Shown here: positions 1 through 46,839 of the stretch, piece after piece
How the letters are laid out: each line of letters starts with the position of its first letter
Numbering within the stretch: the first letter of the stretch is position 1
Source: an uncultured Alphaproteobacteria bacterium
Lineage (GTDB): Bacteria > Pseudomonadota > Alphaproteobacteria > MPNO01 > UBA830
Length of the DNA stretch: 46,839 nucleotides
Assembly: GCA_913046035.1 (NCBI GenBank)
Contig: CAJWSW010000013.1
Coordinates: 1 to 46,839, forward strand
Direction of reading: 5' to 3'
Notes under the pieces: generated by a model
What the model was told of the DNA's origin: nothing
What the model saw: the letters and a program-made list of their open reading frames with translations, nothing else
The model's database searches: none
Program-made: the position numbers and the translations under genes

Positions 1-95
1 CTTTTATCCTTAAGATCGATACTGATTATATTTTGTGCTTTATTAAAATCTAAGGTTTTGATTATAATTTTTTTTAAATCTGAAATTTTATCCAT
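1..95 (-). CDS. rsfS: Ribosomal silencing factor RsfS, N-terminal part only (runs off window)
   Basis: The ATG at 95-93 on the minus strand opens a frame reading MDKISDLKKIIIKTLDFNKA and continuing through a QNIISIDLKDKS-like stretch. This matches the N-terminus of RsfS/Iojap, which binds ribosomal protein L14 and blocks subunit joining in starved cells. The gene leaves the window at base 1, so only about 31 residues are visible. It follows nadD by 17 bp in the same orientation; nadD-rsfS is a common bacterial gene pair. Base composition is extremely AT-rich, like nadD and proA beside it and unlike the rest of the window. The call rests on the short N-terminus plus gene order. Confidence 0.7.
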   Translation of the reverse strand, partial: MDKISDLKKIIIKTLDFNKAQNIISIDLKDK

Positions 96-112
96 TAATT
101 AATTTAAGATTA

Positions 113-634
113 TCAAATTTTTCTTAATTGAGAAGAAGAAATGTTGACTTTTTTGAACTTTATAAACTCTAAATTTGTTTTACCCAATCTTTTAAATGCT
201 ATTGAATTTAAACATTTTTTTTTATATCCGTGACGGTCAAAAACTATTATTTTACATTTCTGTGAGATAGTTTTCCATTGATGCCACTTATGAAAGTTAA
301 TTAGATTATCAGCACCCATCAGAAAATAAATCTCATTTTTTTTCTCTTTAAAAAGATAATTTATCAAATCAATCGTACGATTTGATTTTAATTTATTTTC
401 ATAAAATTTTATTTCAATAAAATTTATTTTTTGAATAATTTTTTTACAATAATCGACTCTTTCCTTAAGACTAGAAATGCTTTTTTTCTTAAAAGGATTT
501 TTTTTTGTTATTGCCCATATTACTTTTTTAAGATCGAATTTTTTAACTGCTTCTTTAGATATTGACAAGTGACCTTTGTGAGGTGGATCAAATGTACCAC
601 CTAAAATTCCAATTTTATTTTTTTTTAAACTCAA
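113..634 (-). CDS. nadD: Nicotinate-nucleotide adenylyltransferase NadD
   Basis: NadD adenylates nicotinate mononucleotide to deamido-NAD in NAD synthesis. The 173-residue protein carries the nucleotidyltransferase signature GGTFDPPHKGH near residues 12-22, a MGADN...WHQW region near 106-119, and the C-terminal ISSSQLR motif (family ISSTxIR) that binds nucleotide phosphates. It is slightly shorter than typical NadD (about 190-210 residues) and very rich in Lys, Ile and Asn, as in streamlined AT-rich marine genomes. Its start lies 1 bp beyond the proA stop and its stop 17 bp before rsfS, so the three form one operon. Function is secure; the SAR11-like origin is inferred from composition and gene order. 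Confidence 0.93.
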   Translation of the reverse strand: MSLKKNKIGILGGTFDPPHKGHLSISKEAVKKFDLKKVIWAITKKNPFKKKSISSLKERVDYCKKIIQKINFIEIKFYENKLKSNRTIDLINYLFKEKKNEIYFLMGADNLINFHKWHQWKTISQKCKIIVFDRHGYKKKCLNSIAFKRLGKTNLEFIKFKKVNISSSQLRKI

Positions 635-635
635 A

Positions 636-1310
636 TTATTTCCTTATTATACCTTTGCTAGTAATTTGATATTTATATGAAACCAATTGATTTAAACCGA
701 CAGGACCACGTGGTGGTAAAACATTTGTAGAAATTCCCACTTCTCCACCAAATCCAAATTCACCACCATCTGCAAATTGAGTTGAGGTATTATGCATTGC
801 AATAGAACTTTTAACATTATTTAAAAATTTTTTTGCTGATTTTTTGTTTTGTGTAATTATGCAATCTGTATGCATAGTTCCATATTTATTTATATGATAA
901 ATCGCTTCATCAAGATTTTTTACTGATTTTACTGAAACTATTGGTGCTAAATATTCCCTTGACCAATCCTTAATAGAAGCTTTTTTTATTTTATTATTGT
1001 AGTTTTTTCTTATTTTATTATCACCAATAATTTTACAACCATTATTTTCCAAATTTTTTAAAATTTTATTTCCAATTTTTTTTACTATCTTTTCATGCAA
1101 AAGTATTGTCTCCGTTGCACCACAAATTGCAGTATTTCTTAATTTGGCATTAAGAATAATTTTTTTTGCGATTTTGGGATCTGCATCTTTATCAACATAC
1201 GAATGACAAATGCCCTCTAAATGACCAATAGTAGGAACATTGGAAAGATTTTGAACTTTTTTAACTAAATTTTTTCCGCCACGTGGGATAATTACATCGA
1301 TAAATTTAAT
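636..1310 (-). CDS. proA: Gamma-glutamyl phosphate reductase ProA, C-terminal half, 5' end lost at junction
   Basis: ProA reduces gamma-glutamyl phosphate to glutamate semialdehyde in proline synthesis. Visible family blocks in order are FIDVIIPRGGKNL, ICHSYVDKDAD, NAKLRNTAICGATETILLH (normally CNT.ETLL, so the catalytic Cys region is present), the GTMHTDCI block, and the C-terminal TQFADGGEFGFGGEVGIST and ARGP-like PRGPVGL blocks. Only about the last 225 residues are ProA. The open frame continues upstream to 1412, but that extension is antisense to a prpD-like gene and is not ProA. The N-terminal half (substrate and cofactor regions) is absent, so this is not a functional gene as assembled. 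The stop lies 1 bp from the nadD start. AT-rich composition matches nadD. Confidence 0.88.
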   Translation of the reverse strand: MKFIDVIIPRGGKNLVKKVQNLSNVPTIGHLEGICHSYVDKDADPKIAKKIILNAKLRNTAICGATETILLHEKIVKKIGNKILKNLENNGCKIIGDNKIRKNYNNKIKKASIKDWSREYLAPIVSVKSVKNLDEAIYHINKYGTMHTDCIITQNKKSAKKFLNNVKSSIAMHNTSTQFADGGEFGFGGEVGISTNVLPPRGPVGLNQLVSYKYQITSKGIIRK

Positions 1311-1313
1311 ACG
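1302..1313. other. Junction between AT-rich SAR11-like DNA and the alphaproteobacterial contig
   Basis: Left of here both codon use and composition are strongly AT-biased and genes run on the minus strand. Right of here the composition is balanced and a prpD-like frame runs on the plus strand. Each gene is cut inside its coding region. The palindromic AAATTT at 1302-1307 reads Lys-Phe on both strands and fits both ProA (KFID...) and PrpD (KFxTLVEG...), so a short shared word sits exactly at the join. This is most simply an assembly or library chimera. Confidence 0.8.
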
Positions 1314-1472
1314 TTGGTTGAAGGAAACATCAGCGAGGAAGAACGCGACCGTTTCCTTGATGCGGTTCAACGTCTTCCAGAGCTCTCTGCGGATGAACTT
1401 GGTCACTTGCACATAACACTTGATAATGCGGTGCTAAAAAATGCATCGCAGGATCAAAAAGGAATTTTCTGA
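1302..1472 (+). CDS. MmgE/PrpD-family protein (2-methylcitrate dehydratase-like), C-terminal ~56 residues only
   Basis: The plus-strand frame ending at the TGA at 1470-1472 reads TLVEGNISEEERDRFLDAVQ and then a RLPELSADELGHL-like segment. This matches the C-terminal helix region of the MmgE/PrpD family. Members dehydrate 2-methylcitrate or related tricarboxylates. The stop overlaps the prpB start (TGATG), and prpB and prpC follow, so a methylcitrate dehydratase role is likely, though PrpD-family members also occur outside propionate metabolism. Everything upstream of about 1302 is missing because of the junction, so the gene is truncated in this window rather than naturally degraded. Confidence 0.72.
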   Translation, partial: KFNTLVEGNISEEERDRFLDAVQRLPELSADELGHLHITLDNAVLKNASQDQKGIF

Positions 1473-2383
1473 TGCTGTTCAGTAAAAAGACTGCTGCGGC
1501 CAAACGCGCATCCTTTCGCAGTGAACTTTCAACCGGCCGTTTATTGCAATTTCCCGGCGCTCACGCGCCAATTGTTTCGCTAATCATTGAGGAGCAGGGT
1601 TTCGACGGTGTCTATATTTCTGGGGCTGCTTTATCGGCAGATCTTGGTCTCCCGGATATCGGTTTGACAACGCTGACTGAGGTTTCGCAGCGTGGGCGGC
1701 AGATTAGCAGAGTTACAGACCTGCCGGCGTTAATCGATATCGATACTGGGTTCGGAGAGCCGATGAGTGCAGCTCGGAGCGTACAGGAATTCGAAGAACT
1801 TGGCTTGGCTGGGTGTCATTTGGAAGATCAGGTTAACCCGAAACGCTGCGGCCACTTGGATAATAAATCTATTGTGTCGGTTGCGGAAATGACGATGAAG
1901 CTTCGTGCTGCATCGGATGCAAAAAAGGACACCAATTTCCTGATTATGGCACGAACAGATGCCCGAGCGTCTGAGGGATTGGAAGCGGCTATCGACCGTT
2001 GTAAGGCTTACATTGATGCAGGTGCGGATGCGATTTTTCCGGAAGCCCTTCAGGGATGGGAAGAATACGAAAAAGTTCGCGAAGCCATCGACGTACCAAT
2101 TCTCGCTAATCTGACAGAGTTTGGTAAAACCCCTTTGCTTACCAAAACTGAACTAGAAAACCTCGGTTATAATATAGCAATCTATCCGGTAACGTCTTTG
2201 CGTTTGTCCATGAAGGCCGTTGAGGAAGGGTTCTCAGCCATCCGTCAGCAAGGTACGCAGAAGAAGATGCTTGACCGGTTGCAGACCAGAACACGCCTCT
2301 ATGAGCTTATTCACTACGAGGACTACAATAAATTTGACGAGGATATTTTTAATTTCGGAACCGATGGGCACGGGAGTGAGTGA
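1472..2383 (+). CDS. prpB: 2-methylisocitrate lyase PrpB (isocitrate lyase/PEP mutase superfamily)
   Basis: PrpB cleaves 2-methylisocitrate to pyruvate and succinate, the last step of the methylcitrate cycle for propionyl-CoA. The 303-residue protein has the superfamily signature KRCGHL near residue 127, the metal-binding DIDTGFG segment near residue 87, the MARTDA block near 160, and an FPEAL/NLTEFGKTP C-terminal half. Its length is typical (about 290-305). The ATG overlaps the upstream prpD-like stop, and the gene ends in a TGATG overlap with prpC, so the three are translationally coupled. Related carboxyphosphonoenolpyruvate or oxaloacetate lyases are possible in principle, but the prpC neighbour makes PrpB by far the best call. 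Confidence 0.9.
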   Translation: MLFSKKTAAAKRASFRSELSTGRLLQFPGAHAPIVSLIIEEQGFDGVYISGAALSADLGLPDIGLTTLTEVSQRGRQISRVTDLPALIDIDTGFGEPMSAARSVQEFEELGLAGCHLEDQVNPKRCGHLDNKSIVSVAEMTMKLRAASDAKKDTNFLIMARTDARASEGLEAAIDRCKAYIDAGADAIFPEALQGWEEYEKVREAIDVPILANLTEFGKTPLLTKTELENLGYNIAIYPVTSLRLSMKAVEEGFSAIRQQGTQKKMLDRLQTRTRLYELIHYEDYNKFDEDIFNFGTDGHGSE

Positions 2384-3573
2384 TGGCCAGTAAGGTGAAC
2401 AAGAAACCGAAAAAGTCAGTCACGAAAATCAGAGGTCCAAAAGTGGCTAAACAAGAGATTTTTAAGGGTCTTGCAGGTGTCACTGTTGATACAACATCGG
2501 TATCCAAGGTTATGCCGGAAACCAATTCCCTAACTTATCGGGGTTACGCGGTGCAGGACCTGGCGGCCAATTGCAAGTTTGAAGAAGTTGCCTATCTGCT
2601 GTGGCACGGTGAGCTTCCAAGTCGGTCACAGCTGCGAAAGTTCGAGAAAGTCGAGCGAAGTCGGCGAAACATTTCACGCGCGCATATTGACGTAATTCGT
2701 CAGTATCCCAAAAGAGCGCATCCCATGGATACCTTGCGCACATCGGTTAGTTATCTCGGCACGACAGAAACAGCCTGGGGTGGCGAGCCGGCAGAAAGGG
2801 ATCGAGAACGTGCAATGAATATGCTCGCTAAGATCCCTACAATGATCGCCACTGATTACCGATTTCGCAGGGGGCTAGCGCGAAAGGCTCCGCGCGCGGA
2901 TCTTTCGATGTCAGAAAATTTCTTCTACATGTGTTTTGGCAAGGTTCCACCAAAGGAGGTCATTCGAGCCTTCGATATTTCTTTAATCCTCTATGCCGAG
3001 CATAGTTTTAATGCATCGACCTTCACCGCCCGGGTGATTACGTCATCTAGGTCCGACATATACAGTGCCGTGACTGGGGGGATTGGGTCATTGAAAGGGC
3101 CGTTGCACGGCGGAGCAAACGAGGCCGTAATGCAAAACTTGCTTGAAATCAAAACGCCGGCGAGAGCTGAAAATTGGTTGAGGGAGAAGCAGGCTAACAA
3201 GCAGTTGGTGATGGGTTTCGGTCATCGTGTTTATAAGCAAGGAGATTCTCGGGTCCCCACAATGCGTGCGGCGTTAGAAGACCTTGCGGCTTGGAAGGGT
3301 GATACAAGGTGGCTGGAAATCTCTGATATTTTGCAGAACATAATGATCAGCGAGAAAGGGATATACCCGAACCTCGATTTTCCAGCGGGTCCAGCCTATT
3401 ACTTGATGGGCTTTGAGATAGACATGTACACGCCGATCTTCGTGATGAGCAGGATAACCGGCTGGTCAGCACACGTGTTGGAGCAAAATGCAAGCAATAG
3501 CCTGATCCGGCCGTTGAGCGCATATGACGGCGTCAGACAACGAAGGGTTAAGCCAATAGCTAAGCGCTCGTAG
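2383..3573 (+). CDS. prpC: 2-methylcitrate synthase PrpC (citrate synthase family)
   Basis: It condenses propionyl-CoA with oxaloacetate to 2-methylcitrate. Catalytic elements of citrate synthases are present in order: GPLHGGANEAV with the first His, MGFGHRVYK with the second, and LDFPAGPAYYLMG with the Asp, followed by the CoA-contacting VMSRITGWSAHVLEQ segment. The 396-residue length and the absence of a long N-terminal domain fit PrpC/type II-like synthases. The chosen ATG at 2383 overlaps the prpB stop; a GTG one codon earlier is possible. A lysine-rich N-terminal tail of about 25 residues precedes the domain. It is convergent with the following permease gene, 10 bp away. Confidence 0.88.
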   Translation: MASKVNKKPKKSVTKIRGPKVAKQEIFKGLAGVTVDTTSVSKVMPETNSLTYRGYAVQDLAANCKFEEVAYLLWHGELPSRSQLRKFEKVERSRRNISRAHIDVIRQYPKRAHPMDTLRTSVSYLGTTETAWGGEPAERDRERAMNMLAKIPTMIATDYRFRRGLARKAPRADLSMSENFFYMCFGKVPPKEVIRAFDISLILYAEHSFNASTFTARVITSSRSDIYSAVTGGIGSLKGPLHGGANEAVMQNLLEIKTPARAENWLREKQANKQLVMGFGHRVYKQGDSRVPTMRAALEDLAAWKGDTRWLEISDILQNIMISEKGIYPNLDFPAGPAYYLMGFEIDMYTPIFVMSRITGWSAHVLEQNASNSLIRPLSAYDGVRQRRVKPIAKRS

Positions 3574-3583
3574 TCTAGTCAGC

Positions 3584-4546
3584 TTACTCTCCACGATGCT
3601 TACGTTGTTCGATCCGTCCTATTCTCATTAAGTAAAGAGCCGATGCAATTATCACCAATGTTCCAGCAATCGACCATTTGTCTGGCAATTCGTTAAAGAT
3701 TAAGAAGCCAAGAAGAGCAGCAATTGGCAGTCGCATAAAGTCAAATGGCGCGACAATGCCGATTTCTCCTGCATCGTATGCGCGGGCTAGAAAATCTTGA
3801 CCTACCGCACCCAGCACGCCCGCCAAGAGAAGCCAAAGGGTTTGAGTGATGGTGGGCGTCTGCCAGGTTAAAGCGGCACCGGGAAGCATTATAAGAGTAC
3901 CAAAGAACATGAAATAGAATACTATTCTTGTGGGCGGTTCGGTGGAGGACAGACTCTTCATGGAGATCATCGCGCAGGAAGTTAAAATAGCGCTTAGCAG
4001 AGCGAGAAGCATCGCTGCTTCGATGCCGCCCTGAGGTTTGACAATCATTAGTACACCGCAAAAGCCGACAAGTGTTGCTATGACCCGCCGGCCACGGATA
4101 GCCTCGTGTAGAACAACGGCGCCGATGAGTATCGACCAGAATGGCGAGGTGAATGCTAAAACCATTGCATCAGCCATTATTAAATGTTCGAGGGCAAATA
4201 TGACGCAAACGAAGGCAGAGATACCGAAAAAGGCCCGTACAAAGTGAAGCCCTGTACGCTTGGTTTGAACTCCAGTTTTACCATTACGTAAAAGCCAAGG
4301 TATGAGCATGCAAAGCGCGAAGAATGTTCGGGCGAGAGCCACTACAAAAATCGGAACCTCAGTCGACATTTGCTTCACAATTGCAAACATTGTTGTAAGC
4401 GTTGTCACAGCGGCAAGCATCCACAAGATGCCACGCACGTTATCCAACTTTGGCTGATAGGTCTTAGGAAGGTTCAATTTCGTTTCTTGAAATATAATTT
4501 CATGGGGATAAGGAAGGCCATTGCGTAACAGACCATCGCTTGGCAT
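3584..4546 (-). CDS. DMT-superfamily (EamA) permease
   Basis: The 320-residue protein is strongly hydrophobic with about ten predicted membrane segments arranged as two EamA repeats. The first begins near residue 40 (GILWMLAAVTTLTTMFAIV) and the second near residue 180. The repeats contain typical elements such as ARTFFALCMLIPWLL and LAGVLGAVGQDFLARAYDAGE. EamA proteins export or import small metabolites across the inner membrane; the substrate cannot be read from sequence. The extended N-terminus of about 40 polar residues is unusual for the family, and an in-frame start near residue 43 would remove it. It is divergent from the glycosyltransferase gene and convergent with prpC. Confidence 0.85.
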   Translation of the reverse strand: MPSDGLLRNGLPYPHEIIFQETKLNLPKTYQPKLDNVRGILWMLAAVTTLTTMFAIVKQMSTEVPIFVVALARTFFALCMLIPWLLRNGKTGVQTKRTGLHFVRAFFGISAFVCVIFALEHLIMADAMVLAFTSPFWSILIGAVVLHEAIRGRRVIATLVGFCGVLMIVKPQGGIEAAMLLALLSAILTSCAMISMKSLSSTEPPTRIVFYFMFFGTLIMLPGAALTWQTPTITQTLWLLLAGVLGAVGQDFLARAYDAGEIGIVAPFDFMRLPIAALLGFLIFNELPDKWSIAGTLVIIASALYLMRIGRIEQRKHRGE

Positions 4547-4637
4547 TCAATGTGATCTGTGAAGTGGGTCGTTTATGGTATCGTCTCAGTTGTGACATCT
4601 ATGAGCTAACTTTCTAAAACAAAAGGGTAGCCTCCCG

Positions 4638-5621
4638 TTGAAGATCCTTTTCATCACGGCAACACGAATTGGCGACGCGGTTTTGTCATCGGGTTTAATC
4701 GCGCATTTTGCTAAAAAATATCCAGGTGCTCGCTTCACCATTGTCTGTGGTGCGCCAGCGGCACCTTTATTTGAGTCGGTTCCAGGTCTTGAGCGTCTGA
4801 TAATTATCAATAAATTACCACTTCACACCCACTGGCTAAGGCTATGGGGAATGCTTGCAACTACCTCATGGGACATAGCCTGTGATCTTCGCGGCTCGGC
4901 TATTACCAGCTTTTTATTGACGCGAAACCGTATTGTTGGCGCCCATCGTGACGAAACCGTCCACCGAGTGATTGAGTTAGGGCGCTTGACGAATATAGAG
5001 CCATGGCCATCACCAACCCTCTGGATTTCGGATGCCGATCGGAAAGTCGCTAAATCTCTTATGCCCTACGATGGAGCGGTGCTTGCTATAGGTCCGACCG
5101 CAAACTGGGGCGGAAAACAATGGCCGCCAGATCGTTTTGCAGCACTTGCTCTGCAGGTGACCGCAGCTGATGGCTTCTTGCCGGGCGCACGCATCGCTGT
5201 TTTAGGTGCGGCGTCAGAACGCAGTATGGCTCAACCTTTTCTGAGGGAAATTCCGTCGGAACGGCTCATCGACTTAATAGGGCAAAAGCTGAGTATTGCT
5301 GCAGCGTGTATTAAACATGCAAACCTTTATGTAGGAAATGACTCCGGTCTGATGCATGTAGCGGCCGCTGCAGGAACACTGACGTTAGGGTTATTTGGTC
5401 CCTCGTCAGAAATACGCTACGGGCCCTGGGGCAGACATTGTGCGACGGTTCGGACACCAAAAGGCTTTAAAGAAATTGTTTTGGCGGACGGGTTCGATCA
5501 CACAAGTCATCAATCCCTTATGGAAGATCTATCCATAGATACCGTCTACACCGCCCTTGAAAAATTAAACAGCAAGGCAAACAATGGCGGGGAAGGGGAG
5601 CCGAGTGAACGCCCAGCGTAG
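4638..5621 (+). CDS. Glycosyltransferase family 9 (heptosyltransferase-like)
   Basis: The protein opens with MKILFITATRIGDAVLSSGL, the GT9 N-terminal nucleotide-sugar fold, and contains the family hallmark block YVGNDSGLMHVAAAAGT near residues 233-249 followed by LGLFGPSSEIRYGPWG. GT9 enzymes such as WaaC, WaaF and WaaQ add ADP-heptose to lipopolysaccharide inner core at the cytoplasmic membrane. The start is a TTG at 4638, chosen because the next residues match the conserved family N-terminus and no nearby ATG fits. Its 327-residue length is normal. The 3' end overlaps the TetR-family gene by 38 bp. The exact acceptor is unknown. Confidence 0.86.
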   Translation: MKILFITATRIGDAVLSSGLIAHFAKKYPGARFTIVCGAPAAPLFESVPGLERLIIINKLPLHTHWLRLWGMLATTSWDIACDLRGSAITSFLLTRNRIVGAHRDETVHRVIELGRLTNIEPWPSPTLWISDADRKVAKSLMPYDGAVLAIGPTANWGGKQWPPDRFAALALQVTAADGFLPGARIAVLGAASERSMAQPFLREIPSERLIDLIGQKLSIAAACIKHANLYVGNDSGLMHVAAAAGTLTLGLFGPSSEIRYGPWGRHCATVRTPKGFKEIVLADGFDHTSHQSLMEDLSIDTVYTALEKLNSKANNGGEGEPSERPA

Positions 5622-6219
5622 CGTGACTGAACAACGCCGAGAAAACCGTCGCGAAGAAATTTTGAGGGCGGCGCAGGCACTTTTTCTCCGCAAAGGATAT
5701 TCGAATACGTCGTTGGATGATATTGCTCGAGCGGTTGGGATTAAGCGCGAGGGCCTCTATTATTATTACCCTAATAGGCCACAGATACTAATCGAAATAA
5801 TCAAGCCTCTTGGTCTCCAACTGCGTGACCGGGTGCGGGAAATTCATGCAAGTGACATCCCGGCGGATGAAAAAATGCGGCTCACTGTGGAGAACCACTT
5901 GATGCGTTTTGAAAATCGGTACGCTGAGTCGCAGATTACGTTGAGGGACGACTATTTTTCTGAGAATGAGGATGTGCTCGCGGAAATGCGTCCGATTTGG
6001 GACGACTATGAACGTCTTTGGGTTGAGATTATTGAGGAAGGTCAAGAAAAAGGTATCTTTGATAAGTCGCTTGATCCGCGGATCGCACACCTTGGGATAT
6101 TAGGGCTTTGTAATTGGGCTGCCCGCTGGTACGAGCCAGGTGGCACGCTTCCTGTGCCGGAGTTGATTGAGATGTACAATAAGATGGTACTGCGTAGCCT
6201 TGGAGTGCAGCAGCCTTAA
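5584..6219 (+). CDS. TetR-family transcriptional regulator
   Basis: The N-terminal helix-turn-helix lies at about residues 24-70: REEILRAAQALFLRKGYSN, then TSLDDIARAVGIKREGLYYY. A divergent C-terminal ligand domain follows, giving 211 residues, typical for TetR repressors. The ATG at 5584 sits inside the end of the glycosyltransferase gene. A GTG at 5605 preceded by a purine-rich AAGGGGAG is an alternative start, losing seven residues. The ligand is unknown. Its target could be local, for example the palindromes near 7531 or 10986, but nothing in the sequence links them. Confidence 0.9.
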   Translation: MAGKGSRVNAQRSVTEQRRENRREEILRAAQALFLRKGYSNTSLDDIARAVGIKREGLYYYYPNRPQILIEIIKPLGLQLRDRVREIHASDIPADEKMRLTVENHLMRFENRYAESQITLRDDYFSENEDVLAEMRPIWDDYERLWVEIIEEGQEKGIFDKSLDPRIAHLGILGLCNWAARWYEPGGTLPVPELIEMYNKMVLRSLGVQQP

Positions 6220-6338
6220 GCTTCAATGTGACAAAAGATGTTTATGAAAGGCAATTTCGTTCGAAGTTGACAGTTTTCTGCCAATCAGCGCTGTTCAGTT
6301 CGGTCTATAAAGAATAATCACCCGAGCGAATTTGTTTC

Positions 6339-7457
6339 CTAAATTTCGAGAGCAATCTCTGGCGGTGTATAGTCACGGTTTTGTGCCATGGCCACGGCTT
6401 GATATGTCAGTTTGCCGCAATGGATATTTAAACCTTTCATCAGATGTGGATCATTTGACAATGCCCGTGCGACGCCCATCTCGGCAATTTTTAACGCGAA
6501 TGGCATGGTGGCGTTATTCAACGCAAACGTTGAGGTGCGTGCTACTGCCCCCGGCATATTAGTGACACAATAATGCACCACATCGTCGACAATATATGTT
6601 GGATGCGCGTGGGTGGTTGGTTGGCTGGTTTCAATACATCCTCCTTGATCGATCGCAACATCTACAATTACGGATCCACGTTTCATCCTTTTGACCATAT
6701 CTGCGGTCACCACCTTTGGTGCCTCAGCACCGGGGACAAGAACGGCACCGATGACAAGGTCCGCGCTTAAGACTTCCTCTTCTATGCTGGTCTGATTTGA
6801 AAATCGAGTCGTGATCAGACTTTTATATTGCGCGTCGATTTCAGCGAGGCGTCGGATGTCACGGTCTATAACTGTTACCTGACCACCCATTCCGGTGGCT
6901 ACGAATATGGAATTGCTGCCGACCACGCCACCACCGATAACAACGACTTTACCTGGTGCCACGCCTGGCACGCCGCCCAGCAGAACACCGCGCCCTCCAT
7001 TTGCGATCTCAAGACACGTCGCACCAGCTTGAACCGCCATACGCCCGGCCACTTCACTCATAGGTGCCAGCAGCGGAAGACCGCCGCGATCATCGGTGAC
7101 AGTTTCATATGCAATGGCTATACACCCGCTGTCGATTAATGCCTGCGTCTGAGACTCATCCGGGGCGAGGTGCAAATAAGTGAAGAGTATTTGCCCCTCT
7201 CGAAGCATTGAAATTTCGGACGGCTGTGGTTCTTTGACTTTCAGAACCATTTCAGCCTTTCCGAAGACTTCGGACGATGAACCAGCAATCATCGCGCCAG
7301 CGGCTTCGTATTCGGCATCATCGAACCCGATTTCGTGGCCAGCATTTTTCTCAACCAAGATGTCATGGCCTAGGGCGATGGCCTCACGCACACTAGCAGG
7401 GGTCATACCCACACGGTGCTCGAACGATTTTATCTCCTTAGGAATTCCTATTAGCAT
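6339..7457 (-). CDS. ald: Alanine dehydrogenase
   Basis: It interconverts L-alanine and pyruvate plus ammonia with NAD(H). The 372-residue protein starts with the family signature MLIGIPKEIKSFEHRVGMTP, including the conserved Arg15 and Lys75-type residues (EMVLKVKEPQ). It carries His near 96 (YLHLAPDE), the Rossmann segment VVVIGGGVVGSNSIFVATGMG near 170-190, and the C-terminal NMPGAVARTSTFALNNAT block. Length and all landmarks are standard, so the enzyme should be active. It is divergent from the quinone oxidoreductase gene; the 22-bp palindrome at 7531 lies between them. It is convergent with the TetR gene. Confidence 0.95.
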   Translation of the reverse strand: MLIGIPKEIKSFEHRVGMTPASVREAIALGHDILVEKNAGHEIGFDDAEYEAAGAMIAGSSSEVFGKAEMVLKVKEPQPSEISMLREGQILFTYLHLAPDESQTQALIDSGCIAIAYETVTDDRGGLPLLAPMSEVAGRMAVQAGATCLEIANGGRGVLLGGVPGVAPGKVVVIGGGVVGSNSIFVATGMGGQVTVIDRDIRRLAEIDAQYKSLITTRFSNQTSIEEEVLSADLVIGAVLVPGAEAPKVVTADMVKRMKRGSVIVDVAIDQGGCIETSQPTTHAHPTYIVDDVVHYCVTNMPGAVARTSTFALNNATMPFALKIAEMGVARALSNDPHLMKGLNIHCGKLTYQAVAMAQNRDYTPPEIALEI

Positions 7458-7530
7458 GCTAAGCTTCTATTCATACAAGGTGGTTTTATGACCGCATTGT
7501 GTAGCGGTTATCGAAGTGGACTATAAACAA

Positions 7531-7552
7531 AATTTTACGTTAACGTAAAATT
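7531..7552. promoter_or_regulatory. Perfect 22-bp palindrome, probable operator
   Basis: A perfect inverted repeat is centred between 7541 and 7542; its core is TTTACGTTAACGTAAA and it is flanked by AA and TT extending the symmetry. It sits in the divergent space between alanine dehydrogenase and the quinone oxidoreductase, about 70 bp upstream of the latter's ATG. Size and symmetry fit a dimeric repressor. Half-sites TTTACGKT recur at 10986 and 11019. The regulator is not identifiable from sequence. Confidence 0.65.
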
Positions 7553-7622
7553 AGTTGTGAAACTTCTAGCCCTCGATAAAGTGTTACTTCGAAACATGAC
7601 CTTGAAAAAGGATTATCACGAC

Positions 7623-8612
7623 ATGAAAGCTATCATCGCAAAACAGCTGGGCCCGCCCGAAAATCTTGTCATTGAAGAATTAGAAGCTCTTACTCCCGGT
7701 CCAGGGCAAGTTGTTGTCGATAATAGAGCAGCGGCGATCAATTTTCCTGATCTTCTAGTGATGGAAGGTAAATATCAGGTCAAACCGCCACTGCCGTTTT
7801 CCCCCGGAAAAGAAAGTGCCGGTATCGTCAAGTCTGTAGGGGCAGGTGTCAACTCTGTCGAGGTTGGCGATCGTGTAATGGTGCAAGTAGAATACGGGAC
7901 CTATGCACAGGAAGTCCTCGCCGAAGAGGCACAATGTTACCCGGTTCCAAAAGACATCTCATTCGAAGAGGCGGCTGCAATTGGAATTGCCTATCAAACT
8001 GCTCATTTCGCTCTGGTAGCCCGTGCTCACATCAAGGAAGGCGACACGGTCTTGGTTACAGGTGCCTCGGGTAGTGTTGGCCTAGCGGCAATGCAGCTTG
8101 CAAAGGCTTGGGGTTGCAACGTAATTGCTGGGTTGACGACTATGTCGAAGGAAAACCTGGCCCGCGAAAATGGCGCTGATTACGTCATAGATGTCTCGAG
8201 TGATGATGTGCGAGACAGTATTCGCGATGACATAAAAAACCTTACTGGTGGTGGCGTTGATATTGTGATCGAAATTGTTGGCGGCAAAGTTTTCGACGGT
8301 GCGATCCGCGCGCTGAACTTTGGCGGTAGTATTGTTGTCGTTGGCTTCACAGGCGGTGATATCCCCTCGTTAAGAGTGAACTATGCATTGCTAAAGAATA
8401 TTGCGGTGACCGGGGTGAACTGGGCGGAATACCGTGACCGTGATCCAGGCTGGGTGCAACGCGTGCAATCGGAACTTTTCGACCTAATCGCCGAAGGAAA
8501 GATTAATGTTCCCGTACAAGCAGTGTACCCAATGGATGAGTTCGTTGAGGCTTGCCGTGTAATTTCTGAACGAAGAGTGCGTGGCAAAGTTGTGATACGC
8601 TTAGATAAATAG
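7623..8612 (+). CDS. NADPH:quinone oxidoreductase-like, zinc-independent MDR dehydrogenase
   Basis: The 329-residue protein is a medium-chain dehydrogenase/reductase of the quinone-oxidoreductase type. It has an N-terminal GroES-like domain (MKAIIAKQLGPPENLVIEE, AAAINFPDLLVMEGKYQ, FSPGKESAGIV) and a Rossmann domain with VTGASGSVGLAAMQLAKAWG near residues 143-162. The catalytic zinc ligands of alcohol dehydrogenases are absent. The ATG at 7623 was chosen because it matches the family N-terminus and has an AAAGGA ribosome site ten bases upstream; a longer GTG-started frame begins at 7557. Substrate is unknown: quinones, enones or enoyl-CoA thioesters are all handled by relatives. Confidence 0.85.
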   Translation: MKAIIAKQLGPPENLVIEELEALTPGPGQVVVDNRAAAINFPDLLVMEGKYQVKPPLPFSPGKESAGIVKSVGAGVNSVEVGDRVMVQVEYGTYAQEVLAEEAQCYPVPKDISFEEAAAIGIAYQTAHFALVARAHIKEGDTVLVTGASGSVGLAAMQLAKAWGCNVIAGLTTMSKENLARENGADYVIDVSSDDVRDSIRDDIKNLTGGGVDIVIEIVGGKVFDGAIRALNFGGSIVVVGFTGGDIPSLRVNYALLKNIAVTGVNWAEYRDRDPGWVQRVQSELFDLIAEGKINVPVQAVYPMDEFVEACRVISERRVRGKVVIRLDK

Positions 8613-8624
8613 CAAACAACCTAG

Positions 8625-9218
8625 TTAAGCTGGGGCCCATTCAGAAACGATTTCATCATAATCTGGTCGTACGCGATCCTTAAGTTCACCAACGCCGCTG
8701 CCCAAGTACAGGAACCCCGCTATTTCATCCCCCGGTTCTGCACCAATGGCTTGTTTTACGTCGGCATCATAAGCGTACCATTCGGTAAGCCACTGCGCGG
8801 CATAGCCCATCGATTGAGCGGCTATAAGCATTGTCTGACAGGCAGCACCTGATGACAGGACTTGCTCCCACTCTGGGATTTTGTGTTCTTTTCGAACTTT
8901 TGAGATTACTGCGACAACAACCGGTGCGCGGCTAAGGCGTTCCCGCTCGATTTCGATTTCTTCCTCGATTGCATCGGGCTTTTTCGTTTTAAATGACGAA
9001 GCGATCACCTCCCCGAGTTTTGCACGCGCTTCACCGCGAATGACGATGAAACGCCAGGGTGTCAGGCGGCCATGATCGGGAACCCGCATGCCAGCCTTCA
9101 TAATTTCTCGGAGGCTTTCATCGTCCGGGCCTGGTCCGCCCATCATACGCGCGACGGTGGAGCGGCGCGACGTCAAAAAGTCGATTGTCTCGTTATCAAG
9201 TTGATTTAGGTCCGACAT
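8625..9218 (-). CDS. Nitroreductase-family flavoprotein
   Basis: The 197-residue protein shows the FMN-dependent nitroreductase fold: FLTSRRSTVARMM near residue 14, RVPDHGRLTPWRFIVIRGE near 48, a central GAACQTMLIAAQSMGYAAQWL near 122, and a C-terminal FLYLGSG block. These are features of the RutE/HadB and YdjA-like branches. The ATG at 9218 is supported by a GGAAAAG ribosome site; an upstream frame overlapping the ligase end is not needed. It lies 25 bp after the CoA ligase stop in the same orientation, so the two are co-transcribed. It may reduce nitro or quinone groups, or supply reduced flavin to the monooxygenases nearby, which is only a suggestion. Confidence 0.85.
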   Translation of the reverse strand: MSDLNQLDNETIDFLTSRRSTVARMMGGPGPDDESLREIMKAGMRVPDHGRLTPWRFIVIRGEARAKLGEVIASSFKTKKPDAIEEEIEIERERLSRAPVVVAVISKVRKEHKIPEWEQVLSSGAACQTMLIAAQSMGYAAQWLTEWYAYDADVKQAIGAEPGDEIAGFLYLGSGVGELKDRVRPDYDEIVSEWAPA

Positions 9219-9243
9219 GGTATCTTTTCCGTGACTCTGAGTT

Positions 9244-10899
9244 TCAAATGATTCCAGCCTCTTTGGCGCGTTCGCGTTCAATTTGGCGAAGTGCACCGCG
9301 TTGTATTTTGCCGGTTGCAGTAAGGGGTAATTCGTCAACAAATTCCACTGCTCGTGGATATTTGAAGGCAGATATTTGAGATTTTACGAAATCTTGCAGC
9401 TCTGTCACGCTATCATCGTCAAATTGTCCTTCTTCTTTTAATATAATAAACGCTTTGACTATCTGACCACGGTCTTTGTCAGGCGTACCGACCACCGCGG
9501 CTTCGCGGACTTTCGGGTGTTCAAGCAAAACTGCTTCAACCTCTAGTCCGGAAACGTTGTAACCACCGGTAAGTATCATGTCATCGGTGCGGGCTTCATA
9601 ATAGAAATAACCATCTTCATCGATCCGGCAAAGATCACCTGATTTGTTCCAACCTTCCTGTATATAGGCCTTCTGTTTTTCTAAATCATCAAGATAACGG
9701 CACCCATTTGGGCCTTTAACGATCATCAGGCCCGTCTCCCCGGGTCTCACGTCTTTAAAGTTTTTATCTACGACACGCACTTCGAAACCGGGCACCGCCT
9801 TTCCGATTGCGCCCGGCTTAATTTCATCGCCGCTGGCAGATATAAATATGTGCAAAAGTTCAGAGATACCAAGCCCGTTGATCATCTCGACACCAGTTAT
9901 CTCTTTCCACTCATTGAAAATCGCGGGTAATAGCGGCTCCCCGCCGCCCACACATTCTCGTAGGCTGGATAAATCATAATCGCGCGCCTTGTCGAGCATC
10001 AGCTTATAACCAGATGGCGTGGAAAAGCATATTGTCGCTTTATGCTTTTCGATGGTTTGAAGGACAGCTTCTGGAGTTCCTCGCTCCAAAAGAACAGCTG
10101 TGGCACCGAACCGAAAGGTATCTGCAATGAATGCGCAAAGGCCATAAAGGAATGCGATCTGAGGACTACCACAGACAATATCGCCCGGCTGGATTTTTAC
10201 TACATGACCTATAAAACAATCGGCTGCTGCCAGAATGTCGCGATGAAAATGCAAGGTTCCTTTCGGCGTTCCGGTTGATCCAGATGTAAAACCGATTATT
10301 GCTGGATCATCCGCAGCCGTATCTATGTTGTCGAAATTTTTAGACTTCCCCTCCATCGCTTTTTCGAGAGTATCTGGGCGATCAGCTCCAAAATAGAGAA
10401 TATGCTCGAGGTCTGGCGCGGCATTCTGGGCTTTGTCTATATCGTCCGCTAGATCGTTGTGCGAAATGGCAAGTCGCACCTTTGCTTTGCCAATCATGTA
10501 GACTAACTCTCGCTCCCGCAAAACCGGCATTGTCGTGATTGCAACGCCACCTGCCTTAAGGACAGCAAGCCAGGACGCGATTAACATAGGGTGGTTACCG
10601 CTTCGAATTAATACGCGTTCGCCGGGTATAAAACTGTAATCCTCAACTAAAACATTCGCGATCCGATTTGCGCGGTGCATTAACTCTTTGTAGGTCCAGG
10701 TATTTTCTTCGAAAATCAATGCGGGCGTATCGGCAAATCCCGCATCGACTTGTTGGTCTATGAGCACCTCGGCAACGTTAAATCTGGCAGGATAAGCGGA
10801 AAGTTCAGGCAGGACTGAGTAATCCATCTCTGGCCACAGTTCAGGTCCTGGCATGTTATCCCGAATAAATGTATCGACGTGGGAGGTCGGTTCAGTCAT
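9244..10899 (-). CDS. Aryl-CoA ligase, benzoate/2-aminobenzoate-CoA ligase type (ANL superfamily)
   Basis: It should activate an aromatic or related carboxylate with ATP and CoA in the cytoplasm. The 551-residue protein has the AMP-binding P-loop FTSGSTGTPKGT near residue 208, the GLGISELLHIFIS A5-type motif, the hinge ARTDDMILTGGYNVSG near 435, and the C-terminal catalytic Lys in TATGKIQRGALR. The long N-terminal YPARFNVAEVLIDQQ region resembles benzoate- and anthranilate-CoA ligases. It starts with ATG at 10899 and is divergent from hyuB across a 211-bp region with repeated TTTACGGT half-sites. The substrate is inferred only at the class level. Confidence 0.83.
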   Translation of the reverse strand: MTEPTSHVDTFIRDNMPGPELWPEMDYSVLPELSAYPARFNVAEVLIDQQVDAGFADTPALIFEENTWTYKELMHRANRIANVLVEDYSFIPGERVLIRSGNHPMLIASWLAVLKAGGVAITTMPVLRERELVYMIGKAKVRLAISHNDLADDIDKAQNAAPDLEHILYFGADRPDTLEKAMEGKSKNFDNIDTAADDPAIIGFTSGSTGTPKGTLHFHRDILAAADCFIGHVVKIQPGDIVCGSPQIAFLYGLCAFIADTFRFGATAVLLERGTPEAVLQTIEKHKATICFSTPSGYKLMLDKARDYDLSSLRECVGGGEPLLPAIFNEWKEITGVEMINGLGISELLHIFISASGDEIKPGAIGKAVPGFEVRVVDKNFKDVRPGETGLMIVKGPNGCRYLDDLEKQKAYIQEGWNKSGDLCRIDEDGYFYYEARTDDMILTGGYNVSGLEVEAVLLEHPKVREAAVVGTPDKDRGQIVKAFIILKEEGQFDDDSVTELQDFVKSQISAFKYPRAVEFVDELPLTATGKIQRGALRQIERERAKEAGII

Positions 10900-10985
10900 G
10901 GCATCTATTCTTTCTGTTCGGGATAGAATTTAGACCGCGATACGCTAGAGGGTAAATAGCTATATAAGGAGCGTTCCAATTCATA

Positions 10986-11034
10986 TTTACGGTGGCTGAC
11001 TGGCACCGTAATTATAAATTTACGGTAGTGTAAA
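10986..11034. promoter_or_regulatory. Cluster of TTTACGGT half-sites in divergent ligase/hyuB promoter region
   Basis: TTACGGTG at 10987-10994 and CACCGTAA at 11004-11011 form a perfect 8-bp inverted repeat around a 9-bp spacer. TTTACGGT recurs at 11019-11026, where with GTGTAAA it forms an imperfect palindrome (11019-11034) resembling the perfect one at 7531. TTTACGGT at 10986 and 11019 is a direct repeat 33 bp apart, about three helical turns. The position between two divergent catabolic genes suggests an operator for a shared regulator. Confidence 0.55.
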
Positions 11035-11110
11035 ATTTTGTTGGAATCAAGCGGTGTGGCTGCTAAATCCAGAAACACTAACTCAGTTGATCAAATCACT
11101 GGAGTACATT

Positions 11111-13120
11111 TTGAAAGATCTCGTTCAGTTGGAGCTTATCCGTGAATCACTTGTCGCTGTGGTCAATGAGATGCGCGCAAATATTATCCATTCCTCCTAC
11201 GCGCCCATAATATATGAGGGCCATGATTTTTCATGTGCGCTTATGTCTGCAGACGGACGCCAGGTAGCGCAGGGGTTGGCAGACCATCCGATCCATATTT
11301 TTGCAGTTCCTTATTCTACTCAACAAGTGGTTGCGACCTTTAAAAATGATATAAACGAAGGCGACCTTTTTCTTCACAATGATCCCTACACTGGAGGAAC
11401 GCATTTAAATGATGTGCTGATGCTACAACCAGTGTTCTTTGATGGCAGGCTCGGTATGTTCGCAGCAATGCGCTGCCACTGGAACGACGTAGGAGGCATG
11501 ACGCCGGGCAGTTTGTCGGGCCGAGTCAATGAAATCATTCAGGAAGGCATCCGGATCGAGCCAACTAAAATCTGTGATCGTGGCCAAATTAATGAGCCCT
11601 TCATGAACCTTTTATTTAATAACATGAGAGCGCGTTCTGAGCGCCTCGGCGATTTTAATGCAATGGTTGGAACGGGGCGGAAAGCAGAAGAACACCTTCA
11701 GCGCCTTTTTACGAGGTTTGGCGGTGGCCTTCTAAGCGGCATCGAGGAGTTAATCGAGAGGTCTGAGCGACAATTACGAGCGAAGATTTTGGAACGCCCA
11801 GATGGTGACTATTATGCCGAGGGGTACATCGAGAGTGACGGTACCAATCCTGATCCCTTGGTGGTTAAATTGAAGCTGACGGTGCAGGGAGATGAAATCA
11901 TTGCTGATTTCACTGGCACATCCAAACAGACTAATGGTCCGACTAATTGCGGTCCGGCAATGGCGTTGAACGCTGTCGGAACGATCGTCAAATCTTTTCT
12001 CGACCCCAGGACGCCGATCAATCAGGGCTCATTTAATCCGATTACAGTGATTTCTGATGAGGGAACGTTCATTAATGCCCGTAACGATGCTCCATGCGGC
12101 GGAATGGCAGAGTGCAAGTTTCTCATCGATTCTGTGGTTGCATCCGCCATGGGAAAAGTTGCACCTGAAATGATTGTCGGTGACCTGAAGGGGGGTGCCA
12201 ATCATGTTATCATTTCTGGCACCGACAGCTTAGGCGATAACTACATCCACTACGAGTGGCCGGCGGGCGGCACCGGTGCGTCAGATGGAACTGATGGATC
12301 AAATGCAGTGCGGAGTTTCAATGAGGGCGACTTCAATTCTATTCAATCGGTAGAGACTGTTGAAGGCCAATTCCCGTTGCGGGTTGAACGCTGCGAGCTC
12401 CGTGAAGGTATGTGCGGTGACGGCGAATTCCGCGGTGGTTTTGGCTTGAGGCGCGACGTGAAGATTCTATCGGGACGCGGCTCTTTATCGGTAATTTCTG
12501 AAAAAAACGTGATCCCGCCTTACGGTGTTGAAGGGGCGGCCAATGGTGCAGCAAACCGATTTACCGTCATCCGCGATGGTGAAATAGTGGAACCCTCTGA
12601 TATGCCGGGAAAGGTATCGGGTTTTGCTCTAAGTCCGGGTGATGTAGTGCGCGAAGAAACCGCTGGAGGCGGCGGCTATGGAGACCCGCTGAAAAGAAAA
12701 CCCGAAACAGTTCTCGCTGATGTTGTTGAGCGATATTTATCCGACGCTGATGCGGAAAACCGCTTTGGTGTGGTAATCCGAGAAGGCGTCGTGGACGAAA
12801 AAGCGACCGATGCGCTTAGAGCGAAAATGGCTGATGACCGTGTGCTGGTGCCGCTTGAATTAGCGAATGAGGAAATGAATGACGGACCGAGACGGCAATT
12901 CCGATTACCTAAGCAACTGGCTTTAAAATTCCAGGTAAAGGAGGGTGATCTCATTGAGCTCGTTACGGGTAAGGGCGCGCCGCTCCGCGCGTGGGCGAAA
13001 ATTGCCGGTGAGGGGGATGCCGTTGCCGTCAGCGCGACAAGCATGGATATAATGGGGACGACGCCCGGCGATAGCGTCCTAATGCGGCTTACGGTTCCGC
13101 AGCCCTCAACGATAATGTGA
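11111..13120 (+). CDS. Hydantoinase B/oxoprolinase-family subunit (HyuB-like)
   Basis: This is the large B subunit of the hydantoinase/oxoprolinase/acetone-carboxylase group, which works with HyuA on cyclic amides or carboxylation substrates, usually using ATP. Family blocks visible include ELIRESLVAVVNEM, YEGHDFSCALMSADGR, HNDPYTGGTHLNDVLM, AMRCHWNDVGG, QTNGPTNCGPAMALN and the C-terminal ETAGGGGYGDPLKR. The frame is open from a GTG at 11054, but I chose TTG 11111 because a GGAG lies six bases before it and the family N-terminus begins there, giving 669 residues. It sits 7 bp before hyuA. Which cyclic amide, or a carboxylase role, cannot be told from sequence. Confidence 0.87.
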   Translation: MKDLVQLELIRESLVAVVNEMRANIIHSSYAPIIYEGHDFSCALMSADGRQVAQGLADHPIHIFAVPYSTQQVVATFKNDINEGDLFLHNDPYTGGTHLNDVLMLQPVFFDGRLGMFAAMRCHWNDVGGMTPGSLSGRVNEIIQEGIRIEPTKICDRGQINEPFMNLLFNNMRARSERLGDFNAMVGTGRKAEEHLQRLFTRFGGGLLSGIEELIERSERQLRAKILERPDGDYYAEGYIESDGTNPDPLVVKLKLTVQGDEIIADFTGTSKQTNGPTNCGPAMALNAVGTIVKSFLDPRTPINQGSFNPITVISDEGTFINARNDAPCGGMAECKFLIDSVVASAMGKVAPEMIVGDLKGGANHVIISGTDSLGDNYIHYEWPAGGTGASDGTDGSNAVRSFNEGDFNSIQSVETVEGQFPLRVERCELREGMCGDGEFRGGFGLRRDVKILSGRGSLSVISEKNVIPPYGVEGAANGAANRFTVIRDGEIVEPSDMPGKVSGFALSPGDVVREETAGGGGYGDPLKRKPETVLADVVERYLSDADAENRFGVVIREGVVDEKATDALRAKMADDRVLVPLELANEEMNDGPRRQFRLPKQLALKFQVKEGDLIELVTGKGAPLRAWAKIAGEGDAVAVSATSMDIMGTTPGDSVLMRLTVPQPSTIM

Positions 13121-13127
13121 GTTAAGA

Positions 13128-15176
13128 ATGGCTGCAGATAAATATATTGTCGGAATTGACGTCGGAGGTACGTTCACGGATCTCTTGTGCCTGAACACGG
13201 ATACACAGGAATTGCTGTCGGAAAAAGTTCCTTCCATTCCAGGCCGGCAATGGGAGGGTGTGCTTGGTGCATTGGAAAAATTGGGTATTAATGGCACTGA
13301 AATTCGCGCTTTTGTTCACGGTACAACCATCGCCACTAACGCGCTGTTAGAACGCAAAGGGGCGAAGACAGGCCTCGTAACTACTGAGGGCTTTCGTGAT
13401 ACTTTAGAGATAGGTCGTACACGTCGCCTTATCGGTGGCTTGTTCGACATTAAGTTTGTCCGCCCCAAGTCGCTTGTAAGACGCGACCTTAGAATGGAAG
13501 TCAAAGAGCGCGTGGCAGCAAATGGCGAAATTCTAAAATCGACAGATGGGATAGATTTTGCGCCAATAATTGACCACTTCCAAAAAAACGGTGTTGAGTC
13601 TATCGCGATCGCCTTCATGAATGCATACAAAAATGACGTGAATGAAATAAACGCACTTGAAAAGATTCAAGCGCTCGCTGGAGATACACCGGTATGTGCG
13701 TCGACGGGGGTTGTTCCCGAAAAAGGCGAATTCGAACGGTTCTCAACTTGCGTGCTTAATGCATATTTAACACCCGTAATTTCGACATATCTCGAAACAT
13801 TAGCAGGAGAATTAAAAGGGCAGGGTATTTCTGCCCCAGTAAATGTGATGGGATCTAACGGTGGGGTTATGACGCTAGACCAGGCTGCTAAATTTGCGGC
13901 AGGAACCTTTCTATCTGGTCCTGTGGGTGGCGCTGGAGGCGCAGTTCGAATTTGTGAGATGGCGGGAATTGAGGACTGTATAACCTTTGACATGGGAGGT
14001 ACAAGTACGGACGTGGCGCTCATCCATCAGTTGGTTCCTCGTATCAGTCATTCAAACCAGATCGATGCCTATCCCCTTCAAGTGCCGCAGCTCGATATTC
14101 ACACGATCGGTGCCGGAGGCGGGTCAATTGCATGGGTTCAGCCTGATGGAACGTTGGAGGTAGGACCGCAGAGCGCCGGTGCTCTGCCTGGTCCTGCATG
14201 CTATCAACGTGGCGGGACGGCGCCAACAATTTCCGATGCAAACCTGATGCTTGGGCGTCTACCCACCGACCGTGCACTTTCGGGTGGTTTGCAGCTGGCA
14301 AAAGAATTATCTCAGAGAGCGTTTGAAGGTCTGGCTGAGAGCCTCGGGGACAACGGCGGTTCGCTAACACAGCTCGCTGACGGAGTGCTTCGTATCGCTG
14401 TCTCTAAAATGGCCGGTGCGGTGCGGGAGGTATCTGTCCATCGTGGTTTTGATCCGCGTGATTTTGCGCTACTGGGTTTTGGCGGCGCTGGCCCAATGCA
14501 TGTGTTCTTGGTCGCGGAAGAACTCTCGATTCCGCAAGTTATCGTCCCTCGCTTCCCCGGTCATTTATCCGCGCTTGGGCAGCTTCTTGCCGACCTACGC
14601 CGGGACTTTGTGACTGCATGGGGAGGCCCACTCGATGGCTTGGATCTCGGAGAATTTAGATCCAAGGCAAGATCAATGCGGAAAGAGTCTACATCACTTC
14701 TAGAAAAGGATGGGTTCAACGAGAACAAGCACGAACACTCCTTTACCTTAGATATGCGTTATGTCGGCCAGTCGTTCACGCTGTCCATACCTTGCGATCC
14801 TGTAAGGGTAACTTGGGAAGACCTACGGGAAGCATTTCATACCCGCCACGAGCAGACCTTTGGGCGAGCAGACCGCCACAGCGATGTAGAATTAGTAAAT
14901 ATTCGGCTGTTCTCCCTTGGGCTAATCGACAAACCCGAGCTTGTCTTTGAAACGGAAAGTGGGAGCGACCTCATTATTGGACAACGGCCAGTTTGGTTTG
15001 GCGATGAATGGATAGATTGTCCGATCATAGACCGAACAAAAATGGGGGCCGGGGAAGTTTTTGAGGGGCCGATGATTATCGAGGAAGCAGGTGGAACGTC
15101 GGTTGTGCCTCCTGCTTGGACCGTCAAGGTTGACGCTTCAGGATCACTTGATTGCCGTCGGAGTCACAAGTACTGA
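13128..15176 (+). CDS. Hydantoinase A/oxoprolinase-family ATPase subunit (HyuA-like)
   Basis: The 682-residue partner of HyuB has the actin-like nucleotide fold: IGIDVGGTFTDLL near residue 9 (seen as VGIDVGGTFTDLL), the FVHGTTIATNALLERKGAKT block near 65, the phosphate-binding FDMGGTSTDVAL near 287, GAGGGSIAWV near 327, and the FGGAGPMHVF block near 450. This is the expected order and length for N-methylhydantoinase A and 5-oxoprolinase N-terminal halves. It is encoded directly after hyuB and ahead of a class III PLP enzyme. It probably phosphorylates or activates the substrate for ring opening; the substrate is unknown. Confidence 0.9.
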   Translation: MAADKYIVGIDVGGTFTDLLCLNTDTQELLSEKVPSIPGRQWEGVLGALEKLGINGTEIRAFVHGTTIATNALLERKGAKTGLVTTEGFRDTLEIGRTRRLIGGLFDIKFVRPKSLVRRDLRMEVKERVAANGEILKSTDGIDFAPIIDHFQKNGVESIAIAFMNAYKNDVNEINALEKIQALAGDTPVCASTGVVPEKGEFERFSTCVLNAYLTPVISTYLETLAGELKGQGISAPVNVMGSNGGVMTLDQAAKFAAGTFLSGPVGGAGGAVRICEMAGIEDCITFDMGGTSTDVALIHQLVPRISHSNQIDAYPLQVPQLDIHTIGAGGGSIAWVQPDGTLEVGPQSAGALPGPACYQRGGTAPTISDANLMLGRLPTDRALSGGLQLAKELSQRAFEGLAESLGDNGGSLTQLADGVLRIAVSKMAGAVREVSVHRGFDPRDFALLGFGGAGPMHVFLVAEELSIPQVIVPRFPGHLSALGQLLADLRRDFVTAWGGPLDGLDLGEFRSKARSMRKESTSLLEKDGFNENKHEHSFTLDMRYVGQSFTLSIPCDPVRVTWEDLREAFHTRHEQTFGRADRHSDVELVNIRLFSLGLIDKPELVFETESGSDLIIGQRPVWFGDEWIDCPIIDRTKMGAGEVFEGPMIIEEAGGTSVVPPAWTVKVDASGSLDCRRSHKY

Positions 15177-15239
15177 GATTGCTTGTTTCAAAGTCGGCCT
15201 GAGGTTAGCTTTGGCCCGCAAAACAAATTCGAAAGTGTA

Positions 15240-16571
15240 ATGATGAACCCAGCAGACACTGCTATCTCCGAACTATCTGAACCCGTTGGAGAGATGACAC
15301 ATGAAGATTATTATAAGGCGGCAACAAAAAGTTTGCCGGGTGCAGGCCTTGGGAGTTACTCGCTGCCGGATGATGTTCGCTTCGTTATTCATAAAGGCGA
15401 TGGTTCGCGACTGCAGGACGTTCGTGGGCGTTGGTACATAGATTACGTTGGCGGAGCGGGAGCGTTAATCCTAGGGCATGCCTTTCCAACGGTTGTCGAG
15501 GCTGTCAAGGATCAAGCAGAGAGGGGTATCCATTTTTTTGGCACTTTGAATGAGCAATGCATACAACTCGCTGAAGATCTGCAGGAAATAATCCCTTGCG
15601 CCGATCGAATAGCGTTCACTACCACAGGCTCGGAGGCGACAGCCTATGCGATGCGCACCGCCCGGGCGGCGACTGGACGCAGCAAGATTTTGAAGTTCGA
15701 AGGAGCTTACCACGGAAATCATGATTATTCGGCATTCAGTGTTACGCCCACGGCTATATCGAACTATCCGCAAGGGCGCCCTGACACAGGTGGATTGCCG
15801 GCTAATATGGCGGAGAACGTGCTGGTATCCCCTTTTAATGATCTGGAGACGGTTCGTCGTATCGTCGAGGAAAACCGAGGTGATTTAGCAGCAGTTATCG
15901 TTGAGCCGGTGCAACGCATCATCTTTCCTGATGATGAATTTTTGCCTGGATTGCGCAAGATTTGTGATGACAATGAGGTGCTTTTAATTTTTGACGAAGT
16001 GGTCACAGGTTTTCGACTTGCCCTCGGCGGCGCTCAAGAATATTTCGAGGTGCTGCCTGACCTTGCGAGCTATGGCAAAATCGTAGGCGGTGGCGGTCCA
16101 CTCGGTTTTGTGGGTGGTAAGGCGGAGTACATGGATCTAATGAGCCCTCGTAACAAAGGGCAGGCCAATTATTCTTACGTTAATGGCACGCTTCACGGAA
16201 ACCCGGTAGCCGTCGTGGCTGGAATGGCGACCTTAGCCGAGCTCAAAAGGCCCTCGTTTTACAAAGACCTTCATTCGCTTTCCGATGACGTGTGCAATGC
16301 GTGCCAGGATGTCTTAAATAAGAACGATATACCTGCGATCGCTGCAGGTAAGGCATCATTTTGGCAGATATTATTCATGGAAAAAGCGCCTCGCAATCAT
16401 GCTGATGTCATGAATTCTGATGCGGCGTCGGCGCGCGCGCTTGACTTGGCGCAAATGCATGAGGGCCTCTATGTTTTGCCGAACGTTCGCCGTTTTGTTT
16501 GCGGAGTTCACACAGGGCAAGACATTGAAGACACGGTTCGAGCACTTGATGCCGCGTGCAAGCGGTTGTGA
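15240..16571 (+). CDS. Class III PLP enzyme, glutamate-1-semialdehyde aminomutase-like
   Basis: Fold type I, class III aminotransferase of 443 residues. Seen are GAGALILGHAFP near residue 70, TTTGSEATAYAMRTARAATG near 125, the PLP-stacking YHGNHDYSA, LLIFDEVVTGFR with the PLP-contacting Asp, and the Schiff-base Lys in ASYGKIVGGGGPLGFVGG. These resemble HemL, but the protein has an N-terminal extension and sits in a hydantoinase operon, so it more likely acts on an amino acid released by the upstream enzymes (transamination or amino-group shift). Start is ATG 15240; an earlier TTG at 15183 is less likely. Its stop overlaps the next start (TGATG). Confidence 0.85.
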   Translation: MMNPADTAISELSEPVGEMTHEDYYKAATKSLPGAGLGSYSLPDDVRFVIHKGDGSRLQDVRGRWYIDYVGGAGALILGHAFPTVVEAVKDQAERGIHFFGTLNEQCIQLAEDLQEIIPCADRIAFTTTGSEATAYAMRTARAATGRSKILKFEGAYHGNHDYSAFSVTPTAISNYPQGRPDTGGLPANMAENVLVSPFNDLETVRRIVEENRGDLAAVIVEPVQRIIFPDDEFLPGLRKICDDNEVLLIFDEVVTGFRLALGGAQEYFEVLPDLASYGKIVGGGGPLGFVGGKAEYMDLMSPRNKGQANYSYVNGTLHGNPVAVVAGMATLAELKRPSFYKDLHSLSDDVCNACQDVLNKNDIPAIAAGKASFWQILFMEKAPRNHADVMNSDAASARALDLAQMHEGLYVLPNVRRFVCGVHTGQDIEDTVRALDAACKRL

Positions 16572-17281
16572 TGTCAGATATGAAGGGTGCTGGGGTCCTT
16601 TTTTCAGAGATGACGCCACCCCCTGGTTCGGAAGATCATTTCAACAAATGGTATAACGAACATCACATGCCAAGCCATGTGTATGGGGTCCCCGGTTTTC
16701 GTTCGGGACAACGATACAAAGTAACGCATAAACCTGATTACCTTGCGATTTATGATTTGGAATCGCCGGCGACGCTGACTGATGACGAATATATCAACCG
16801 GAAGTACAAGCCAGATGCGCCAACAAAAAAAATGCTGTCGGAGGTAATCGCGTTCACTCGTTATATAGGCGAGGAAATCGGCTTTCAGTTGCGTGACGGA
16901 CTGACGGTAGACGATGCATTAAATGCGCCGCTTATTTTCGGGGTTTTCATAAAACTACCGGATGATGTGACGGAGGAGTTTGTCAACTGGTATCAGACAG
17001 AACACTCTCCGATGGTACTTAGAAGTTCGCTGTGGCGCATGGTTCGTCATATGAAAATCGTAAATGCTGACCCGGAACCGTTTACGCACATGTTCATTCA
17101 CTATGTTGAGAGCGAGGACGCGCTGAAGAGTGACGAACTATCGGCGGCGCAGGCGACGGATTGGTTTAATACGCTATCCCAAAATGAGTGGTTTAAAACC
17201 CATTCGGTGATGTATCACAGGCTCGGTAAACGATATCACAAGGGTGAACCTAACGCCCAAACATTTACTTTAGATATTTAA
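16571..17281 (+). CDS. Tandem EthD/dimeric alpha-beta-barrel domain protein, function unknown
   Basis: The 236-residue protein appears to contain two related ferredoxin-like halves. The first (about residues 5-80) has FNKWYNEHHMPSHVYGVPGFRSG, written here as overlapping short motifs FNKWYNEHHMP and VPGFRSG; the second (about 110-200) has FVNWYQTEHSPM and SLWRMVRH at equivalent positions. The W-Y-x-x-E/T-E-H-x-P pattern is typical of EthD-like and related small alpha/beta barrels found beside oxygenases. The ATG overlaps the stop of the PLP enzyme. Role unknown; a small decarboxylase, isomerase or lactonase-like helper would fit the family, but no catalytic residues can be assigned. Confidence 0.68.
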   Translation: MSDMKGAGVLFSEMTPPPGSEDHFNKWYNEHHMPSHVYGVPGFRSGQRYKVTHKPDYLAIYDLESPATLTDDEYINRKYKPDAPTKKMLSEVIAFTRYIGEEIGFQLRDGLTVDDALNAPLIFGVFIKLPDDVTEEFVNWYQTEHSPMVLRSSLWRMVRHMKIVNADPEPFTHMFIHYVESEDALKSDELSAAQATDWFNTLSQNEWFKTHSVMYHRLGKRYHKGEPNAQTFTLDI

Positions 17282-17306
17282 CCTATCAACTTTTAAGAGG
17301 CTAATT

Positions 17307-17717
17307 ATGGCGATCGACCCGTCAAACAAAGATTTATATGAAGCAGGTCTTGCGGTTAGAAAGAAAGTGCTCGGTGAGGAGTACGTTAACCCCAACATTG
17401 AGAAGGGTGAAAATGATCATTTAACCGGAAAAATACAGACGATGGTCACCGAGTATTGTTGGGGTGGCGCTTGGACCGAAGATACACTGGATCATAAGAC
17501 CCGCAGCATGCTTAACCTTGGTATTCTCACCGCGCTGGGTAAGATGCAGGAATTAAAAGCTCATACGCGTGGCGCATTGCGCAATGGTTGCACGGTTGAG
17601 GAGATAACGGAGGTTCTTGCACATGCGACTGTGTATTGCGGTATCCCCGCGGGTGTCGATGCATTTCGCAGCGCAAGAGAGGCACTGGACCAGGCTGAAA
17701 AAGAGGGCCTGCTGTAG
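17307..17717 (+). CDS. Carboxymuconolactone decarboxylase-family protein (PcaC-like)
   Basis: A 136-residue single-domain protein of the CMD family. Family landmarks are EYCWGGAWTEDTLDHKTRSMLNLG near residues 49-72 (shown in parts as EYCWGGAW and LDHKTRSMLNLG), LKAHTRGALRNGCTVEEI near 92, and the HATVYCGIPAGVDAF block near 115. PcaC decarboxylates gamma-carboxymuconolactone in the protocatechuate branch of the beta-ketoadipate pathway; no other pca genes are in the window, so the substrate may differ. It lacks the CxxC pair of AhpD-type peroxidases. An AAGAGG ribosome site lies six bases before the ATG. It is last in the hyuBA operon. Confidence 0.85.
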   Translation: MAIDPSNKDLYEAGLAVRKKVLGEEYVNPNIEKGENDHLTGKIQTMVTEYCWGGAWTEDTLDHKTRSMLNLGILTALGKMQELKAHTRGALRNGCTVEEITEVLAHATVYCGIPAGVDAFRSAREALDQAEKEGLL

Positions 17718-17743
17718 GCTTCAGTGATACTGTAATAGCCTAC
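17714..17743. terminator. Possible bidirectional hairpin over two convergent stop codons
   Basis: GTAGGCT at 17714-17720 pairs with AGCCTAC at 17737-17743, and inside it CAGT at 17722-17725 pairs with ACTG at 17729-17732. The stem includes the stop codons of the convergent CMD-like and maleate-isomerase-like genes. There is no clear T-tract on either side, so termination is uncertain. Confidence 0.35.
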
Positions 17744-18467
17744 CAAGCCCCTGGATAGGATCAGAAATGCCTGCATCTCTTAGCGAGTGCCATAGTGTGG
17801 CGGAGTTACTAGAAATCACGGGCTTTTTAAGCTTTGCTTCCAGAGGTTCAATTGAATCAAAAGTATTGAAGTCCGTGCAGCATATCAGCAATGCCTCCGC
17901 GTCTCGATGGTCGACAGAGCAAGCGTGTGTGAAGACATCGGCTGGCGGGACGCGAGAGATTTTCTGAATTTCTTCGAGTGATGTATCAAGGCTAAGGCCG
18001 GCGGTCGCAAGAACCTCAACGCCATGGTCACTCAAATAATGGGCTTCGTGTTCGTTGGTCTCGGGTGTATATGGCGATGCCATGACTATCTTGGTTGCGC
18101 CGAGTGCATCAAGAGCAGCAGTTATTGCCTGCGCTGTCGAATTTGCCGGAACATTACCTGCGTCAGTCATCGTTTTTAGTAACCGGTCCGACGGGCAGGC
18201 CATCGAAGCTGCAGTGCAGGCGTATGTAGCATAGTCGACATTGCAAGCCGCCAGGTCATGCATAGCCTTGGTTAAGTCGTTAAGCATCCTTTCGAAATTG
18301 TCTTTCGCAGGATCGGAATGCAGCGGTGAGCGGGTGAAATGGAAACTGACCCCATCTGGGGCGGCCTTATGAAATTCGGCTTCATTAACCGTATTGCTCG
18401 CCGGAACGATTACCCCAATTTTAGAGCGCCACCCGATTGGCCGTATCTTTTCAAGCGACGTCATCAT
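17721..18467 (-). CDS. Maleate isomerase / arylmalonate decarboxylase-like protein (Asp/Glu racemase superfamily)
   Basis: The 248-residue protein has the two cysteine-bearing motifs of this superfamily: an N-terminal-domain Cys in YATYACTAASMA near residue 84, and a second in LLICCTDFNTFD near residue 198. The opening IGVIVPASNTVNEAEF is the typical substrate carboxylate-binding loop of maleate cis-trans isomerases. Maleate isomerase makes fumarate at the end of nicotinate-type pyridine degradation; arylmalonate decarboxylases and hydantoin racemases are close relatives, so the reaction is open. An AAGGGG ribosome site precedes the start. It is convergent with the CMD-like gene and divergent from the FAD hydroxylase. 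Confidence 0.8.
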   Translation of the reverse strand: MMTSLEKIRPIGWRSKIGVIVPASNTVNEAEFHKAAPDGVSFHFTRSPLHSDPAKDNFERMLNDLTKAMHDLAACNVDYATYACTAASMACPSDRLLKTMTDAGNVPANSTAQAITAALDALGATKIVMASPYTPETNEHEAHYLSDHGVEVLATAGLSLDTSLEEIQKISRVPPADVFTHACSVDHRDAEALLICCTDFNTFDSIEPLEAKLKKPVISSNSATLWHSLRDAGISDPIQGLGRLLQYH

Positions 18468-18571
18468 ACGGTCCCCTTTTCGAAGTTTTTAAGTATTGAC
18501 GTTAAACTAGCATCAACGATTGACTGCTTTAAGGCTCCCTTTATTCTGTTCCATCATAAAGGAGACAAAGA

Positions 18572-19771
18572 ATGTCTGACGAACCTCGCGTTTTAGTTTC
18601 AGGGGCTGGTCCGGTTGGCTGCTGCGCGGCACTTTATCTCGCGCAGAGGGGAATAGCTGTGACACTGGTCGACGCCGCGTCAGAGTTGCCGGAAGACCTT
18701 CGAGCGTCCACATTTCACCCTCCAACCCTCGATATGCTAAAAGAACTTGGTGTCGTGGAGAAGGTTATAGAGCAAGGTATTGTCTGTCCTATCTGGCAAT
18801 ATCGGGATGCGCGGGAGGGTGTCGTAGCGGAATGGGACCTCTCTGTTTTGGAAAATGACACTGATTACCCCTATAGGGTCCAGTGCGAGCAATTTAAGCT
18901 AACGAGAATAATTGTTTCCGAACTTGATAAGATGGATAACGTTGAAGTGCTTTTTGACGTCAAGGGCACTGGTGCGTCCCAAAATGAAGATGGCGTATCG
19001 TTATTCGTTGAAACACCAGATGGTCCCAGAACCTTACTGGGAAAATATCTGATCGCGGCCGACGGTGCATCTAGCGCAATTCGTGTTTCCCAGGGAATTG
19101 ACTTTCCCGGTTTGACTTTCCCCGAGCTATGGCTGTGTACAAGCTCGGAATTTAATTTTGAGGATCACTTTGAAAACTTAGCGCCGATAGCATACGTGGC
19201 CGATCCAGATTTTTGGTTCGTATTTGTTCGTGTTCCGGGAATGTGGCGGCTCCTTCTTCCTTCCCTTCCGGGCGAGACGGCAGATACGCTAGTTTCTGAC
19301 AAAACCGTGCAGGAGCGTATGCAACAGGTATGTGCGATTGATGGCAGCTATGAGACTTTCCACAGGACCGCATACTCAGTTCATCAGCGGGTAGCAGAAA
19401 CATACAGAAAGGGTCGTATCTTTCTTGCAGGAGACGCGGCCCACATCAATAATCCGCTGGGCGGTATGGGGATGAATGGAGGGATCCACGACGCGATGAA
19501 CCTCTCTGAAAAGATTGTAAAGGTGTGGAACGGTATTGCCGACGAAAGTGAACTTGATAAGTATGACGCCCAACGTCGCCCGATAGCGATAGATTACGTT
19601 CAGCAAACCACCATACGAAATAAAGCGATGTTAGAAGAGACTGATCCAGATGTAAGGCGCTCGAAGCACAATGAGATGAGCAAGACAGCCAATGATCCAA
19701 AACTAGCGAGAGAGTATTTGCTTCAATCGTCCATGATTACAGCTCTAAAACAAGCTGAGGCATTAGCATAA
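18572..19771 (+). CDS. FAD-dependent aromatic hydroxylase-type monooxygenase (MhpA/UbiH-like)
   Basis: Group A flavoprotein monooxygenase of 399 residues. It shows the ADP-binding VSGAGPVGCCAALYLAQRG near residue 9, the NADPH/FAD DG motif in IAADGASSAIR near 161, and the flavin-ribityl GD motif GRIFLAGDAAHINNPLGG near 285. These enzymes add one oxygen to an activated aromatic or heteroaromatic ring using NAD(P)H; some relatives open pyridine rings. A GGAG ribosome site lies close upstream of the ATG. It stands alone between a divergent maleate-isomerase-like gene and the convergent dctP gene. No C-terminal thioredoxin-like domain as in phenol hydroxylases is present. Confidence 0.87.
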   Translation: MSDEPRVLVSGAGPVGCCAALYLAQRGIAVTLVDAASELPEDLRASTFHPPTLDMLKELGVVEKVIEQGIVCPIWQYRDAREGVVAEWDLSVLENDTDYPYRVQCEQFKLTRIIVSELDKMDNVEVLFDVKGTGASQNEDGVSLFVETPDGPRTLLGKYLIAADGASSAIRVSQGIDFPGLTFPELWLCTSSEFNFEDHFENLAPIAYVADPDFWFVFVRVPGMWRLLLPSLPGETADTLVSDKTVQERMQQVCAIDGSYETFHRTAYSVHQRVAETYRKGRIFLAGDAAHINNPLGGMGMNGGIHDAMNLSEKIVKVWNGIADESELDKYDAQRRPIAIDYVQQTTIRNKAMLEETDPDVRRSKHNEMSKTANDPKLAREYLLQSSMITALKQAEALA

Positions 19772-19775
19772 AAAA

Positions 19776-19799
19776 AGAGGCGCCAGTTTTGGCGCCTCT
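19776..19799 (-). terminator. Intrinsic terminator of the dctP transcript
   Basis: AGAGGCGCCA at 19776-19785 pairs perfectly with TGGCGCCTCT at 19790-19799 around a GTTT loop. A run of seven A's at 19770-19776 gives a U-tract after the hairpin only when read on the minus strand, so it ends the dctP transcript. It begins 5 bp after the plus-strand monooxygenase stop and may also slow that transcript. Confidence 0.9.
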
Positions 19800-19820
19800 C
19801 GCACATATACCTATGGGTAT

Positions 19821-20840
19821 TTAACGTACATCCTGCCTAGCAGCAGCTGCTTTAAGGATTGGATAAAGCCGCCGAATATCGGCATTCTTATGGTTTAAGA
19901 AGACTTTATCCCCGAGGGGCTGAAGACGACCCATATACTCTTTTTGCTCGGCATCTGAGAAATAAGCGACCTTCGCTCCAGATTTTTTCCACTCCGCAAT
20001 CATCTTTGTGACAAAGCTCTCAGACCTTGCAGATGCCCAGTTTCCAAGCTCGTCGGCAGTATCCAAAACAATAGCCCTATGTTCTTTCGACAACTTGCTC
20101 AACCAAACTTTGCTGAAGGCCGAAATGCATGGGATATAGTATCCATTCGTAATGGTAAGATTGTCGGTTACTGTTGGAAACTTAGCTTTAGCGGCAACAA
20201 CGAGGCTAGTCCTTGCCCCGTCCACGACCCTGCGCTGGATCGCAGGCACTACCTCGGTGAACGGAATTGGAACACCTGTGGCTCCAAGCGTTGCGACGCT
20301 CAGACGTTCTATTTCCGTTGCAAGGACGCGGATCTTCAGCCCTTTGAAGTCCGAAATCTTGGCGATTGGCTTCGTTGCCATGTAAGAGGCGCCGTCATAA
20401 ACCCATAGTCCGGATATTGTGATACCCTTGCTTTCCCCTAGGCTGGTAAATAGTGGTTTAAAGCTAGGGTCGTTGAGGCTTCTGTGCGCGTGTTGATGAT
20501 CGGCAAAAAGGCCGGGCACGTCCGCTACCTGAAACGCCTTATTGACGCCCTGCAGGAACCCCGGCGGTGCAAAGAAACCTTCCTGCGATCCTAGTTGGAT
20601 GCCCTCGATTTGCCTTGGGATCTTACCTAATTGGCTTGTAGGGAATACACGTCCCTTAATTTTACCGTTAGACCGTTTGTTCACTTCAGCTACAAATTTC
20701 GTCGCATAATCATGCTGCGGATCTGCAGTTGTTGGGTAGCCGATTTTCATGTCGATTTGCGCCGACGCTATCGATGCGACACCGAATGATACGACTACGC
20801 CAAGCGATGCGGCAGCAATTTTTCTAATTCCGTTTTTCAT
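19821..20840 (-). CDS. TRAP transporter substrate-binding protein, DctP family
   Basis: A 339-residue periplasmic binding protein. The N-terminus MKNGIRKIAAASLGVVVSFG followed by VASIASAQ is a clear Sec signal peptide with cleavage expected after ASA near residue 27. The mature part begins with an IDMKIGYPT strand and contains the DctP elements FVAEVNKRSNGKIKGRVFP, the central FKGLKIRVLATEIE block with its conserved Arg that holds substrate carboxylates, and GYYIPCISAFSKVWLSKLS. It therefore probably captures an organic acid. No DctQ or DctM membrane genes are in the window, so the transporter partner must lie elsewhere. It is followed by a strong terminator. Confidence 0.92.
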   Translation of the reverse strand: MKNGIRKIAAASLGVVVSFGVASIASAQIDMKIGYPTTADPQHDYATKFVAEVNKRSNGKIKGRVFPTSQLGKIPRQIEGIQLGSQEGFFAPPGFLQGVNKAFQVADVPGLFADHQHAHRSLNDPSFKPLFTSLGESKGITISGLWVYDGASYMATKPIAKISDFKGLKIRVLATEIERLSVATLGATGVPIPFTEVVPAIQRRVVDGARTSLVVAAKAKFPTVTDNLTITNGYYIPCISAFSKVWLSKLSKEHRAIVLDTADELGNWASARSESFVTKMIAEWKKSGAKVAYFSDAEQKEYMGRLQPLGDKVFLNHKNADIRRLYPILKAAAARQDVR

Positions 20841-20917
20841 TATTAGCTCCCTGTTATTTACACAAGTGATAGTGTCACAGAAAACCTCTGACTGACAAGT
20901 TGTAGATGACGTCCACT

Positions 20918-22048
20918 TTAATCACGTTGGAGCGGAGATCTCTGTCCGGCTTGCTCCATAAGTGGGAGCACTTCTTCAATCCATTGCTTGCATTCAGTTT
21001 TATAATCGACCCATGAAATCAACATTCCGTCGACACCTATATTTACCAGTTTGCCGATCTCGTCGACTATTTGTTCCGGTGTGCCTATTAAAGGATAACC
21101 GCCATGCCCAGCGATGAAATGGAAACGAAATTCGTCCAGAACATCTTGGGGAAGAGTTTTTGATTGCATCCCGAAGATTTCAAGTAGGTTGTTTACTGCC
21201 TCGTAGTCGCCTTTATCAACTGCGTAATATTTCAAATAGTCTTGGGCTTCTTTTTCCGTTTCTCGGCAAACAACGTAAACGTGGATCCAGCTTTTTACGT
21301 CTCTTCCGGCGTTTCGCGCCATGTTTTTCAGGTGCGAAATTTGCGACTTTCCGCCCTCGATATCCCGCTCTTTGAGAATGACGAAGTTCATGTCAGCCTG
21401 TGTCGCTGCAAATTCTTGCCCTGCTTCCGATCCGCCTGCGTTCATGACGGGCGGCATTGGAGATTGTAACGGCTTAGGTTCACTCCACACGTTTTTAGAG
21501 TCGAACCAACGTCCTTTAAAATTAAATTCTTCGTCATGGGTCCAGATTTTGCGCACAAAGTCTAACCATTCTGTCGCGTATTCGTATCGCACGTCATGTT
21601 CGTTCCAGGCGGCACCAAACATTTCAAATTCATTTTTAAACCATCCGCAAACGACGTTTAGCGCAAATCGGCCGCCTGAAATGTGATCGATCGTGGCACA
21701 TTGCTTCGCTGCCGCGACTGGATGAGTTAACGGGACATGAGACGTCGAAAAAATGCAAGAATAGTTGGTGATTGCGGCAACCGCTGATGCCCAATTGTAC
21801 GTCTCAAACGTGCGGTTGTTGAAATTGGTGGGACCCCCGTACCCGCGCCAGCGGGCGACCGGCAATAAGACTTCGAACCCTGCCGCGTCTGCCATCATCG
21901 CTACTTCCCGCGTGTCGGGCCAGTTCATTTCCCATGAGCCCTCCGCTTGCGTAATTGTTGAGCCATGTGAGCAGTTCATTGCGATGATGCCGATTTGCAT
22001 CTTGTTTGAGTTAAACAGGGGATTTGTGTCGTTAGAACGAATCTGCAT
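20918..22048 (-). CDS. LLM-class flavin-dependent monooxygenase, RutA-like
   Basis: The 376-residue protein is a bacterial luciferase-like flavin monooxygenase. It shares distinctive stretches with pyrimidine oxygenase RutA: RWRGYGGPTNF near 67, AAITNYSCIFSTSHVPLTHP near 91, and ATIDHISGGRFALNVVCGW near 118, plus NAGGSEAGQEFAATQADMNF near 207. RutA cleaves the uracil ring at an amide bond with reduced FMN, and trigonelline ring opening also uses an LLM enzyme. A ring-opening role here is inferred. It needs a flavin reductase, and no dedicated one lies nearby. It is divergent from the hpaB-type gene and upstream of dctP in the same direction. Confidence 0.83.
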   Translation of the reverse strand: MQIRSNDTNPLFNSNKMQIGIIAMNCSHGSTITQAEGSWEMNWPDTREVAMMADAAGFEVLLPVARWRGYGGPTNFNNRTFETYNWASAVAAITNYSCIFSTSHVPLTHPVAAAKQCATIDHISGGRFALNVVCGWFKNEFEMFGAAWNEHDVRYEYATEWLDFVRKIWTHDEEFNFKGRWFDSKNVWSEPKPLQSPMPPVMNAGGSEAGQEFAATQADMNFVILKERDIEGGKSQISHLKNMARNAGRDVKSWIHVYVVCRETEKEAQDYLKYYAVDKGDYEAVNNLLEIFGMQSKTLPQDVLDEFRFHFIAGHGGYPLIGTPEQIVDEIGKLVNIGVDGMLISWVDYKTECKQWIEEVLPLMEQAGQRSPLQRD

Positions 22049-22259
22049 CTGGCTACCTACCTAATTTCCTCAGTTTGTATTGTGATCGTCACCTCAGCGT
22101 ATGTGAATAGGGGTACTCAGCAAAAATTGCTTTTTTTTCTGATGCTATTTCGGTGTGTTGATATAGTTAATGAAGTTAGCTATTATAATTAACAAACCGA
22201 ACGACTTTCAGCGAGTTATTATGCTGGTTTCAAATCATACCTGTTAAAGTGAGGTTACT

Positions 22260-23828
22260 ATGGCAACTAAGGCTATCGAATTAGACAACACCGAGGTTGA
22301 TTGTGGAAAACAACCCATATGTGGTTGCATCGGCTTCTGCCGCGGTGAAGCCTTTGGAACCGGCGTAAGAACTGGTGAGCAGTACGTGGCAGGGATCCGG
22401 GACGACGGTAGACACGTGGTGCACAACGGGGAAATTATTTCTGACGTGACAACACACTCTGCGTTTGAAGGAGCAGTGAAATCAGTTGCCAGCCTCTATG
22501 ATAATGCTGCCGACCCGGAGAACCGGGAGTTAATGACGTACACGTCGCCAACAACGGGTGACCCGGTTAATCGACATTGGGCAATGCCTCGAAGTAAAGA
22601 AGAACTCATAGCTCGGCGGAAGGCGCTCACAAAAACGTCTGAGTTGACGTTAGGTCTTATGGGCCGCAGCCCAGACCATGTTGCGGGTTTTTTCGCCGGA
22701 TATGCGATGGCGCCGGAAGTATTGGCGCGGGGCGGACAGCAATACGCTGACAACGCTATCAAATTTTACGAATTCTGTCGTGATAACGATATCTACGTAG
22801 CCTACACGATAGTGCCGCCTCAAATCGATCGGACAAAACCAGCCCATCAACAGGAGCCGCCGGATTTGTACGCGGGTATCGTCGATGAGCGCGATGACGG
22901 AGTGATCATCCGAGGTGCACAAATGCTGGGAACAGGCGCTGCTCTCTCAGACTTTGTTCAACTAAGCACGATACATCCAATGAGGCAGGGCGATGAAAAC
23001 TATGCGATTTCGGTCGCGGTACCCTGTAATGCGCCGGGTGTAAAAATATTCTCGAGGCGCTCCTACGCTTCCGCGGCAAGCAGCGTCTTTGACTATCCGC
23101 TTGCCACCCGCTTCGACGAGACTGACTCATTGTTCGTATACGATGACGTATTTGTGCCCTGGGAAAGGGTGTTTGTTTATAAAAATGTCGATGTCGCTCG
23201 CGCACAGTGGTTCGAAGCCCCTGCTCACATTATGGGCAATAGTCAGGCCCAAATCCGCTACATGACCAAGCTGAGATTTCTTGTTGGGCTCGCAAAGAAA
23301 ATCACAGATATGAATGGAACCGGTTCGTTGCCACCCGTTATTGGTGAACTCGGCAAGCTTGCGACTTATGCGACGATGTATGAGGGATTAGTTTACGCTC
23401 AAGAGGCAGAATGCTGGACAAACGATAATGGATATGTGCTGCCGAGCATGCCGCACATTTATGCAAACATGAACTTGCAGTCTGAAATAAATCCAAAGCT
23501 TTTGGATATCGTTCGAGAATTATCGGGTGGCGGGTTAATCCAGCTTCCGTCTTCGGTTGAAGACCTCAGAAACCCAGAAATACGCGATCAGGTAACGAAG
23601 TACGTTAAGTCGCCAGGTGTTGCAGGTGAAGACCGTATTAAACTTCTCAAGCTGGCATGGGATATGGTGGGCTCTGAATTCGCGGGTAGGCACGAGCAAT
23701 ATGAAAAGTTCTATGCTGGCGCTCCGTTTATTGTGAAGACACACGCGCACCGTACATACAATTGGGATAAGGCGACTTCGCTGGTTGATTACGCTCTGTC
23801 CGGCTATGACATAAACGGTCGGAAGTAG
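22260..23828 (+). CDS. HpaB/PvcC-type FADH2-dependent hydroxylase
   Basis: A 522-residue member of the 4-hydroxyphenylacetate 3-hydroxylase large-component family (acyl-CoA-dehydrogenase-like fold). Seen are RTGEQYVAGIRDDGRHVVHN near residue 38 (family GxxYIxSLRDGRxVY-like start), AYTIVPPQIDRTKP near 180, IIRGAQMLGTGAALSD near 219, the VFVPWERVFVYKN block near 298, and a C-terminal SEFAGRHEQYEKFYAG. These enzymes hydroxylate phenols, pyrroles or other rings with reduced FAD supplied by a partner such as HpaC. No HpaC-like reductase is in the window. An AGG ribosome site precedes the ATG, and DUF1185 and enamidase-like genes follow in the same direction. Confidence 0.88.
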   Translation: MATKAIELDNTEVDCGKQPICGCIGFCRGEAFGTGVRTGEQYVAGIRDDGRHVVHNGEIISDVTTHSAFEGAVKSVASLYDNAADPENRELMTYTSPTTGDPVNRHWAMPRSKEELIARRKALTKTSELTLGLMGRSPDHVAGFFAGYAMAPEVLARGGQQYADNAIKFYEFCRDNDIYVAYTIVPPQIDRTKPAHQQEPPDLYAGIVDERDDGVIIRGAQMLGTGAALSDFVQLSTIHPMRQGDENYAISVAVPCNAPGVKIFSRRSYASAASSVFDYPLATRFDETDSLFVYDDVFVPWERVFVYKNVDVARAQWFEAPAHIMGNSQAQIRYMTKLRFLVGLAKKITDMNGTGSLPPVIGELGKLATYATMYEGLVYAQEAECWTNDNGYVLPSMPHIYANMNLQSEINPKLLDIVRELSGGGLIQLPSSVEDLRNPEIRDQVTKYVKSPGVAGEDRIKLLKLAWDMVGSEFAGRHEQYEKFYAGAPFIVKTHAHRTYNWDKATSLVDYALSGYDINGRK

Positions 23829-23913
23829 GGCAATATTTAAAAGGGTTGCTCCTCTAGATTGGGGCGGGAGATAAGATAAAAGCGCTCAAAATCGTATAAA
23901 AGGAGAGCCCTTG

Positions 23914-24489
23914 ATGACAGTCCGACGCCTTTATACTGTTGTGGAGGAAACCCTCCATGATCGTGGGCAAATAAGAGACGAGCCACTGCGTAAGGTGGCT
24001 GTCGTTGCAGTCATTAATAACCCATTTGCCGGACATGGTTACGTCGAAGACTTAAGCGCTTTAACTGATGCCAGTGTTGAACTCGGGACAAAAATCGCGG
24101 AAATGGGTGCTTCGCAGATGGCACCCTATACCGTTGACTCATACGGCAAGGCTGCGCTTATCGGAACGGCCGGTGAACAAGAACATGGAGTGGCATGCCT
24201 TACGACAGTCTACGGGAATGTTCTGCGTGACGCAGTTGGCGGCGGAAAGGCTTGGATTTCGTCTATGACAAAAAGGGTGCGCCCCGGTGAGCATGTGGAT
24301 ATACCGCTCGCTCATAAGGACGCATTATTTGTGCGGTCACATTATGATGGAATGACGATCATGGTTCCGGATGCACCGTTGGAGGACGAAATCTGCGTTA
24401 TTTGCTGTTTCGCGAACCGAGGTCGGCTAAATCACCGCGTCGGCGGGCCGAGTAAAGAAGATATCGTTGGTAACGATGGTCTGAGATGA
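23914..24489 (+). CDS. DUF1185 (AA_synth, PF06684-type) protein
   Basis: The 191-residue protein matches what I know of the DUF1185 'amino acid synthesis' family: an N-terminal LYTVVEETLHDRG strand-helix, NNPFAGHGYVEDLSAL near residue 36, SYGKAALIGTAGEQEHG near 75, KRVRPGEHVDIPLAHKDALF near 123 and RSHYDGMTIMVPDAP. Structures exist for the family, but its chemistry is not established to my knowledge. The conserved His, Glu and Asp residues in these blocks suggest an enzyme. Start is ATG 23914, seven bases after AGGAGA; a TTG one codon earlier is possible. It sits between the HpaB-type and enamidase-like genes with 10 bp to the latter, so it is probably part of the same pathway. Confidence 0.8.
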   Translation: MTVRRLYTVVEETLHDRGQIRDEPLRKVAVVAVINNPFAGHGYVEDLSALTDASVELGTKIAEMGASQMAPYTVDSYGKAALIGTAGEQEHGVACLTTVYGNVLRDAVGGGKAWISSMTKRVRPGEHVDIPLAHKDALFVRSHYDGMTIMVPDAPLEDEICVICCFANRGRLNHRVGGPSKEDIVGNDGLR

Positions 24490-24499
24490 GGGGGGCTAT

Positions 24500-25702
24500 A
24501 TGAAATCGGCAATCGTTAACCTCAAAACGATCGTCTCCGGCGATTGGCGAAAGCCTTTTGCTAAAGGCGATTCCATCGTGATGAACAATGGGAAGATCGT
24601 GAAGGTAGGAACGATCAGCGCAAAGGAAGAGAAATCTTGCGACGTTGTACTCGACGCGGGTGGAATGACCGCAATGCCTGGCTTAATCGATTCGCAAGTA
24701 CATGTGGCATTTGCCGATTATACGCCGCGCCAGCGAACCATCGGATTTTTGGAGAGCTATCTTCACGGCGGTGTTACAACATCTATTTCCGCAAGCGAGG
24801 TTCATGTTCCGGGGCGACCGACAGATCCAGACGGTGTTGTTGCCCTGGCGGTTGCAGCTAAAAAAAGTTTCGATAATTATTCGCCAGGTGGAATGCATGT
24901 GCACGCTGGCGCCGTTATCCTTGAACCCGGTCTGACGCAGAAACACTTTAATGACGCGGCTAAACAGGGCGTCTGGCTTGCGAAGGCAGGTTTTGGAAAA
25001 TTCAAATCACCTTTTGACTATAAGCCATATGTGGCTATGGCAAAGAAGGCGGGAATGATCGTAAATGTTCATACCGGCGGCGCGTCAATTCCGGATTCCT
25101 CGCCGATTACCGGAGATCATCTTTTGCATATGCAGCCAACCGTTTCTTTTCATATTAACGGAGGGCCCGTCGCAATGCCTGACAAAGACTTCGCCCGCAT
25201 AATTAATGAGAGCGATATCGCAATGCAGATTTGTCAGGCGGGGAATATAAGGACGGCAATAATGTGCCTCAACATGGCGATTGAGGCGCAGGAATTCGAC
25301 CGATTGATCTTCGCAACCGATACCCCGACGGGCACCGGAATGATGCCGCTTGGCATGATCAAAACAGTGGTTGAAATGGCTTGCCTAACTGATCATGCGC
25401 CTGAAATGATGGTGTGTGCTGCGACCGGGAACAACGCCAACGTTTACAAGCTAAATACCGGTTTCATCAAGCGTGGCAAAGACGCTGATATCATGATTGT
25501 TGACGCACCATTGGGTAGTACGGGAAAGACTGCGCTAGATGCAATTAAACATGGCGATTATCCGGCGATCCCTGCTGTTTTCACTGACGGTATTCCTCGG
25601 TTTATTCACCGGTCCCGTAATACCCCGCCATCAACACGGAAGATGCGACTAAAGCGGAACACAGTGTTGCAAGAGTTTGAACCTGGCCGACACACGCTTT
25701 GA
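24500..25702 (+). CDS. Enamidase-like amidohydrolase (nicotinate-fermentation Ena homologue)
   Basis: The 400-residue protein resembles, over its whole length, enamidase of Eubacterium barkeri, which opens 6-oxo-1,4,5,6-tetrahydronicotinate to 2-formylglutarate and ammonia. Shared blocks by recall are ADYTPRQRTIGF near 74, LHGGVTTSISAS near 89, VPGRPTDPDG, VNVHTGGASIPDSS near 191, SFHINGGPVAMP near 214, FATDTPTGTGMMPLG near 270 and AATGNNANVYKLNTG. The amidohydrolase HxH metal motif is altered: the segment near residue 66 reads IDSQVHVA, with Gln in place of the first His. The active site may therefore hold one metal or none. GAGGGGGG precedes the start. Close homology is certain only at family level; activity on a cyclic enamide is inferred. 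Confidence 0.8.
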   Translation: MKSAIVNLKTIVSGDWRKPFAKGDSIVMNNGKIVKVGTISAKEEKSCDVVLDAGGMTAMPGLIDSQVHVAFADYTPRQRTIGFLESYLHGGVTTSISASEVHVPGRPTDPDGVVALAVAAKKSFDNYSPGGMHVHAGAVILEPGLTQKHFNDAAKQGVWLAKAGFGKFKSPFDYKPYVAMAKKAGMIVNVHTGGASIPDSSPITGDHLLHMQPTVSFHINGGPVAMPDKDFARIINESDIAMQICQAGNIRTAIMCLNMAIEAQEFDRLIFATDTPTGTGMMPLGMIKTVVEMACLTDHAPEMMVCAATGNNANVYKLNTGFIKRGKDADIMIVDAPLGSTGKTALDAIKHGDYPAIPAVFTDGIPRFIHRSRNTPPSTRKMRLKRNTVLQEFEPGRHTL

Positions 25703-25727
25703 CAGTTCTCTAAGGCAAATCTAAAAT
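25699..25727 (+). promoter_or_regulatory. Sigma-70 type promoter for iclR-Rieske genes
   Basis: TTGACA at 25699-25704 is followed after 17 bp by TAAAAT at 25722-25727, a near-consensus promoter. The -35 box overlaps the stop codon of the enamidase-like gene. Predicted transcription start is near 25734, inside the repeat block described next. Confidence 0.75.
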
Positions 25728-25730
25728 AAA

Positions 25731-25759
25731 TGTACACAATGTCCACTTAGTGTACACAA
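25731..25759. promoter_or_regulatory. Probable IclR operator (TGTACACAA repeats)
   Basis: TGTACACAA occurs at 25731-25739 and again at 25751-25759, a 20-bp period (two helical turns). TGTACAC at 25731 and GTGTACA at 25750 also form an inverted repeat. The block lies at about -3 to +25 of the promoter and ends 2 bp before the iclR ATG, the position expected for autorepression. It also leaves no room for a normal ribosome site. Confidence 0.65.
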
Positions 25760-25761
25760 CC

Positions 25762-26493
25762 ATGCTGCAAGCACGCAACGACAACCCGAAAACTGTTCGC
25801 TCCATAGAGCGGGCGATAGACGTTTTAGTGTGTTTTGATAATGCTACGCCGGAGCAAACCGTTACCGATCTGCAAAAACGGACTGGCCTCAGTCGGCCGA
25901 CGCTGTATCGGATACTCTGTACGCTCGAGGGCAAGGGCATGATCCGTTCCTCTGGCGCCCCACAAAAATTTTCACTCGGACATGAGGCAAGCCGTCTCGC
26001 GGCGAGTTGGATAGGAGTAAATGAACTTTTAAGGGTAGCAGGACCCGTTCTCCGTCGTTTGTGGGAAAAAACGGAAGAGACTGTGGCTTTGTTCGTCGCA
26101 ACTAATAACGAACGAAAGATATGTATTGAAGAAATTGAAAGCCGCCATGCGCTGACCTTTAAACGGGGTGTTGGTTTTACCGAGAACCTGTCAGTTGGCG
26201 CTTCTGGAAAGGCGATGCTGGCTTTTACCGATGCCGGTCGGAATGATCCGGAGTATGGCGACGTTAGGCGAACTGGTGTTCGAGTTTCTAAAGGGGAAAT
26301 TATTGAGGGTGCGGTAGCCATCGCTGCTCCTGTTTTTGACTATGATGGTTTGGTTAAGGGGAGCGTCTGTATTTTTGGCCCCGAAGTTCGATTGTCAGAC
26401 GACAGGCGTGACACATGTATTGCGTATGTTCGGGAAGCTTCCCGAGAAATTTCATCCGCTTTGGGATTTACCAAACCGGCGGTGGCTGAATAG
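25762..26493 (+). CDS. IclR-family transcriptional regulator
   Basis: The 243-residue protein has the N-terminal winged helix (VRSIERAIDVLVCFDNATPE, then TDLQKRTGLSRPTLYRIL near residue 38) and the C-terminal IclR effector domain (RGVGFTENLSVGASGKAMLA near 136, GAVAIAAPVFDYDGLVKGSV near 189). The family controls aromatic and heteroaromatic catabolism and usually senses a pathway acid. ATG 25762 was chosen because it follows directly on the operator-like repeats; an in-frame GTG at 25750 lies inside them. The stop is 10 bp before the first Rieske gene, so regulator and oxygenase are co-transcribed from the promoter at 25699. Likely self-regulated. Confidence 0.9.
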   Translation: MLQARNDNPKTVRSIERAIDVLVCFDNATPEQTVTDLQKRTGLSRPTLYRILCTLEGKGMIRSSGAPQKFSLGHEASRLAASWIGVNELLRVAGPVLRRLWEKTEETVALFVATNNERKICIEEIESRHALTFKRGVGFTENLSVGASGKAMLAFTDAGRNDPEYGDVRRTGVRVSKGEIIEGAVAIAAPVFDYDGLVKGSVCIFGPEVRLSDDRRDTCIAYVREASREISSALGFTKPAVAE

Positions 26494-26503
26494 GAGAGAA
26501 ACC

Positions 26504-27838
26504 ATGGATGCATTATCGAGCGATATCCGCGTTGCAGAAATGATTGATGATAGGTCCGCTGACGGCATCTTTCGCGTCGACCGCGACATATATCTCAACC
26601 CAGAGGTTTTTGAGGCGGAGCTCAAAGCGATTTTTGAATCCAATTGGATTTTTCTCTGTCATGAAAGTCAGGTTAAGAAACCGGGTGACTATTTTGCAGC
26701 TTATCTTGGTCGGCAACCGGTGTTCGTTCATCGTCAGGAAGACGGAGGCCTCAAAGGGTTTTTGAATGCGTGTTCGCATCGTGGAGCAATCTTAACGCCA
26801 ACCGCACAAGGCAATGCAAAGACGATTACCTGTCGATTTCATGGGTGGACTTATAAATGCAGTGGCGAATGTCTGCGCATAAAGGAAGAAGAGGGGGGCT
26901 ATGGCAAGGACTTTGACAGAAGTGTTTACGACCTGCGGGAAATTGGTGCCATAGCAAGTTATAACGGCTTCGTCTTCGGCAGCCTATCGGCGGAGGTTCA
27001 ATCACTTGAGGATTTCTTGGGGGAATCGAAAGCCTTCATCGACTTCGTTTCCCACCAATCGCCAGCCGGCCTGGAAGTACTCCCAGGAAGCCAAAAATAC
27101 ATTGTGGGCGGAAATTGGAAGATGTCGACCGAGAATGCGGTCGACGGATACCATACCAGCACAGTTCACCGGATTTTTGCCAGCACTGTCAAACAGAGAG
27201 AAGTCCGCGAGGGTTATGAAGGAATGATGCGGACTGAGACTGGTCGCCTTTCGAAGAAAAATGTCCGTAACGGTTGTTACGATTTGGGCCAAGGACACAT
27301 GGTTATTTGGGCTGATCGTGATCCGGTCTCAACGTCGCCCCTCTCAGAGGCCGAGGAACGCCTCGAACGCGAATATCCGACTGGAAAGGTAAACTGGATG
27401 CTCCGTCGAGGACGCAATCTGATTATTTTTCCTTCGCTAATGATCAATGATTTTGCTGCGACCCAAATTCGGACATTCAGGCCCATATCAGCAGATGAGA
27501 CTGAGGTGACGATATACTGCCTTGCCCCGTCGGATGAGAGTAAAGAGGCGAGGTATGCCCGGCTCCGGAAATTTGAGGATTTTTTTATGGCGAGCGGAAT
27601 GGCCACCTCAGATGACGTAGTGGCTCTGGAAGCGACACATCAGGGTAGTCACGCTCGGGTTGTAAAATGGGGCGAATTTCATCGTGGTTTGGGTTCAATT
27701 ATCGAGGGGCCGGATGATGTCGCAGAAGAGGGGGGCTTTAAACCTGCAACTAGCAACACAAGCTGGGATCATGAGACTTTATATTACAGTTTTTATCGGA
27801 GGTGGCGCGACCAGCTCGCCGCTGTGAGAGGGGAATAA
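26504..27838 (+). CDS. Rieske aromatic-ring dioxygenase large subunit, copy 1 (BenA/AntA-like)
   Basis: The 444-residue alpha subunit has an N-terminal Rieske domain with CSHRG and CRFHGWTYKC, supplying the Cys-His and Cys-His ligands of the [2Fe-2S] cluster. In the catalytic domain, ENAVDGYHTSTVH carries the bridging Asp and the two iron His, and GMATSDDVVALE carries the third iron ligand Asp. All catalytic residues are kept. It resembles benzoate/anthranilate dioxygenase alpha subunits. The ATG at 26504 follows a GGAG by seven bases; the frame is open farther upstream inside iclR but that part is not oxygenase. The stop lies 1 bp from copy 2. Substrate probably an aromatic or heteroaromatic carboxylate. 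Confidence 0.92.
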   Translation: MDALSSDIRVAEMIDDRSADGIFRVDRDIYLNPEVFEAELKAIFESNWIFLCHESQVKKPGDYFAAYLGRQPVFVHRQEDGGLKGFLNACSHRGAILTPTAQGNAKTITCRFHGWTYKCSGECLRIKEEEGGYGKDFDRSVYDLREIGAIASYNGFVFGSLSAEVQSLEDFLGESKAFIDFVSHQSPAGLEVLPGSQKYIVGGNWKMSTENAVDGYHTSTVHRIFASTVKQREVREGYEGMMRTETGRLSKKNVRNGCYDLGQGHMVIWADRDPVSTSPLSEAEERLEREYPTGKVNWMLRRGRNLIIFPSLMINDFAATQIRTFRPISADETEVTIYCLAPSDESKEARYARLRKFEDFFMASGMATSDDVVALEATHQGSHARVVKWGEFHRGLGSIIEGPDDVAEEGGFKPATSNTSWDHETLYYSFYRRWRDQLAAVRGE

Positions 27839-27839
27839 A

Positions 27840-29159
27840 ATGGATGGAAGTATACTCACTGACAATCTGTCCACGTTGGTAGATGACCGGGTCGATGAAG
27901 GCATGTTCCGCGTCGACAGGTCTGTCTACATAGATGAAAGCATTTTTGAGCAGGAGATTTCCAATATCTTCGAAAAATGCTGGATATTTCTATGTCACGA
28001 GAGCCAAGTGGCTAATCACGGTGATTATTTCTGGACTGAGATCGGTCGTCAGCCGGTTTTCGTGCACCGTCAAGAAGATGGCTCCCTCAAGTGCTTCATT
28101 AATGCGTGTTCGCATCGTGCGGCTATTCTAACACCGTTCCGGCAGGGTAATGCCAAGACACTTACCTGCCGTTTCCACGGCTGGACCTACAAATGCTCTG
28201 GGAATTGCGTCGGTATTAAGAACGAGGAGGATGGCACTGACCGGAGCAGATTTGACCTGCGTGAAATTGCCAGCCTTGCTTCTTATCAGGGATTTATTTT
28301 TGGTAGCCTAAGCGCTGATGTGCCGGCGCTAGATGACTGGCTGGGAGCGGCAAAAATCTGGATCGACCTGATGGCGGTACAATCGCCCGAGGGTCTTGAG
28401 GTCGTGCCGGGTAGCTCAACCTACAAGACCGATGGTAACTGGAAGCTGCAAGCTGAAAATAGTGTCGACGGCTATCATGTTTCTACTGTTCATCGGGTCT
28501 TCGCACACACCATAGCTGCAAGGGAAAGCAAAGGCGAATATACCGGCATCGGAAAGACAGAGTCCGGCCGCATCTCGGGCGGTGTTCCCACTGCTTCTTA
28601 CGACCTGGGTAACGGGCACATGGCTATTTGGGCCCAGCACACGACGCCTGAAGCCCGGCCAATATGGGAGGCAAGGGAGCGGCTAAAAAACGAGCTTCCA
28701 CCTAAGCAGGTGGAGTGGATCCTGACGAAAGGCCGCAACCTATATATTTTCCCAAATGTAATGTTGATGGATAATCCGTCGACGCAGATACGGGTTATGA
28801 AACCAATATCGGCGAACCAGGTCGATATTAGCGTCTATTGCGTTGCGCCCAAGGGAGAGAGCACCAAAGCACGGGCTGGTCGCTTGAGAAAATTTGAGGA
28901 TTTTTATCTGACTGCTGGAATGGCAACATCAGACGACCTTGCCGCGCTAGAGGATACACATGAAGGGTCGATGGCCCGGAGTGCCAAGTGGAGCGAGTTC
29001 AATCGCGGCCTCAAAAGCATAACCCATGGCGCCGATGCCGATGCCAGAGAACTCGGCTTTGAACCTCAGGCCTGCACCGATAATTGGAACCACGAAGTCT
29101 TGTATCATGGATTTTACCGGCACTGGCTCAGAATGATGAAAGGAGAATTCCAAGGATGA
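27840..29159 (+). CDS. Rieske aromatic-ring dioxygenase large subunit, copy 2
   Basis: The 439-residue protein is clearly paralogous to copy 1. It shares long blocks such as WIFLCHESQV, GRQPVFVHRQEDG and CRFHGWTYKCSG. The Rieske ligands are intact (CSHRA, with Ala where copy 1 has the usual Gly, and CRFHGW), as are the iron ligands in ENSVDGYHVSTVH and GMATSDDLAALE. Both copies should therefore be catalytically competent. Its ATG comes 1 bp after the stop of copy 1, and its own stop overlaps the beta-subunit ATG (ATGA). The pair may form alternative or mixed hexamers with the single beta subunit. Differences concentrate in the catalytic domain, suggesting different substrate preference, but this is inference. 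Confidence 0.92.
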   Translation: MDGSILTDNLSTLVDDRVDEGMFRVDRSVYIDESIFEQEISNIFEKCWIFLCHESQVANHGDYFWTEIGRQPVFVHRQEDGSLKCFINACSHRAAILTPFRQGNAKTLTCRFHGWTYKCSGNCVGIKNEEDGTDRSRFDLREIASLASYQGFIFGSLSADVPALDDWLGAAKIWIDLMAVQSPEGLEVVPGSSTYKTDGNWKLQAENSVDGYHVSTVHRVFAHTIAARESKGEYTGIGKTESGRISGGVPTASYDLGNGHMAIWAQHTTPEARPIWEARERLKNELPPKQVEWILTKGRNLYIFPNVMLMDNPSTQIRVMKPISANQVDISVYCVAPKGESTKARAGRLRKFEDFYLTAGMATSDDLAALEDTHEGSMARSAKWSEFNRGLKSITHGADADARELGFEPQACTDNWNHEVLYHGFYRHWLRMMKGEFQG

Positions 29160-29644
29160 CCGATTTGCAACAAGAGGTCACTAACCTGATTTATCAGGAA
29201 GCGACACTTCTTGACCGACATCATTGGGATGAATGGATAGACTTGTACACCGAGGATGCTGTCTACTGGGTGCCATCCTGGGCAAATGAAGAAGAGACGA
29301 CTGATAATCCTGAAATGAATCTTAACTTGATATACCTGCGTAATCGCGGGGGGCTTGAGGATCGTGTTTTTAGGATCGAAAGTCGGGATTCATACGCTTC
29401 CGTGCCCCTCGACCGGACAGTGCACGTTGTCGGCAACGTGTTAACGGGTAATGAAAAGGCCGGTGAGGTCGAAGCGACCGCTAATTGTATCATACATTCA
29501 TATGGCAAGAAGGGTGGTCTGACACGTGCCAGCCTCTATGATTTTAAGTTGCGTCGCGAGGATGGCGAACTCAAAATTAGCCAGAAAAAAATTACATTTA
29601 TCGACGACCGGCTCGAAGGGCCGATAGACGTTTATCACCTCTGA
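29156..29644 (+). CDS. Rieske dioxygenase small (beta) subunit, BenB-like
   Basis: The 162-residue protein has the SnoaL/NTF2-like beta-subunit fold: IYQEATLLDRHHWDEWIDLY near residue 12, followed by EDAVYWVPSWANEE, and the C-terminal ISQKKITFIDDRLEGPIDVY. BenB and AntB have the same pattern and length. The subunit is structural in alpha3beta3 hexamers. It is the only beta subunit for two alpha genes. The ATG overlaps the stop of copy 2, which implies coupled translation; an upstream in-frame start inside that gene is not needed. Confidence 0.92.
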   Translation: MTDLQQEVTNLIYQEATLLDRHHWDEWIDLYTEDAVYWVPSWANEEETTDNPEMNLNLIYLRNRGGLEDRVFRIESRDSYASVPLDRTVHVVGNVLTGNEKAGEVEATANCIIHSYGKKGGLTRASLYDFKLRREDGELKISQKKITFIDDRLEGPIDVYHL

Positions 29645-29749
29645 ATACAGGTGTAAGTGCTATAGACTTCTAGGAAAGCGGTTTGTCTCTCCGAATTGAT
29701 TTGGCGCTATATGGAAGCTAGATCATTTAGGTGATTAAGGGGTTAATTG

Positions 29750-30772
29750 ATGAATACGCATAACGTGACGTTGGTGTTCGAAGACGGCAGGGCCGTTAGA
29801 TTTGATGCGAACGAAGACGATAACCTTTACTTTGCGTGCCTGAAGAACAAGGTGCGGCTTTTGACCGACTGCCTGGAAGGCGCTTGTGCAACCTGCAAGG
29901 GGCTTTGCACTTCCGGAACATACTATCTAGACGAATATACTGATGAGGCGCTGACAGCCGAAGAATTCGCCAAGCGTGAGGTGTTGACATGCCAAATGCA
30001 TGTTACTTCCGATTGCGTGATTGAATTTCCCTACGAATCTAAGCTCGCTCTCAAGTCAAAGCCGGACGTCCGAATGGCTACCGTGGTTGCAGCCGATATG
30101 GTTTCGTCGACGGTTTCTCAATTGGTGGTGAAGCCTAATTCTGACCAAGAGCCGATACCTTTTCTACCTGGCCAATACGTACATCTTGCAGTTCCCGGAA
30201 CTGACGAGCATCGCTCATATTCTTTTGCGAATGCGGCCTCTGAAACGGGAGCGTACACATTTTATATTAAGATCCTCGAAAACGGCGAGATGAGTAACTA
30301 CTTGACCAGTAATGTAAAATCCGGTGACGAAATGACGGTGGAGGGACCGTTTGGTCGGTTTTATATGCGGCCCATTAATCGGCCAATCCTTATGGTTGCA
30401 GGAGGTACAGGCCTCGCGCCGATGCTTAGTATGCTTGATACTATGGCAGGGCAGGACAACAAAGGTTTTCCGGTGCATCTGTTGTACGGCGCAAACCATG
30501 CTGAAGAATTGTTCGGTCTCGATCAAATTGCCGGTTATGGAGAGCAGGGGCTAGATTTGTCGTTGGAAGTTAGTGTAGTCGACGCTGATAACAGTTGGGA
30601 GGGTGAAAGTGGACACGTGACTGACCTGTTGCGTCCTGATCTGTTAAATGGTGGTGATTGCGATGTTTACTTGTGTGGCCCGCCGCCGATGATCGACGCT
30701 GCCAATGCCTGGCTTGTTGAGAATGATATGAGGTCAGCGCAGATATATTCTGAAAAATTTGTCGCAAGCTAA
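29750..30772 (+). CDS. Rieske dioxygenase reductase, BenC-like (ferredoxin + FAD/NAD domains)
   Basis: The 340-residue electron-transfer protein passes electrons from NADH to the oxygenase. The N-terminal plant-type ferredoxin domain has the cluster ligands in CLEGACATC (Cys-x4-Cys-x2-Cys) and a fourth Cys in VLTCQMH. The FAD domain shows HRSYSFANA, the NAD domain GGTGLAPMLSML, and the C-terminus YLCGPPPMIDAAN. This order and length match BenC/AntC. Start ATG 29750 lies seven bases after AAGGGG. The 105-bp gap after the beta subunit has no evident terminator, so all four oxygenase genes probably share one transcript. Confidence 0.93.
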   Translation: MNTHNVTLVFEDGRAVRFDANEDDNLYFACLKNKVRLLTDCLEGACATCKGLCTSGTYYLDEYTDEALTAEEFAKREVLTCQMHVTSDCVIEFPYESKLALKSKPDVRMATVVAADMVSSTVSQLVVKPNSDQEPIPFLPGQYVHLAVPGTDEHRSYSFANAASETGAYTFYIKILENGEMSNYLTSNVKSGDEMTVEGPFGRFYMRPINRPILMVAGGTGLAPMLSMLDTMAGQDNKGFPVHLLYGANHAEELFGLDQIAGYGEQGLDLSLEVSVVDADNSWEGESGHVTDLLRPDLLNGGDCDVYLCGPPPMIDAANAWLVENDMRSAQIYSEKFVAS

Positions 30773-31034
30773 TCGTGTAATTTGTCGGTTTTAAAATGGT
30801 AACTAAACGCTTGCCTCTCGCGTCGACCCGATATATTCCCGTGACATGCCCCATTCCCATCGGATTGATGAAGGCATTCTATTAGGTAAAAAATGGTATT
30901 GAATTACTGTTGTTGTCGTCGCCTTGCCTCGTTTTCTAATTCGCCCTAGTTCCTAAATAATACTTCCAAACATGGTCCTAAAATTCGCTCGGTGATATAG
31001 TACCAAATTGATCCGTTTTATTTTCTGCGGGTGC
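30773..31034. other. Intergenic region between Rieske reductase and suf promoter
   Basis: No open frame with family resemblance, no strong hairpin with T-tract and no repeat was seen here. It separates the catabolic region from the SUF operon. Confidence 0.6.
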
Positions 31035-31062
31035 TTGACAACAAAATTTCTTAACCTATTTT
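31035..31062 (+). promoter_or_regulatory. Promoter of the suf operon
   Basis: TTGACA at 31035-31040 and TATTTT at 31057-31062 are separated by 16 bp. The predicted start, near 31069, leaves a leader of about 40 bases before the regulator ATG. The -10 box is inside an inverted repeat. Confidence 0.6.
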
Positions 31063-31086
31063 CTAATAGGACCGAAATGGTTCGGT
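31055..31086. promoter_or_regulatory. Two adjacent inverted repeats over the suf promoter, probable Rrf2/IscR-type operator
   Basis: CCTATT (31055-31060) and AATAGG (31065-31070) form one perfect repeat with a 4-bp spacer; ACCGAA (31071-31076) and TTCGGT (31081-31086) form a second with the same geometry directly beside it. Their position across the -10 box and start fits repression. The first gene encodes an Rrf2 regulator, the likely ligand-sensing repressor. Confidence 0.6.
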
Positions 31087-31107
31087 TTATTTAGCTGGTT
31101 GATTTTT

Positions 31108-31566
31108 ATGATAAAATTAAGTCGAATGGCCGACTACGGCGTTATTTTGATGGTTCAGTTTGCTCGTACTACTGCGCATAAAACAACTGCCGCAGAGTTA
31201 GCGGATGCGACGGCTTTGCCGGCGCCGACTGTGAGTAAACTTCTGAAGCTTTTCTCGCGAGCTGGTTTGCTAGATTCCCACCGCGGTACCAGGGGTGGAT
31301 ACGCCATTGCCAAAGCTCCAGCCGAAATCACCGTTGCCGATATCGTCTCTGCAGTTGAGGGGCCAATAGCATTAACCGAGTGCATAACTTCTGACGGGGT
31401 TGCTTGCGAAATTGAGGCTTTGTGTCCGACGCGGACGAATTGGCATCAAATAAATGATGCCCTTGTGGATGCCTTGGATAATGTCTCGCTTGCGGACATG
31501 GCAAGGCCTGTATTTGCATCGAGGCCGGCAGAAACTGTATCGGCTATCGCCGAAGCGTCGATTTAG
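31108..31566 (+). CDS. Rrf2-family SUF operon regulator (IscR/SufR-type)
   Basis: The 152-residue protein has the Rrf2 winged helix ([14 protein letters not shown], then [20 protein letters not shown] near residue 32) and the cluster-binding region [20 protein letters not shown] near 95, which provides three Cys for an Fe-S cluster. The regulator probably senses cluster supply and represses suf, in line with the 'SUF system regulator' subgroup of Rrf2 proteins. ATG 31108 was chosen; a TTG three codons earlier is possible. There is no clear ribosome site. sufB starts 10 bp after the stop. The two inverted repeats upstream are its likely target. Confidence 0.88.
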
Positions 31567-31576
31567 GGGCCCGGCA

Positions 31577-33034
31577 ATGACACCTCCAGCAGAGACAGCG
31601 CCCATATTCGAGGAAGCCGCAAAACGAGAATACGAATACGGGTTCATTACTGATATCGACTCCGAATTTGCGCCAAAAGGCCTGAACGAAGATATAGTTC
31701 GGTTCATTTCGGGTAAGAAAGGGGAGCCAGAGTGGTTACTCGAATGGCGACTTACAGCATACCGTCATTGGCTCACAATGCAGGAGCCAAAATGGGCATT
31801 CGTAAATTACCCAAATATTGATTTTCAGGATGCTTATTACTATGCCGCGCCTAAGAATGATGAGAACAAGCCTCAAAGCCTTGACGAAGTCGACCCAAAG
31901 CTACTGGAAACATACGAAAAGCTTGGCATACCGCTCGCTGAACAGGCGGTTCTTGCGGGCGTCGCGGTCGACGCGGTGTTTGACAGCGTTTCTGTCGCTA
32001 CGACCTTCAAAGAAAAGTTGACAGATGCCGGGGTAGTATTTTGTCCCATCTCAGAGGCTGTGCAAACACACCCCGAACTCGTAAAAAAATACCTCGGTAC
32101 AGTTATTCCTTATACAGACAACTTTTATGCATCTCTGAATTCAGCTGTTTTTAGCGACGGTACCTTTGTTTACGTGCCAAAGGGCGTGCGTTGCCCGATG
32201 GAGCTGAGCACTTATTTTCGCATAAATGCAGCTAATACAGGTCAATTTGAGAGAACGCTTATCGTTGCCGACGAGGGCAGCTATGTGAGTTACCTCGAGG
32301 GCTGTACCGCTCCGATGCGTGACGAAAACCAGCTGCACGCTGCTGTAGTGGAGCTGATTGCACTTGGAGATGCCGAAATTAAGTATTCAACCGTGCAGAA
32401 TTGGTACCCCGGTGATGAAGAGGGCAAAGGCGGCATTTACAACTTTGTCACCAAGCGTGGCGTGTGTCGTGGCAATAACTCCAAAATATCCTGGACCCAG
32501 GTGGAGACAGGTTCAGCCGTCACATGGAAATATCCGAGTTGTGTGCTTGAGGGTGATAATTCGGTTGGCGAATTTTATTCGGTGGCTATTACAAACAACT
32601 ATCAACAGGCTGACACGGGAACCAAGATGATACATGTCGGCAAGAATACAAAGAGTACGATTATTTCAAAGGGTATATCCGCTGGAAAAGGGCAAAATAC
32701 CTACCGGGGCCTGGTAAAAGCGTTGGCGGGTGCAGACCAAGCGCGAAATTTTACCCAGTGTGACTCATTACTAATTGGTAACGAATGCGGTGCACATACG
32801 GTGCCTTACATCGAAGTATCTAACCCTGCAACGCAGGTTGAGCACGAGGCGACTACATCCAAAATCAGCGAAGATCAGCTGTTTTATTGCCAGCAGCGCG
32901 GTCTAAATGCCGAAGAGGCGGTCTCATTAATTGTTAATGGGTTTTGTAAGGAAGTGTTGAAGGAATTACCGATGGAATTTGCGGTTGAAGCGCAAAAACT
33001 TCTTGGGGTTACACTCGAGGGAAGTGTTGGATGA
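31577..33034 (+). CDS. sufB: Fe-S cluster assembly scaffold SufB
   Basis: SufB is the scaffold subunit of the SufBCD complex in the cytoplasm. The 485-residue protein contains the conserved blocks [21 protein letters not shown] near 170, [20 protein letters not shown] near 196, [20 protein letters not shown] near 236, the SuFBC-interface [20 protein letters not shown] near 356 and the C-terminal [20 protein letters not shown] with the conserved cluster-ligand region (Cys in [16 protein letters not shown]). The ATG at 31577 is the family start; a longer open frame overlapping the regulator exists but is not SufB. It is followed 10 bp later by sufC. Confidence 0.96.
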
Positions 33035-33044
33035 GGAGGAGAAA

Positions 33045-33815
33045 ATGACCTTGCTATCGGTGAAAGATCTTCATGTATCAGTTGACGGCAAGCAGATACT
33101 AAATGGTATTAACCTTGAAATTGGCGAAGGTGAAATCCACGCGGTTATGGGACCGAATGGCTCGGGGAAAAGCACTTTGTCTTATGTCCTTTCGGGTCGC
33201 GAGGGCTACACAGTTACAAAGGGTGAAATTCTATTCAAGGGCGAAAATGTTCTCGAAATGGAGCCTAACGAGCGAGCGGGGGCTGGTATCTATTTAGCCT
33301 TCCAATACCCGGTAGAGATACCTGGCGTTTCTAATCTGACTTTTTTGAAAACAGCGGTAAACGCAGTTCGTAATGCGCGCGGACAGGAAGAATTGGATGC
33401 CATTAATTTTCTTAAATATGCCCGCGAAAAGGGACAGATCCTGGAGATGAAGGACGAACTTCTCAAGCGCCCAGTTAACGTCGGATTTTCGGGGGGTGAG
33501 AAGAAGCGTAACGAAATTTTTCAGATGGCAATGCTAGAGCCAACGTTAGCTATTCTAGACGAGACCGACTCGGGACTCGATATAGATGCGCTCCGAATTG
33601 TTTCAGAGGGTGTGAATAAGTTGCGTTCGACTGAGCGGTCTATGATTGTGATCACACACTATCAACGCCTGCTCGATCATATTGTGCCGGATTTTGTTCA
33701 TGTGCTTGCACAGGGCAAGTTTGTTGCTGAAGGGGGTAAAGAGCTGGCTCTGGAATTGGAGAAAGACGGCTACGCCAAGTTTGGTATTGAGGACGGCGCG
33801 CCGCAGGCCGCGTGA
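33045..33815 (+). CDS. sufC: SUF ATPase SufC
   Basis: SufC is the ABC-type ATPase that drives conformational change in SufBCD. In the 256-residue protein the Walker A motif is GPNGSGKST near residue 37, the ABC signature VGFSGGEKKRNEIFQMA near 148, Walker B LAILDETDSGLD near 168, and the switch His in VITHYQRLL near 204. The segment FQYPVEIPGVSN is characteristic of SufC. The ATG at 33045 follows a GAGGAGGAG ribosome site. Its stop overlaps a GTG that could start sufD. Confidence 0.96.
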   Translation: MTLLSVKDLHVSVDGKQILNGINLEIGEGEIHAVMGPNGSGKSTLSYVLSGREGYTVTKGEILFKGENVLEMEPNERAGAGIYLAFQYPVEIPGVSNLTFLKTAVNAVRNARGQEELDAINFLKYAREKGQILEMKDELLKRPVNVGFSGGEKKRNEIFQMAMLEPTLAILDETDSGLDIDALRIVSEGVNKLRSTERSMIVITHYQRLLDHIVPDFVHVLAQGKFVAEGGKELALELEKDGYAKFGIEDGAPQAA

Positions 33816-33829
33816 GAACCGAGACGAAT

Positions 33830-35134
33830 ATGTCTAGAAACGATAAGACTGCCCCCTATGTTGAGAGCTTCGAAGAGATCAGTAAAACCTTGCCGGGTGC
33901 TTGGCTTGCGGATACTCGGTCGAATGCCATTCGGCAATTTGAAGCAGAGGGATTTCCAACGCCCCGAACAGAGGCTTGGAAGTATACAAATCTTAACCGC
34001 CTGACGCGCGCTGGCTTTAATATCGCCGGCATCTCTGGCGTATCTGGAGCGTCCGAGTGGTCGGAACTCGTTATCGACGGAGCGGATACAATCGTCATTG
34101 TAAATGGCAGCTACGACGCGTCGGCTTCGAAAAAAGGCGCCGTACCAATAGGTGTGTCGATTGCCCCTTTGTCGGAGGCTATAGAGCGCAAAGAACCCTC
34201 TCTTGAAGGTCGGCTCACAAAAATCGCTCCTACCCATGGCGCTCCTCTTGTGGCGCTTAATACGGCGTTTATGCGTGAGGGTGTGGTCCTGAAACTTGGC
34301 GATGATATTAAGCTTGAGCAGCCGATCCAGGTTATTCACTTCGTAGAAGCCAGTGATACCCGTTTGTCGGTTCATCCTCGGACCCTACTAGTTGCTGGCG
34401 AAAATAGTTCTGCAACGTTTATAGAAACATTCGTGGGTTCCGCAGGATCGGTCTACTGGACGAATGCAGTGACAGAAATTGAGGTGGGCTGCGGTGCCTC
34501 CATACTACACGTCAAGCGCCAAGCTGAGTCACTCGAGGGCTTTCATACCGCGTTGACGCAGGCGAAACTTGACCGAAACGCTCGATACCACTCTGTTAGT
34601 CTTACGACTGGTGCTTCTATCTCTCGGAATGAGGTTCGTGTCTCATTTAACGGTGAAGGCGCTGAAGCTTTGATGGCGGGCGGGACACTTTTGCGGGGCC
34701 GACAGCACGCCGACAACACTACGCAAATCGAACATACCGTGCCGCATACTAGCAGCAACCAAATTTTTAGAAATGTGCTTGATGGCGCCGCACACTCTGT
34801 TTTTCAGGGTGGCGTCATGGTTCGTCAGGATGCGCAGAAGACAGACTCTAGCCAGTCTAATCATAATATCCTCTTATCTTCGGGAGCTCAGGCGGACACC
34901 AAACCAGAACTCCAGATCTTTGCGGACGATGTTAAATGTGCTCATGGCGCGACCGTCGGCGATTTAGACGAAACAGCGCTATTTTATTTGCAAAGCCGTG
35001 GTATTCCCGCGAGACGTGCGAAGGCGTTATTGATCGAAGCTTTTATCGCGGAAATCTCCGATGCCCTGTCGACCGGGGCGGTTCGCGATCATGTCGTCGA
35101 TGCTGTTTCGGCATGGATGGAGGACTTAGGTTAA
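33830..35134 (+). CDS. sufD: Fe-S cluster assembly protein SufD
   Basis: SufD pairs with SufB in the SufBC2D complex and assists iron entry. The 434-residue protein has the SufD-typical N-terminal FPTPRTEAWKYTNLNRL block, a beta-helix core with QIEHTVPHTSSNQIFRNVLD near 300, GVMVRQDAQKTDSSQSNHNILLS (parts: GVMVRQDAQKTDS, SNHNILLS), and the C-terminal KCAHGATVGDLDETALFYL with the conserved His of KCxHG. The ATG at 33830 lies 15 bp after the sufC stop; the overlapping GTG at 33812 is an alternative that adds six residues. The stop overlaps the sufS start by one base. Confidence 0.94.
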   Translation: MSRNDKTAPYVESFEEISKTLPGAWLADTRSNAIRQFEAEGFPTPRTEAWKYTNLNRLTRAGFNIAGISGVSGASEWSELVIDGADTIVIVNGSYDASASKKGAVPIGVSIAPLSEAIERKEPSLEGRLTKIAPTHGAPLVALNTAFMREGVVLKLGDDIKLEQPIQVIHFVEASDTRLSVHPRTLLVAGENSSATFIETFVGSAGSVYWTNAVTEIEVGCGASILHVKRQAESLEGFHTALTQAKLDRNARYHSVSLTTGASISRNEVRVSFNGEGAEALMAGGTLLRGRQHADNTTQIEHTVPHTSSNQIFRNVLDGAAHSVFQGGVMVRQDAQKTDSSQSNHNILLSSGAQADTKPELQIFADDVKCAHGATVGDLDETALFYLQSRGIPARRAKALLIEAFIAEISDALSTGAVRDHVVDAVSAWMEDLG

Positions 35135-36366
35135 TGGTAAGAAATACTTGCTATCCTATCGATAGGATAAGGGCCGATTTTCCGATCCTGTCGGAAAAAG
35201 TACATGGGAAGCAGTTGGTGTATCTCGACAACGGCGCCAGCGCGCAGAAACCCTCTGCGGTGATTAGCCAGATTTCGAAGACCTACGAAACAGCCTATGC
35301 GAACGTTCATCGTGGCGTTCACCATATGAGCCAAATTGCTACTGATGCTATGGAAGATGCTCGTCGGAAGGCGCAAAAATTATTAAATGCTGGAAATGAG
35401 AAAGAAATCATATTTGTTCGTGGCGCGACTGAGGGGATAAACTTGGTTGCGTCTAGCTGGGGAAGGGCCAACCTAAAGCCTGGCGACGAGATTATTTTGT
35501 CAGTTCTCGAACACCATTCGAATATCGTTCCATGGCAAATTATTGCTGAACAGACGGGTGCCGTTATTAAGGTGGTTCCGATAGACGACGCGGGCGTGTT
35601 TCTGATCGACGAATACGCAAAACTGCTCTCGGATCGAACGAAGATGGTAGCGGTCACGCATGTCTCGAATGCCCTGGGTACGATTGTGCCCGTCAACGAA
35701 GTAATTCGTTTGGCTCGTGAAAATGGCTCACTTGTTCTCCTGGACGGATGTCAGGCAGTGCCGCATTTGTCAGTCGACGTTCAGGCGCTTGATGTCGATT
35801 TTTATGTGTTTTCAGGCCACAAGTTGTATGGTCCAAGTGGCATTGGCGTTCTCTACGGCAAAGAGGCGCTTTTGAATGACATGCCCCCTTATGAGGGTGG
35901 TGGAGAGATGATCAATCGTGTGACATTCGAAAAAACCACCTATGCCGAACTACCTTTTAAGTTCGAGGCGGGTACGCCGCACATCGGTGGAATTATCGCT
36001 CTCGGGGCTGCAATAGACTATGTTAACGACATAGGTTTTGACGCGATATCTGCGCATGAACACGACCTGCTTGGCTACGCGACTGAACGGCTTAATGAGA
36101 TGAATAGTATCGAAATATTAGGAACAGCTCCTGCGAAGGCTGCCATCCTTTCATTCAATATTAAGGATGTTCACCCGCATGATGTTGGCACGATTTTAGA
36201 TCACAGTGGGATAGCTGTCCGCACCGGTCACCACTGCGCGCAGCCTGTTATGGATCGCTTCAATGTTGCAGCCACCGTGCGGGCCTCGTTTGGCTTATAT
36301 AATACCCATTCGGAAATTGACGCCCTCGTTGAAGGCATCAGCAATGTCCAGGAGATGTTTGGGTGA
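35134..36366 (+). CDS. sufS: Cysteine desulfurase SufS (group II)
   Basis: SufS takes sulfur from cysteine for cluster building. The 410-residue PLP enzyme shows YLDNGASAQKPSAVI near 30, FVRGATEGINLVASSWG near 92, EHHSNIVPWQ with the PLP-stacking His, the Schiff-base Lys in VFSGHKLYGPSGIG near 229, and the group II catalytic Cys loop RTGHHCAQPVMDRF near 362. Group II desulfurases need a sulfur acceptor such as SufE or SufU; a SufU gene follows, overlapping the stop. The ATG shares its A with the sufD stop (TAATG). An in-frame upstream extension inside sufD is spurious. Confidence 0.95.
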   Translation: MVRNTCYPIDRIRADFPILSEKVHGKQLVYLDNGASAQKPSAVISQISKTYETAYANVHRGVHHMSQIATDAMEDARRKAQKLLNAGNEKEIIFVRGATEGINLVASSWGRANLKPGDEIILSVLEHHSNIVPWQIIAEQTGAVIKVVPIDDAGVFLIDEYAKLLSDRTKMVAVTHVSNALGTIVPVNEVIRLARENGSLVLLDGCQAVPHLSVDVQALDVDFYVFSGHKLYGPSGIGVLYGKEALLNDMPPYEGGGEMINRVTFEKTTYAELPFKFEAGTPHIGGIIALGAAIDYVNDIGFDAISAHEHDLLGYATERLNEMNSIEILGTAPAKAAILSFNIKDVHPHDVGTILDHSGIAVRTGHHCAQPVMDRFNVAATVRASFGLYNTHSEIDALVEGISNVQEMFG

Positions 36367-36812
36367 GTACAGACCTACGAGACCTTTATCAGGAAATTAT
36401 TCTTGAGCACAGCCGCAATCCAAAGAATGCGGGAACGCTCGACGATCCAGACGGTAGGGCTACGGGTAACAACCCTCTCTGCGGCGACAGGATCATTTTA
36501 TATGTAAAACTGGACGGCGATCGTATCAAAGATGCAAAGTTCGATGCCCGCGGGTGCGCTGTCTCTGTTGCCTCGGCATCGATTATGACGGAAATGTTGA
36601 TCGGAAGATCTATAGCTGAGGTCAGGCAAGAACATAAACGTTTTGCCGACCTTTTGATATCAAAGGATGACCCCTGCCTGGCGGATGATGATGAATTATC
36701 CGCACTAATGGGTGTGCGCGAATTTCCGGCGAGGCTTAAATGTGCAACATTGCCTTGGGAGGCGCTCGTCGCAGCTGTAGACGGCAACGAAACCGACGTA
36801 ACAACTGAATAA
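36363..36812 (+). CDS. sufU: SufU/IscU-like sulfur-transfer scaffold protein
   Basis: The 149-residue protein has the U-type fold with YQEIILEHSRNPKNAG near residue 9, the first Cys in GNNPLCGDRI, the second in DARGCAVSVASASIM, and the third in ARLKCATLPWEAL, the three Cys positions of SufU. The longer spacer before the last Cys marks SufU rather than IscU. It probably accepts sulfur from SufS. The start is a GTG overlapping the sufS stop, which implies translational coupling. A DUF59 gene follows. Confidence 0.92.
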   Translation: MSTDLRDLYQEIILEHSRNPKNAGTLDDPDGRATGNNPLCGDRIILYVKLDGDRIKDAKFDARGCAVSVASASIMTEMLIGRSIAEVRQEHKRFADLLISKDDPCLADDDELSALMGVREFPARLKCATLPWEALVAAVDGNETDVTTE

Positions 36813-36823
36813 AAGTGATAGTT

Positions 36824-37195
36824 ATGAATGATAGCCTCGATACCAATGATCCTGAGGCAGGAACCGAGGGTGATATTTCTGCTAGTCCCGAAGGTACATT
36901 GAAAGAAGATGTTATTGCCGCCATTCGCGAGTGCTATGACCCAGAGATTCCGGTAAATATATATGATCTTGGGCTTATCTATGAAGTTAATGTCTCAGCT
37001 TCGTCCAAGGTTGAGTTAGTTATGACGCTGACCTCGCCCCATTGTCCGGTGGCTGAGATACTGCCCGCCCAGGTTAAATCGAGGGTCGAATTGGTAGAGG
37101 GGGTGGATGAGGTGGACCTTGAGTTAACATGGGATCCGCCGTGGACACCAGAGCAAATGTCTGAAGCAGCGAAACTAGAACTCGGCTTTATGTAA
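36824..37195 (+). CDS. DUF59/MIP18-family protein of the SUF operon (SufT-like)
   Basis: The 123-residue protein is a DUF59 domain (about residues 30-115) after an acidic, probably flexible tail. Visible are CYDPEIPVNIYDLGLIYEV near 40, the TLTSPHCPVAEILPAQV block with the conserved Cys, and a DLELTWDPPWTPEQMSE end. Such proteins sit in SUF operons and act in maturation of Fe-S proteins (SufT). The ATG at 36824 was chosen over a GTG three codons earlier. Function is inferred from family and operon position. Confidence 0.88.
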   Translation: MNDSLDTNDPEAGTEGDISASPEGTLKEDVIAAIRECYDPEIPVNIYDLGLIYEVNVSASSKVELVMTLTSPHCPVAEILPAQVKSRVELVEGVDEVDLELTWDPPWTPEQMSEAAKLELGFM

Positions 37196-37244
37196 GTTGT
37201 ACGTGCCTGATAGCGAGCAAGGTGAGGATTAAGGGGTGAAATTG

Positions 37245-37580
37245 ATGAGTACTGCAGTTATGTCACTTACGGATTCGGCGGCGGATCGAGTTAAACACCT
37301 CATGGCCACGCGTACCGAACCGGCAACAGGGTTGCGAATAGGTGTTCGTACAGGGGGCTGCTCGGGAATGGCCTATTCGATGGAATTTGCTCAGGAACAG
37401 GAGCCATTGGACGAGGTTGTGGAAGAAAAGGGCGTTAAGCTTTTTGTAGACTCCAAGGCGCTTATGTTTCTCATCGGTACTGAAATGGACTATGTAGAGG
37501 ATAAGCTGCAGTCAGGTTTTGTTTTTAACAACCCCAATGAAAAAGGGCGGTGCGGTTGCGGGGAGTCCTTTCATACATGA
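37245..37580 (+). CDS. A-type Fe-S carrier, SufA/ErpA family
   Basis: The 111-residue protein carries the three A-type cluster cysteines: one in RTGGCSGMAYSMEF near residue 41 and two in the C-terminal GRCGCGESF. The block KLFVDSKALMFLIGTEMDYV is also typical. It transfers Fe-S clusters from SufBCD to targets. SufA is most likely from its place at the end of the suf operon, but ErpA and IscA cannot be separated on these motifs. ATG 37245 has AAGGGG eight bases upstream; a GTG three codons earlier is weaker. Confidence 0.9.
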   Translation: MSTAVMSLTDSAADRVKHLMATRTEPATGLRIGVRTGGCSGMAYSMEFAQEQEPLDEVVEEKGVKLFVDSKALMFLIGTEMDYVEDKLQSGFVFNNPNEKGRCGCGESFHT

Positions 37581-37606
37581 AATTCGGGAATTCTAAACAT
37601 ACACCG

Positions 37607-37627
37607 ACGGCGGGGATCCCCCGCCGT
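37607..37627 (+). terminator. GC-rich hairpin at end of suf operon
   Basis: ACGGCGGGG at 37607-37615 pairs with CCCCGCCGT at 37619-37627 around a 3-base loop. It lies 27 bp after the last suf gene. The following bases (TGTGCTTTAT) give only a weak T-tract, so it may be a partial terminator or mRNA-stabilising stem. Confidence 0.55.
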
Positions 37628-37648
37628 TGTGCTTTATAGAGTAGAAGT

Positions 37649-38257
37649 ATGGTCAAGGTTTATGCGATAGACGGCGTGACACCTGTGGTCGATCCGACCG
37701 CATTTGTCCACCCAACTGCTTCTTTAATTGGAGACGTAGTCATTGGCCCGGAATGTTATGTTGGACCGGGAGCATCGATCCGAGCTGATTTCGGACGGTT
37801 TGAAATGGGTCCCGGTAGTAATTTTCAGGACAATTGTACCGCGCACGGCTTTTCCGGCGAAGATATTATCATCGGGGCAAACTGCAATATTGGGCATGGA
37901 GCGGTGATCCATGGCGCGGTCTTACACGACCGAGTTTTGGTGGGTATGAACGCAGTCGTTATGGACGGTGTTGTGCTACATGATGACGTTCTAGTTGCAG
38001 CTTTGGCATTTATTCCTGCGGCCATGGAAGTGCCACCCGGGGTGATCGCGGCTGGAACTCCAGCGAAGATCCTTCGTGAACTTACCGATGAAGAAAAACA
38101 ATGGAAGGTGGCGGGAAATCGTGATTATCACAATCTCACAATGCGTTGCCATGCCACGTTGAATGAAGTGGAGGCCTTGACGGAATTAGACAGCCCTCAC
38201 CCACGCCTAAAGATGCAGGGCTCGAAGCCCCTTTATAAAACTCGGGAGGATACTTGA
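37649..38257 (+). CDS. Gamma-carbonic anhydrase-like hexapeptide protein (PaaY/CaiE-like)
   Basis: A 202-residue left-handed beta-helix protein with hexapeptide repeats from about residue 15 to 135 (VDPTAFVHPTASLIGDVVIG, then CYVGPGASIRAD). Zinc His candidates are in CTAHGF, NIGHGAVIHG, matching gamma-class sites. The C-terminal helix RDYHNLTMRCHATLNEVEAL and length fit PaaY, a thioesterase-like protein of phenylacetate degradation, and CaiE. No other paa genes are here. Its place 69 bp after the suf operon gives no functional hint. Confidence 0.85.
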   Translation: MVKVYAIDGVTPVVDPTAFVHPTASLIGDVVIGPECYVGPGASIRADFGRFEMGPGSNFQDNCTAHGFSGEDIIIGANCNIGHGAVIHGAVLHDRVLVGMNAVVMDGVVLHDDVLVAALAFIPAAMEVPPGVIAAGTPAKILRELTDEEKQWKVAGNRDYHNLTMRCHATLNEVEALTELDSPHPRLKMQGSKPLYKTREDT

Positions 38258-38273
38258 TTAGATAGGGTAGCCC

Positions 38274-38516
38274 TCATGTAAATGCATTAAAAGCTATCAG
38301 CGTAAATGTATCGGCAACACCCTCGATTAATTGGACTTCACTGGTAACGAAATGTCCAATATCCATATCGTCTTCAAGCGCGCACTTCATCATTAAATCA
38401 TACTGGCCTGAGATTGAGTGGACCTCGGAAACATGCTCAATTTTATCGACGGCTGCTGCAGCTACGTCATACGCTGCACCAAGTTGGCATTTAACCATCA
38501 CAAAAATAGTCTGCAT
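38274..38516 (-). CDS. Stand-alone AsnC/Lrp ligand-binding (RAM) domain protein
   Basis: The 80-residue protein is just the RAM domain of Lrp/AsnC regulators, without a DNA-binding part: FVMVKCQLGAAYDVAAAAVD near residue 5, then HSISGQYDLMMKCALEDD near 33, and QLIEGVADTFTLIAF at the end. Such stand-alone domains form oligomers that bind amino acids or other ligands and are common in alphaproteobacteria; their roles are poorly defined. It lies 31 bp after the RhlE-like helicase stop, same strand, and could be co-transcribed with it. Confidence 0.85.
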   Translation of the reverse strand: MQTIFVMVKCQLGAAYDVAAAAVDKIEHVSEVHSISGQYDLMMKCALEDDMDIGHFVTSEVQLIEGVADTFTLIAFNAFT

Positions 38517-38547
38517 CTTTATCTATCCTTTAAGGGTGCGCAGCATG

Positions 38548-40017
38548 TTACTGCGGGCGCGCCGGTTTTTTTAAGAAATCAGGCATATGATCGCCCATTC
38601 CAACGACAGCATTTTCAGGGTCCTTATCATTTTCACCGCGACTTCGTTTGCGGCGTCTCCGTGGCCTCTCCTCGTCTCGCCATGGTGATTTGCTCTCCCC
38701 TTCATTCGGGTTCTTATCATCTGAACTGTGGACACGACGGGATTTTCCAGGGTTCCTAGAATTCGGACCGTTTTGTTCCTGTTTTCGGCCGGACTGAACC
38801 TTGCCGGTGGCTTTTTTCTGGTTTCGGCTATGGCCGGCCCTGCGGCGTGTTCGGTTGCTACTTTTGTCGTCAGTCTGCTCCAGCGGCTGTGTATTGAGTC
38901 CCTCGATCTCAAGTCTCTGTATGGGATTTCCTAGTAAACTCTCAATTGCCTGTACCAGAACTCCGTCAGCGGGGCTTGCTAACGAAAAAGCACGACCTTC
39001 CCGGCCCGCGCGGCCAGTCCGACCAATTCGATGAATATAGTCCTCAGAGTGCAATGGCACATCGAAATTGAAAACTACCGGTAGATCGTCGATATCTATG
39101 CCTCGGGCGGCTACATCACTAGCAACGAGGAAATTTATCTTTCTATCTTTGAATCTTTCGAGGGTTTCAGACCTGCTAGCTTGATCCATATCACCATGAA
39201 GACCGGCCGCGTTAAAGCCATGTTTGCGAAGTGACTTGTCGAGGATGTCGACGTCTCGTTTTCGATTGCAGAAGATAATCGCTGTTTCCACATGTTCCTG
39301 TTTAATGATCCTTCTCAAAGCTTCCCGTTTTTCACGTGGATTGATAACTGTAAGCATTTGCGTCACAGTCTCAGCCGCTGGTCGTGATTGTGGGGCTACT
39401 GTAACTTCCTTGGGATTCATTAAGAAAGCATCTGAGAGGCGCCGAATTTCTGGCGGCATGGTCGCAGAAAAAAACAGGGTCTGGCGGATTTTTGGAAGAC
39501 GAGAAACAATTTTTTCGACATCGGGTATAAAACCCATGTCAAGCATTCGGTCGGCCTCATCGATCACAAGTACTTTTATGTCATTTAATAATATGCGGCC
39601 GCGCTCAAAATGATCAAGCAGGCGTCCCGGGGTGGCTATTAAAACATCTACCCCACGGTCCAGCTTTTTGGTCTGCTCCTCCATTGATACGCCGCCAATT
39701 AACAGTGCCATCGTTAATTTGTTGTACTTACCGTATATTTCAAAATTTTCAGCTATTTGGGTCGCAAGCTCTCGGGTCGGTGTCAGGATTAAAGAACGTG
39801 GCATGCGGGCTTTAGCGCGACCACTCGACAGTATATCGATCATCGGCAGCGTGAAAGACGCGGTTTTACCGGTTCCCGTCTGAGCACAGCCAAGCACATC
39901 ACGGGTCATGAGAACGTAAGGGATCGCTTCCTGCTGTATAGGCGTTGGTTCAACGTATCCTGCGTCTTCAATCGCCTTTAAAACTTCCGGGCTTAACCCT
40001 AGATTTGAAAAACTCAT
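38548..40017 (-). CDS. DEAD-box RNA helicase, RhlE-like
   Basis: The 489-residue protein has the helicase motifs in order: Q-motif PTPIQQEAIP near residue 24, AQTGTGKT (I), PTRELA (Ia), DEADRMLDMGF (II), FFSATMPPEI (III), and in the second domain DVAARGIDID (V) and HRIGRTGRAGREG (VI). After about residue 375 comes a disordered, Arg/Lys/Gln-rich tail of over 100 residues with RRRRKRSRG near the end, typical of RhlE proteins that act in ribosome assembly or RNA decay. It starts at ATG 40017 and is divergent from the isochorismatase-like gene. Confidence 0.93.
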   Translation of the reverse strand: MSFSNLGLSPEVLKAIEDAGYVEPTPIQQEAIPYVLMTRDVLGCAQTGTGKTASFTLPMIDILSSGRAKARMPRSLILTPTRELATQIAENFEIYGKYNKLTMALLIGGVSMEEQTKKLDRGVDVLIATPGRLLDHFERGRILLNDIKVLVIDEADRMLDMGFIPDVEKIVSRLPKIRQTLFFSATMPPEIRRLSDAFLMNPKEVTVAPQSRPAAETVTQMLTVINPREKREALRRIIKQEHVETAIIFCNRKRDVDILDKSLRKHGFNAAGLHGDMDQASRSETLERFKDRKINFLVASDVAARGIDIDDLPVVFNFDVPLHSEDYIHRIGRTGRAGREGRAFSLASPADGVLVQAIESLLGNPIQRLEIEGLNTQPLEQTDDKSSNRTRRRAGHSRNQKKATGKVQSGRKQEQNGPNSRNPGKSRRVHSSDDKNPNEGESKSPWRDEERPRRRRKRSRGENDKDPENAVVGMGDHMPDFLKKPARPQ

Positions 40018-40145
40018 ACCTAATTACATATAAATGAAAAAATCCGGCTGCTGAAAATAAGCTGTGTATTTCATCTAAGCCGTTATAACTCAAAAGACTA
40101 TAGCATTTTTCGTAGGTTATTAAAGAAAATGGAGATTTTGCACCG

Positions 40146-40688
40146 GTGTTGATGAAAGCTGAAGGTGCCTGTCTGATGATCGTTGATGTTCAGCAACGCC
40201 TGCTCTCAGCCATGGATGCTCCACGTTCAGTTTTGAGCGGTTGTAGCTTAATGATGAAAGCGGCGGGTGTGATGGACATACCGATGCTTATTACCGAACA
40301 GTACCCGGAGGGCTTGGGTCCGACAGTCGAGACATTGGCCGAATTAGCACCTGAGGATGCCTTTTTTAGCAAGTTACATTTTTCGTCAGCTGCAAACACC
40401 GCGATCAAAGGTAAAATAGATACATTAAATGCAAAACAAATTGTGATTGCTGGTATAGAGGCGCATGTTTGCGTTCTCCAAACTACGATCGAGTTTTTGG
40501 AGGCTGGCTATGCTTGTTTTGTGGTAGGCGATGCGACTTCGTCCCGTAAGGCGGCCAATCATGCTGCTGGATTGGCGCGGTTGCGAGAGGTGGGGGCAGA
40601 GATTGTTACTTCAGAAATGGTGGTCTTTGAGTGGCTTGAGAAGGCTGGAACGCCCCAATTTCGCGAAATGAGCAAGTTCTTAAAATGA
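40146..40688 (+). CDS. Isochorismatase-family hydrolase (YcaC-like)
   Basis: A 180-residue cysteine hydrolase of the isochorismatase superfamily. The catalytic Asp is in LMIVDVQQRLL near residue 13, the Lys in FSKLHFSS near 76, and the nucleophile Cys in GIEAHVCVLQT near 107, preceded by the typical cis-peptide VIAG. Members hydrolyse amides, imides or vinyl ethers; the short form with this EAHVCV motif resembles YcaC-type proteins of unknown substrate. GTG 40146 is favoured by a GGAG eleven bases upstream; ATG 40152 is the alternative. Confidence 0.88.
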   Translation: MLMKAEGACLMIVDVQQRLLSAMDAPRSVLSGCSLMMKAAGVMDIPMLITEQYPEGLGPTVETLAELAPEDAFFSKLHFSSAANTAIKGKIDTLNAKQIVIAGIEAHVCVLQTTIEFLEAGYACFVVGDATSSRKAANHAAGLARLREVGAEIVTSEMVVFEWLEKAGTPQFREMSKFLK

Positions 40689-41115
40689 TTGAATCTCCAC
40701 GGCGTTTATCGGCACCTTGGCTCTATTTGTCCAATAGGAATGCTTAATTGAGCATATTATCACGTGCTTTATCGGTCGCATTATAACCAGCACAGGAAAA
40801 GATATATCGTTAGGTCAGCAGCTTGCAAAATCATATATCGTAAACAGTTGAGTAATTTGCAGCAATTAATTGCTACTTCAGCGTTCTGTAGAAAGGATGA
40901 TGTCCTTACGCTCTTCCAATTCCAGCCATGAAATTGTGAATTATATTTTTGGAGCTGGCAAACATCTTATCGGAGGTTGTGAGTATAACGCCTGTGTAGC
41001 GCTCAGATCCGGTCCTATGGCTTTAACGATTAATCGAATGATCTCGATTGTGTTGGCAGGATGAAAATTAATTCCAGATCTTTTAATGCGCCAACCTGAA
41101 CACCGCTCGTAACTT
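40689..41115. other. Intergenic region without an identifiable gene
   Basis: This 427-bp stretch between the isochorismatase-like gene and parE holds only a short open frame (40870-41064, 64 codons) with no family resemblance. I see no tRNA, strong terminator or clear repeat. It may hold a small RNA or a decayed gene. Confidence 0.5.
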
Positions 41116-43128
41116 TTATACGTCGACGTAATTAACTTTCTCAGCGTTCTGCTGAATAAATTTCAGCCTCTGCTCCGGCTTCCGTCCCATCAGTCGGTCC
41201 ACCAAATCAGCGGTCGATCCTGATTTATTAGTGCCTTTTGGTTTTGTTCCAAGCATCGATTGCACGCCTTGTCCCTCCGGAAGCACCACTTTTAAGAGGG
41301 TGCGACTGCCAGGAGCCATTGTGGTTTCCTTTAACTGTGCCGGTGGCATTTCGCCGAGACCCTTGAACCGGCTGATATCAATCTTGCCCCGGCCCGTAAA
41401 TATCTCGCCGATAAGCTCGTCTTTGTGGGCGTCATCCCGTGCGTAGGCTATTCTGCCGCCTTGCGAAATTCGGTAGAGAGGCGGCATGGCTAAATAAAGA
41501 TTTCCGTTTATTACCAACTGCGGCATTTCACGAAAAAAGAATGTCATTAATAAGGAGGCAATATGCGCCCCATCTACATCTGCATCCGTCATGATAACCA
41601 CACGTTCGTAGCGGAGTTTAGAGGGGTCGAAGTTGTCGCCATATCCGCACCCCAATGCCTGGATCAGATCCATTATCTCCTGGTTTGCCCGCATCTTGTC
41701 TTCGGTAGCACTAGCAACATTCAAAATTTTGCCACGAAGCGGCAGGATTGCCTGGGTCTTACGATCTCGCGCCTGCTTTGCCGAGCCACCAGCAGAGTCC
41801 CCTTCGACAAGAAAAATCTCTGTTCCCTCCGCTGTATTAGCAGCGCAGTCGGCCAGCTTGCCCGGCAGTCGTACCTTACGGGTCGGGGTCTTACGTGCAA
41901 ATTCTCTATCTTTTCGGCGTTTTAGCCGTTCTTCTGCGCGTTCAAGAATGTGTTCAAGTAACGCCGTTGCGTCCTTTGGGTTGCCCGTCAAAAAGTGCTC
42001 GAAATGATCCTTCACCGAAGTTTCGACAAGCTTAGCGACGCCGGGTGAGGAGAGTTTTTCTTTGGTTTGCCCCTGAAATTCTGGATCGGGTATGAAAACT
42101 GATAAAATACCTGTCGCTCCACCGAAAACATCGTCGCCAGTAATGATGGCCGAGCGCTTATTTCCGGACATTTCGCCGAAGGACTTCAATCCACGAGCAA
42201 GGGACGATTTTAAGCCATTTTCATGTGTACCACCTTCTGAGGTCGCCACTGTGTTGCAGTAAGACTTTAATGAACCCTCGCCGTGTTCAGCCCAGGCGAG
42301 GGCCCACTCAGCGCGGCTACCCGCGATATTCAAAGCAGCTTCGCCGACGAAGGCTGTTCCTGTAACAGTGTTTCGACCGCCCAGTGCCGCGCTTAGATAG
42401 TCCGAGAGCCCGTTTGGGAAATGTAGCGTTTCTTTCTCAGGGACTTTTTCTTTTCGGCGGATCAACTCGGAGGCACAGGACCAGCGAATTTCGACACCCT
42501 TAAATAAATAAGCCTTGGACTTGGCCATGTTGTACAGTGTGCTAGCCCGGAAAGTATTTTTTTCGCCAAAGATCGCGGGATCTGGAAGGAAACGAATTCC
42601 TGTACCCCGCCGTTTCACTGCCTTGCCAGTGTTTTTTAGTTTACTTTTTGGTTTGCCTCGACTGAAGGTTTGCGTCCAGAGTTTTCTGTCGCGGGCCACT
42701 TCAACGTGCAATTCCGCTGAAAGTGCGTTGACGACTGATAGGCCAACCCCGTGAAGACCGCCTGATGTCTTATACGCCTCACCGCCAAACTTCCCACCTG
42801 AATGAAGCGTTGTAAGAACCACTTCAAGAGCCGAGGTGTCTTTAAATTTCGGGTGTGGATCGACAGGTATCCCGCGGCCGTTGTCGCGAACGGATACAAA
42901 ACCATCACTCGAGAGCTCAAGCTCGATCCAGTTTGCGTGACCCGCTACCGCCTCGTCCATCGAATTATCGAGTACCTCGGCGGCGAGGTGATGCAGCGCA
43001 CGTTCGTCAGTTCCGCCAATATACATACCAGGGCGCTTGCGGACGGGTTCAAGCCCCTCTAATACCTCTATATCCTTTGCGGAGTATTGTTTTTTCTTAG
43101 ATCCCGGACTTTCGAAGAGATCAGTCAT
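41116..43128 (-). CDS. parE: DNA topoisomerase IV subunit B
   Basis: ParE is the ATPase subunit that with ParC decatenates chromosomes. The 670-residue protein has the GHKL ATPase motifs AAEVLDNSMDEAVAG near residue 50 (catalytic Glu), VRDNGRGIPVDPHP near 78, and GGLHGVGLSVVNALS near 123. The TOPRIM domain has FLVEGDSAGGSAKQARDR near 440 and MTDADVDGAH near 519, and the C-terminus has RFKGLGEMPPAQL. The short form without the GyrB insert and the ISRFKGLGEM pattern favour ParE over GyrB. It is transcribed away from the glnA terminator. Confidence 0.92.
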   Translation of the reverse strand: MTDLFESPGSKKKQYSAKDIEVLEGLEPVRKRPGMYIGGTDERALHHLAAEVLDNSMDEAVAGHANWIELELSSDGFVSVRDNGRGIPVDPHPKFKDTSALEVVLTTLHSGGKFGGEAYKTSGGLHGVGLSVVNALSAELHVEVARDRKLWTQTFSRGKPKSKLKNTGKAVKRRGTGIRFLPDPAIFGEKNTFRASTLYNMAKSKAYLFKGVEIRWSCASELIRRKEKVPEKETLHFPNGLSDYLSAALGGRNTVTGTAFVGEAALNIAGSRAEWALAWAEHGEGSLKSYCNTVATSEGGTHENGLKSSLARGLKSFGEMSGNKRSAIITGDDVFGGATGILSVFIPDPEFQGQTKEKLSSPGVAKLVETSVKDHFEHFLTGNPKDATALLEHILERAEERLKRRKDREFARKTPTRKVRLPGKLADCAANTAEGTEIFLVEGDSAGGSAKQARDRKTQAILPLRGKILNVASATEDKMRANQEIMDLIQALGCGYGDNFDPSKLRYERVVIMTDADVDGAHIASLLMTFFFREMPQLVINGNLYLAMPPLYRISQGGRIAYARDDAHKDELIGEIFTGRGKIDISRFKGLGEMPPAQLKETTMAPGSRTLLKVVLPEGQGVQSMLGTKPKGTNKSGSTADLVDRLMGRKPEQRLKFIQQNAEKVNYVDV

Positions 43129-43292
43129 TTTATACGATACACAATAAGTGTCCTGTCAGTTGCGGACGAGCTTTCCAAAATGGATGCCTCAGCGTTAAGT
43201 TTGCCACATTAATAAAAGAATCAACATGTTGCGGTGAGTATGTCAGTTCGCGTTAAACAACGTTTCGGCTAACTATTTTATGTACCTCAAAC

Positions 43293-43322
43293 AAAAAGGG
43301 CCGCCGAAAGGCAGCCCTTTTT
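43293..43322. terminator. Bidirectional terminator after glnA
   Basis: AAAAAGGGC (43293-43301) pairs with GCCCTTTTT (43314-43322), then one C-A mismatch, then GCC/GGC, closed by a GAAA tetraloop at 43306-43309. T-runs follow the stem on both strands. It lies 18 bp past the glnA stop. Confidence 0.92.
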
Positions 43323-43339
43323 TCAAATAAGAACGTGTA

Positions 43340-44752
43340 CTAAACGCTATAATACATAGAAAATTCGACCGGATGGGGTGTGTGCTCAAAATTATAAATT
43401 TCTTCCCACTTTAGCTCCATATAACCCTCTATGAGGTCTTTCGGAAACACGTCACCTTGGGTGAGAAAATCGTGGTCTGCTTCAAGCGACTCAATAGCTT
43501 CTCTGAGGCTGTGACAAACCGTCGGCACACCCTGTAGTTCTTCTGGCGGAAGATCGTATAGATTTTTATCCATCGCGTCTCCGGGATGGACTTTATTTTG
43601 GATTCCATCGATGCCAGCCATAAGCATTGCGGAGAACGCGAAGTAGGGGTTGGCCGTAGGGTCGGGAAATCTCACCTCAACGCGTTTCCCATTCGGTGAG
43701 GTTGCGTAAGGGATCCGGCATGATGCCGACCGATTGCGTGCGGAATAGGCTAGCAAGACAGGCGCCTCGAAACCTGGAATAAGGCGTTTGTAGCTATTTG
43801 TCGACGCATTAGTAAATGCATTGATAGCTTTCGCGTGCTTAATTATCCCACCGATATAGTACAGCGCGGTTTCCGACAAATCAGCGTAGCTGGAACCAGC
43901 GAATGTTGGTTTGTCATCTTTCCAGATTGATTGATGCACATGCATGCCGGATCCATTATCGTTAAGGATCGGTTTCGGCATAAATGTAGCCGTCTTTCCG
44001 TACGAATGCGCAACGTTGTGAACGCAGTATTTATAAATCTGTACCCAGTCGGCCACTTTGAGTAAGTGATTAAACTTGATCCCCAGCTCGTTCTGACTAG
44101 GTGCGACCTCGTGATGATGTTTTTCGGTGGTGACACCCATTTCTTCGATGACGGTCAGCATCTCGGCACGAAGATCGGTCATGGAGTCGACCGGCGGCAC
44201 GGGAAAATAACCGCCTTTTGGACCGGGCCTGTGACCAATGTTTCCACCCTCGAGTACCGCACCAGCGTTATAATCGCCCTCTTCCTCATTTAAGGCGTAG
44301 AAGGTCTGGCTCTGGGAAACATCGAAACGCACGTCATCGAACACAAAAAATTCAAGCTCTGGCCCGAAAACTGCGGTATCACCTATGCCGGTTTGGGACA
44401 GATAATTTTGCGCTCGTTTTGCGGTTGAACGAGGGTCGCGGCTGTAGGGCTGTCCGGTACTTGGTTCGAGAACATCGCAGAATAATATGAGCTGTTCCTG
44501 AGCGGCAAATGGATCCATGACTGCGGTTGAGCAATCCGGCTTTAACGTCATGTCTGATTCATTAATGTCCTTCCAGCCTGCGATTGATGATCCGTCAAAC
44601 ATAATTCCGTCGGTCAACATATCTTCATCGACCGTTCCCACGGCCTGGGCTGTGTGCTGCCACTTACCGCGAGGGTCAGTAAAGCGAAAGTCAACATATT
44701 TGACATTATTGTCTTCAATCATTTTGAAGACATTTTTCATTTCATCCGCCAT
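43340..44752 (-). CDS. glnA: Glutamine synthetase, type I
   Basis: Makes glutamine from glutamate, ammonia and ATP. The 470-residue length is standard for GSI. Landmarks are [15 protein letters not shown] near 19, [18 protein letters not shown] near 52, the metal site [12 protein letters not shown] near 129, [16 protein letters not shown] near 210, [14 protein letters not shown] near 265, the [10 protein letters not shown] block near 345, and the adenylylation loop NLYDLPPEE near 398, whose Tyr would be modified by GlnE. The ATG at 44752 follows AGGA by eight bases; an in-frame ATG 12 codons earlier is less likely. It follows glnB as an operon. Confidence 0.96.
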
Positions 44753-44858
44753 CGTTATCGTCCTTTCTATGACATTAGTCTTATGCATTCGGCGCAGGTT
44801 TGCTTTGCCGGATGACTAGTTATGTCAACGACAAAAACCCGTGGTGTTTTGAACAGGA

Positions 44859-45227
<369 letters not shown>

Positions 45228-45259
45228 TTAGCCGAAAGACAATTTTGTATGTTCCTAAG

Positions 45260-45275
45260 TGCAGGATTCGTGCCA
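45260..45275 (-). promoter_or_regulatory. Sigma-54 (RpoN) promoter of glnBA
   Basis: On the minus strand this reads TGGCACGAATCCTGCA, matching TGGCAC-N5-TTGCA with one change. The GG (-24) and GC (-12) are correctly spaced by 10 bp. The start would be near 45249, about 50 bp before the glnB ATG. I did not find a clear NtrC site upstream. Confidence 0.75.
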
Positions 45276-45499
45276 ACTCAGCGTGATTTTGTAAAGCCTA
45301 GTTTTTGCTGTTTTGCCGCCCATTTGAACAGGTAAAATTACAAGAATGATCAAATATAATGCAGAGTGCTTAAATTTTAAGCATTCAAATGAGGGTTCCA
45401 CGCATACTGCAATTTGGTGCTGTATATCTAAAGTTATTACCTGGCGCTCTTGTGAAACCGTATGCTAGGTACATTTTCGAGTTTGAGCGGAAGCAACAC

Positions 45500-46657
45500 G
45501 TGAACATCGGTAATAGCATTCTTTCGGGTTACGGTACTACAATTTTTGAGGTTATGTCGCGTCTCGCGCAGGAGCATGGCGCCATTAATCTTGGGCAAGG
45601 GTTCCCTGATGGTAACGGTCCAGATGACGTTGTAGAGGTAGGGGTCGAGTACCTTCGCTCCGGGGTAAACCAATATCCTTCTATGCTTGGTATTCCAGAC
45701 TTGCGACGTTCCATAGCACAGCACGCATTTAGATTTTACGGTCTCGAAATAGACTGGCAGACCGAAACAATGGTTACCTCCGGCGGTACGGAAGCATTAG
45801 GCTCAACATTACTAGGACTTATAGAACCTGGCGATGAGGTCATACTTATTGAGCCGCTTTACGATTCATATTTACCAATCGTCCAGCGTAGTGGTGCCGT
45901 TGCCAAATTAGTAAGGCTAAACCCACCCTATTGGACCTTGCCAAGAATTGAACTTGAGGCTGCGTTCTCAGATAAAACCAAGCTTGTATTAGTTAATACG
46001 CCGATGAACCCATGCTCAAAGGTCTTCAATTTGGGTGAACTGGAATTCATTGCAAACCTCTGCAAAAAACACGATGCATTTGCCGTATGCGATGAGGTTT
46101 ACGAGCACTTAGTATTTGATGATGAGCCTCATATTCCAATGTTGACGCTTGACGGCATGCGTGAACGTACCGTGCGGATCCAGTCCGCAGGTAAGATATT
46201 TTCCCTTACAGGCTGGAAAATTGGAATGGTCACTGCAGCAGCGGAACTATTGACTCCAATTATTAAGGCGCATCAGTATTTGACCTTTACCACGCCGCCA
46301 AACTTGCAGGCGGCGGTTGCATATGGGCTGCGTAAGGACGACACCTACTTCGAGCAGCTTAATACCGATATGCAGGCGCGCCGGGATCATCTTTCAGAAG
46401 GACTGCGCGATATCGGCTTCGACGTTATACCTTGTCAGGGCACGTATTTCATGACAGCCGATTTTCGCGCACTCGGTTTCGATGGCGGCGATATAGAGTT
46501 TTGCAAACAATTAACCGTTGAGGCAGGGGTAACCGCGGTTCCAATAAGTGCTTTTTACACAGAGGCCGTACAAAGTCATTTTGCCCGATTTTCTTTCTGT
46601 AAGGATGAAAAGACAATCGATGAGGCAATCCGTCGTCTTAAGGTCTACTTTGGATAA
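45500..46657 (+). CDS. Class I/II PLP aminotransferase
   Basis: The 385-residue fold type I enzyme begins ILSGYGTTIFEVMSRLAQEH and has INLGQGFPDGNGPDDV near 30, TSGGTEALGSTLLGLIEPGD near 93, NTPMNPCSKVF near 169, the PLP-contacting CDEVYEHLVFD near 199, and the Schiff-base Lys in SAGKIFSLTGWKIG near 231, with the final Arg in HFARFSFC. These match the family that includes methionine/glutamine-type (YbdL, kynurenine aminotransferase) enzymes. GTG 45500 was chosen because the family N-terminus starts just after it; the frame is open from an ATG at 45389. Precise amino donor is unknown. Confidence 0.88.
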   Translation: MNIGNSILSGYGTTIFEVMSRLAQEHGAINLGQGFPDGNGPDDVVEVGVEYLRSGVNQYPSMLGIPDLRRSIAQHAFRFYGLEIDWQTETMVTSGGTEALGSTLLGLIEPGDEVILIEPLYDSYLPIVQRSGAVAKLVRLNPPYWTLPRIELEAAFSDKTKLVLVNTPMNPCSKVFNLGELEFIANLCKKHDAFAVCDEVYEHLVFDDEPHIPMLTLDGMRERTVRIQSAGKIFSLTGWKIGMVTAAAELLTPIIKAHQYLTFTTPPNLQAAVAYGLRKDDTYFEQLNTDMQARRDHLSEGLRDIGFDVIPCQGTYFMTADFRALGFDGGDIEFCKQLTVEAGVTAVPISAFYTEAVQSHFARFSFCKDEKTIDEAIRRLKVYFG

Positions 46658-46675
46658 ACTCAGTAGCCTTGCGGG

Positions 46676-46704
46676 TTGACGGCGGCGGAGCTCGAGGCTA
46701 CTTA
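46676..46704 (+). promoter_or_regulatory. Possible promoter of tRNA-His
   Basis: TTGACG at 46676-46681 and TACTTA at 46699-46704 are 17 bp apart, followed by a GC-rich stretch (GGCGCCGC) like the discriminator of stable RNA promoters. The -10 is imperfect. Confidence 0.45.
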
Positions 46705-46719
46705 AGGCGCCGCTATTGT

Positions 46720-46797
46720 GGTGGCTGTAGCTCAGCTGGTTAGAGCACCTGATTGTGGTTCAGGGGGTCGAGGGTTCAAATCCCTTCAGCCACCCCA
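46720..46797 (+). tRNA. tRNA-His (GTG)
   Basis: A complete cloverleaf: acceptor GTGGCTG/CAGCCAC, D-arm GCTC...GAGC, anticodon stem CCTGA/TCAGG with loop TTGTGGT and anticodon GTG at 46755-46757, T-arm with GTTCAAAT-type loop, and encoded CCA at 46795-46797. The extra G at 46720 opposite C at 46794 is the G-1:C73 pair that marks tRNA-His. Confidence 0.96.
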
Positions 46798-46839
46798 CTT
46801 TTTCTCAAGGATTTCAATCACTTGAGTGGACGGTATCTT

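Follow-up and report, generated by a model that had tools for sequence, protein, structure and literature searches.

The DUF1185 (PF06684) gene at positions 23914-24489 lies on the forward strand of the window, i.e., the whole analyzed stretch of 46,839 nucleotides from an uncultured alphaproteobacterium, between a gene for an HpaB-type flavin hydroxylase and a gene for an enamidase-like amidohydrolase. The constant partner of DUF1185 in the clade of the window protein is the enamidase-like enzyme, and not the HpaB hydroxylase. While the PF06684 family as such was already known, its arrangement in one cassette with HpaB and a K-type enamidase-like enzyme is a new variation. No paper on a link between DUF1185 and enamidase was listed in searches of the open-licence part of PMC.

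Results

The DUF1185 reading frame is open from the ATG at 23914 through the stop codon at 24489, with an in-frame TTG at 23911, and it encodes a protein of 191 amino acids. The protein matches 175 of the 175 positions (1-175) of the PF06684 profile (E 1.1e-62), with 211 bits compared to a curated cut-off of 27, and it matches the DUF1185 structures 2qtp and 3byq with E values of 1.9e-40 and 7.6e-24, respectively. Its predicted model has a pLDDT of 92.8 and superimposes on 3byq with a Z score of 27.7 and an rmsd of 1.6 over 187 residues. The gene is thus confirmed to be a real, full-length member of the family. The Pfam search gave PF06684 only, and thus no match of the window protein to the Rid family or to the chorismate mutase family. 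The genome of the window (2.78 Mb in 127 contigs, completeness 91, contamination 4) contains four PF06684 genes. Another copy in this genome is located on contig C9 (L043, about 9.4-10.0 kb), with an LLM oxygenase on one side and a UbiD-type decarboxylase on the other.

Upstream of the DUF1185 gene, after a gap of 85 bp, lies the gene for the oxygenase subunit of an HpaB-type two-component flavin hydroxylase (22260-23828, forward strand), which carries the domains PF11794 (HpaB_N) and PF03241 (HpaB) and which in a PDB search was closest to true 4-hydroxyphenylacetate 3-monooxygenases (E 5e-82). Downstream, after only 10 bp, follows the gene for the enamidase-like amidohydrolase (24500-25702, forward strand; 400 amino acids; Amidohydro_1). 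Both the placement between these two enzymes and the 10 bp spacing had been proposed in an earlier note on this DNA, and both hold. The sole PDB sequence match of the amidohydrolase at E 1e-5 or better is the enamidase of Eubacterium barkeri (2vun), and the similarity spans residues 2-383 of 400 (E 8e-105), so that the enzyme of the E. barkeri nicotinate pathway is a full-length homolog of the window neighbor.

A comparison of 91 enamidase sequences revealed two types. In 48 of them a "GE(V/I)GLG"-type motif with Glu is present, as in E. barkeri (one begins with AE), while in the other 43, including the window enzyme, this Glu is replaced by Lys (K-type). In addition, the first His of the HxH motif is Gln (QxH) in the window enzyme and many of its kin. 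The HxH and Glu164 positions of the E. barkeri enamidase are presumably metal ligands, as in the amidohydrolase superfamily. The metal site of the window enzyme, with QxH and Lys instead, may therefore differ, and because of these replacements at the presumed metal positions we call it enamidase-like rather than an enamidase proper. The E. barkeri enamidase, in work ascribed to Kress in 2008, reportedly carries out ring opening and deamination alone. Two enamidase matches in other genomes (G010:C1:100619-101815 and G600:C292:16176-17372) contain one in-frame stop each, and the adjoining PF06684 gene is without stops.

Further downstream on the forward strand are genes for an IclR-family regulator (25750-26493; PF01614/PF09339), a Rieske oxygenase alpha subunit 1 (26336-27838; PF00355/PF00848), a benzoate dioxygenase-like Rieske oxygenase alpha subunit 2 (27840-29159; PF00355/PF00848; 444 bits with TIGR03229, below the 781-bit cut-off), a Rieske oxygenase beta subunit (29084-29644; PF00866), and a ferredoxin-FAD-NAD oxygenase reductase (29747-30772; PF00111/PF00970/PF00175). 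The Rieske set thus has two tandem alpha-subunit genes (26336-29159), followed by a single beta-subunit gene. On the other side of the cassette, the reverse strand encodes a luciferase-like (SfnG/RutA-like) flavin monooxygenase (20918-22048; PF00296; matches to 8t0u and RutA), a TRAP (DctP) solute-binding protein (19821-20840; PF03480), and an arylmalonate decarboxylase / maleate isomerase / EutA-type protein (17721-18467; PF17645; below the EutA equivalog cut-off). The forward strand of this region encodes a single-component FAD monooxygenase (18572-19771; PF01494; best PDB matches PnpA 6ain and HspB 7da9), a carboxymuconolactone decarboxylase-family (CMD) protein (17307-17717; PF02627), a DUF4286 protein (16556-17281; PF14114), a class III aminotransferase labeled as glutamate-1-semialdehyde aminotransferase-like (15183-16571; PF00202), and the hydantoinase A / oxoprolinase (13128-15176; PF01968, PF05378) and hydantoinase B / oxoprolinase (11054-13120; PF02538) proteins. 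The gene order of the window is shared with a locus of the same genus (L044), in which the CMD gene is unlabeled, and two loci of the same family (L047, L048) keep most of it within shorter contigs. A DUF4286 gene occurs near the DUF1185-enamidase pair in 14 of 60 enamidase-linked loci, in two cases (L034, L235) together with an FAD monooxygenase. The region 1-1412 is AT-rich (G+C 0.337 over 1-2000 versus about 0.49 elsewhere) and carries a nucleotidyltransferase gene (CTP_transf_like; NadD-like on inspection) as well as a ProA-like fragment with 49% identity to the genome's other copy on contig C26; this end of the contig is probably foreign or the result of a mis-join.

Co-occurrence of the two families was analyzed with a threshold of E 1e-25 or better against the window protein for the enamidase family, in 398 Pseudomonadota genomes (sample 1) and in a class-wide sample of 289 genomes (sample 2), with two enamidase genomes common to both. 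PF06684 is present in 59 genomes of sample 1 and the enamidase in 20, all of which also have PF06684, at a distance of 56-14,042 bp in every case. The respective numbers for sample 2 are 57 and 23, again with PF06684 in 23 of 23 enamidase genomes, and the two genes are at most 15 kb apart in 18 of them. Taken together, 41 of 41 distinct Pseudomonadota enamidase genomes have PF06684, and the pair is found within 15 kb in 36 of the 41. In one genome (G595) a single contig carries both genes at a distance of 1.03 Mb, and in four others (G007, G479, G494, G669) they are on different contigs. The hypergeometric values are 1.1e-18 (sample 1) and 8.5e-19 (sample 2) by genome, which ignores kinship, and 1.1e-9 and 1.3e-13 by genus, not corrected for phylogeny. 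The link between the enamidase and PF06684 exceeds chance. Of 25 plasmid records with an enamidase, 22 recur in the list of PF06684 records, which comprises 388 of 72,556 records. The three enamidase-bearing plasmids on which PF06684 was not found belong to the Actinomycetota Prescottella and Rhodococcus qingshengii and to the archaeon Haloarcula, and are among the most distant relatives listed. Conversely, 39 of the 59 PF06684 genomes of sample 1 have no enamidase, and the relation from enamidase to PF06684 is therefore one-way and not universal. A fusion of DUF1185 and enamidase was considered for two loci (L067, L074) and rejected, as no long DUF1185 reading frame has an enamidase among its top matches listed.

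For the analysis of gene neighborhoods, genes were labeled by phmmer against 83 chosen reference proteins, and the counts of neighbors by linkage class, of redox partners, of tree rows and for the 80 loci are based on domain coordinates. The 80 loci nearest to the window protein, the best 80 of 576 confirmed relatives, are biased toward its branch, and contig ends truncate many of them; they come from Pseudomonadota, Actinomycetota, Chloroflexota, Thermodesulfobacteriota, Bacillota, Acidobacteria, NC10, Rokubacteria, Planctomycetes, and a Caldarchaeum record. The fetched DNA contains an enamidase in 62 of these best 80 loci, within 3 kb in 53 and within 300 bp in 34. Of the 43 K-type enamidases in the loci selected through DUF1185, 39 are encoded within 200 bp of DUF1185 and on the same strand. 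The redox partners of these 43 within 8 kb vary: HpaB alone was found in seven cases, an FAD monooxygenase alone in seven, a xanthine-dehydrogenase-type enzyme alone in five, a Rieske oxygenase alone in three, combinations in 11, and none in 10. As DUF1185 was the criterion by which these loci were selected, the reverse direction is tested solely by the counts in genomes and plasmids.

A phylum-wide view was obtained with 60 PF06684 regions from sample 1, a set that omits some PF06684 matches of the same genomes. In 48 of the 60 regions an oxygenase, an alpha/beta hydrolase, an enamidase, a 6-hydroxynicotinate reductase or UPF0280 is encoded within 4.5 kb, and 12 of the 60 have none of the class-defining neighbors. 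Most of the ring-modifying neighbor families are much rarer at 5.5-10 kb than within 4.5 kb; the respective near/far numbers are 23/5 for SSADH, 21/4 for alpha/beta hydrolase, 20/0 for 6-hydroxynicotinate reductase, 16/4 for LLM oxygenase, 15/0 for UPF0280, 15/0 for flavin reductase, 6/3 for enamidase, 5/0 for FAD monooxygenase, and 1/0 for HpaB. A tight link of DUF1185 to ring-modifying enzymes had been claimed in the earlier note, which named a neighborhood survey of PF06684 as a refutation test; the survey favored the link, and the genome counts gave a sharper partner, the enamidase.

The tree, built from 206 PF06684 proteins, has many weakly supported inner forks and several long branches that join one another, and therefore only its large groups were used. 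The clade of the window protein comprises 57 of the 206 rows (support 97), of which 42 are enamidase-linked. The LLM-linked copies form one separate clade of 22 rows (support 99), outside of which the window protein lies. The copies linked to 6-hydroxynicotinate reductase (6HNR) are found mainly in two distant clades, which represent the two members of tandem pairs. Such tandem or nearby pairs of distinct PF06684 genes occur beside 6-hydroxynicotinate reductase and UPF0280 in L042, L045, L084, L126, L133, and other loci, and perhaps they form a hetero-oligomer or catalyze two successive steps. Within 8 kb of DUF1185, UPF0280 is encoded in 55 of the 58 loci of the 6HNR class (L039, L089, L096, L120, and others), a class that is defined by the presence of 6HNR or UPF0280. 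A UPF0280-DUF1185 fusion was rejected, since none of five long reading frames that were checked matched a non-DUF1185 reference. A further branch of eight rows (support 100; L206, L207, L210, L213, L216, L217) has neighbors that are mostly unlabeled by the reference set.

The alignment of the 206 sequences contains nine near-invariant polar residues, K79, E88, E90, H91, R105, R141, H143, R171, and R175. Three of them (K79, R105, R175) do not vary in any of the 206 sequences. The number of sequences that share the residue is 204 for E88, H91, and H143, and 200 for E90 and R171. Column 97 is His in 149 sequences and Thr in the window protein, and column 173 is His in 102 sequences and Asn in the window protein. 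Positions 97 and 114 are Thr and Trp in the window protein and in most members of its enamidase-linked clade, while most other branches have His and Ile/Leu/Tyr. Together with the enamidase-like partner, these two residues distinguish them from 3byq (BB2672) and 2qtp (SPO0826; PF06684 "AA_synth"), with which the window protein shares the family, the fold, and the conserved residues. According to the excerpts of the structural report, BB2672 has the buried interface salt bridges Glu90-Arg176 and Glu92-Arg172, and in 3byq such buried salt bridges of the dimer interface occur along with a histidine cluster that borders a cavity of about 1000 cubic angstrom (PMC2954203). The corresponding residues E88, R175, E90, and R171 are all present in the window protein, and several of the conserved polar residues match the described salt bridges and a part of the histidine cluster. 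In the same excerpts, the authors read the interface as a control of oligomerization and sought a ligand at the N-terminal interface (PMC2954203). Judged by residue conservation, the C-terminal cavity would be the favored candidate for the active site.

Fold searches add little to the question of function. Beyond DUF1185 the matches of the predicted model are weak (best Z 6.6), with Z scores of 6.0 for chorismatase, 5.6 for Rid, and 5.5 for chorismate mutase, and the unrelated PurM/ThiL folds score 6.2-6.6 in the same search. Rid/RutC-like folds (Z 4.9-5.6) are thus level with unrelated folds. AtzD/barbiturase cyclic-amide hydrolases, an early idea, are absent from the fold matches listed, an absence that is uninformative.

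Discussion

The earlier note had pointed to a catalytic step on a heterocycle or its opened product. The second part of this proposal fits better than a ring-hydroxylation step, because the steady partner is the enamidase-like enzyme and not the hydroxylase, and the conserved residues suggest that DUF1185 is catalytic. As DUF1185 stays constant while the ring-activating enzyme changes, we place it at the step common to these loci, the hydrolysis of the enamide or the product thereof. The initial product of this hydrolysis is an enamine or a hydroxylactam, and tautomerization and loss of ammonia are still needed. The reading that we favor, with a confidence that falls somewhat short of even, is that DUF1185 acts at this step and forms the open carbonyl compound from an enamine/imine or hydroxylactam. 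In the scheme that we infer for the substrate, the order of steps, the intermediate handled and the catalysis by DUF1185, the cluster would degrade a nitrogen heterocycle or a comparable cyclic amide. The ring would be converted to a cyclic enamide or a hydroxylactam by a redox enzyme, in the window probably the HpaB-type hydroxylase. The ring C-N bond would be hydrolyzed by the enamidase-like enzyme, and DUF1185, through general acid-base catalysis, would help at this same step to form the open-chain carbonyl acid and ammonia. Homarine was considered as substrate and dropped, because there was no gene link.

The choice of the step from enamine/imine (or hydroxylactam) to carbonyl was guided by the Rut pathway of E. 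coli (RutA/RutB/RutC/RutF), in which RutC, annotated as 3-aminoacrylate deaminase, handles such an intermediate. The layout of the LLM-linked branch is analogous, with an LLM oxygenase, a flavin reductase, a hydrolase, a small BCM/Rid-fold-like protein, and a semialdehyde enzyme; an alpha/beta hydrolase and a semialdehyde dehydrogenase are encoded in 17 of 17 LLM-linked loci. Rid-type genes (RutC query) are rare near PF06684, i.e., they were found in seven of 169 loci, the nearest 2.6 kb from DUF1185. RutC itself differs from DUF1185 in that a sequence relation was not found in the Pfam search, and the fold comparison gave a Z score of only 4.9. The nicotinate pathway of E. barkeri offers a second comparison. 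In anaerobes such as Sporomusa and Desulfobacteraceae, genes for a xanthine-dehydrogenase-type enzyme, enamidase, 6-hydroxynicotinate reductase, UPF0280, and DUF1185 occur together; in contrast to the E. barkeri pathway, no 6-hydroxynicotinate reductase is labeled beside the window DUF1185.

The statement of the earlier note that no reaction of the family has been proven needs a footnote. According to one study, the homolog TgnF of trigonelline breakdown stimulates the TgnE-dependent oxidation of succinic semialdehyde, while for their own homolog, HcdD of 7-hydroxycoumarin catabolism, the authors saw no such stimulation (PMC7913881). Like the window gene, both are DUF1185 homologs in ring-breakdown operons by the account of this study (PMC7913881), and both pathways differ from the window in their partner enzymes. 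The LLM-linked branch was taken as the putative TgnF type. The ability of the E. barkeri enamidase to open and deaminate the ring alone, as reported, counts against the proposed enamine/imine step, as do the three enamidase-bearing plasmids on which PF06684 was not found, the five genomes in which the two genes are far apart or on different contigs, and the weak fold matches outside DUF1185. Further points speak against it: two thirds of the PF06684 genomes of sample 1 (39/59) lack an enamidase, SSADH is encoded near only six of 60 enamidase-linked copies, the TgnF effect as excerpted involves no nitrogen, and HcdD, without such an effect in the same excerpts, belongs to a coumarin pathway (PMC7913881).

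The TgnF effect would agree with another function, namely, that DUF1185 leaves the enamide untouched and opens cyclic aldehyde acids, from hydroxylactone/lactol or hydroxylactam to the free aldehyde, for a downstream dehydrogenase or reductase. This would include the nitrogen-free coumarin pathway, and SSADH is encoded near 17 of 17 LLM-linked and four of four FADmono-type loci. However, the scarcity of SSADH near the enamidase-linked copies extends to the 6HNR-linked loci (4/58), and the lack of effect reported for HcdD in the excerpts (PMC7913881) also speaks against it, so that we regard this function as unlikely, albeit worth serious consideration.

More doubtful is that DUF1185 is a tautomerase that acts upstream of the enamidase and turns a hydroxylated ring, e.g., a hydroxypyrrole or conjugated lactam, into the hydrolyzable cyclic enamide. 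The 6-hydroxynicotinate reductase yields the enamide directly, and yet it is encoded near 57 of the 58 loci of the 6HNR class as defined above; furthermore, an enamidase is found within 8 kb in none of the 17 LLM-linked copies. The conserved polar pocket and the order hydroxylase-DUF1185-enamidase in the window would fit a tautomerase, as would the BCM-like fold described in the structural excerpts (PMC2954203).

A non-catalytic partner, i.e., a hexameric scaffold or stabilizer of the hydrolase, would explain the tight pairing with one hydrolase family, and the excerpts describe a hexamer in solution for two members, BB2672 and SPO0826 (PMC2954203). It is slightly less probable still, since DUF1185 also occurs with alpha/beta hydrolases and, as tandem copies, with other enzymes, and the invariance of K79, R105, and R175 in all branches is more typical of an active site. 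A service to the HpaB hydroxylase, e.g., hand-over or protection of its product, is suggested by the adjacency in the window and in several other lineages, but is very improbable, because HpaB is encoded within 8 kb in only 13 of 60 enamidase-linked loci and other redox enzymes replace it. The 2010 "amino-acid synthesis" reading, a role in (branched-chain) amino-acid metabolism with a histidine cluster that senses pH or salt, is not supported and hardly credible: Liv-type transporters occur near the 6HNR-linked branch, but in the phylum sample LivF/G is not more common near (11/60) than far (13/60), and the pH-sensor idea is weakened because two of the four cluster histidines (columns 97 and 173) are not conserved.

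An extension of the proposed enamine/imine step to the whole family is considerably more speculative than the step itself and, as a whole, rather unlikely. PF06684 might be a widespread, unrecognized enzyme class that finishes the opening of enamide rings, from enamine/imine or hydroxylactam to the open carbonyl acid, in many N-heterocycle pathways, and that would correspond to RutC in function without belonging to the Rid family. The HpaB-DUF1185-enamidase cassette of the window might then represent a novel aerobic route, in which the ring degraded may be pyrrole-carboxylate-like and the K-type enamidase-like enzyme depends on DUF1185.

Structures of PF06684 proteins have been available since 2007-2008, yet there is no agreed reaction, and databases still carry the name "amino acid synthesis". 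The near-strict pairing with the enamidase and the at least three repeated pathway settings restrict the function to a single type of step and point to candidate intermediates. For bacteria from the sea and from soil, this would aid the assignment of clusters for the catabolism of nicotinate-, pyridine-, and pyrrole-type compounds.

Follow-up and report, generated by a model that had tools for sequence, protein, structure and literature searches.

The gene under study lies in a 46,839-nucleotide stretch of alphaproteobacterial DNA (the window) and encodes a member of an amidohydrolase subfamily, here called K-type, that is the sister of the true enamidases (E-type) and keeps their fold. This sister group displays a real, clade-wide remodelling of the metal site, together with a recurrent change of His to Gln in the HxH motif. 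The metal ligands of amidohydrolases are usually taken as fixed subtype marks; here the bridging ligand differs between sister clades (Glu versus Lys), and the first His has then repeatedly given way to Gln, with the other ligands unchanged. On the sequence data, we somewhat favour the view that the K-type proteins are paralogous hydrolases whose rebuilt metal site would serve a different enamide or lactam, derived from an N-heterocycle, in an aerobic pathway.

Enamidases open nitrogen-containing rings, and an earlier note on this DNA had described the window protein as enamidase-like along its full length. That description is well founded, as phmmer gives an end-to-end match to the Eubacterium barkeri enamidase (Ena; 2vun, Q0QLE9) over query residues 2-383 (8e-105, 354 bits), with 46% identity. 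The AlphaFold2 model (mean pLDDT 91.7) superimposes on 2vun with TM-scores of 0.92/0.95 (Z 57.6, 1.7 Å over 380 residues). By full-length amidohydrolase homology and by fold, the protein therefore belongs to the enamidase family. The second-ranked structural match is isoaspartyl dipeptidase, a carboxylated-Lys enzyme, at Z 31.6. The start of the reading frame coincides with the start position in homologues and has a purine-rich stretch directly upstream. The gene, its putative metal-site residues and its neighbours are listed in Table 1.

Table 1. Positions in the window of the K-type gene, its metal-site residues and neighbouring genes.
Feature	Position	Strand	Basis
K-type enamidase-like amidohydrolase, 400 aa	24500..25702	+	Full-length 2vun match, AlphaFold2 model
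Gln66, codon CAA, replaces first His of HxH (Ena His67)	24695..24697	+	Alignments
His68, second His of HxH, invariant	24701..24703	+	Alignment
Lys162, strand β-4, replaces Ena Glu164; invariant in K-type	24983..24985	+	Alignment and model strand 160-163
His191, end of β-5 (Ena His193), invariant, HTGG	25070..25072	+	Alignment and model
His218, after β-6 (Ena His220), invariant, FHING	25151..25153	+	Alignment and model
Gln243, β-7, replaces Ena Glu245; second clade-specific switch	25226..25228	+	Alignment and model
Asp274, after β-8 (Ena Asp276), invariant, TDTP	25319..25321	+	Alignment and model
DUF4286 protein, recurs beside K-type genes	16556..17281	+	
FAD_binding_3 monooxygenase, closest solved relatives PnpA and HspB	18572..19771	+	
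Luciferase-like (LLM) monooxygenase, conserved in syntenic relatives	20918..22048	-	
HpaB-family flavin monooxygenase	22260..23828	+	
PF06684 (AA_synth/DUF1185) partner gene, 10 bp upstream of K-type gene	23911..24489	+	
IclR-family regulator	25750..26493	+	
Two tandem Rieske oxygenase alpha subunits (BenA-like)	26336..29159	+	
Rieske oxygenase beta subunit and BenC-like reductase	29084..30772	+	

Besides the fold, the window protein shares with Ena the residues His68, His191, His218 and Asp274 and the HTGG and HxNGG motifs, whereas His67 has become Gln66, Glu164 has become Lys162 and Glu245 has become Gln243, and the gene neighbourhood is another one. The reading of Q-V-H near residue 66, with a CAA codon, proved correct, and the phmmer, MAFFT and profile alignments agree in placing Gln66 in the Ena His67 column. 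The later His residues and Asp, previously described as kept, are indeed present, as is His68. The earlier note had also found no equivalent of an Ena Glu in the region before the HTGG block. There is no Glu in that column, but it had overlooked that Lys162 occupies it: the Ena motif VGEVGLG, which contains Glu164, reads LAKAGFG here, with a one-residue deletion adjoining Lys162 that leaves some uncertainty in the alignment at this point. The Ena ligand set comprises HxH, a β-4 Glu, two further His residues and an Asp, with roles in 2vun that we take from the established superfamily pattern. Two of these six canonical columns (Gln66 and Lys162) are altered, in a conserved and clade-specific manner, which upholds the earlier idea of a rearranged metal site. 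The model places the ligand residues at, or close to, the C-terminal ends of β strands 1, 4, 5, 6 and 8, where an amidohydrolase metal site would be expected.

Homologues were sought in 385 genomes of the class, 27 of the order and additional ones of the phylum, as well as in plasmids and a GTDB contig collection, giving a tally of 153 distinct full-length sequences, in which His68, His191, His218 and Asp274 are invariant. These fall into 96 E-type proteins, some encoded beside 6-hydroxynicotinate reductase, that always combine HxH with the β-4 Glu, and 57 K-type proteins, including that of the window, that without exception have Lys at position 162. The residue-243 column, Glu245 in Ena, is likewise Glu in every E-type and Gln in every K-type. 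Of the 57 K-type proteins, 27 carry His and 30 carry Gln at position 66, with no third residue, and none of the 96 E-type sequences has Gln there. The K-type sequences form a single clade with support of 100/100, within which five changes are required to explain how His and Gln are distributed; well-supported branches force at least four of these, so that a single change is ruled out. Because the earliest-branching members (from Rhodococcus, Thermomicrobium, Alteribacillus and others) carry His66, the simplest reading is that Gln66 arose more than once. Among the homologues, Gln66 is encoded by both CAA and CAG, and the K-type proteins examined from the window's own order all have Gln at this position.

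Comparison of the window gene with the copy from the same genus gives a pN of 0.024 against a saturated pS of 0.74, and with more distant Gln copies pN is 0.09-0.21 at a pS of about 0.8. The protein is 97% identical to the same-genus copy, compared to 72-94% for the products of neighbouring genes. Selection on the reading frame is strongly purifying by these measures, pointing to a working, constrained enzyme. The difference between pS and pN speaks against decay or sequencing error, and a pseudogene is ruled out by this purifying selection together with the existence of 29 other Gln sequences from many families.

The genomic surroundings of 37 K-type and 51 E-type loci were scored, although a few genera dominate the E-type loci and the counts are therefore not independent. 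A PF06684 gene is found nearby at 30 of the K-type and 36 of the E-type loci. An HpaB or PnpA/HspB-like FAD monooxygenase accompanies 19/37 K-type genes but only 3/51 E-type genes, while 6-hydroxynicotinate reductase is near 34/51 E-type genes and near none of the 37 K-type genes. The annotated E-type cluster of Sulfitobacter pontiacus (L183) carries the nicotinate gene set. Nicotinate-cluster E-types of this kind share family membership and nearby PF06684 genes with the window protein, but they retain HxH and Glu and lie beside 6-hydroxynicotinate reductase, UPF0280 and molybdenum hydroxylase genes. Such neighbourhood differences disfavour a single function for the two clades, and the absence of the reductase from K-type loci, along with the frequent presence of flavin monooxygenases, lends indirect support to the earlier suggestion of a new substrate. 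The island in the window holds LLM, FAD, HpaB and Rieske oxygenases, a hydantoinase A/B pair, an aminotransferase, and carboxymuconolactone-decarboxylase-like and arylmalonate-decarboxylase-like genes; relatives share synteny over a large part of it.

Position 66 does not follow the neighbourhood. His66 and Gln66 K-type genes have the same kinds of neighbours, and Gln66 itself is thus no substrate marker. The question of whether homologues next to Rieske genes share the Gln has a divided answer: they do in the window and at loci L184-L188, L039 and L058, but Rieske genes are lacking around many Gln copies, so the residue does not mark Rieske-linked copies. Nor was any link found in the neighbourhoods, called in part by tblastn, between Gln66 and the choice of HpaB or FAD monooxygenase.

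Could the window protein nonetheless be an ordinary enamidase for 6-oxo-1,4,5,6-tetrahydronicotinate, serving the organism's own nicotinate pathway, with the His/Gln and Glu/Lys exchanges neutral in a binuclear site? Its 46% identity to Ena is in keeping with this, as is the fact that its own genome has a 6-hydroxynicotinate reductase (on a different contig from the window gene) and yielded no E-type enamidase. Against this, the nicotinate operon of this genome has a hydantoinase A/B pair where the relatives G763 and G765 have the E-type gene, which looks like a non-orthologous replacement. As the E-type place is filled in this way, the missing nicotinate enamidase is unlikely to be the window enzyme. 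Moreover, an E-type copy is present in 15 of the 20 genomes of the order searched for it, and in 14 of these it is joined by a K-type copy, which argues for two functions. Given also the absolute clade specificity of Lys162 and Gln243 and the lack of reductase neighbours at all 37 K-type loci, we regard this explanation as unlikely. The nicotinate-type operon itself (L193, G000:C3, 13195-17009), compared here with L196 and L197, comprises molybdenum hydroxylase, 6-hydroxynicotinate reductase, UPF0280 and PF06684 genes as well as hydantoinase A/B.

For the favoured reading, a hydrolase with a rebuilt metal site, precedents exist for both altered ligands. Subtype I amidohydrolases such as dihydroorotase and isoaspartyl dipeptidase use a Lys as the bridge between two metals, and the window protein has its Lys at the bridging position of β-4 (strand 160-163), along with the His/His/Asp set. 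It differs from these enzymes, to which it is about 15-18% identical, in having Q-V-H in place of the β-1 HxH that 27 of the 57 K-type proteins keep, and carboxylation of its Lys is putative. In the E. coli dihydroorotase, two zincs are bridged by a carboxylated Lys (PMC3880350), and by analogy Lys162 is a good candidate for such a bridge. The first His is known to be replaced by Gln in the NagA proteins of E. coli and V. cholerae, which have QxN instead of HxH, the E. coli site being mononuclear; an HxH-to-QxN mutant of the mycobacterial MMNagA retained reduced activity with a raised Km (PMC6016474). The window motif is QxH, sharing the Gln but not the Asn, and the β-4 residue is Lys. It is these dihydroorotase and NagA precedents that lead us to prefer a hydrolase whose alpha site is either weakened or empty.

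Under this scheme, Lys162 would take the place of the β-4 Glu as a bridging ligand, probably carboxylated as in subtype I. With Gln in the place of the first HxH His, the alpha metal would be either more weakly bound, via the Gln side chain, or missing. Catalysis would then depend mainly on a beta metal held by the Lys162 carbamate, His191 and His218, with Asp274 as the base. The substrate would be a cyclic or acyclic enamide or lactam that an aerobic, oxygenase-based route makes from an N-heterocycle, and it would be opened by hydrolysis, jointly with the PF06684 partner. A one-metal site, as had been suggested, is possible, but it does not follow from the missing Glu, since the residue that replaces it is the Lys that serves as the two-metal bridge in subtype I. 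That position 66 takes only His or Gln suggests that its side chain still coordinates or hydrogen-bonds.

An alternative arrangement would have Lys162 uncarboxylated, its ammonium group replacing the alpha metal, such that all K-type proteins are one-metal hydrolases in which His66 has become dispensable and is free to change to Gln. This would account for the repeated loss of the first His being tolerated in K-type lineages only, and for the change of Glu245 to Gln243. However, the other alpha-side ligands, His68 and Asp274, are invariant, and the restriction of position 66 to two residues suggests that the side chain there still has to coordinate or to form a hydrogen bond. We consider this arrangement distinctly unlikely.

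A different chemistry has also been weighed, namely that of a mononuclear-iron ring-cleaving dioxygenase of amidohydrolase origin, acting after a flavin monooxygenase on a hydroxylated pyridine. The precedent is KpiC of Arthrobacter sp. IN13, an amidohydrolase-family protein reported as a dioxygenase that cleaves 3,4-dihydroxypyridine and adds two oxygens to it, following a flavin monooxygenase in an N-heterocycle pathway; NicX, an aminopeptidase relative, has been modelled with one metal site lost (PMC7356986). K-type genes are often found beside flavin monooxygenases, and a two-His, one-carboxylate set persists in His191, His218 and Asp274. But KpiC is far more distant (475 aa, about 28% identical to Ena), half of the K-type members keep all His ligands, and at many K-type loci no oxygenase lies within reach, so that this chemistry seems improbable. 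The still longer shot is that the K-type represents a second, independent mononuclear-iron ring-cleaving dioxygenase derived from amidohydrolases, with the Gln forms lacking the second metal site.

The K-type clade is a good test case for metal swapping in such enzymes, as its natural His/Gln pairs, at about 60% identity, offer a direct test of the need for a second metal and of the role of the Lys. The clade also links the PF06684 partner with N-heterocycle breakdown. The association of PF06684 with enamidase-family genes extends to anaerobes and beyond the Proteobacteria (loci L061, L063 and L065), and within nicotinate clusters the PF06684 genes often occur as tandem pairs, suggesting a general partner for N-heterocycle ring opening. 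A search of the literature on PF06684 beside amidohydrolases, KpiC follow-ups and trigonelline genes yielded hardly anything other than PMC2954203, PMC7356986 and PMC7913881. PF06684 proteins have a chorismate-mutase-like fold and an unproved function (PMC2954203), and the homologue TgnF is said, in work cited in PMC7913881, to stimulate succinate-semialdehyde oxidation in trigonelline breakdown. Apart from the family's two solved members, the model of the PF06684 protein had only weak structural neighbours (Z no higher than 6.4), and for this reason we claim no Rid-like function.

Among the other genes of the window, the two tandem Rieske alpha subunits are served by one beta subunit and one reductase, and the first of them is absent from some syntenic relatives (L188, L058 and L039). 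As its listed start overlaps the IclR gene, the true start is probably further inside. A gene of the arylmalonate decarboxylase/Asp-Glu racemase family, at 17721-18467, could be maleate-isomerase-like.
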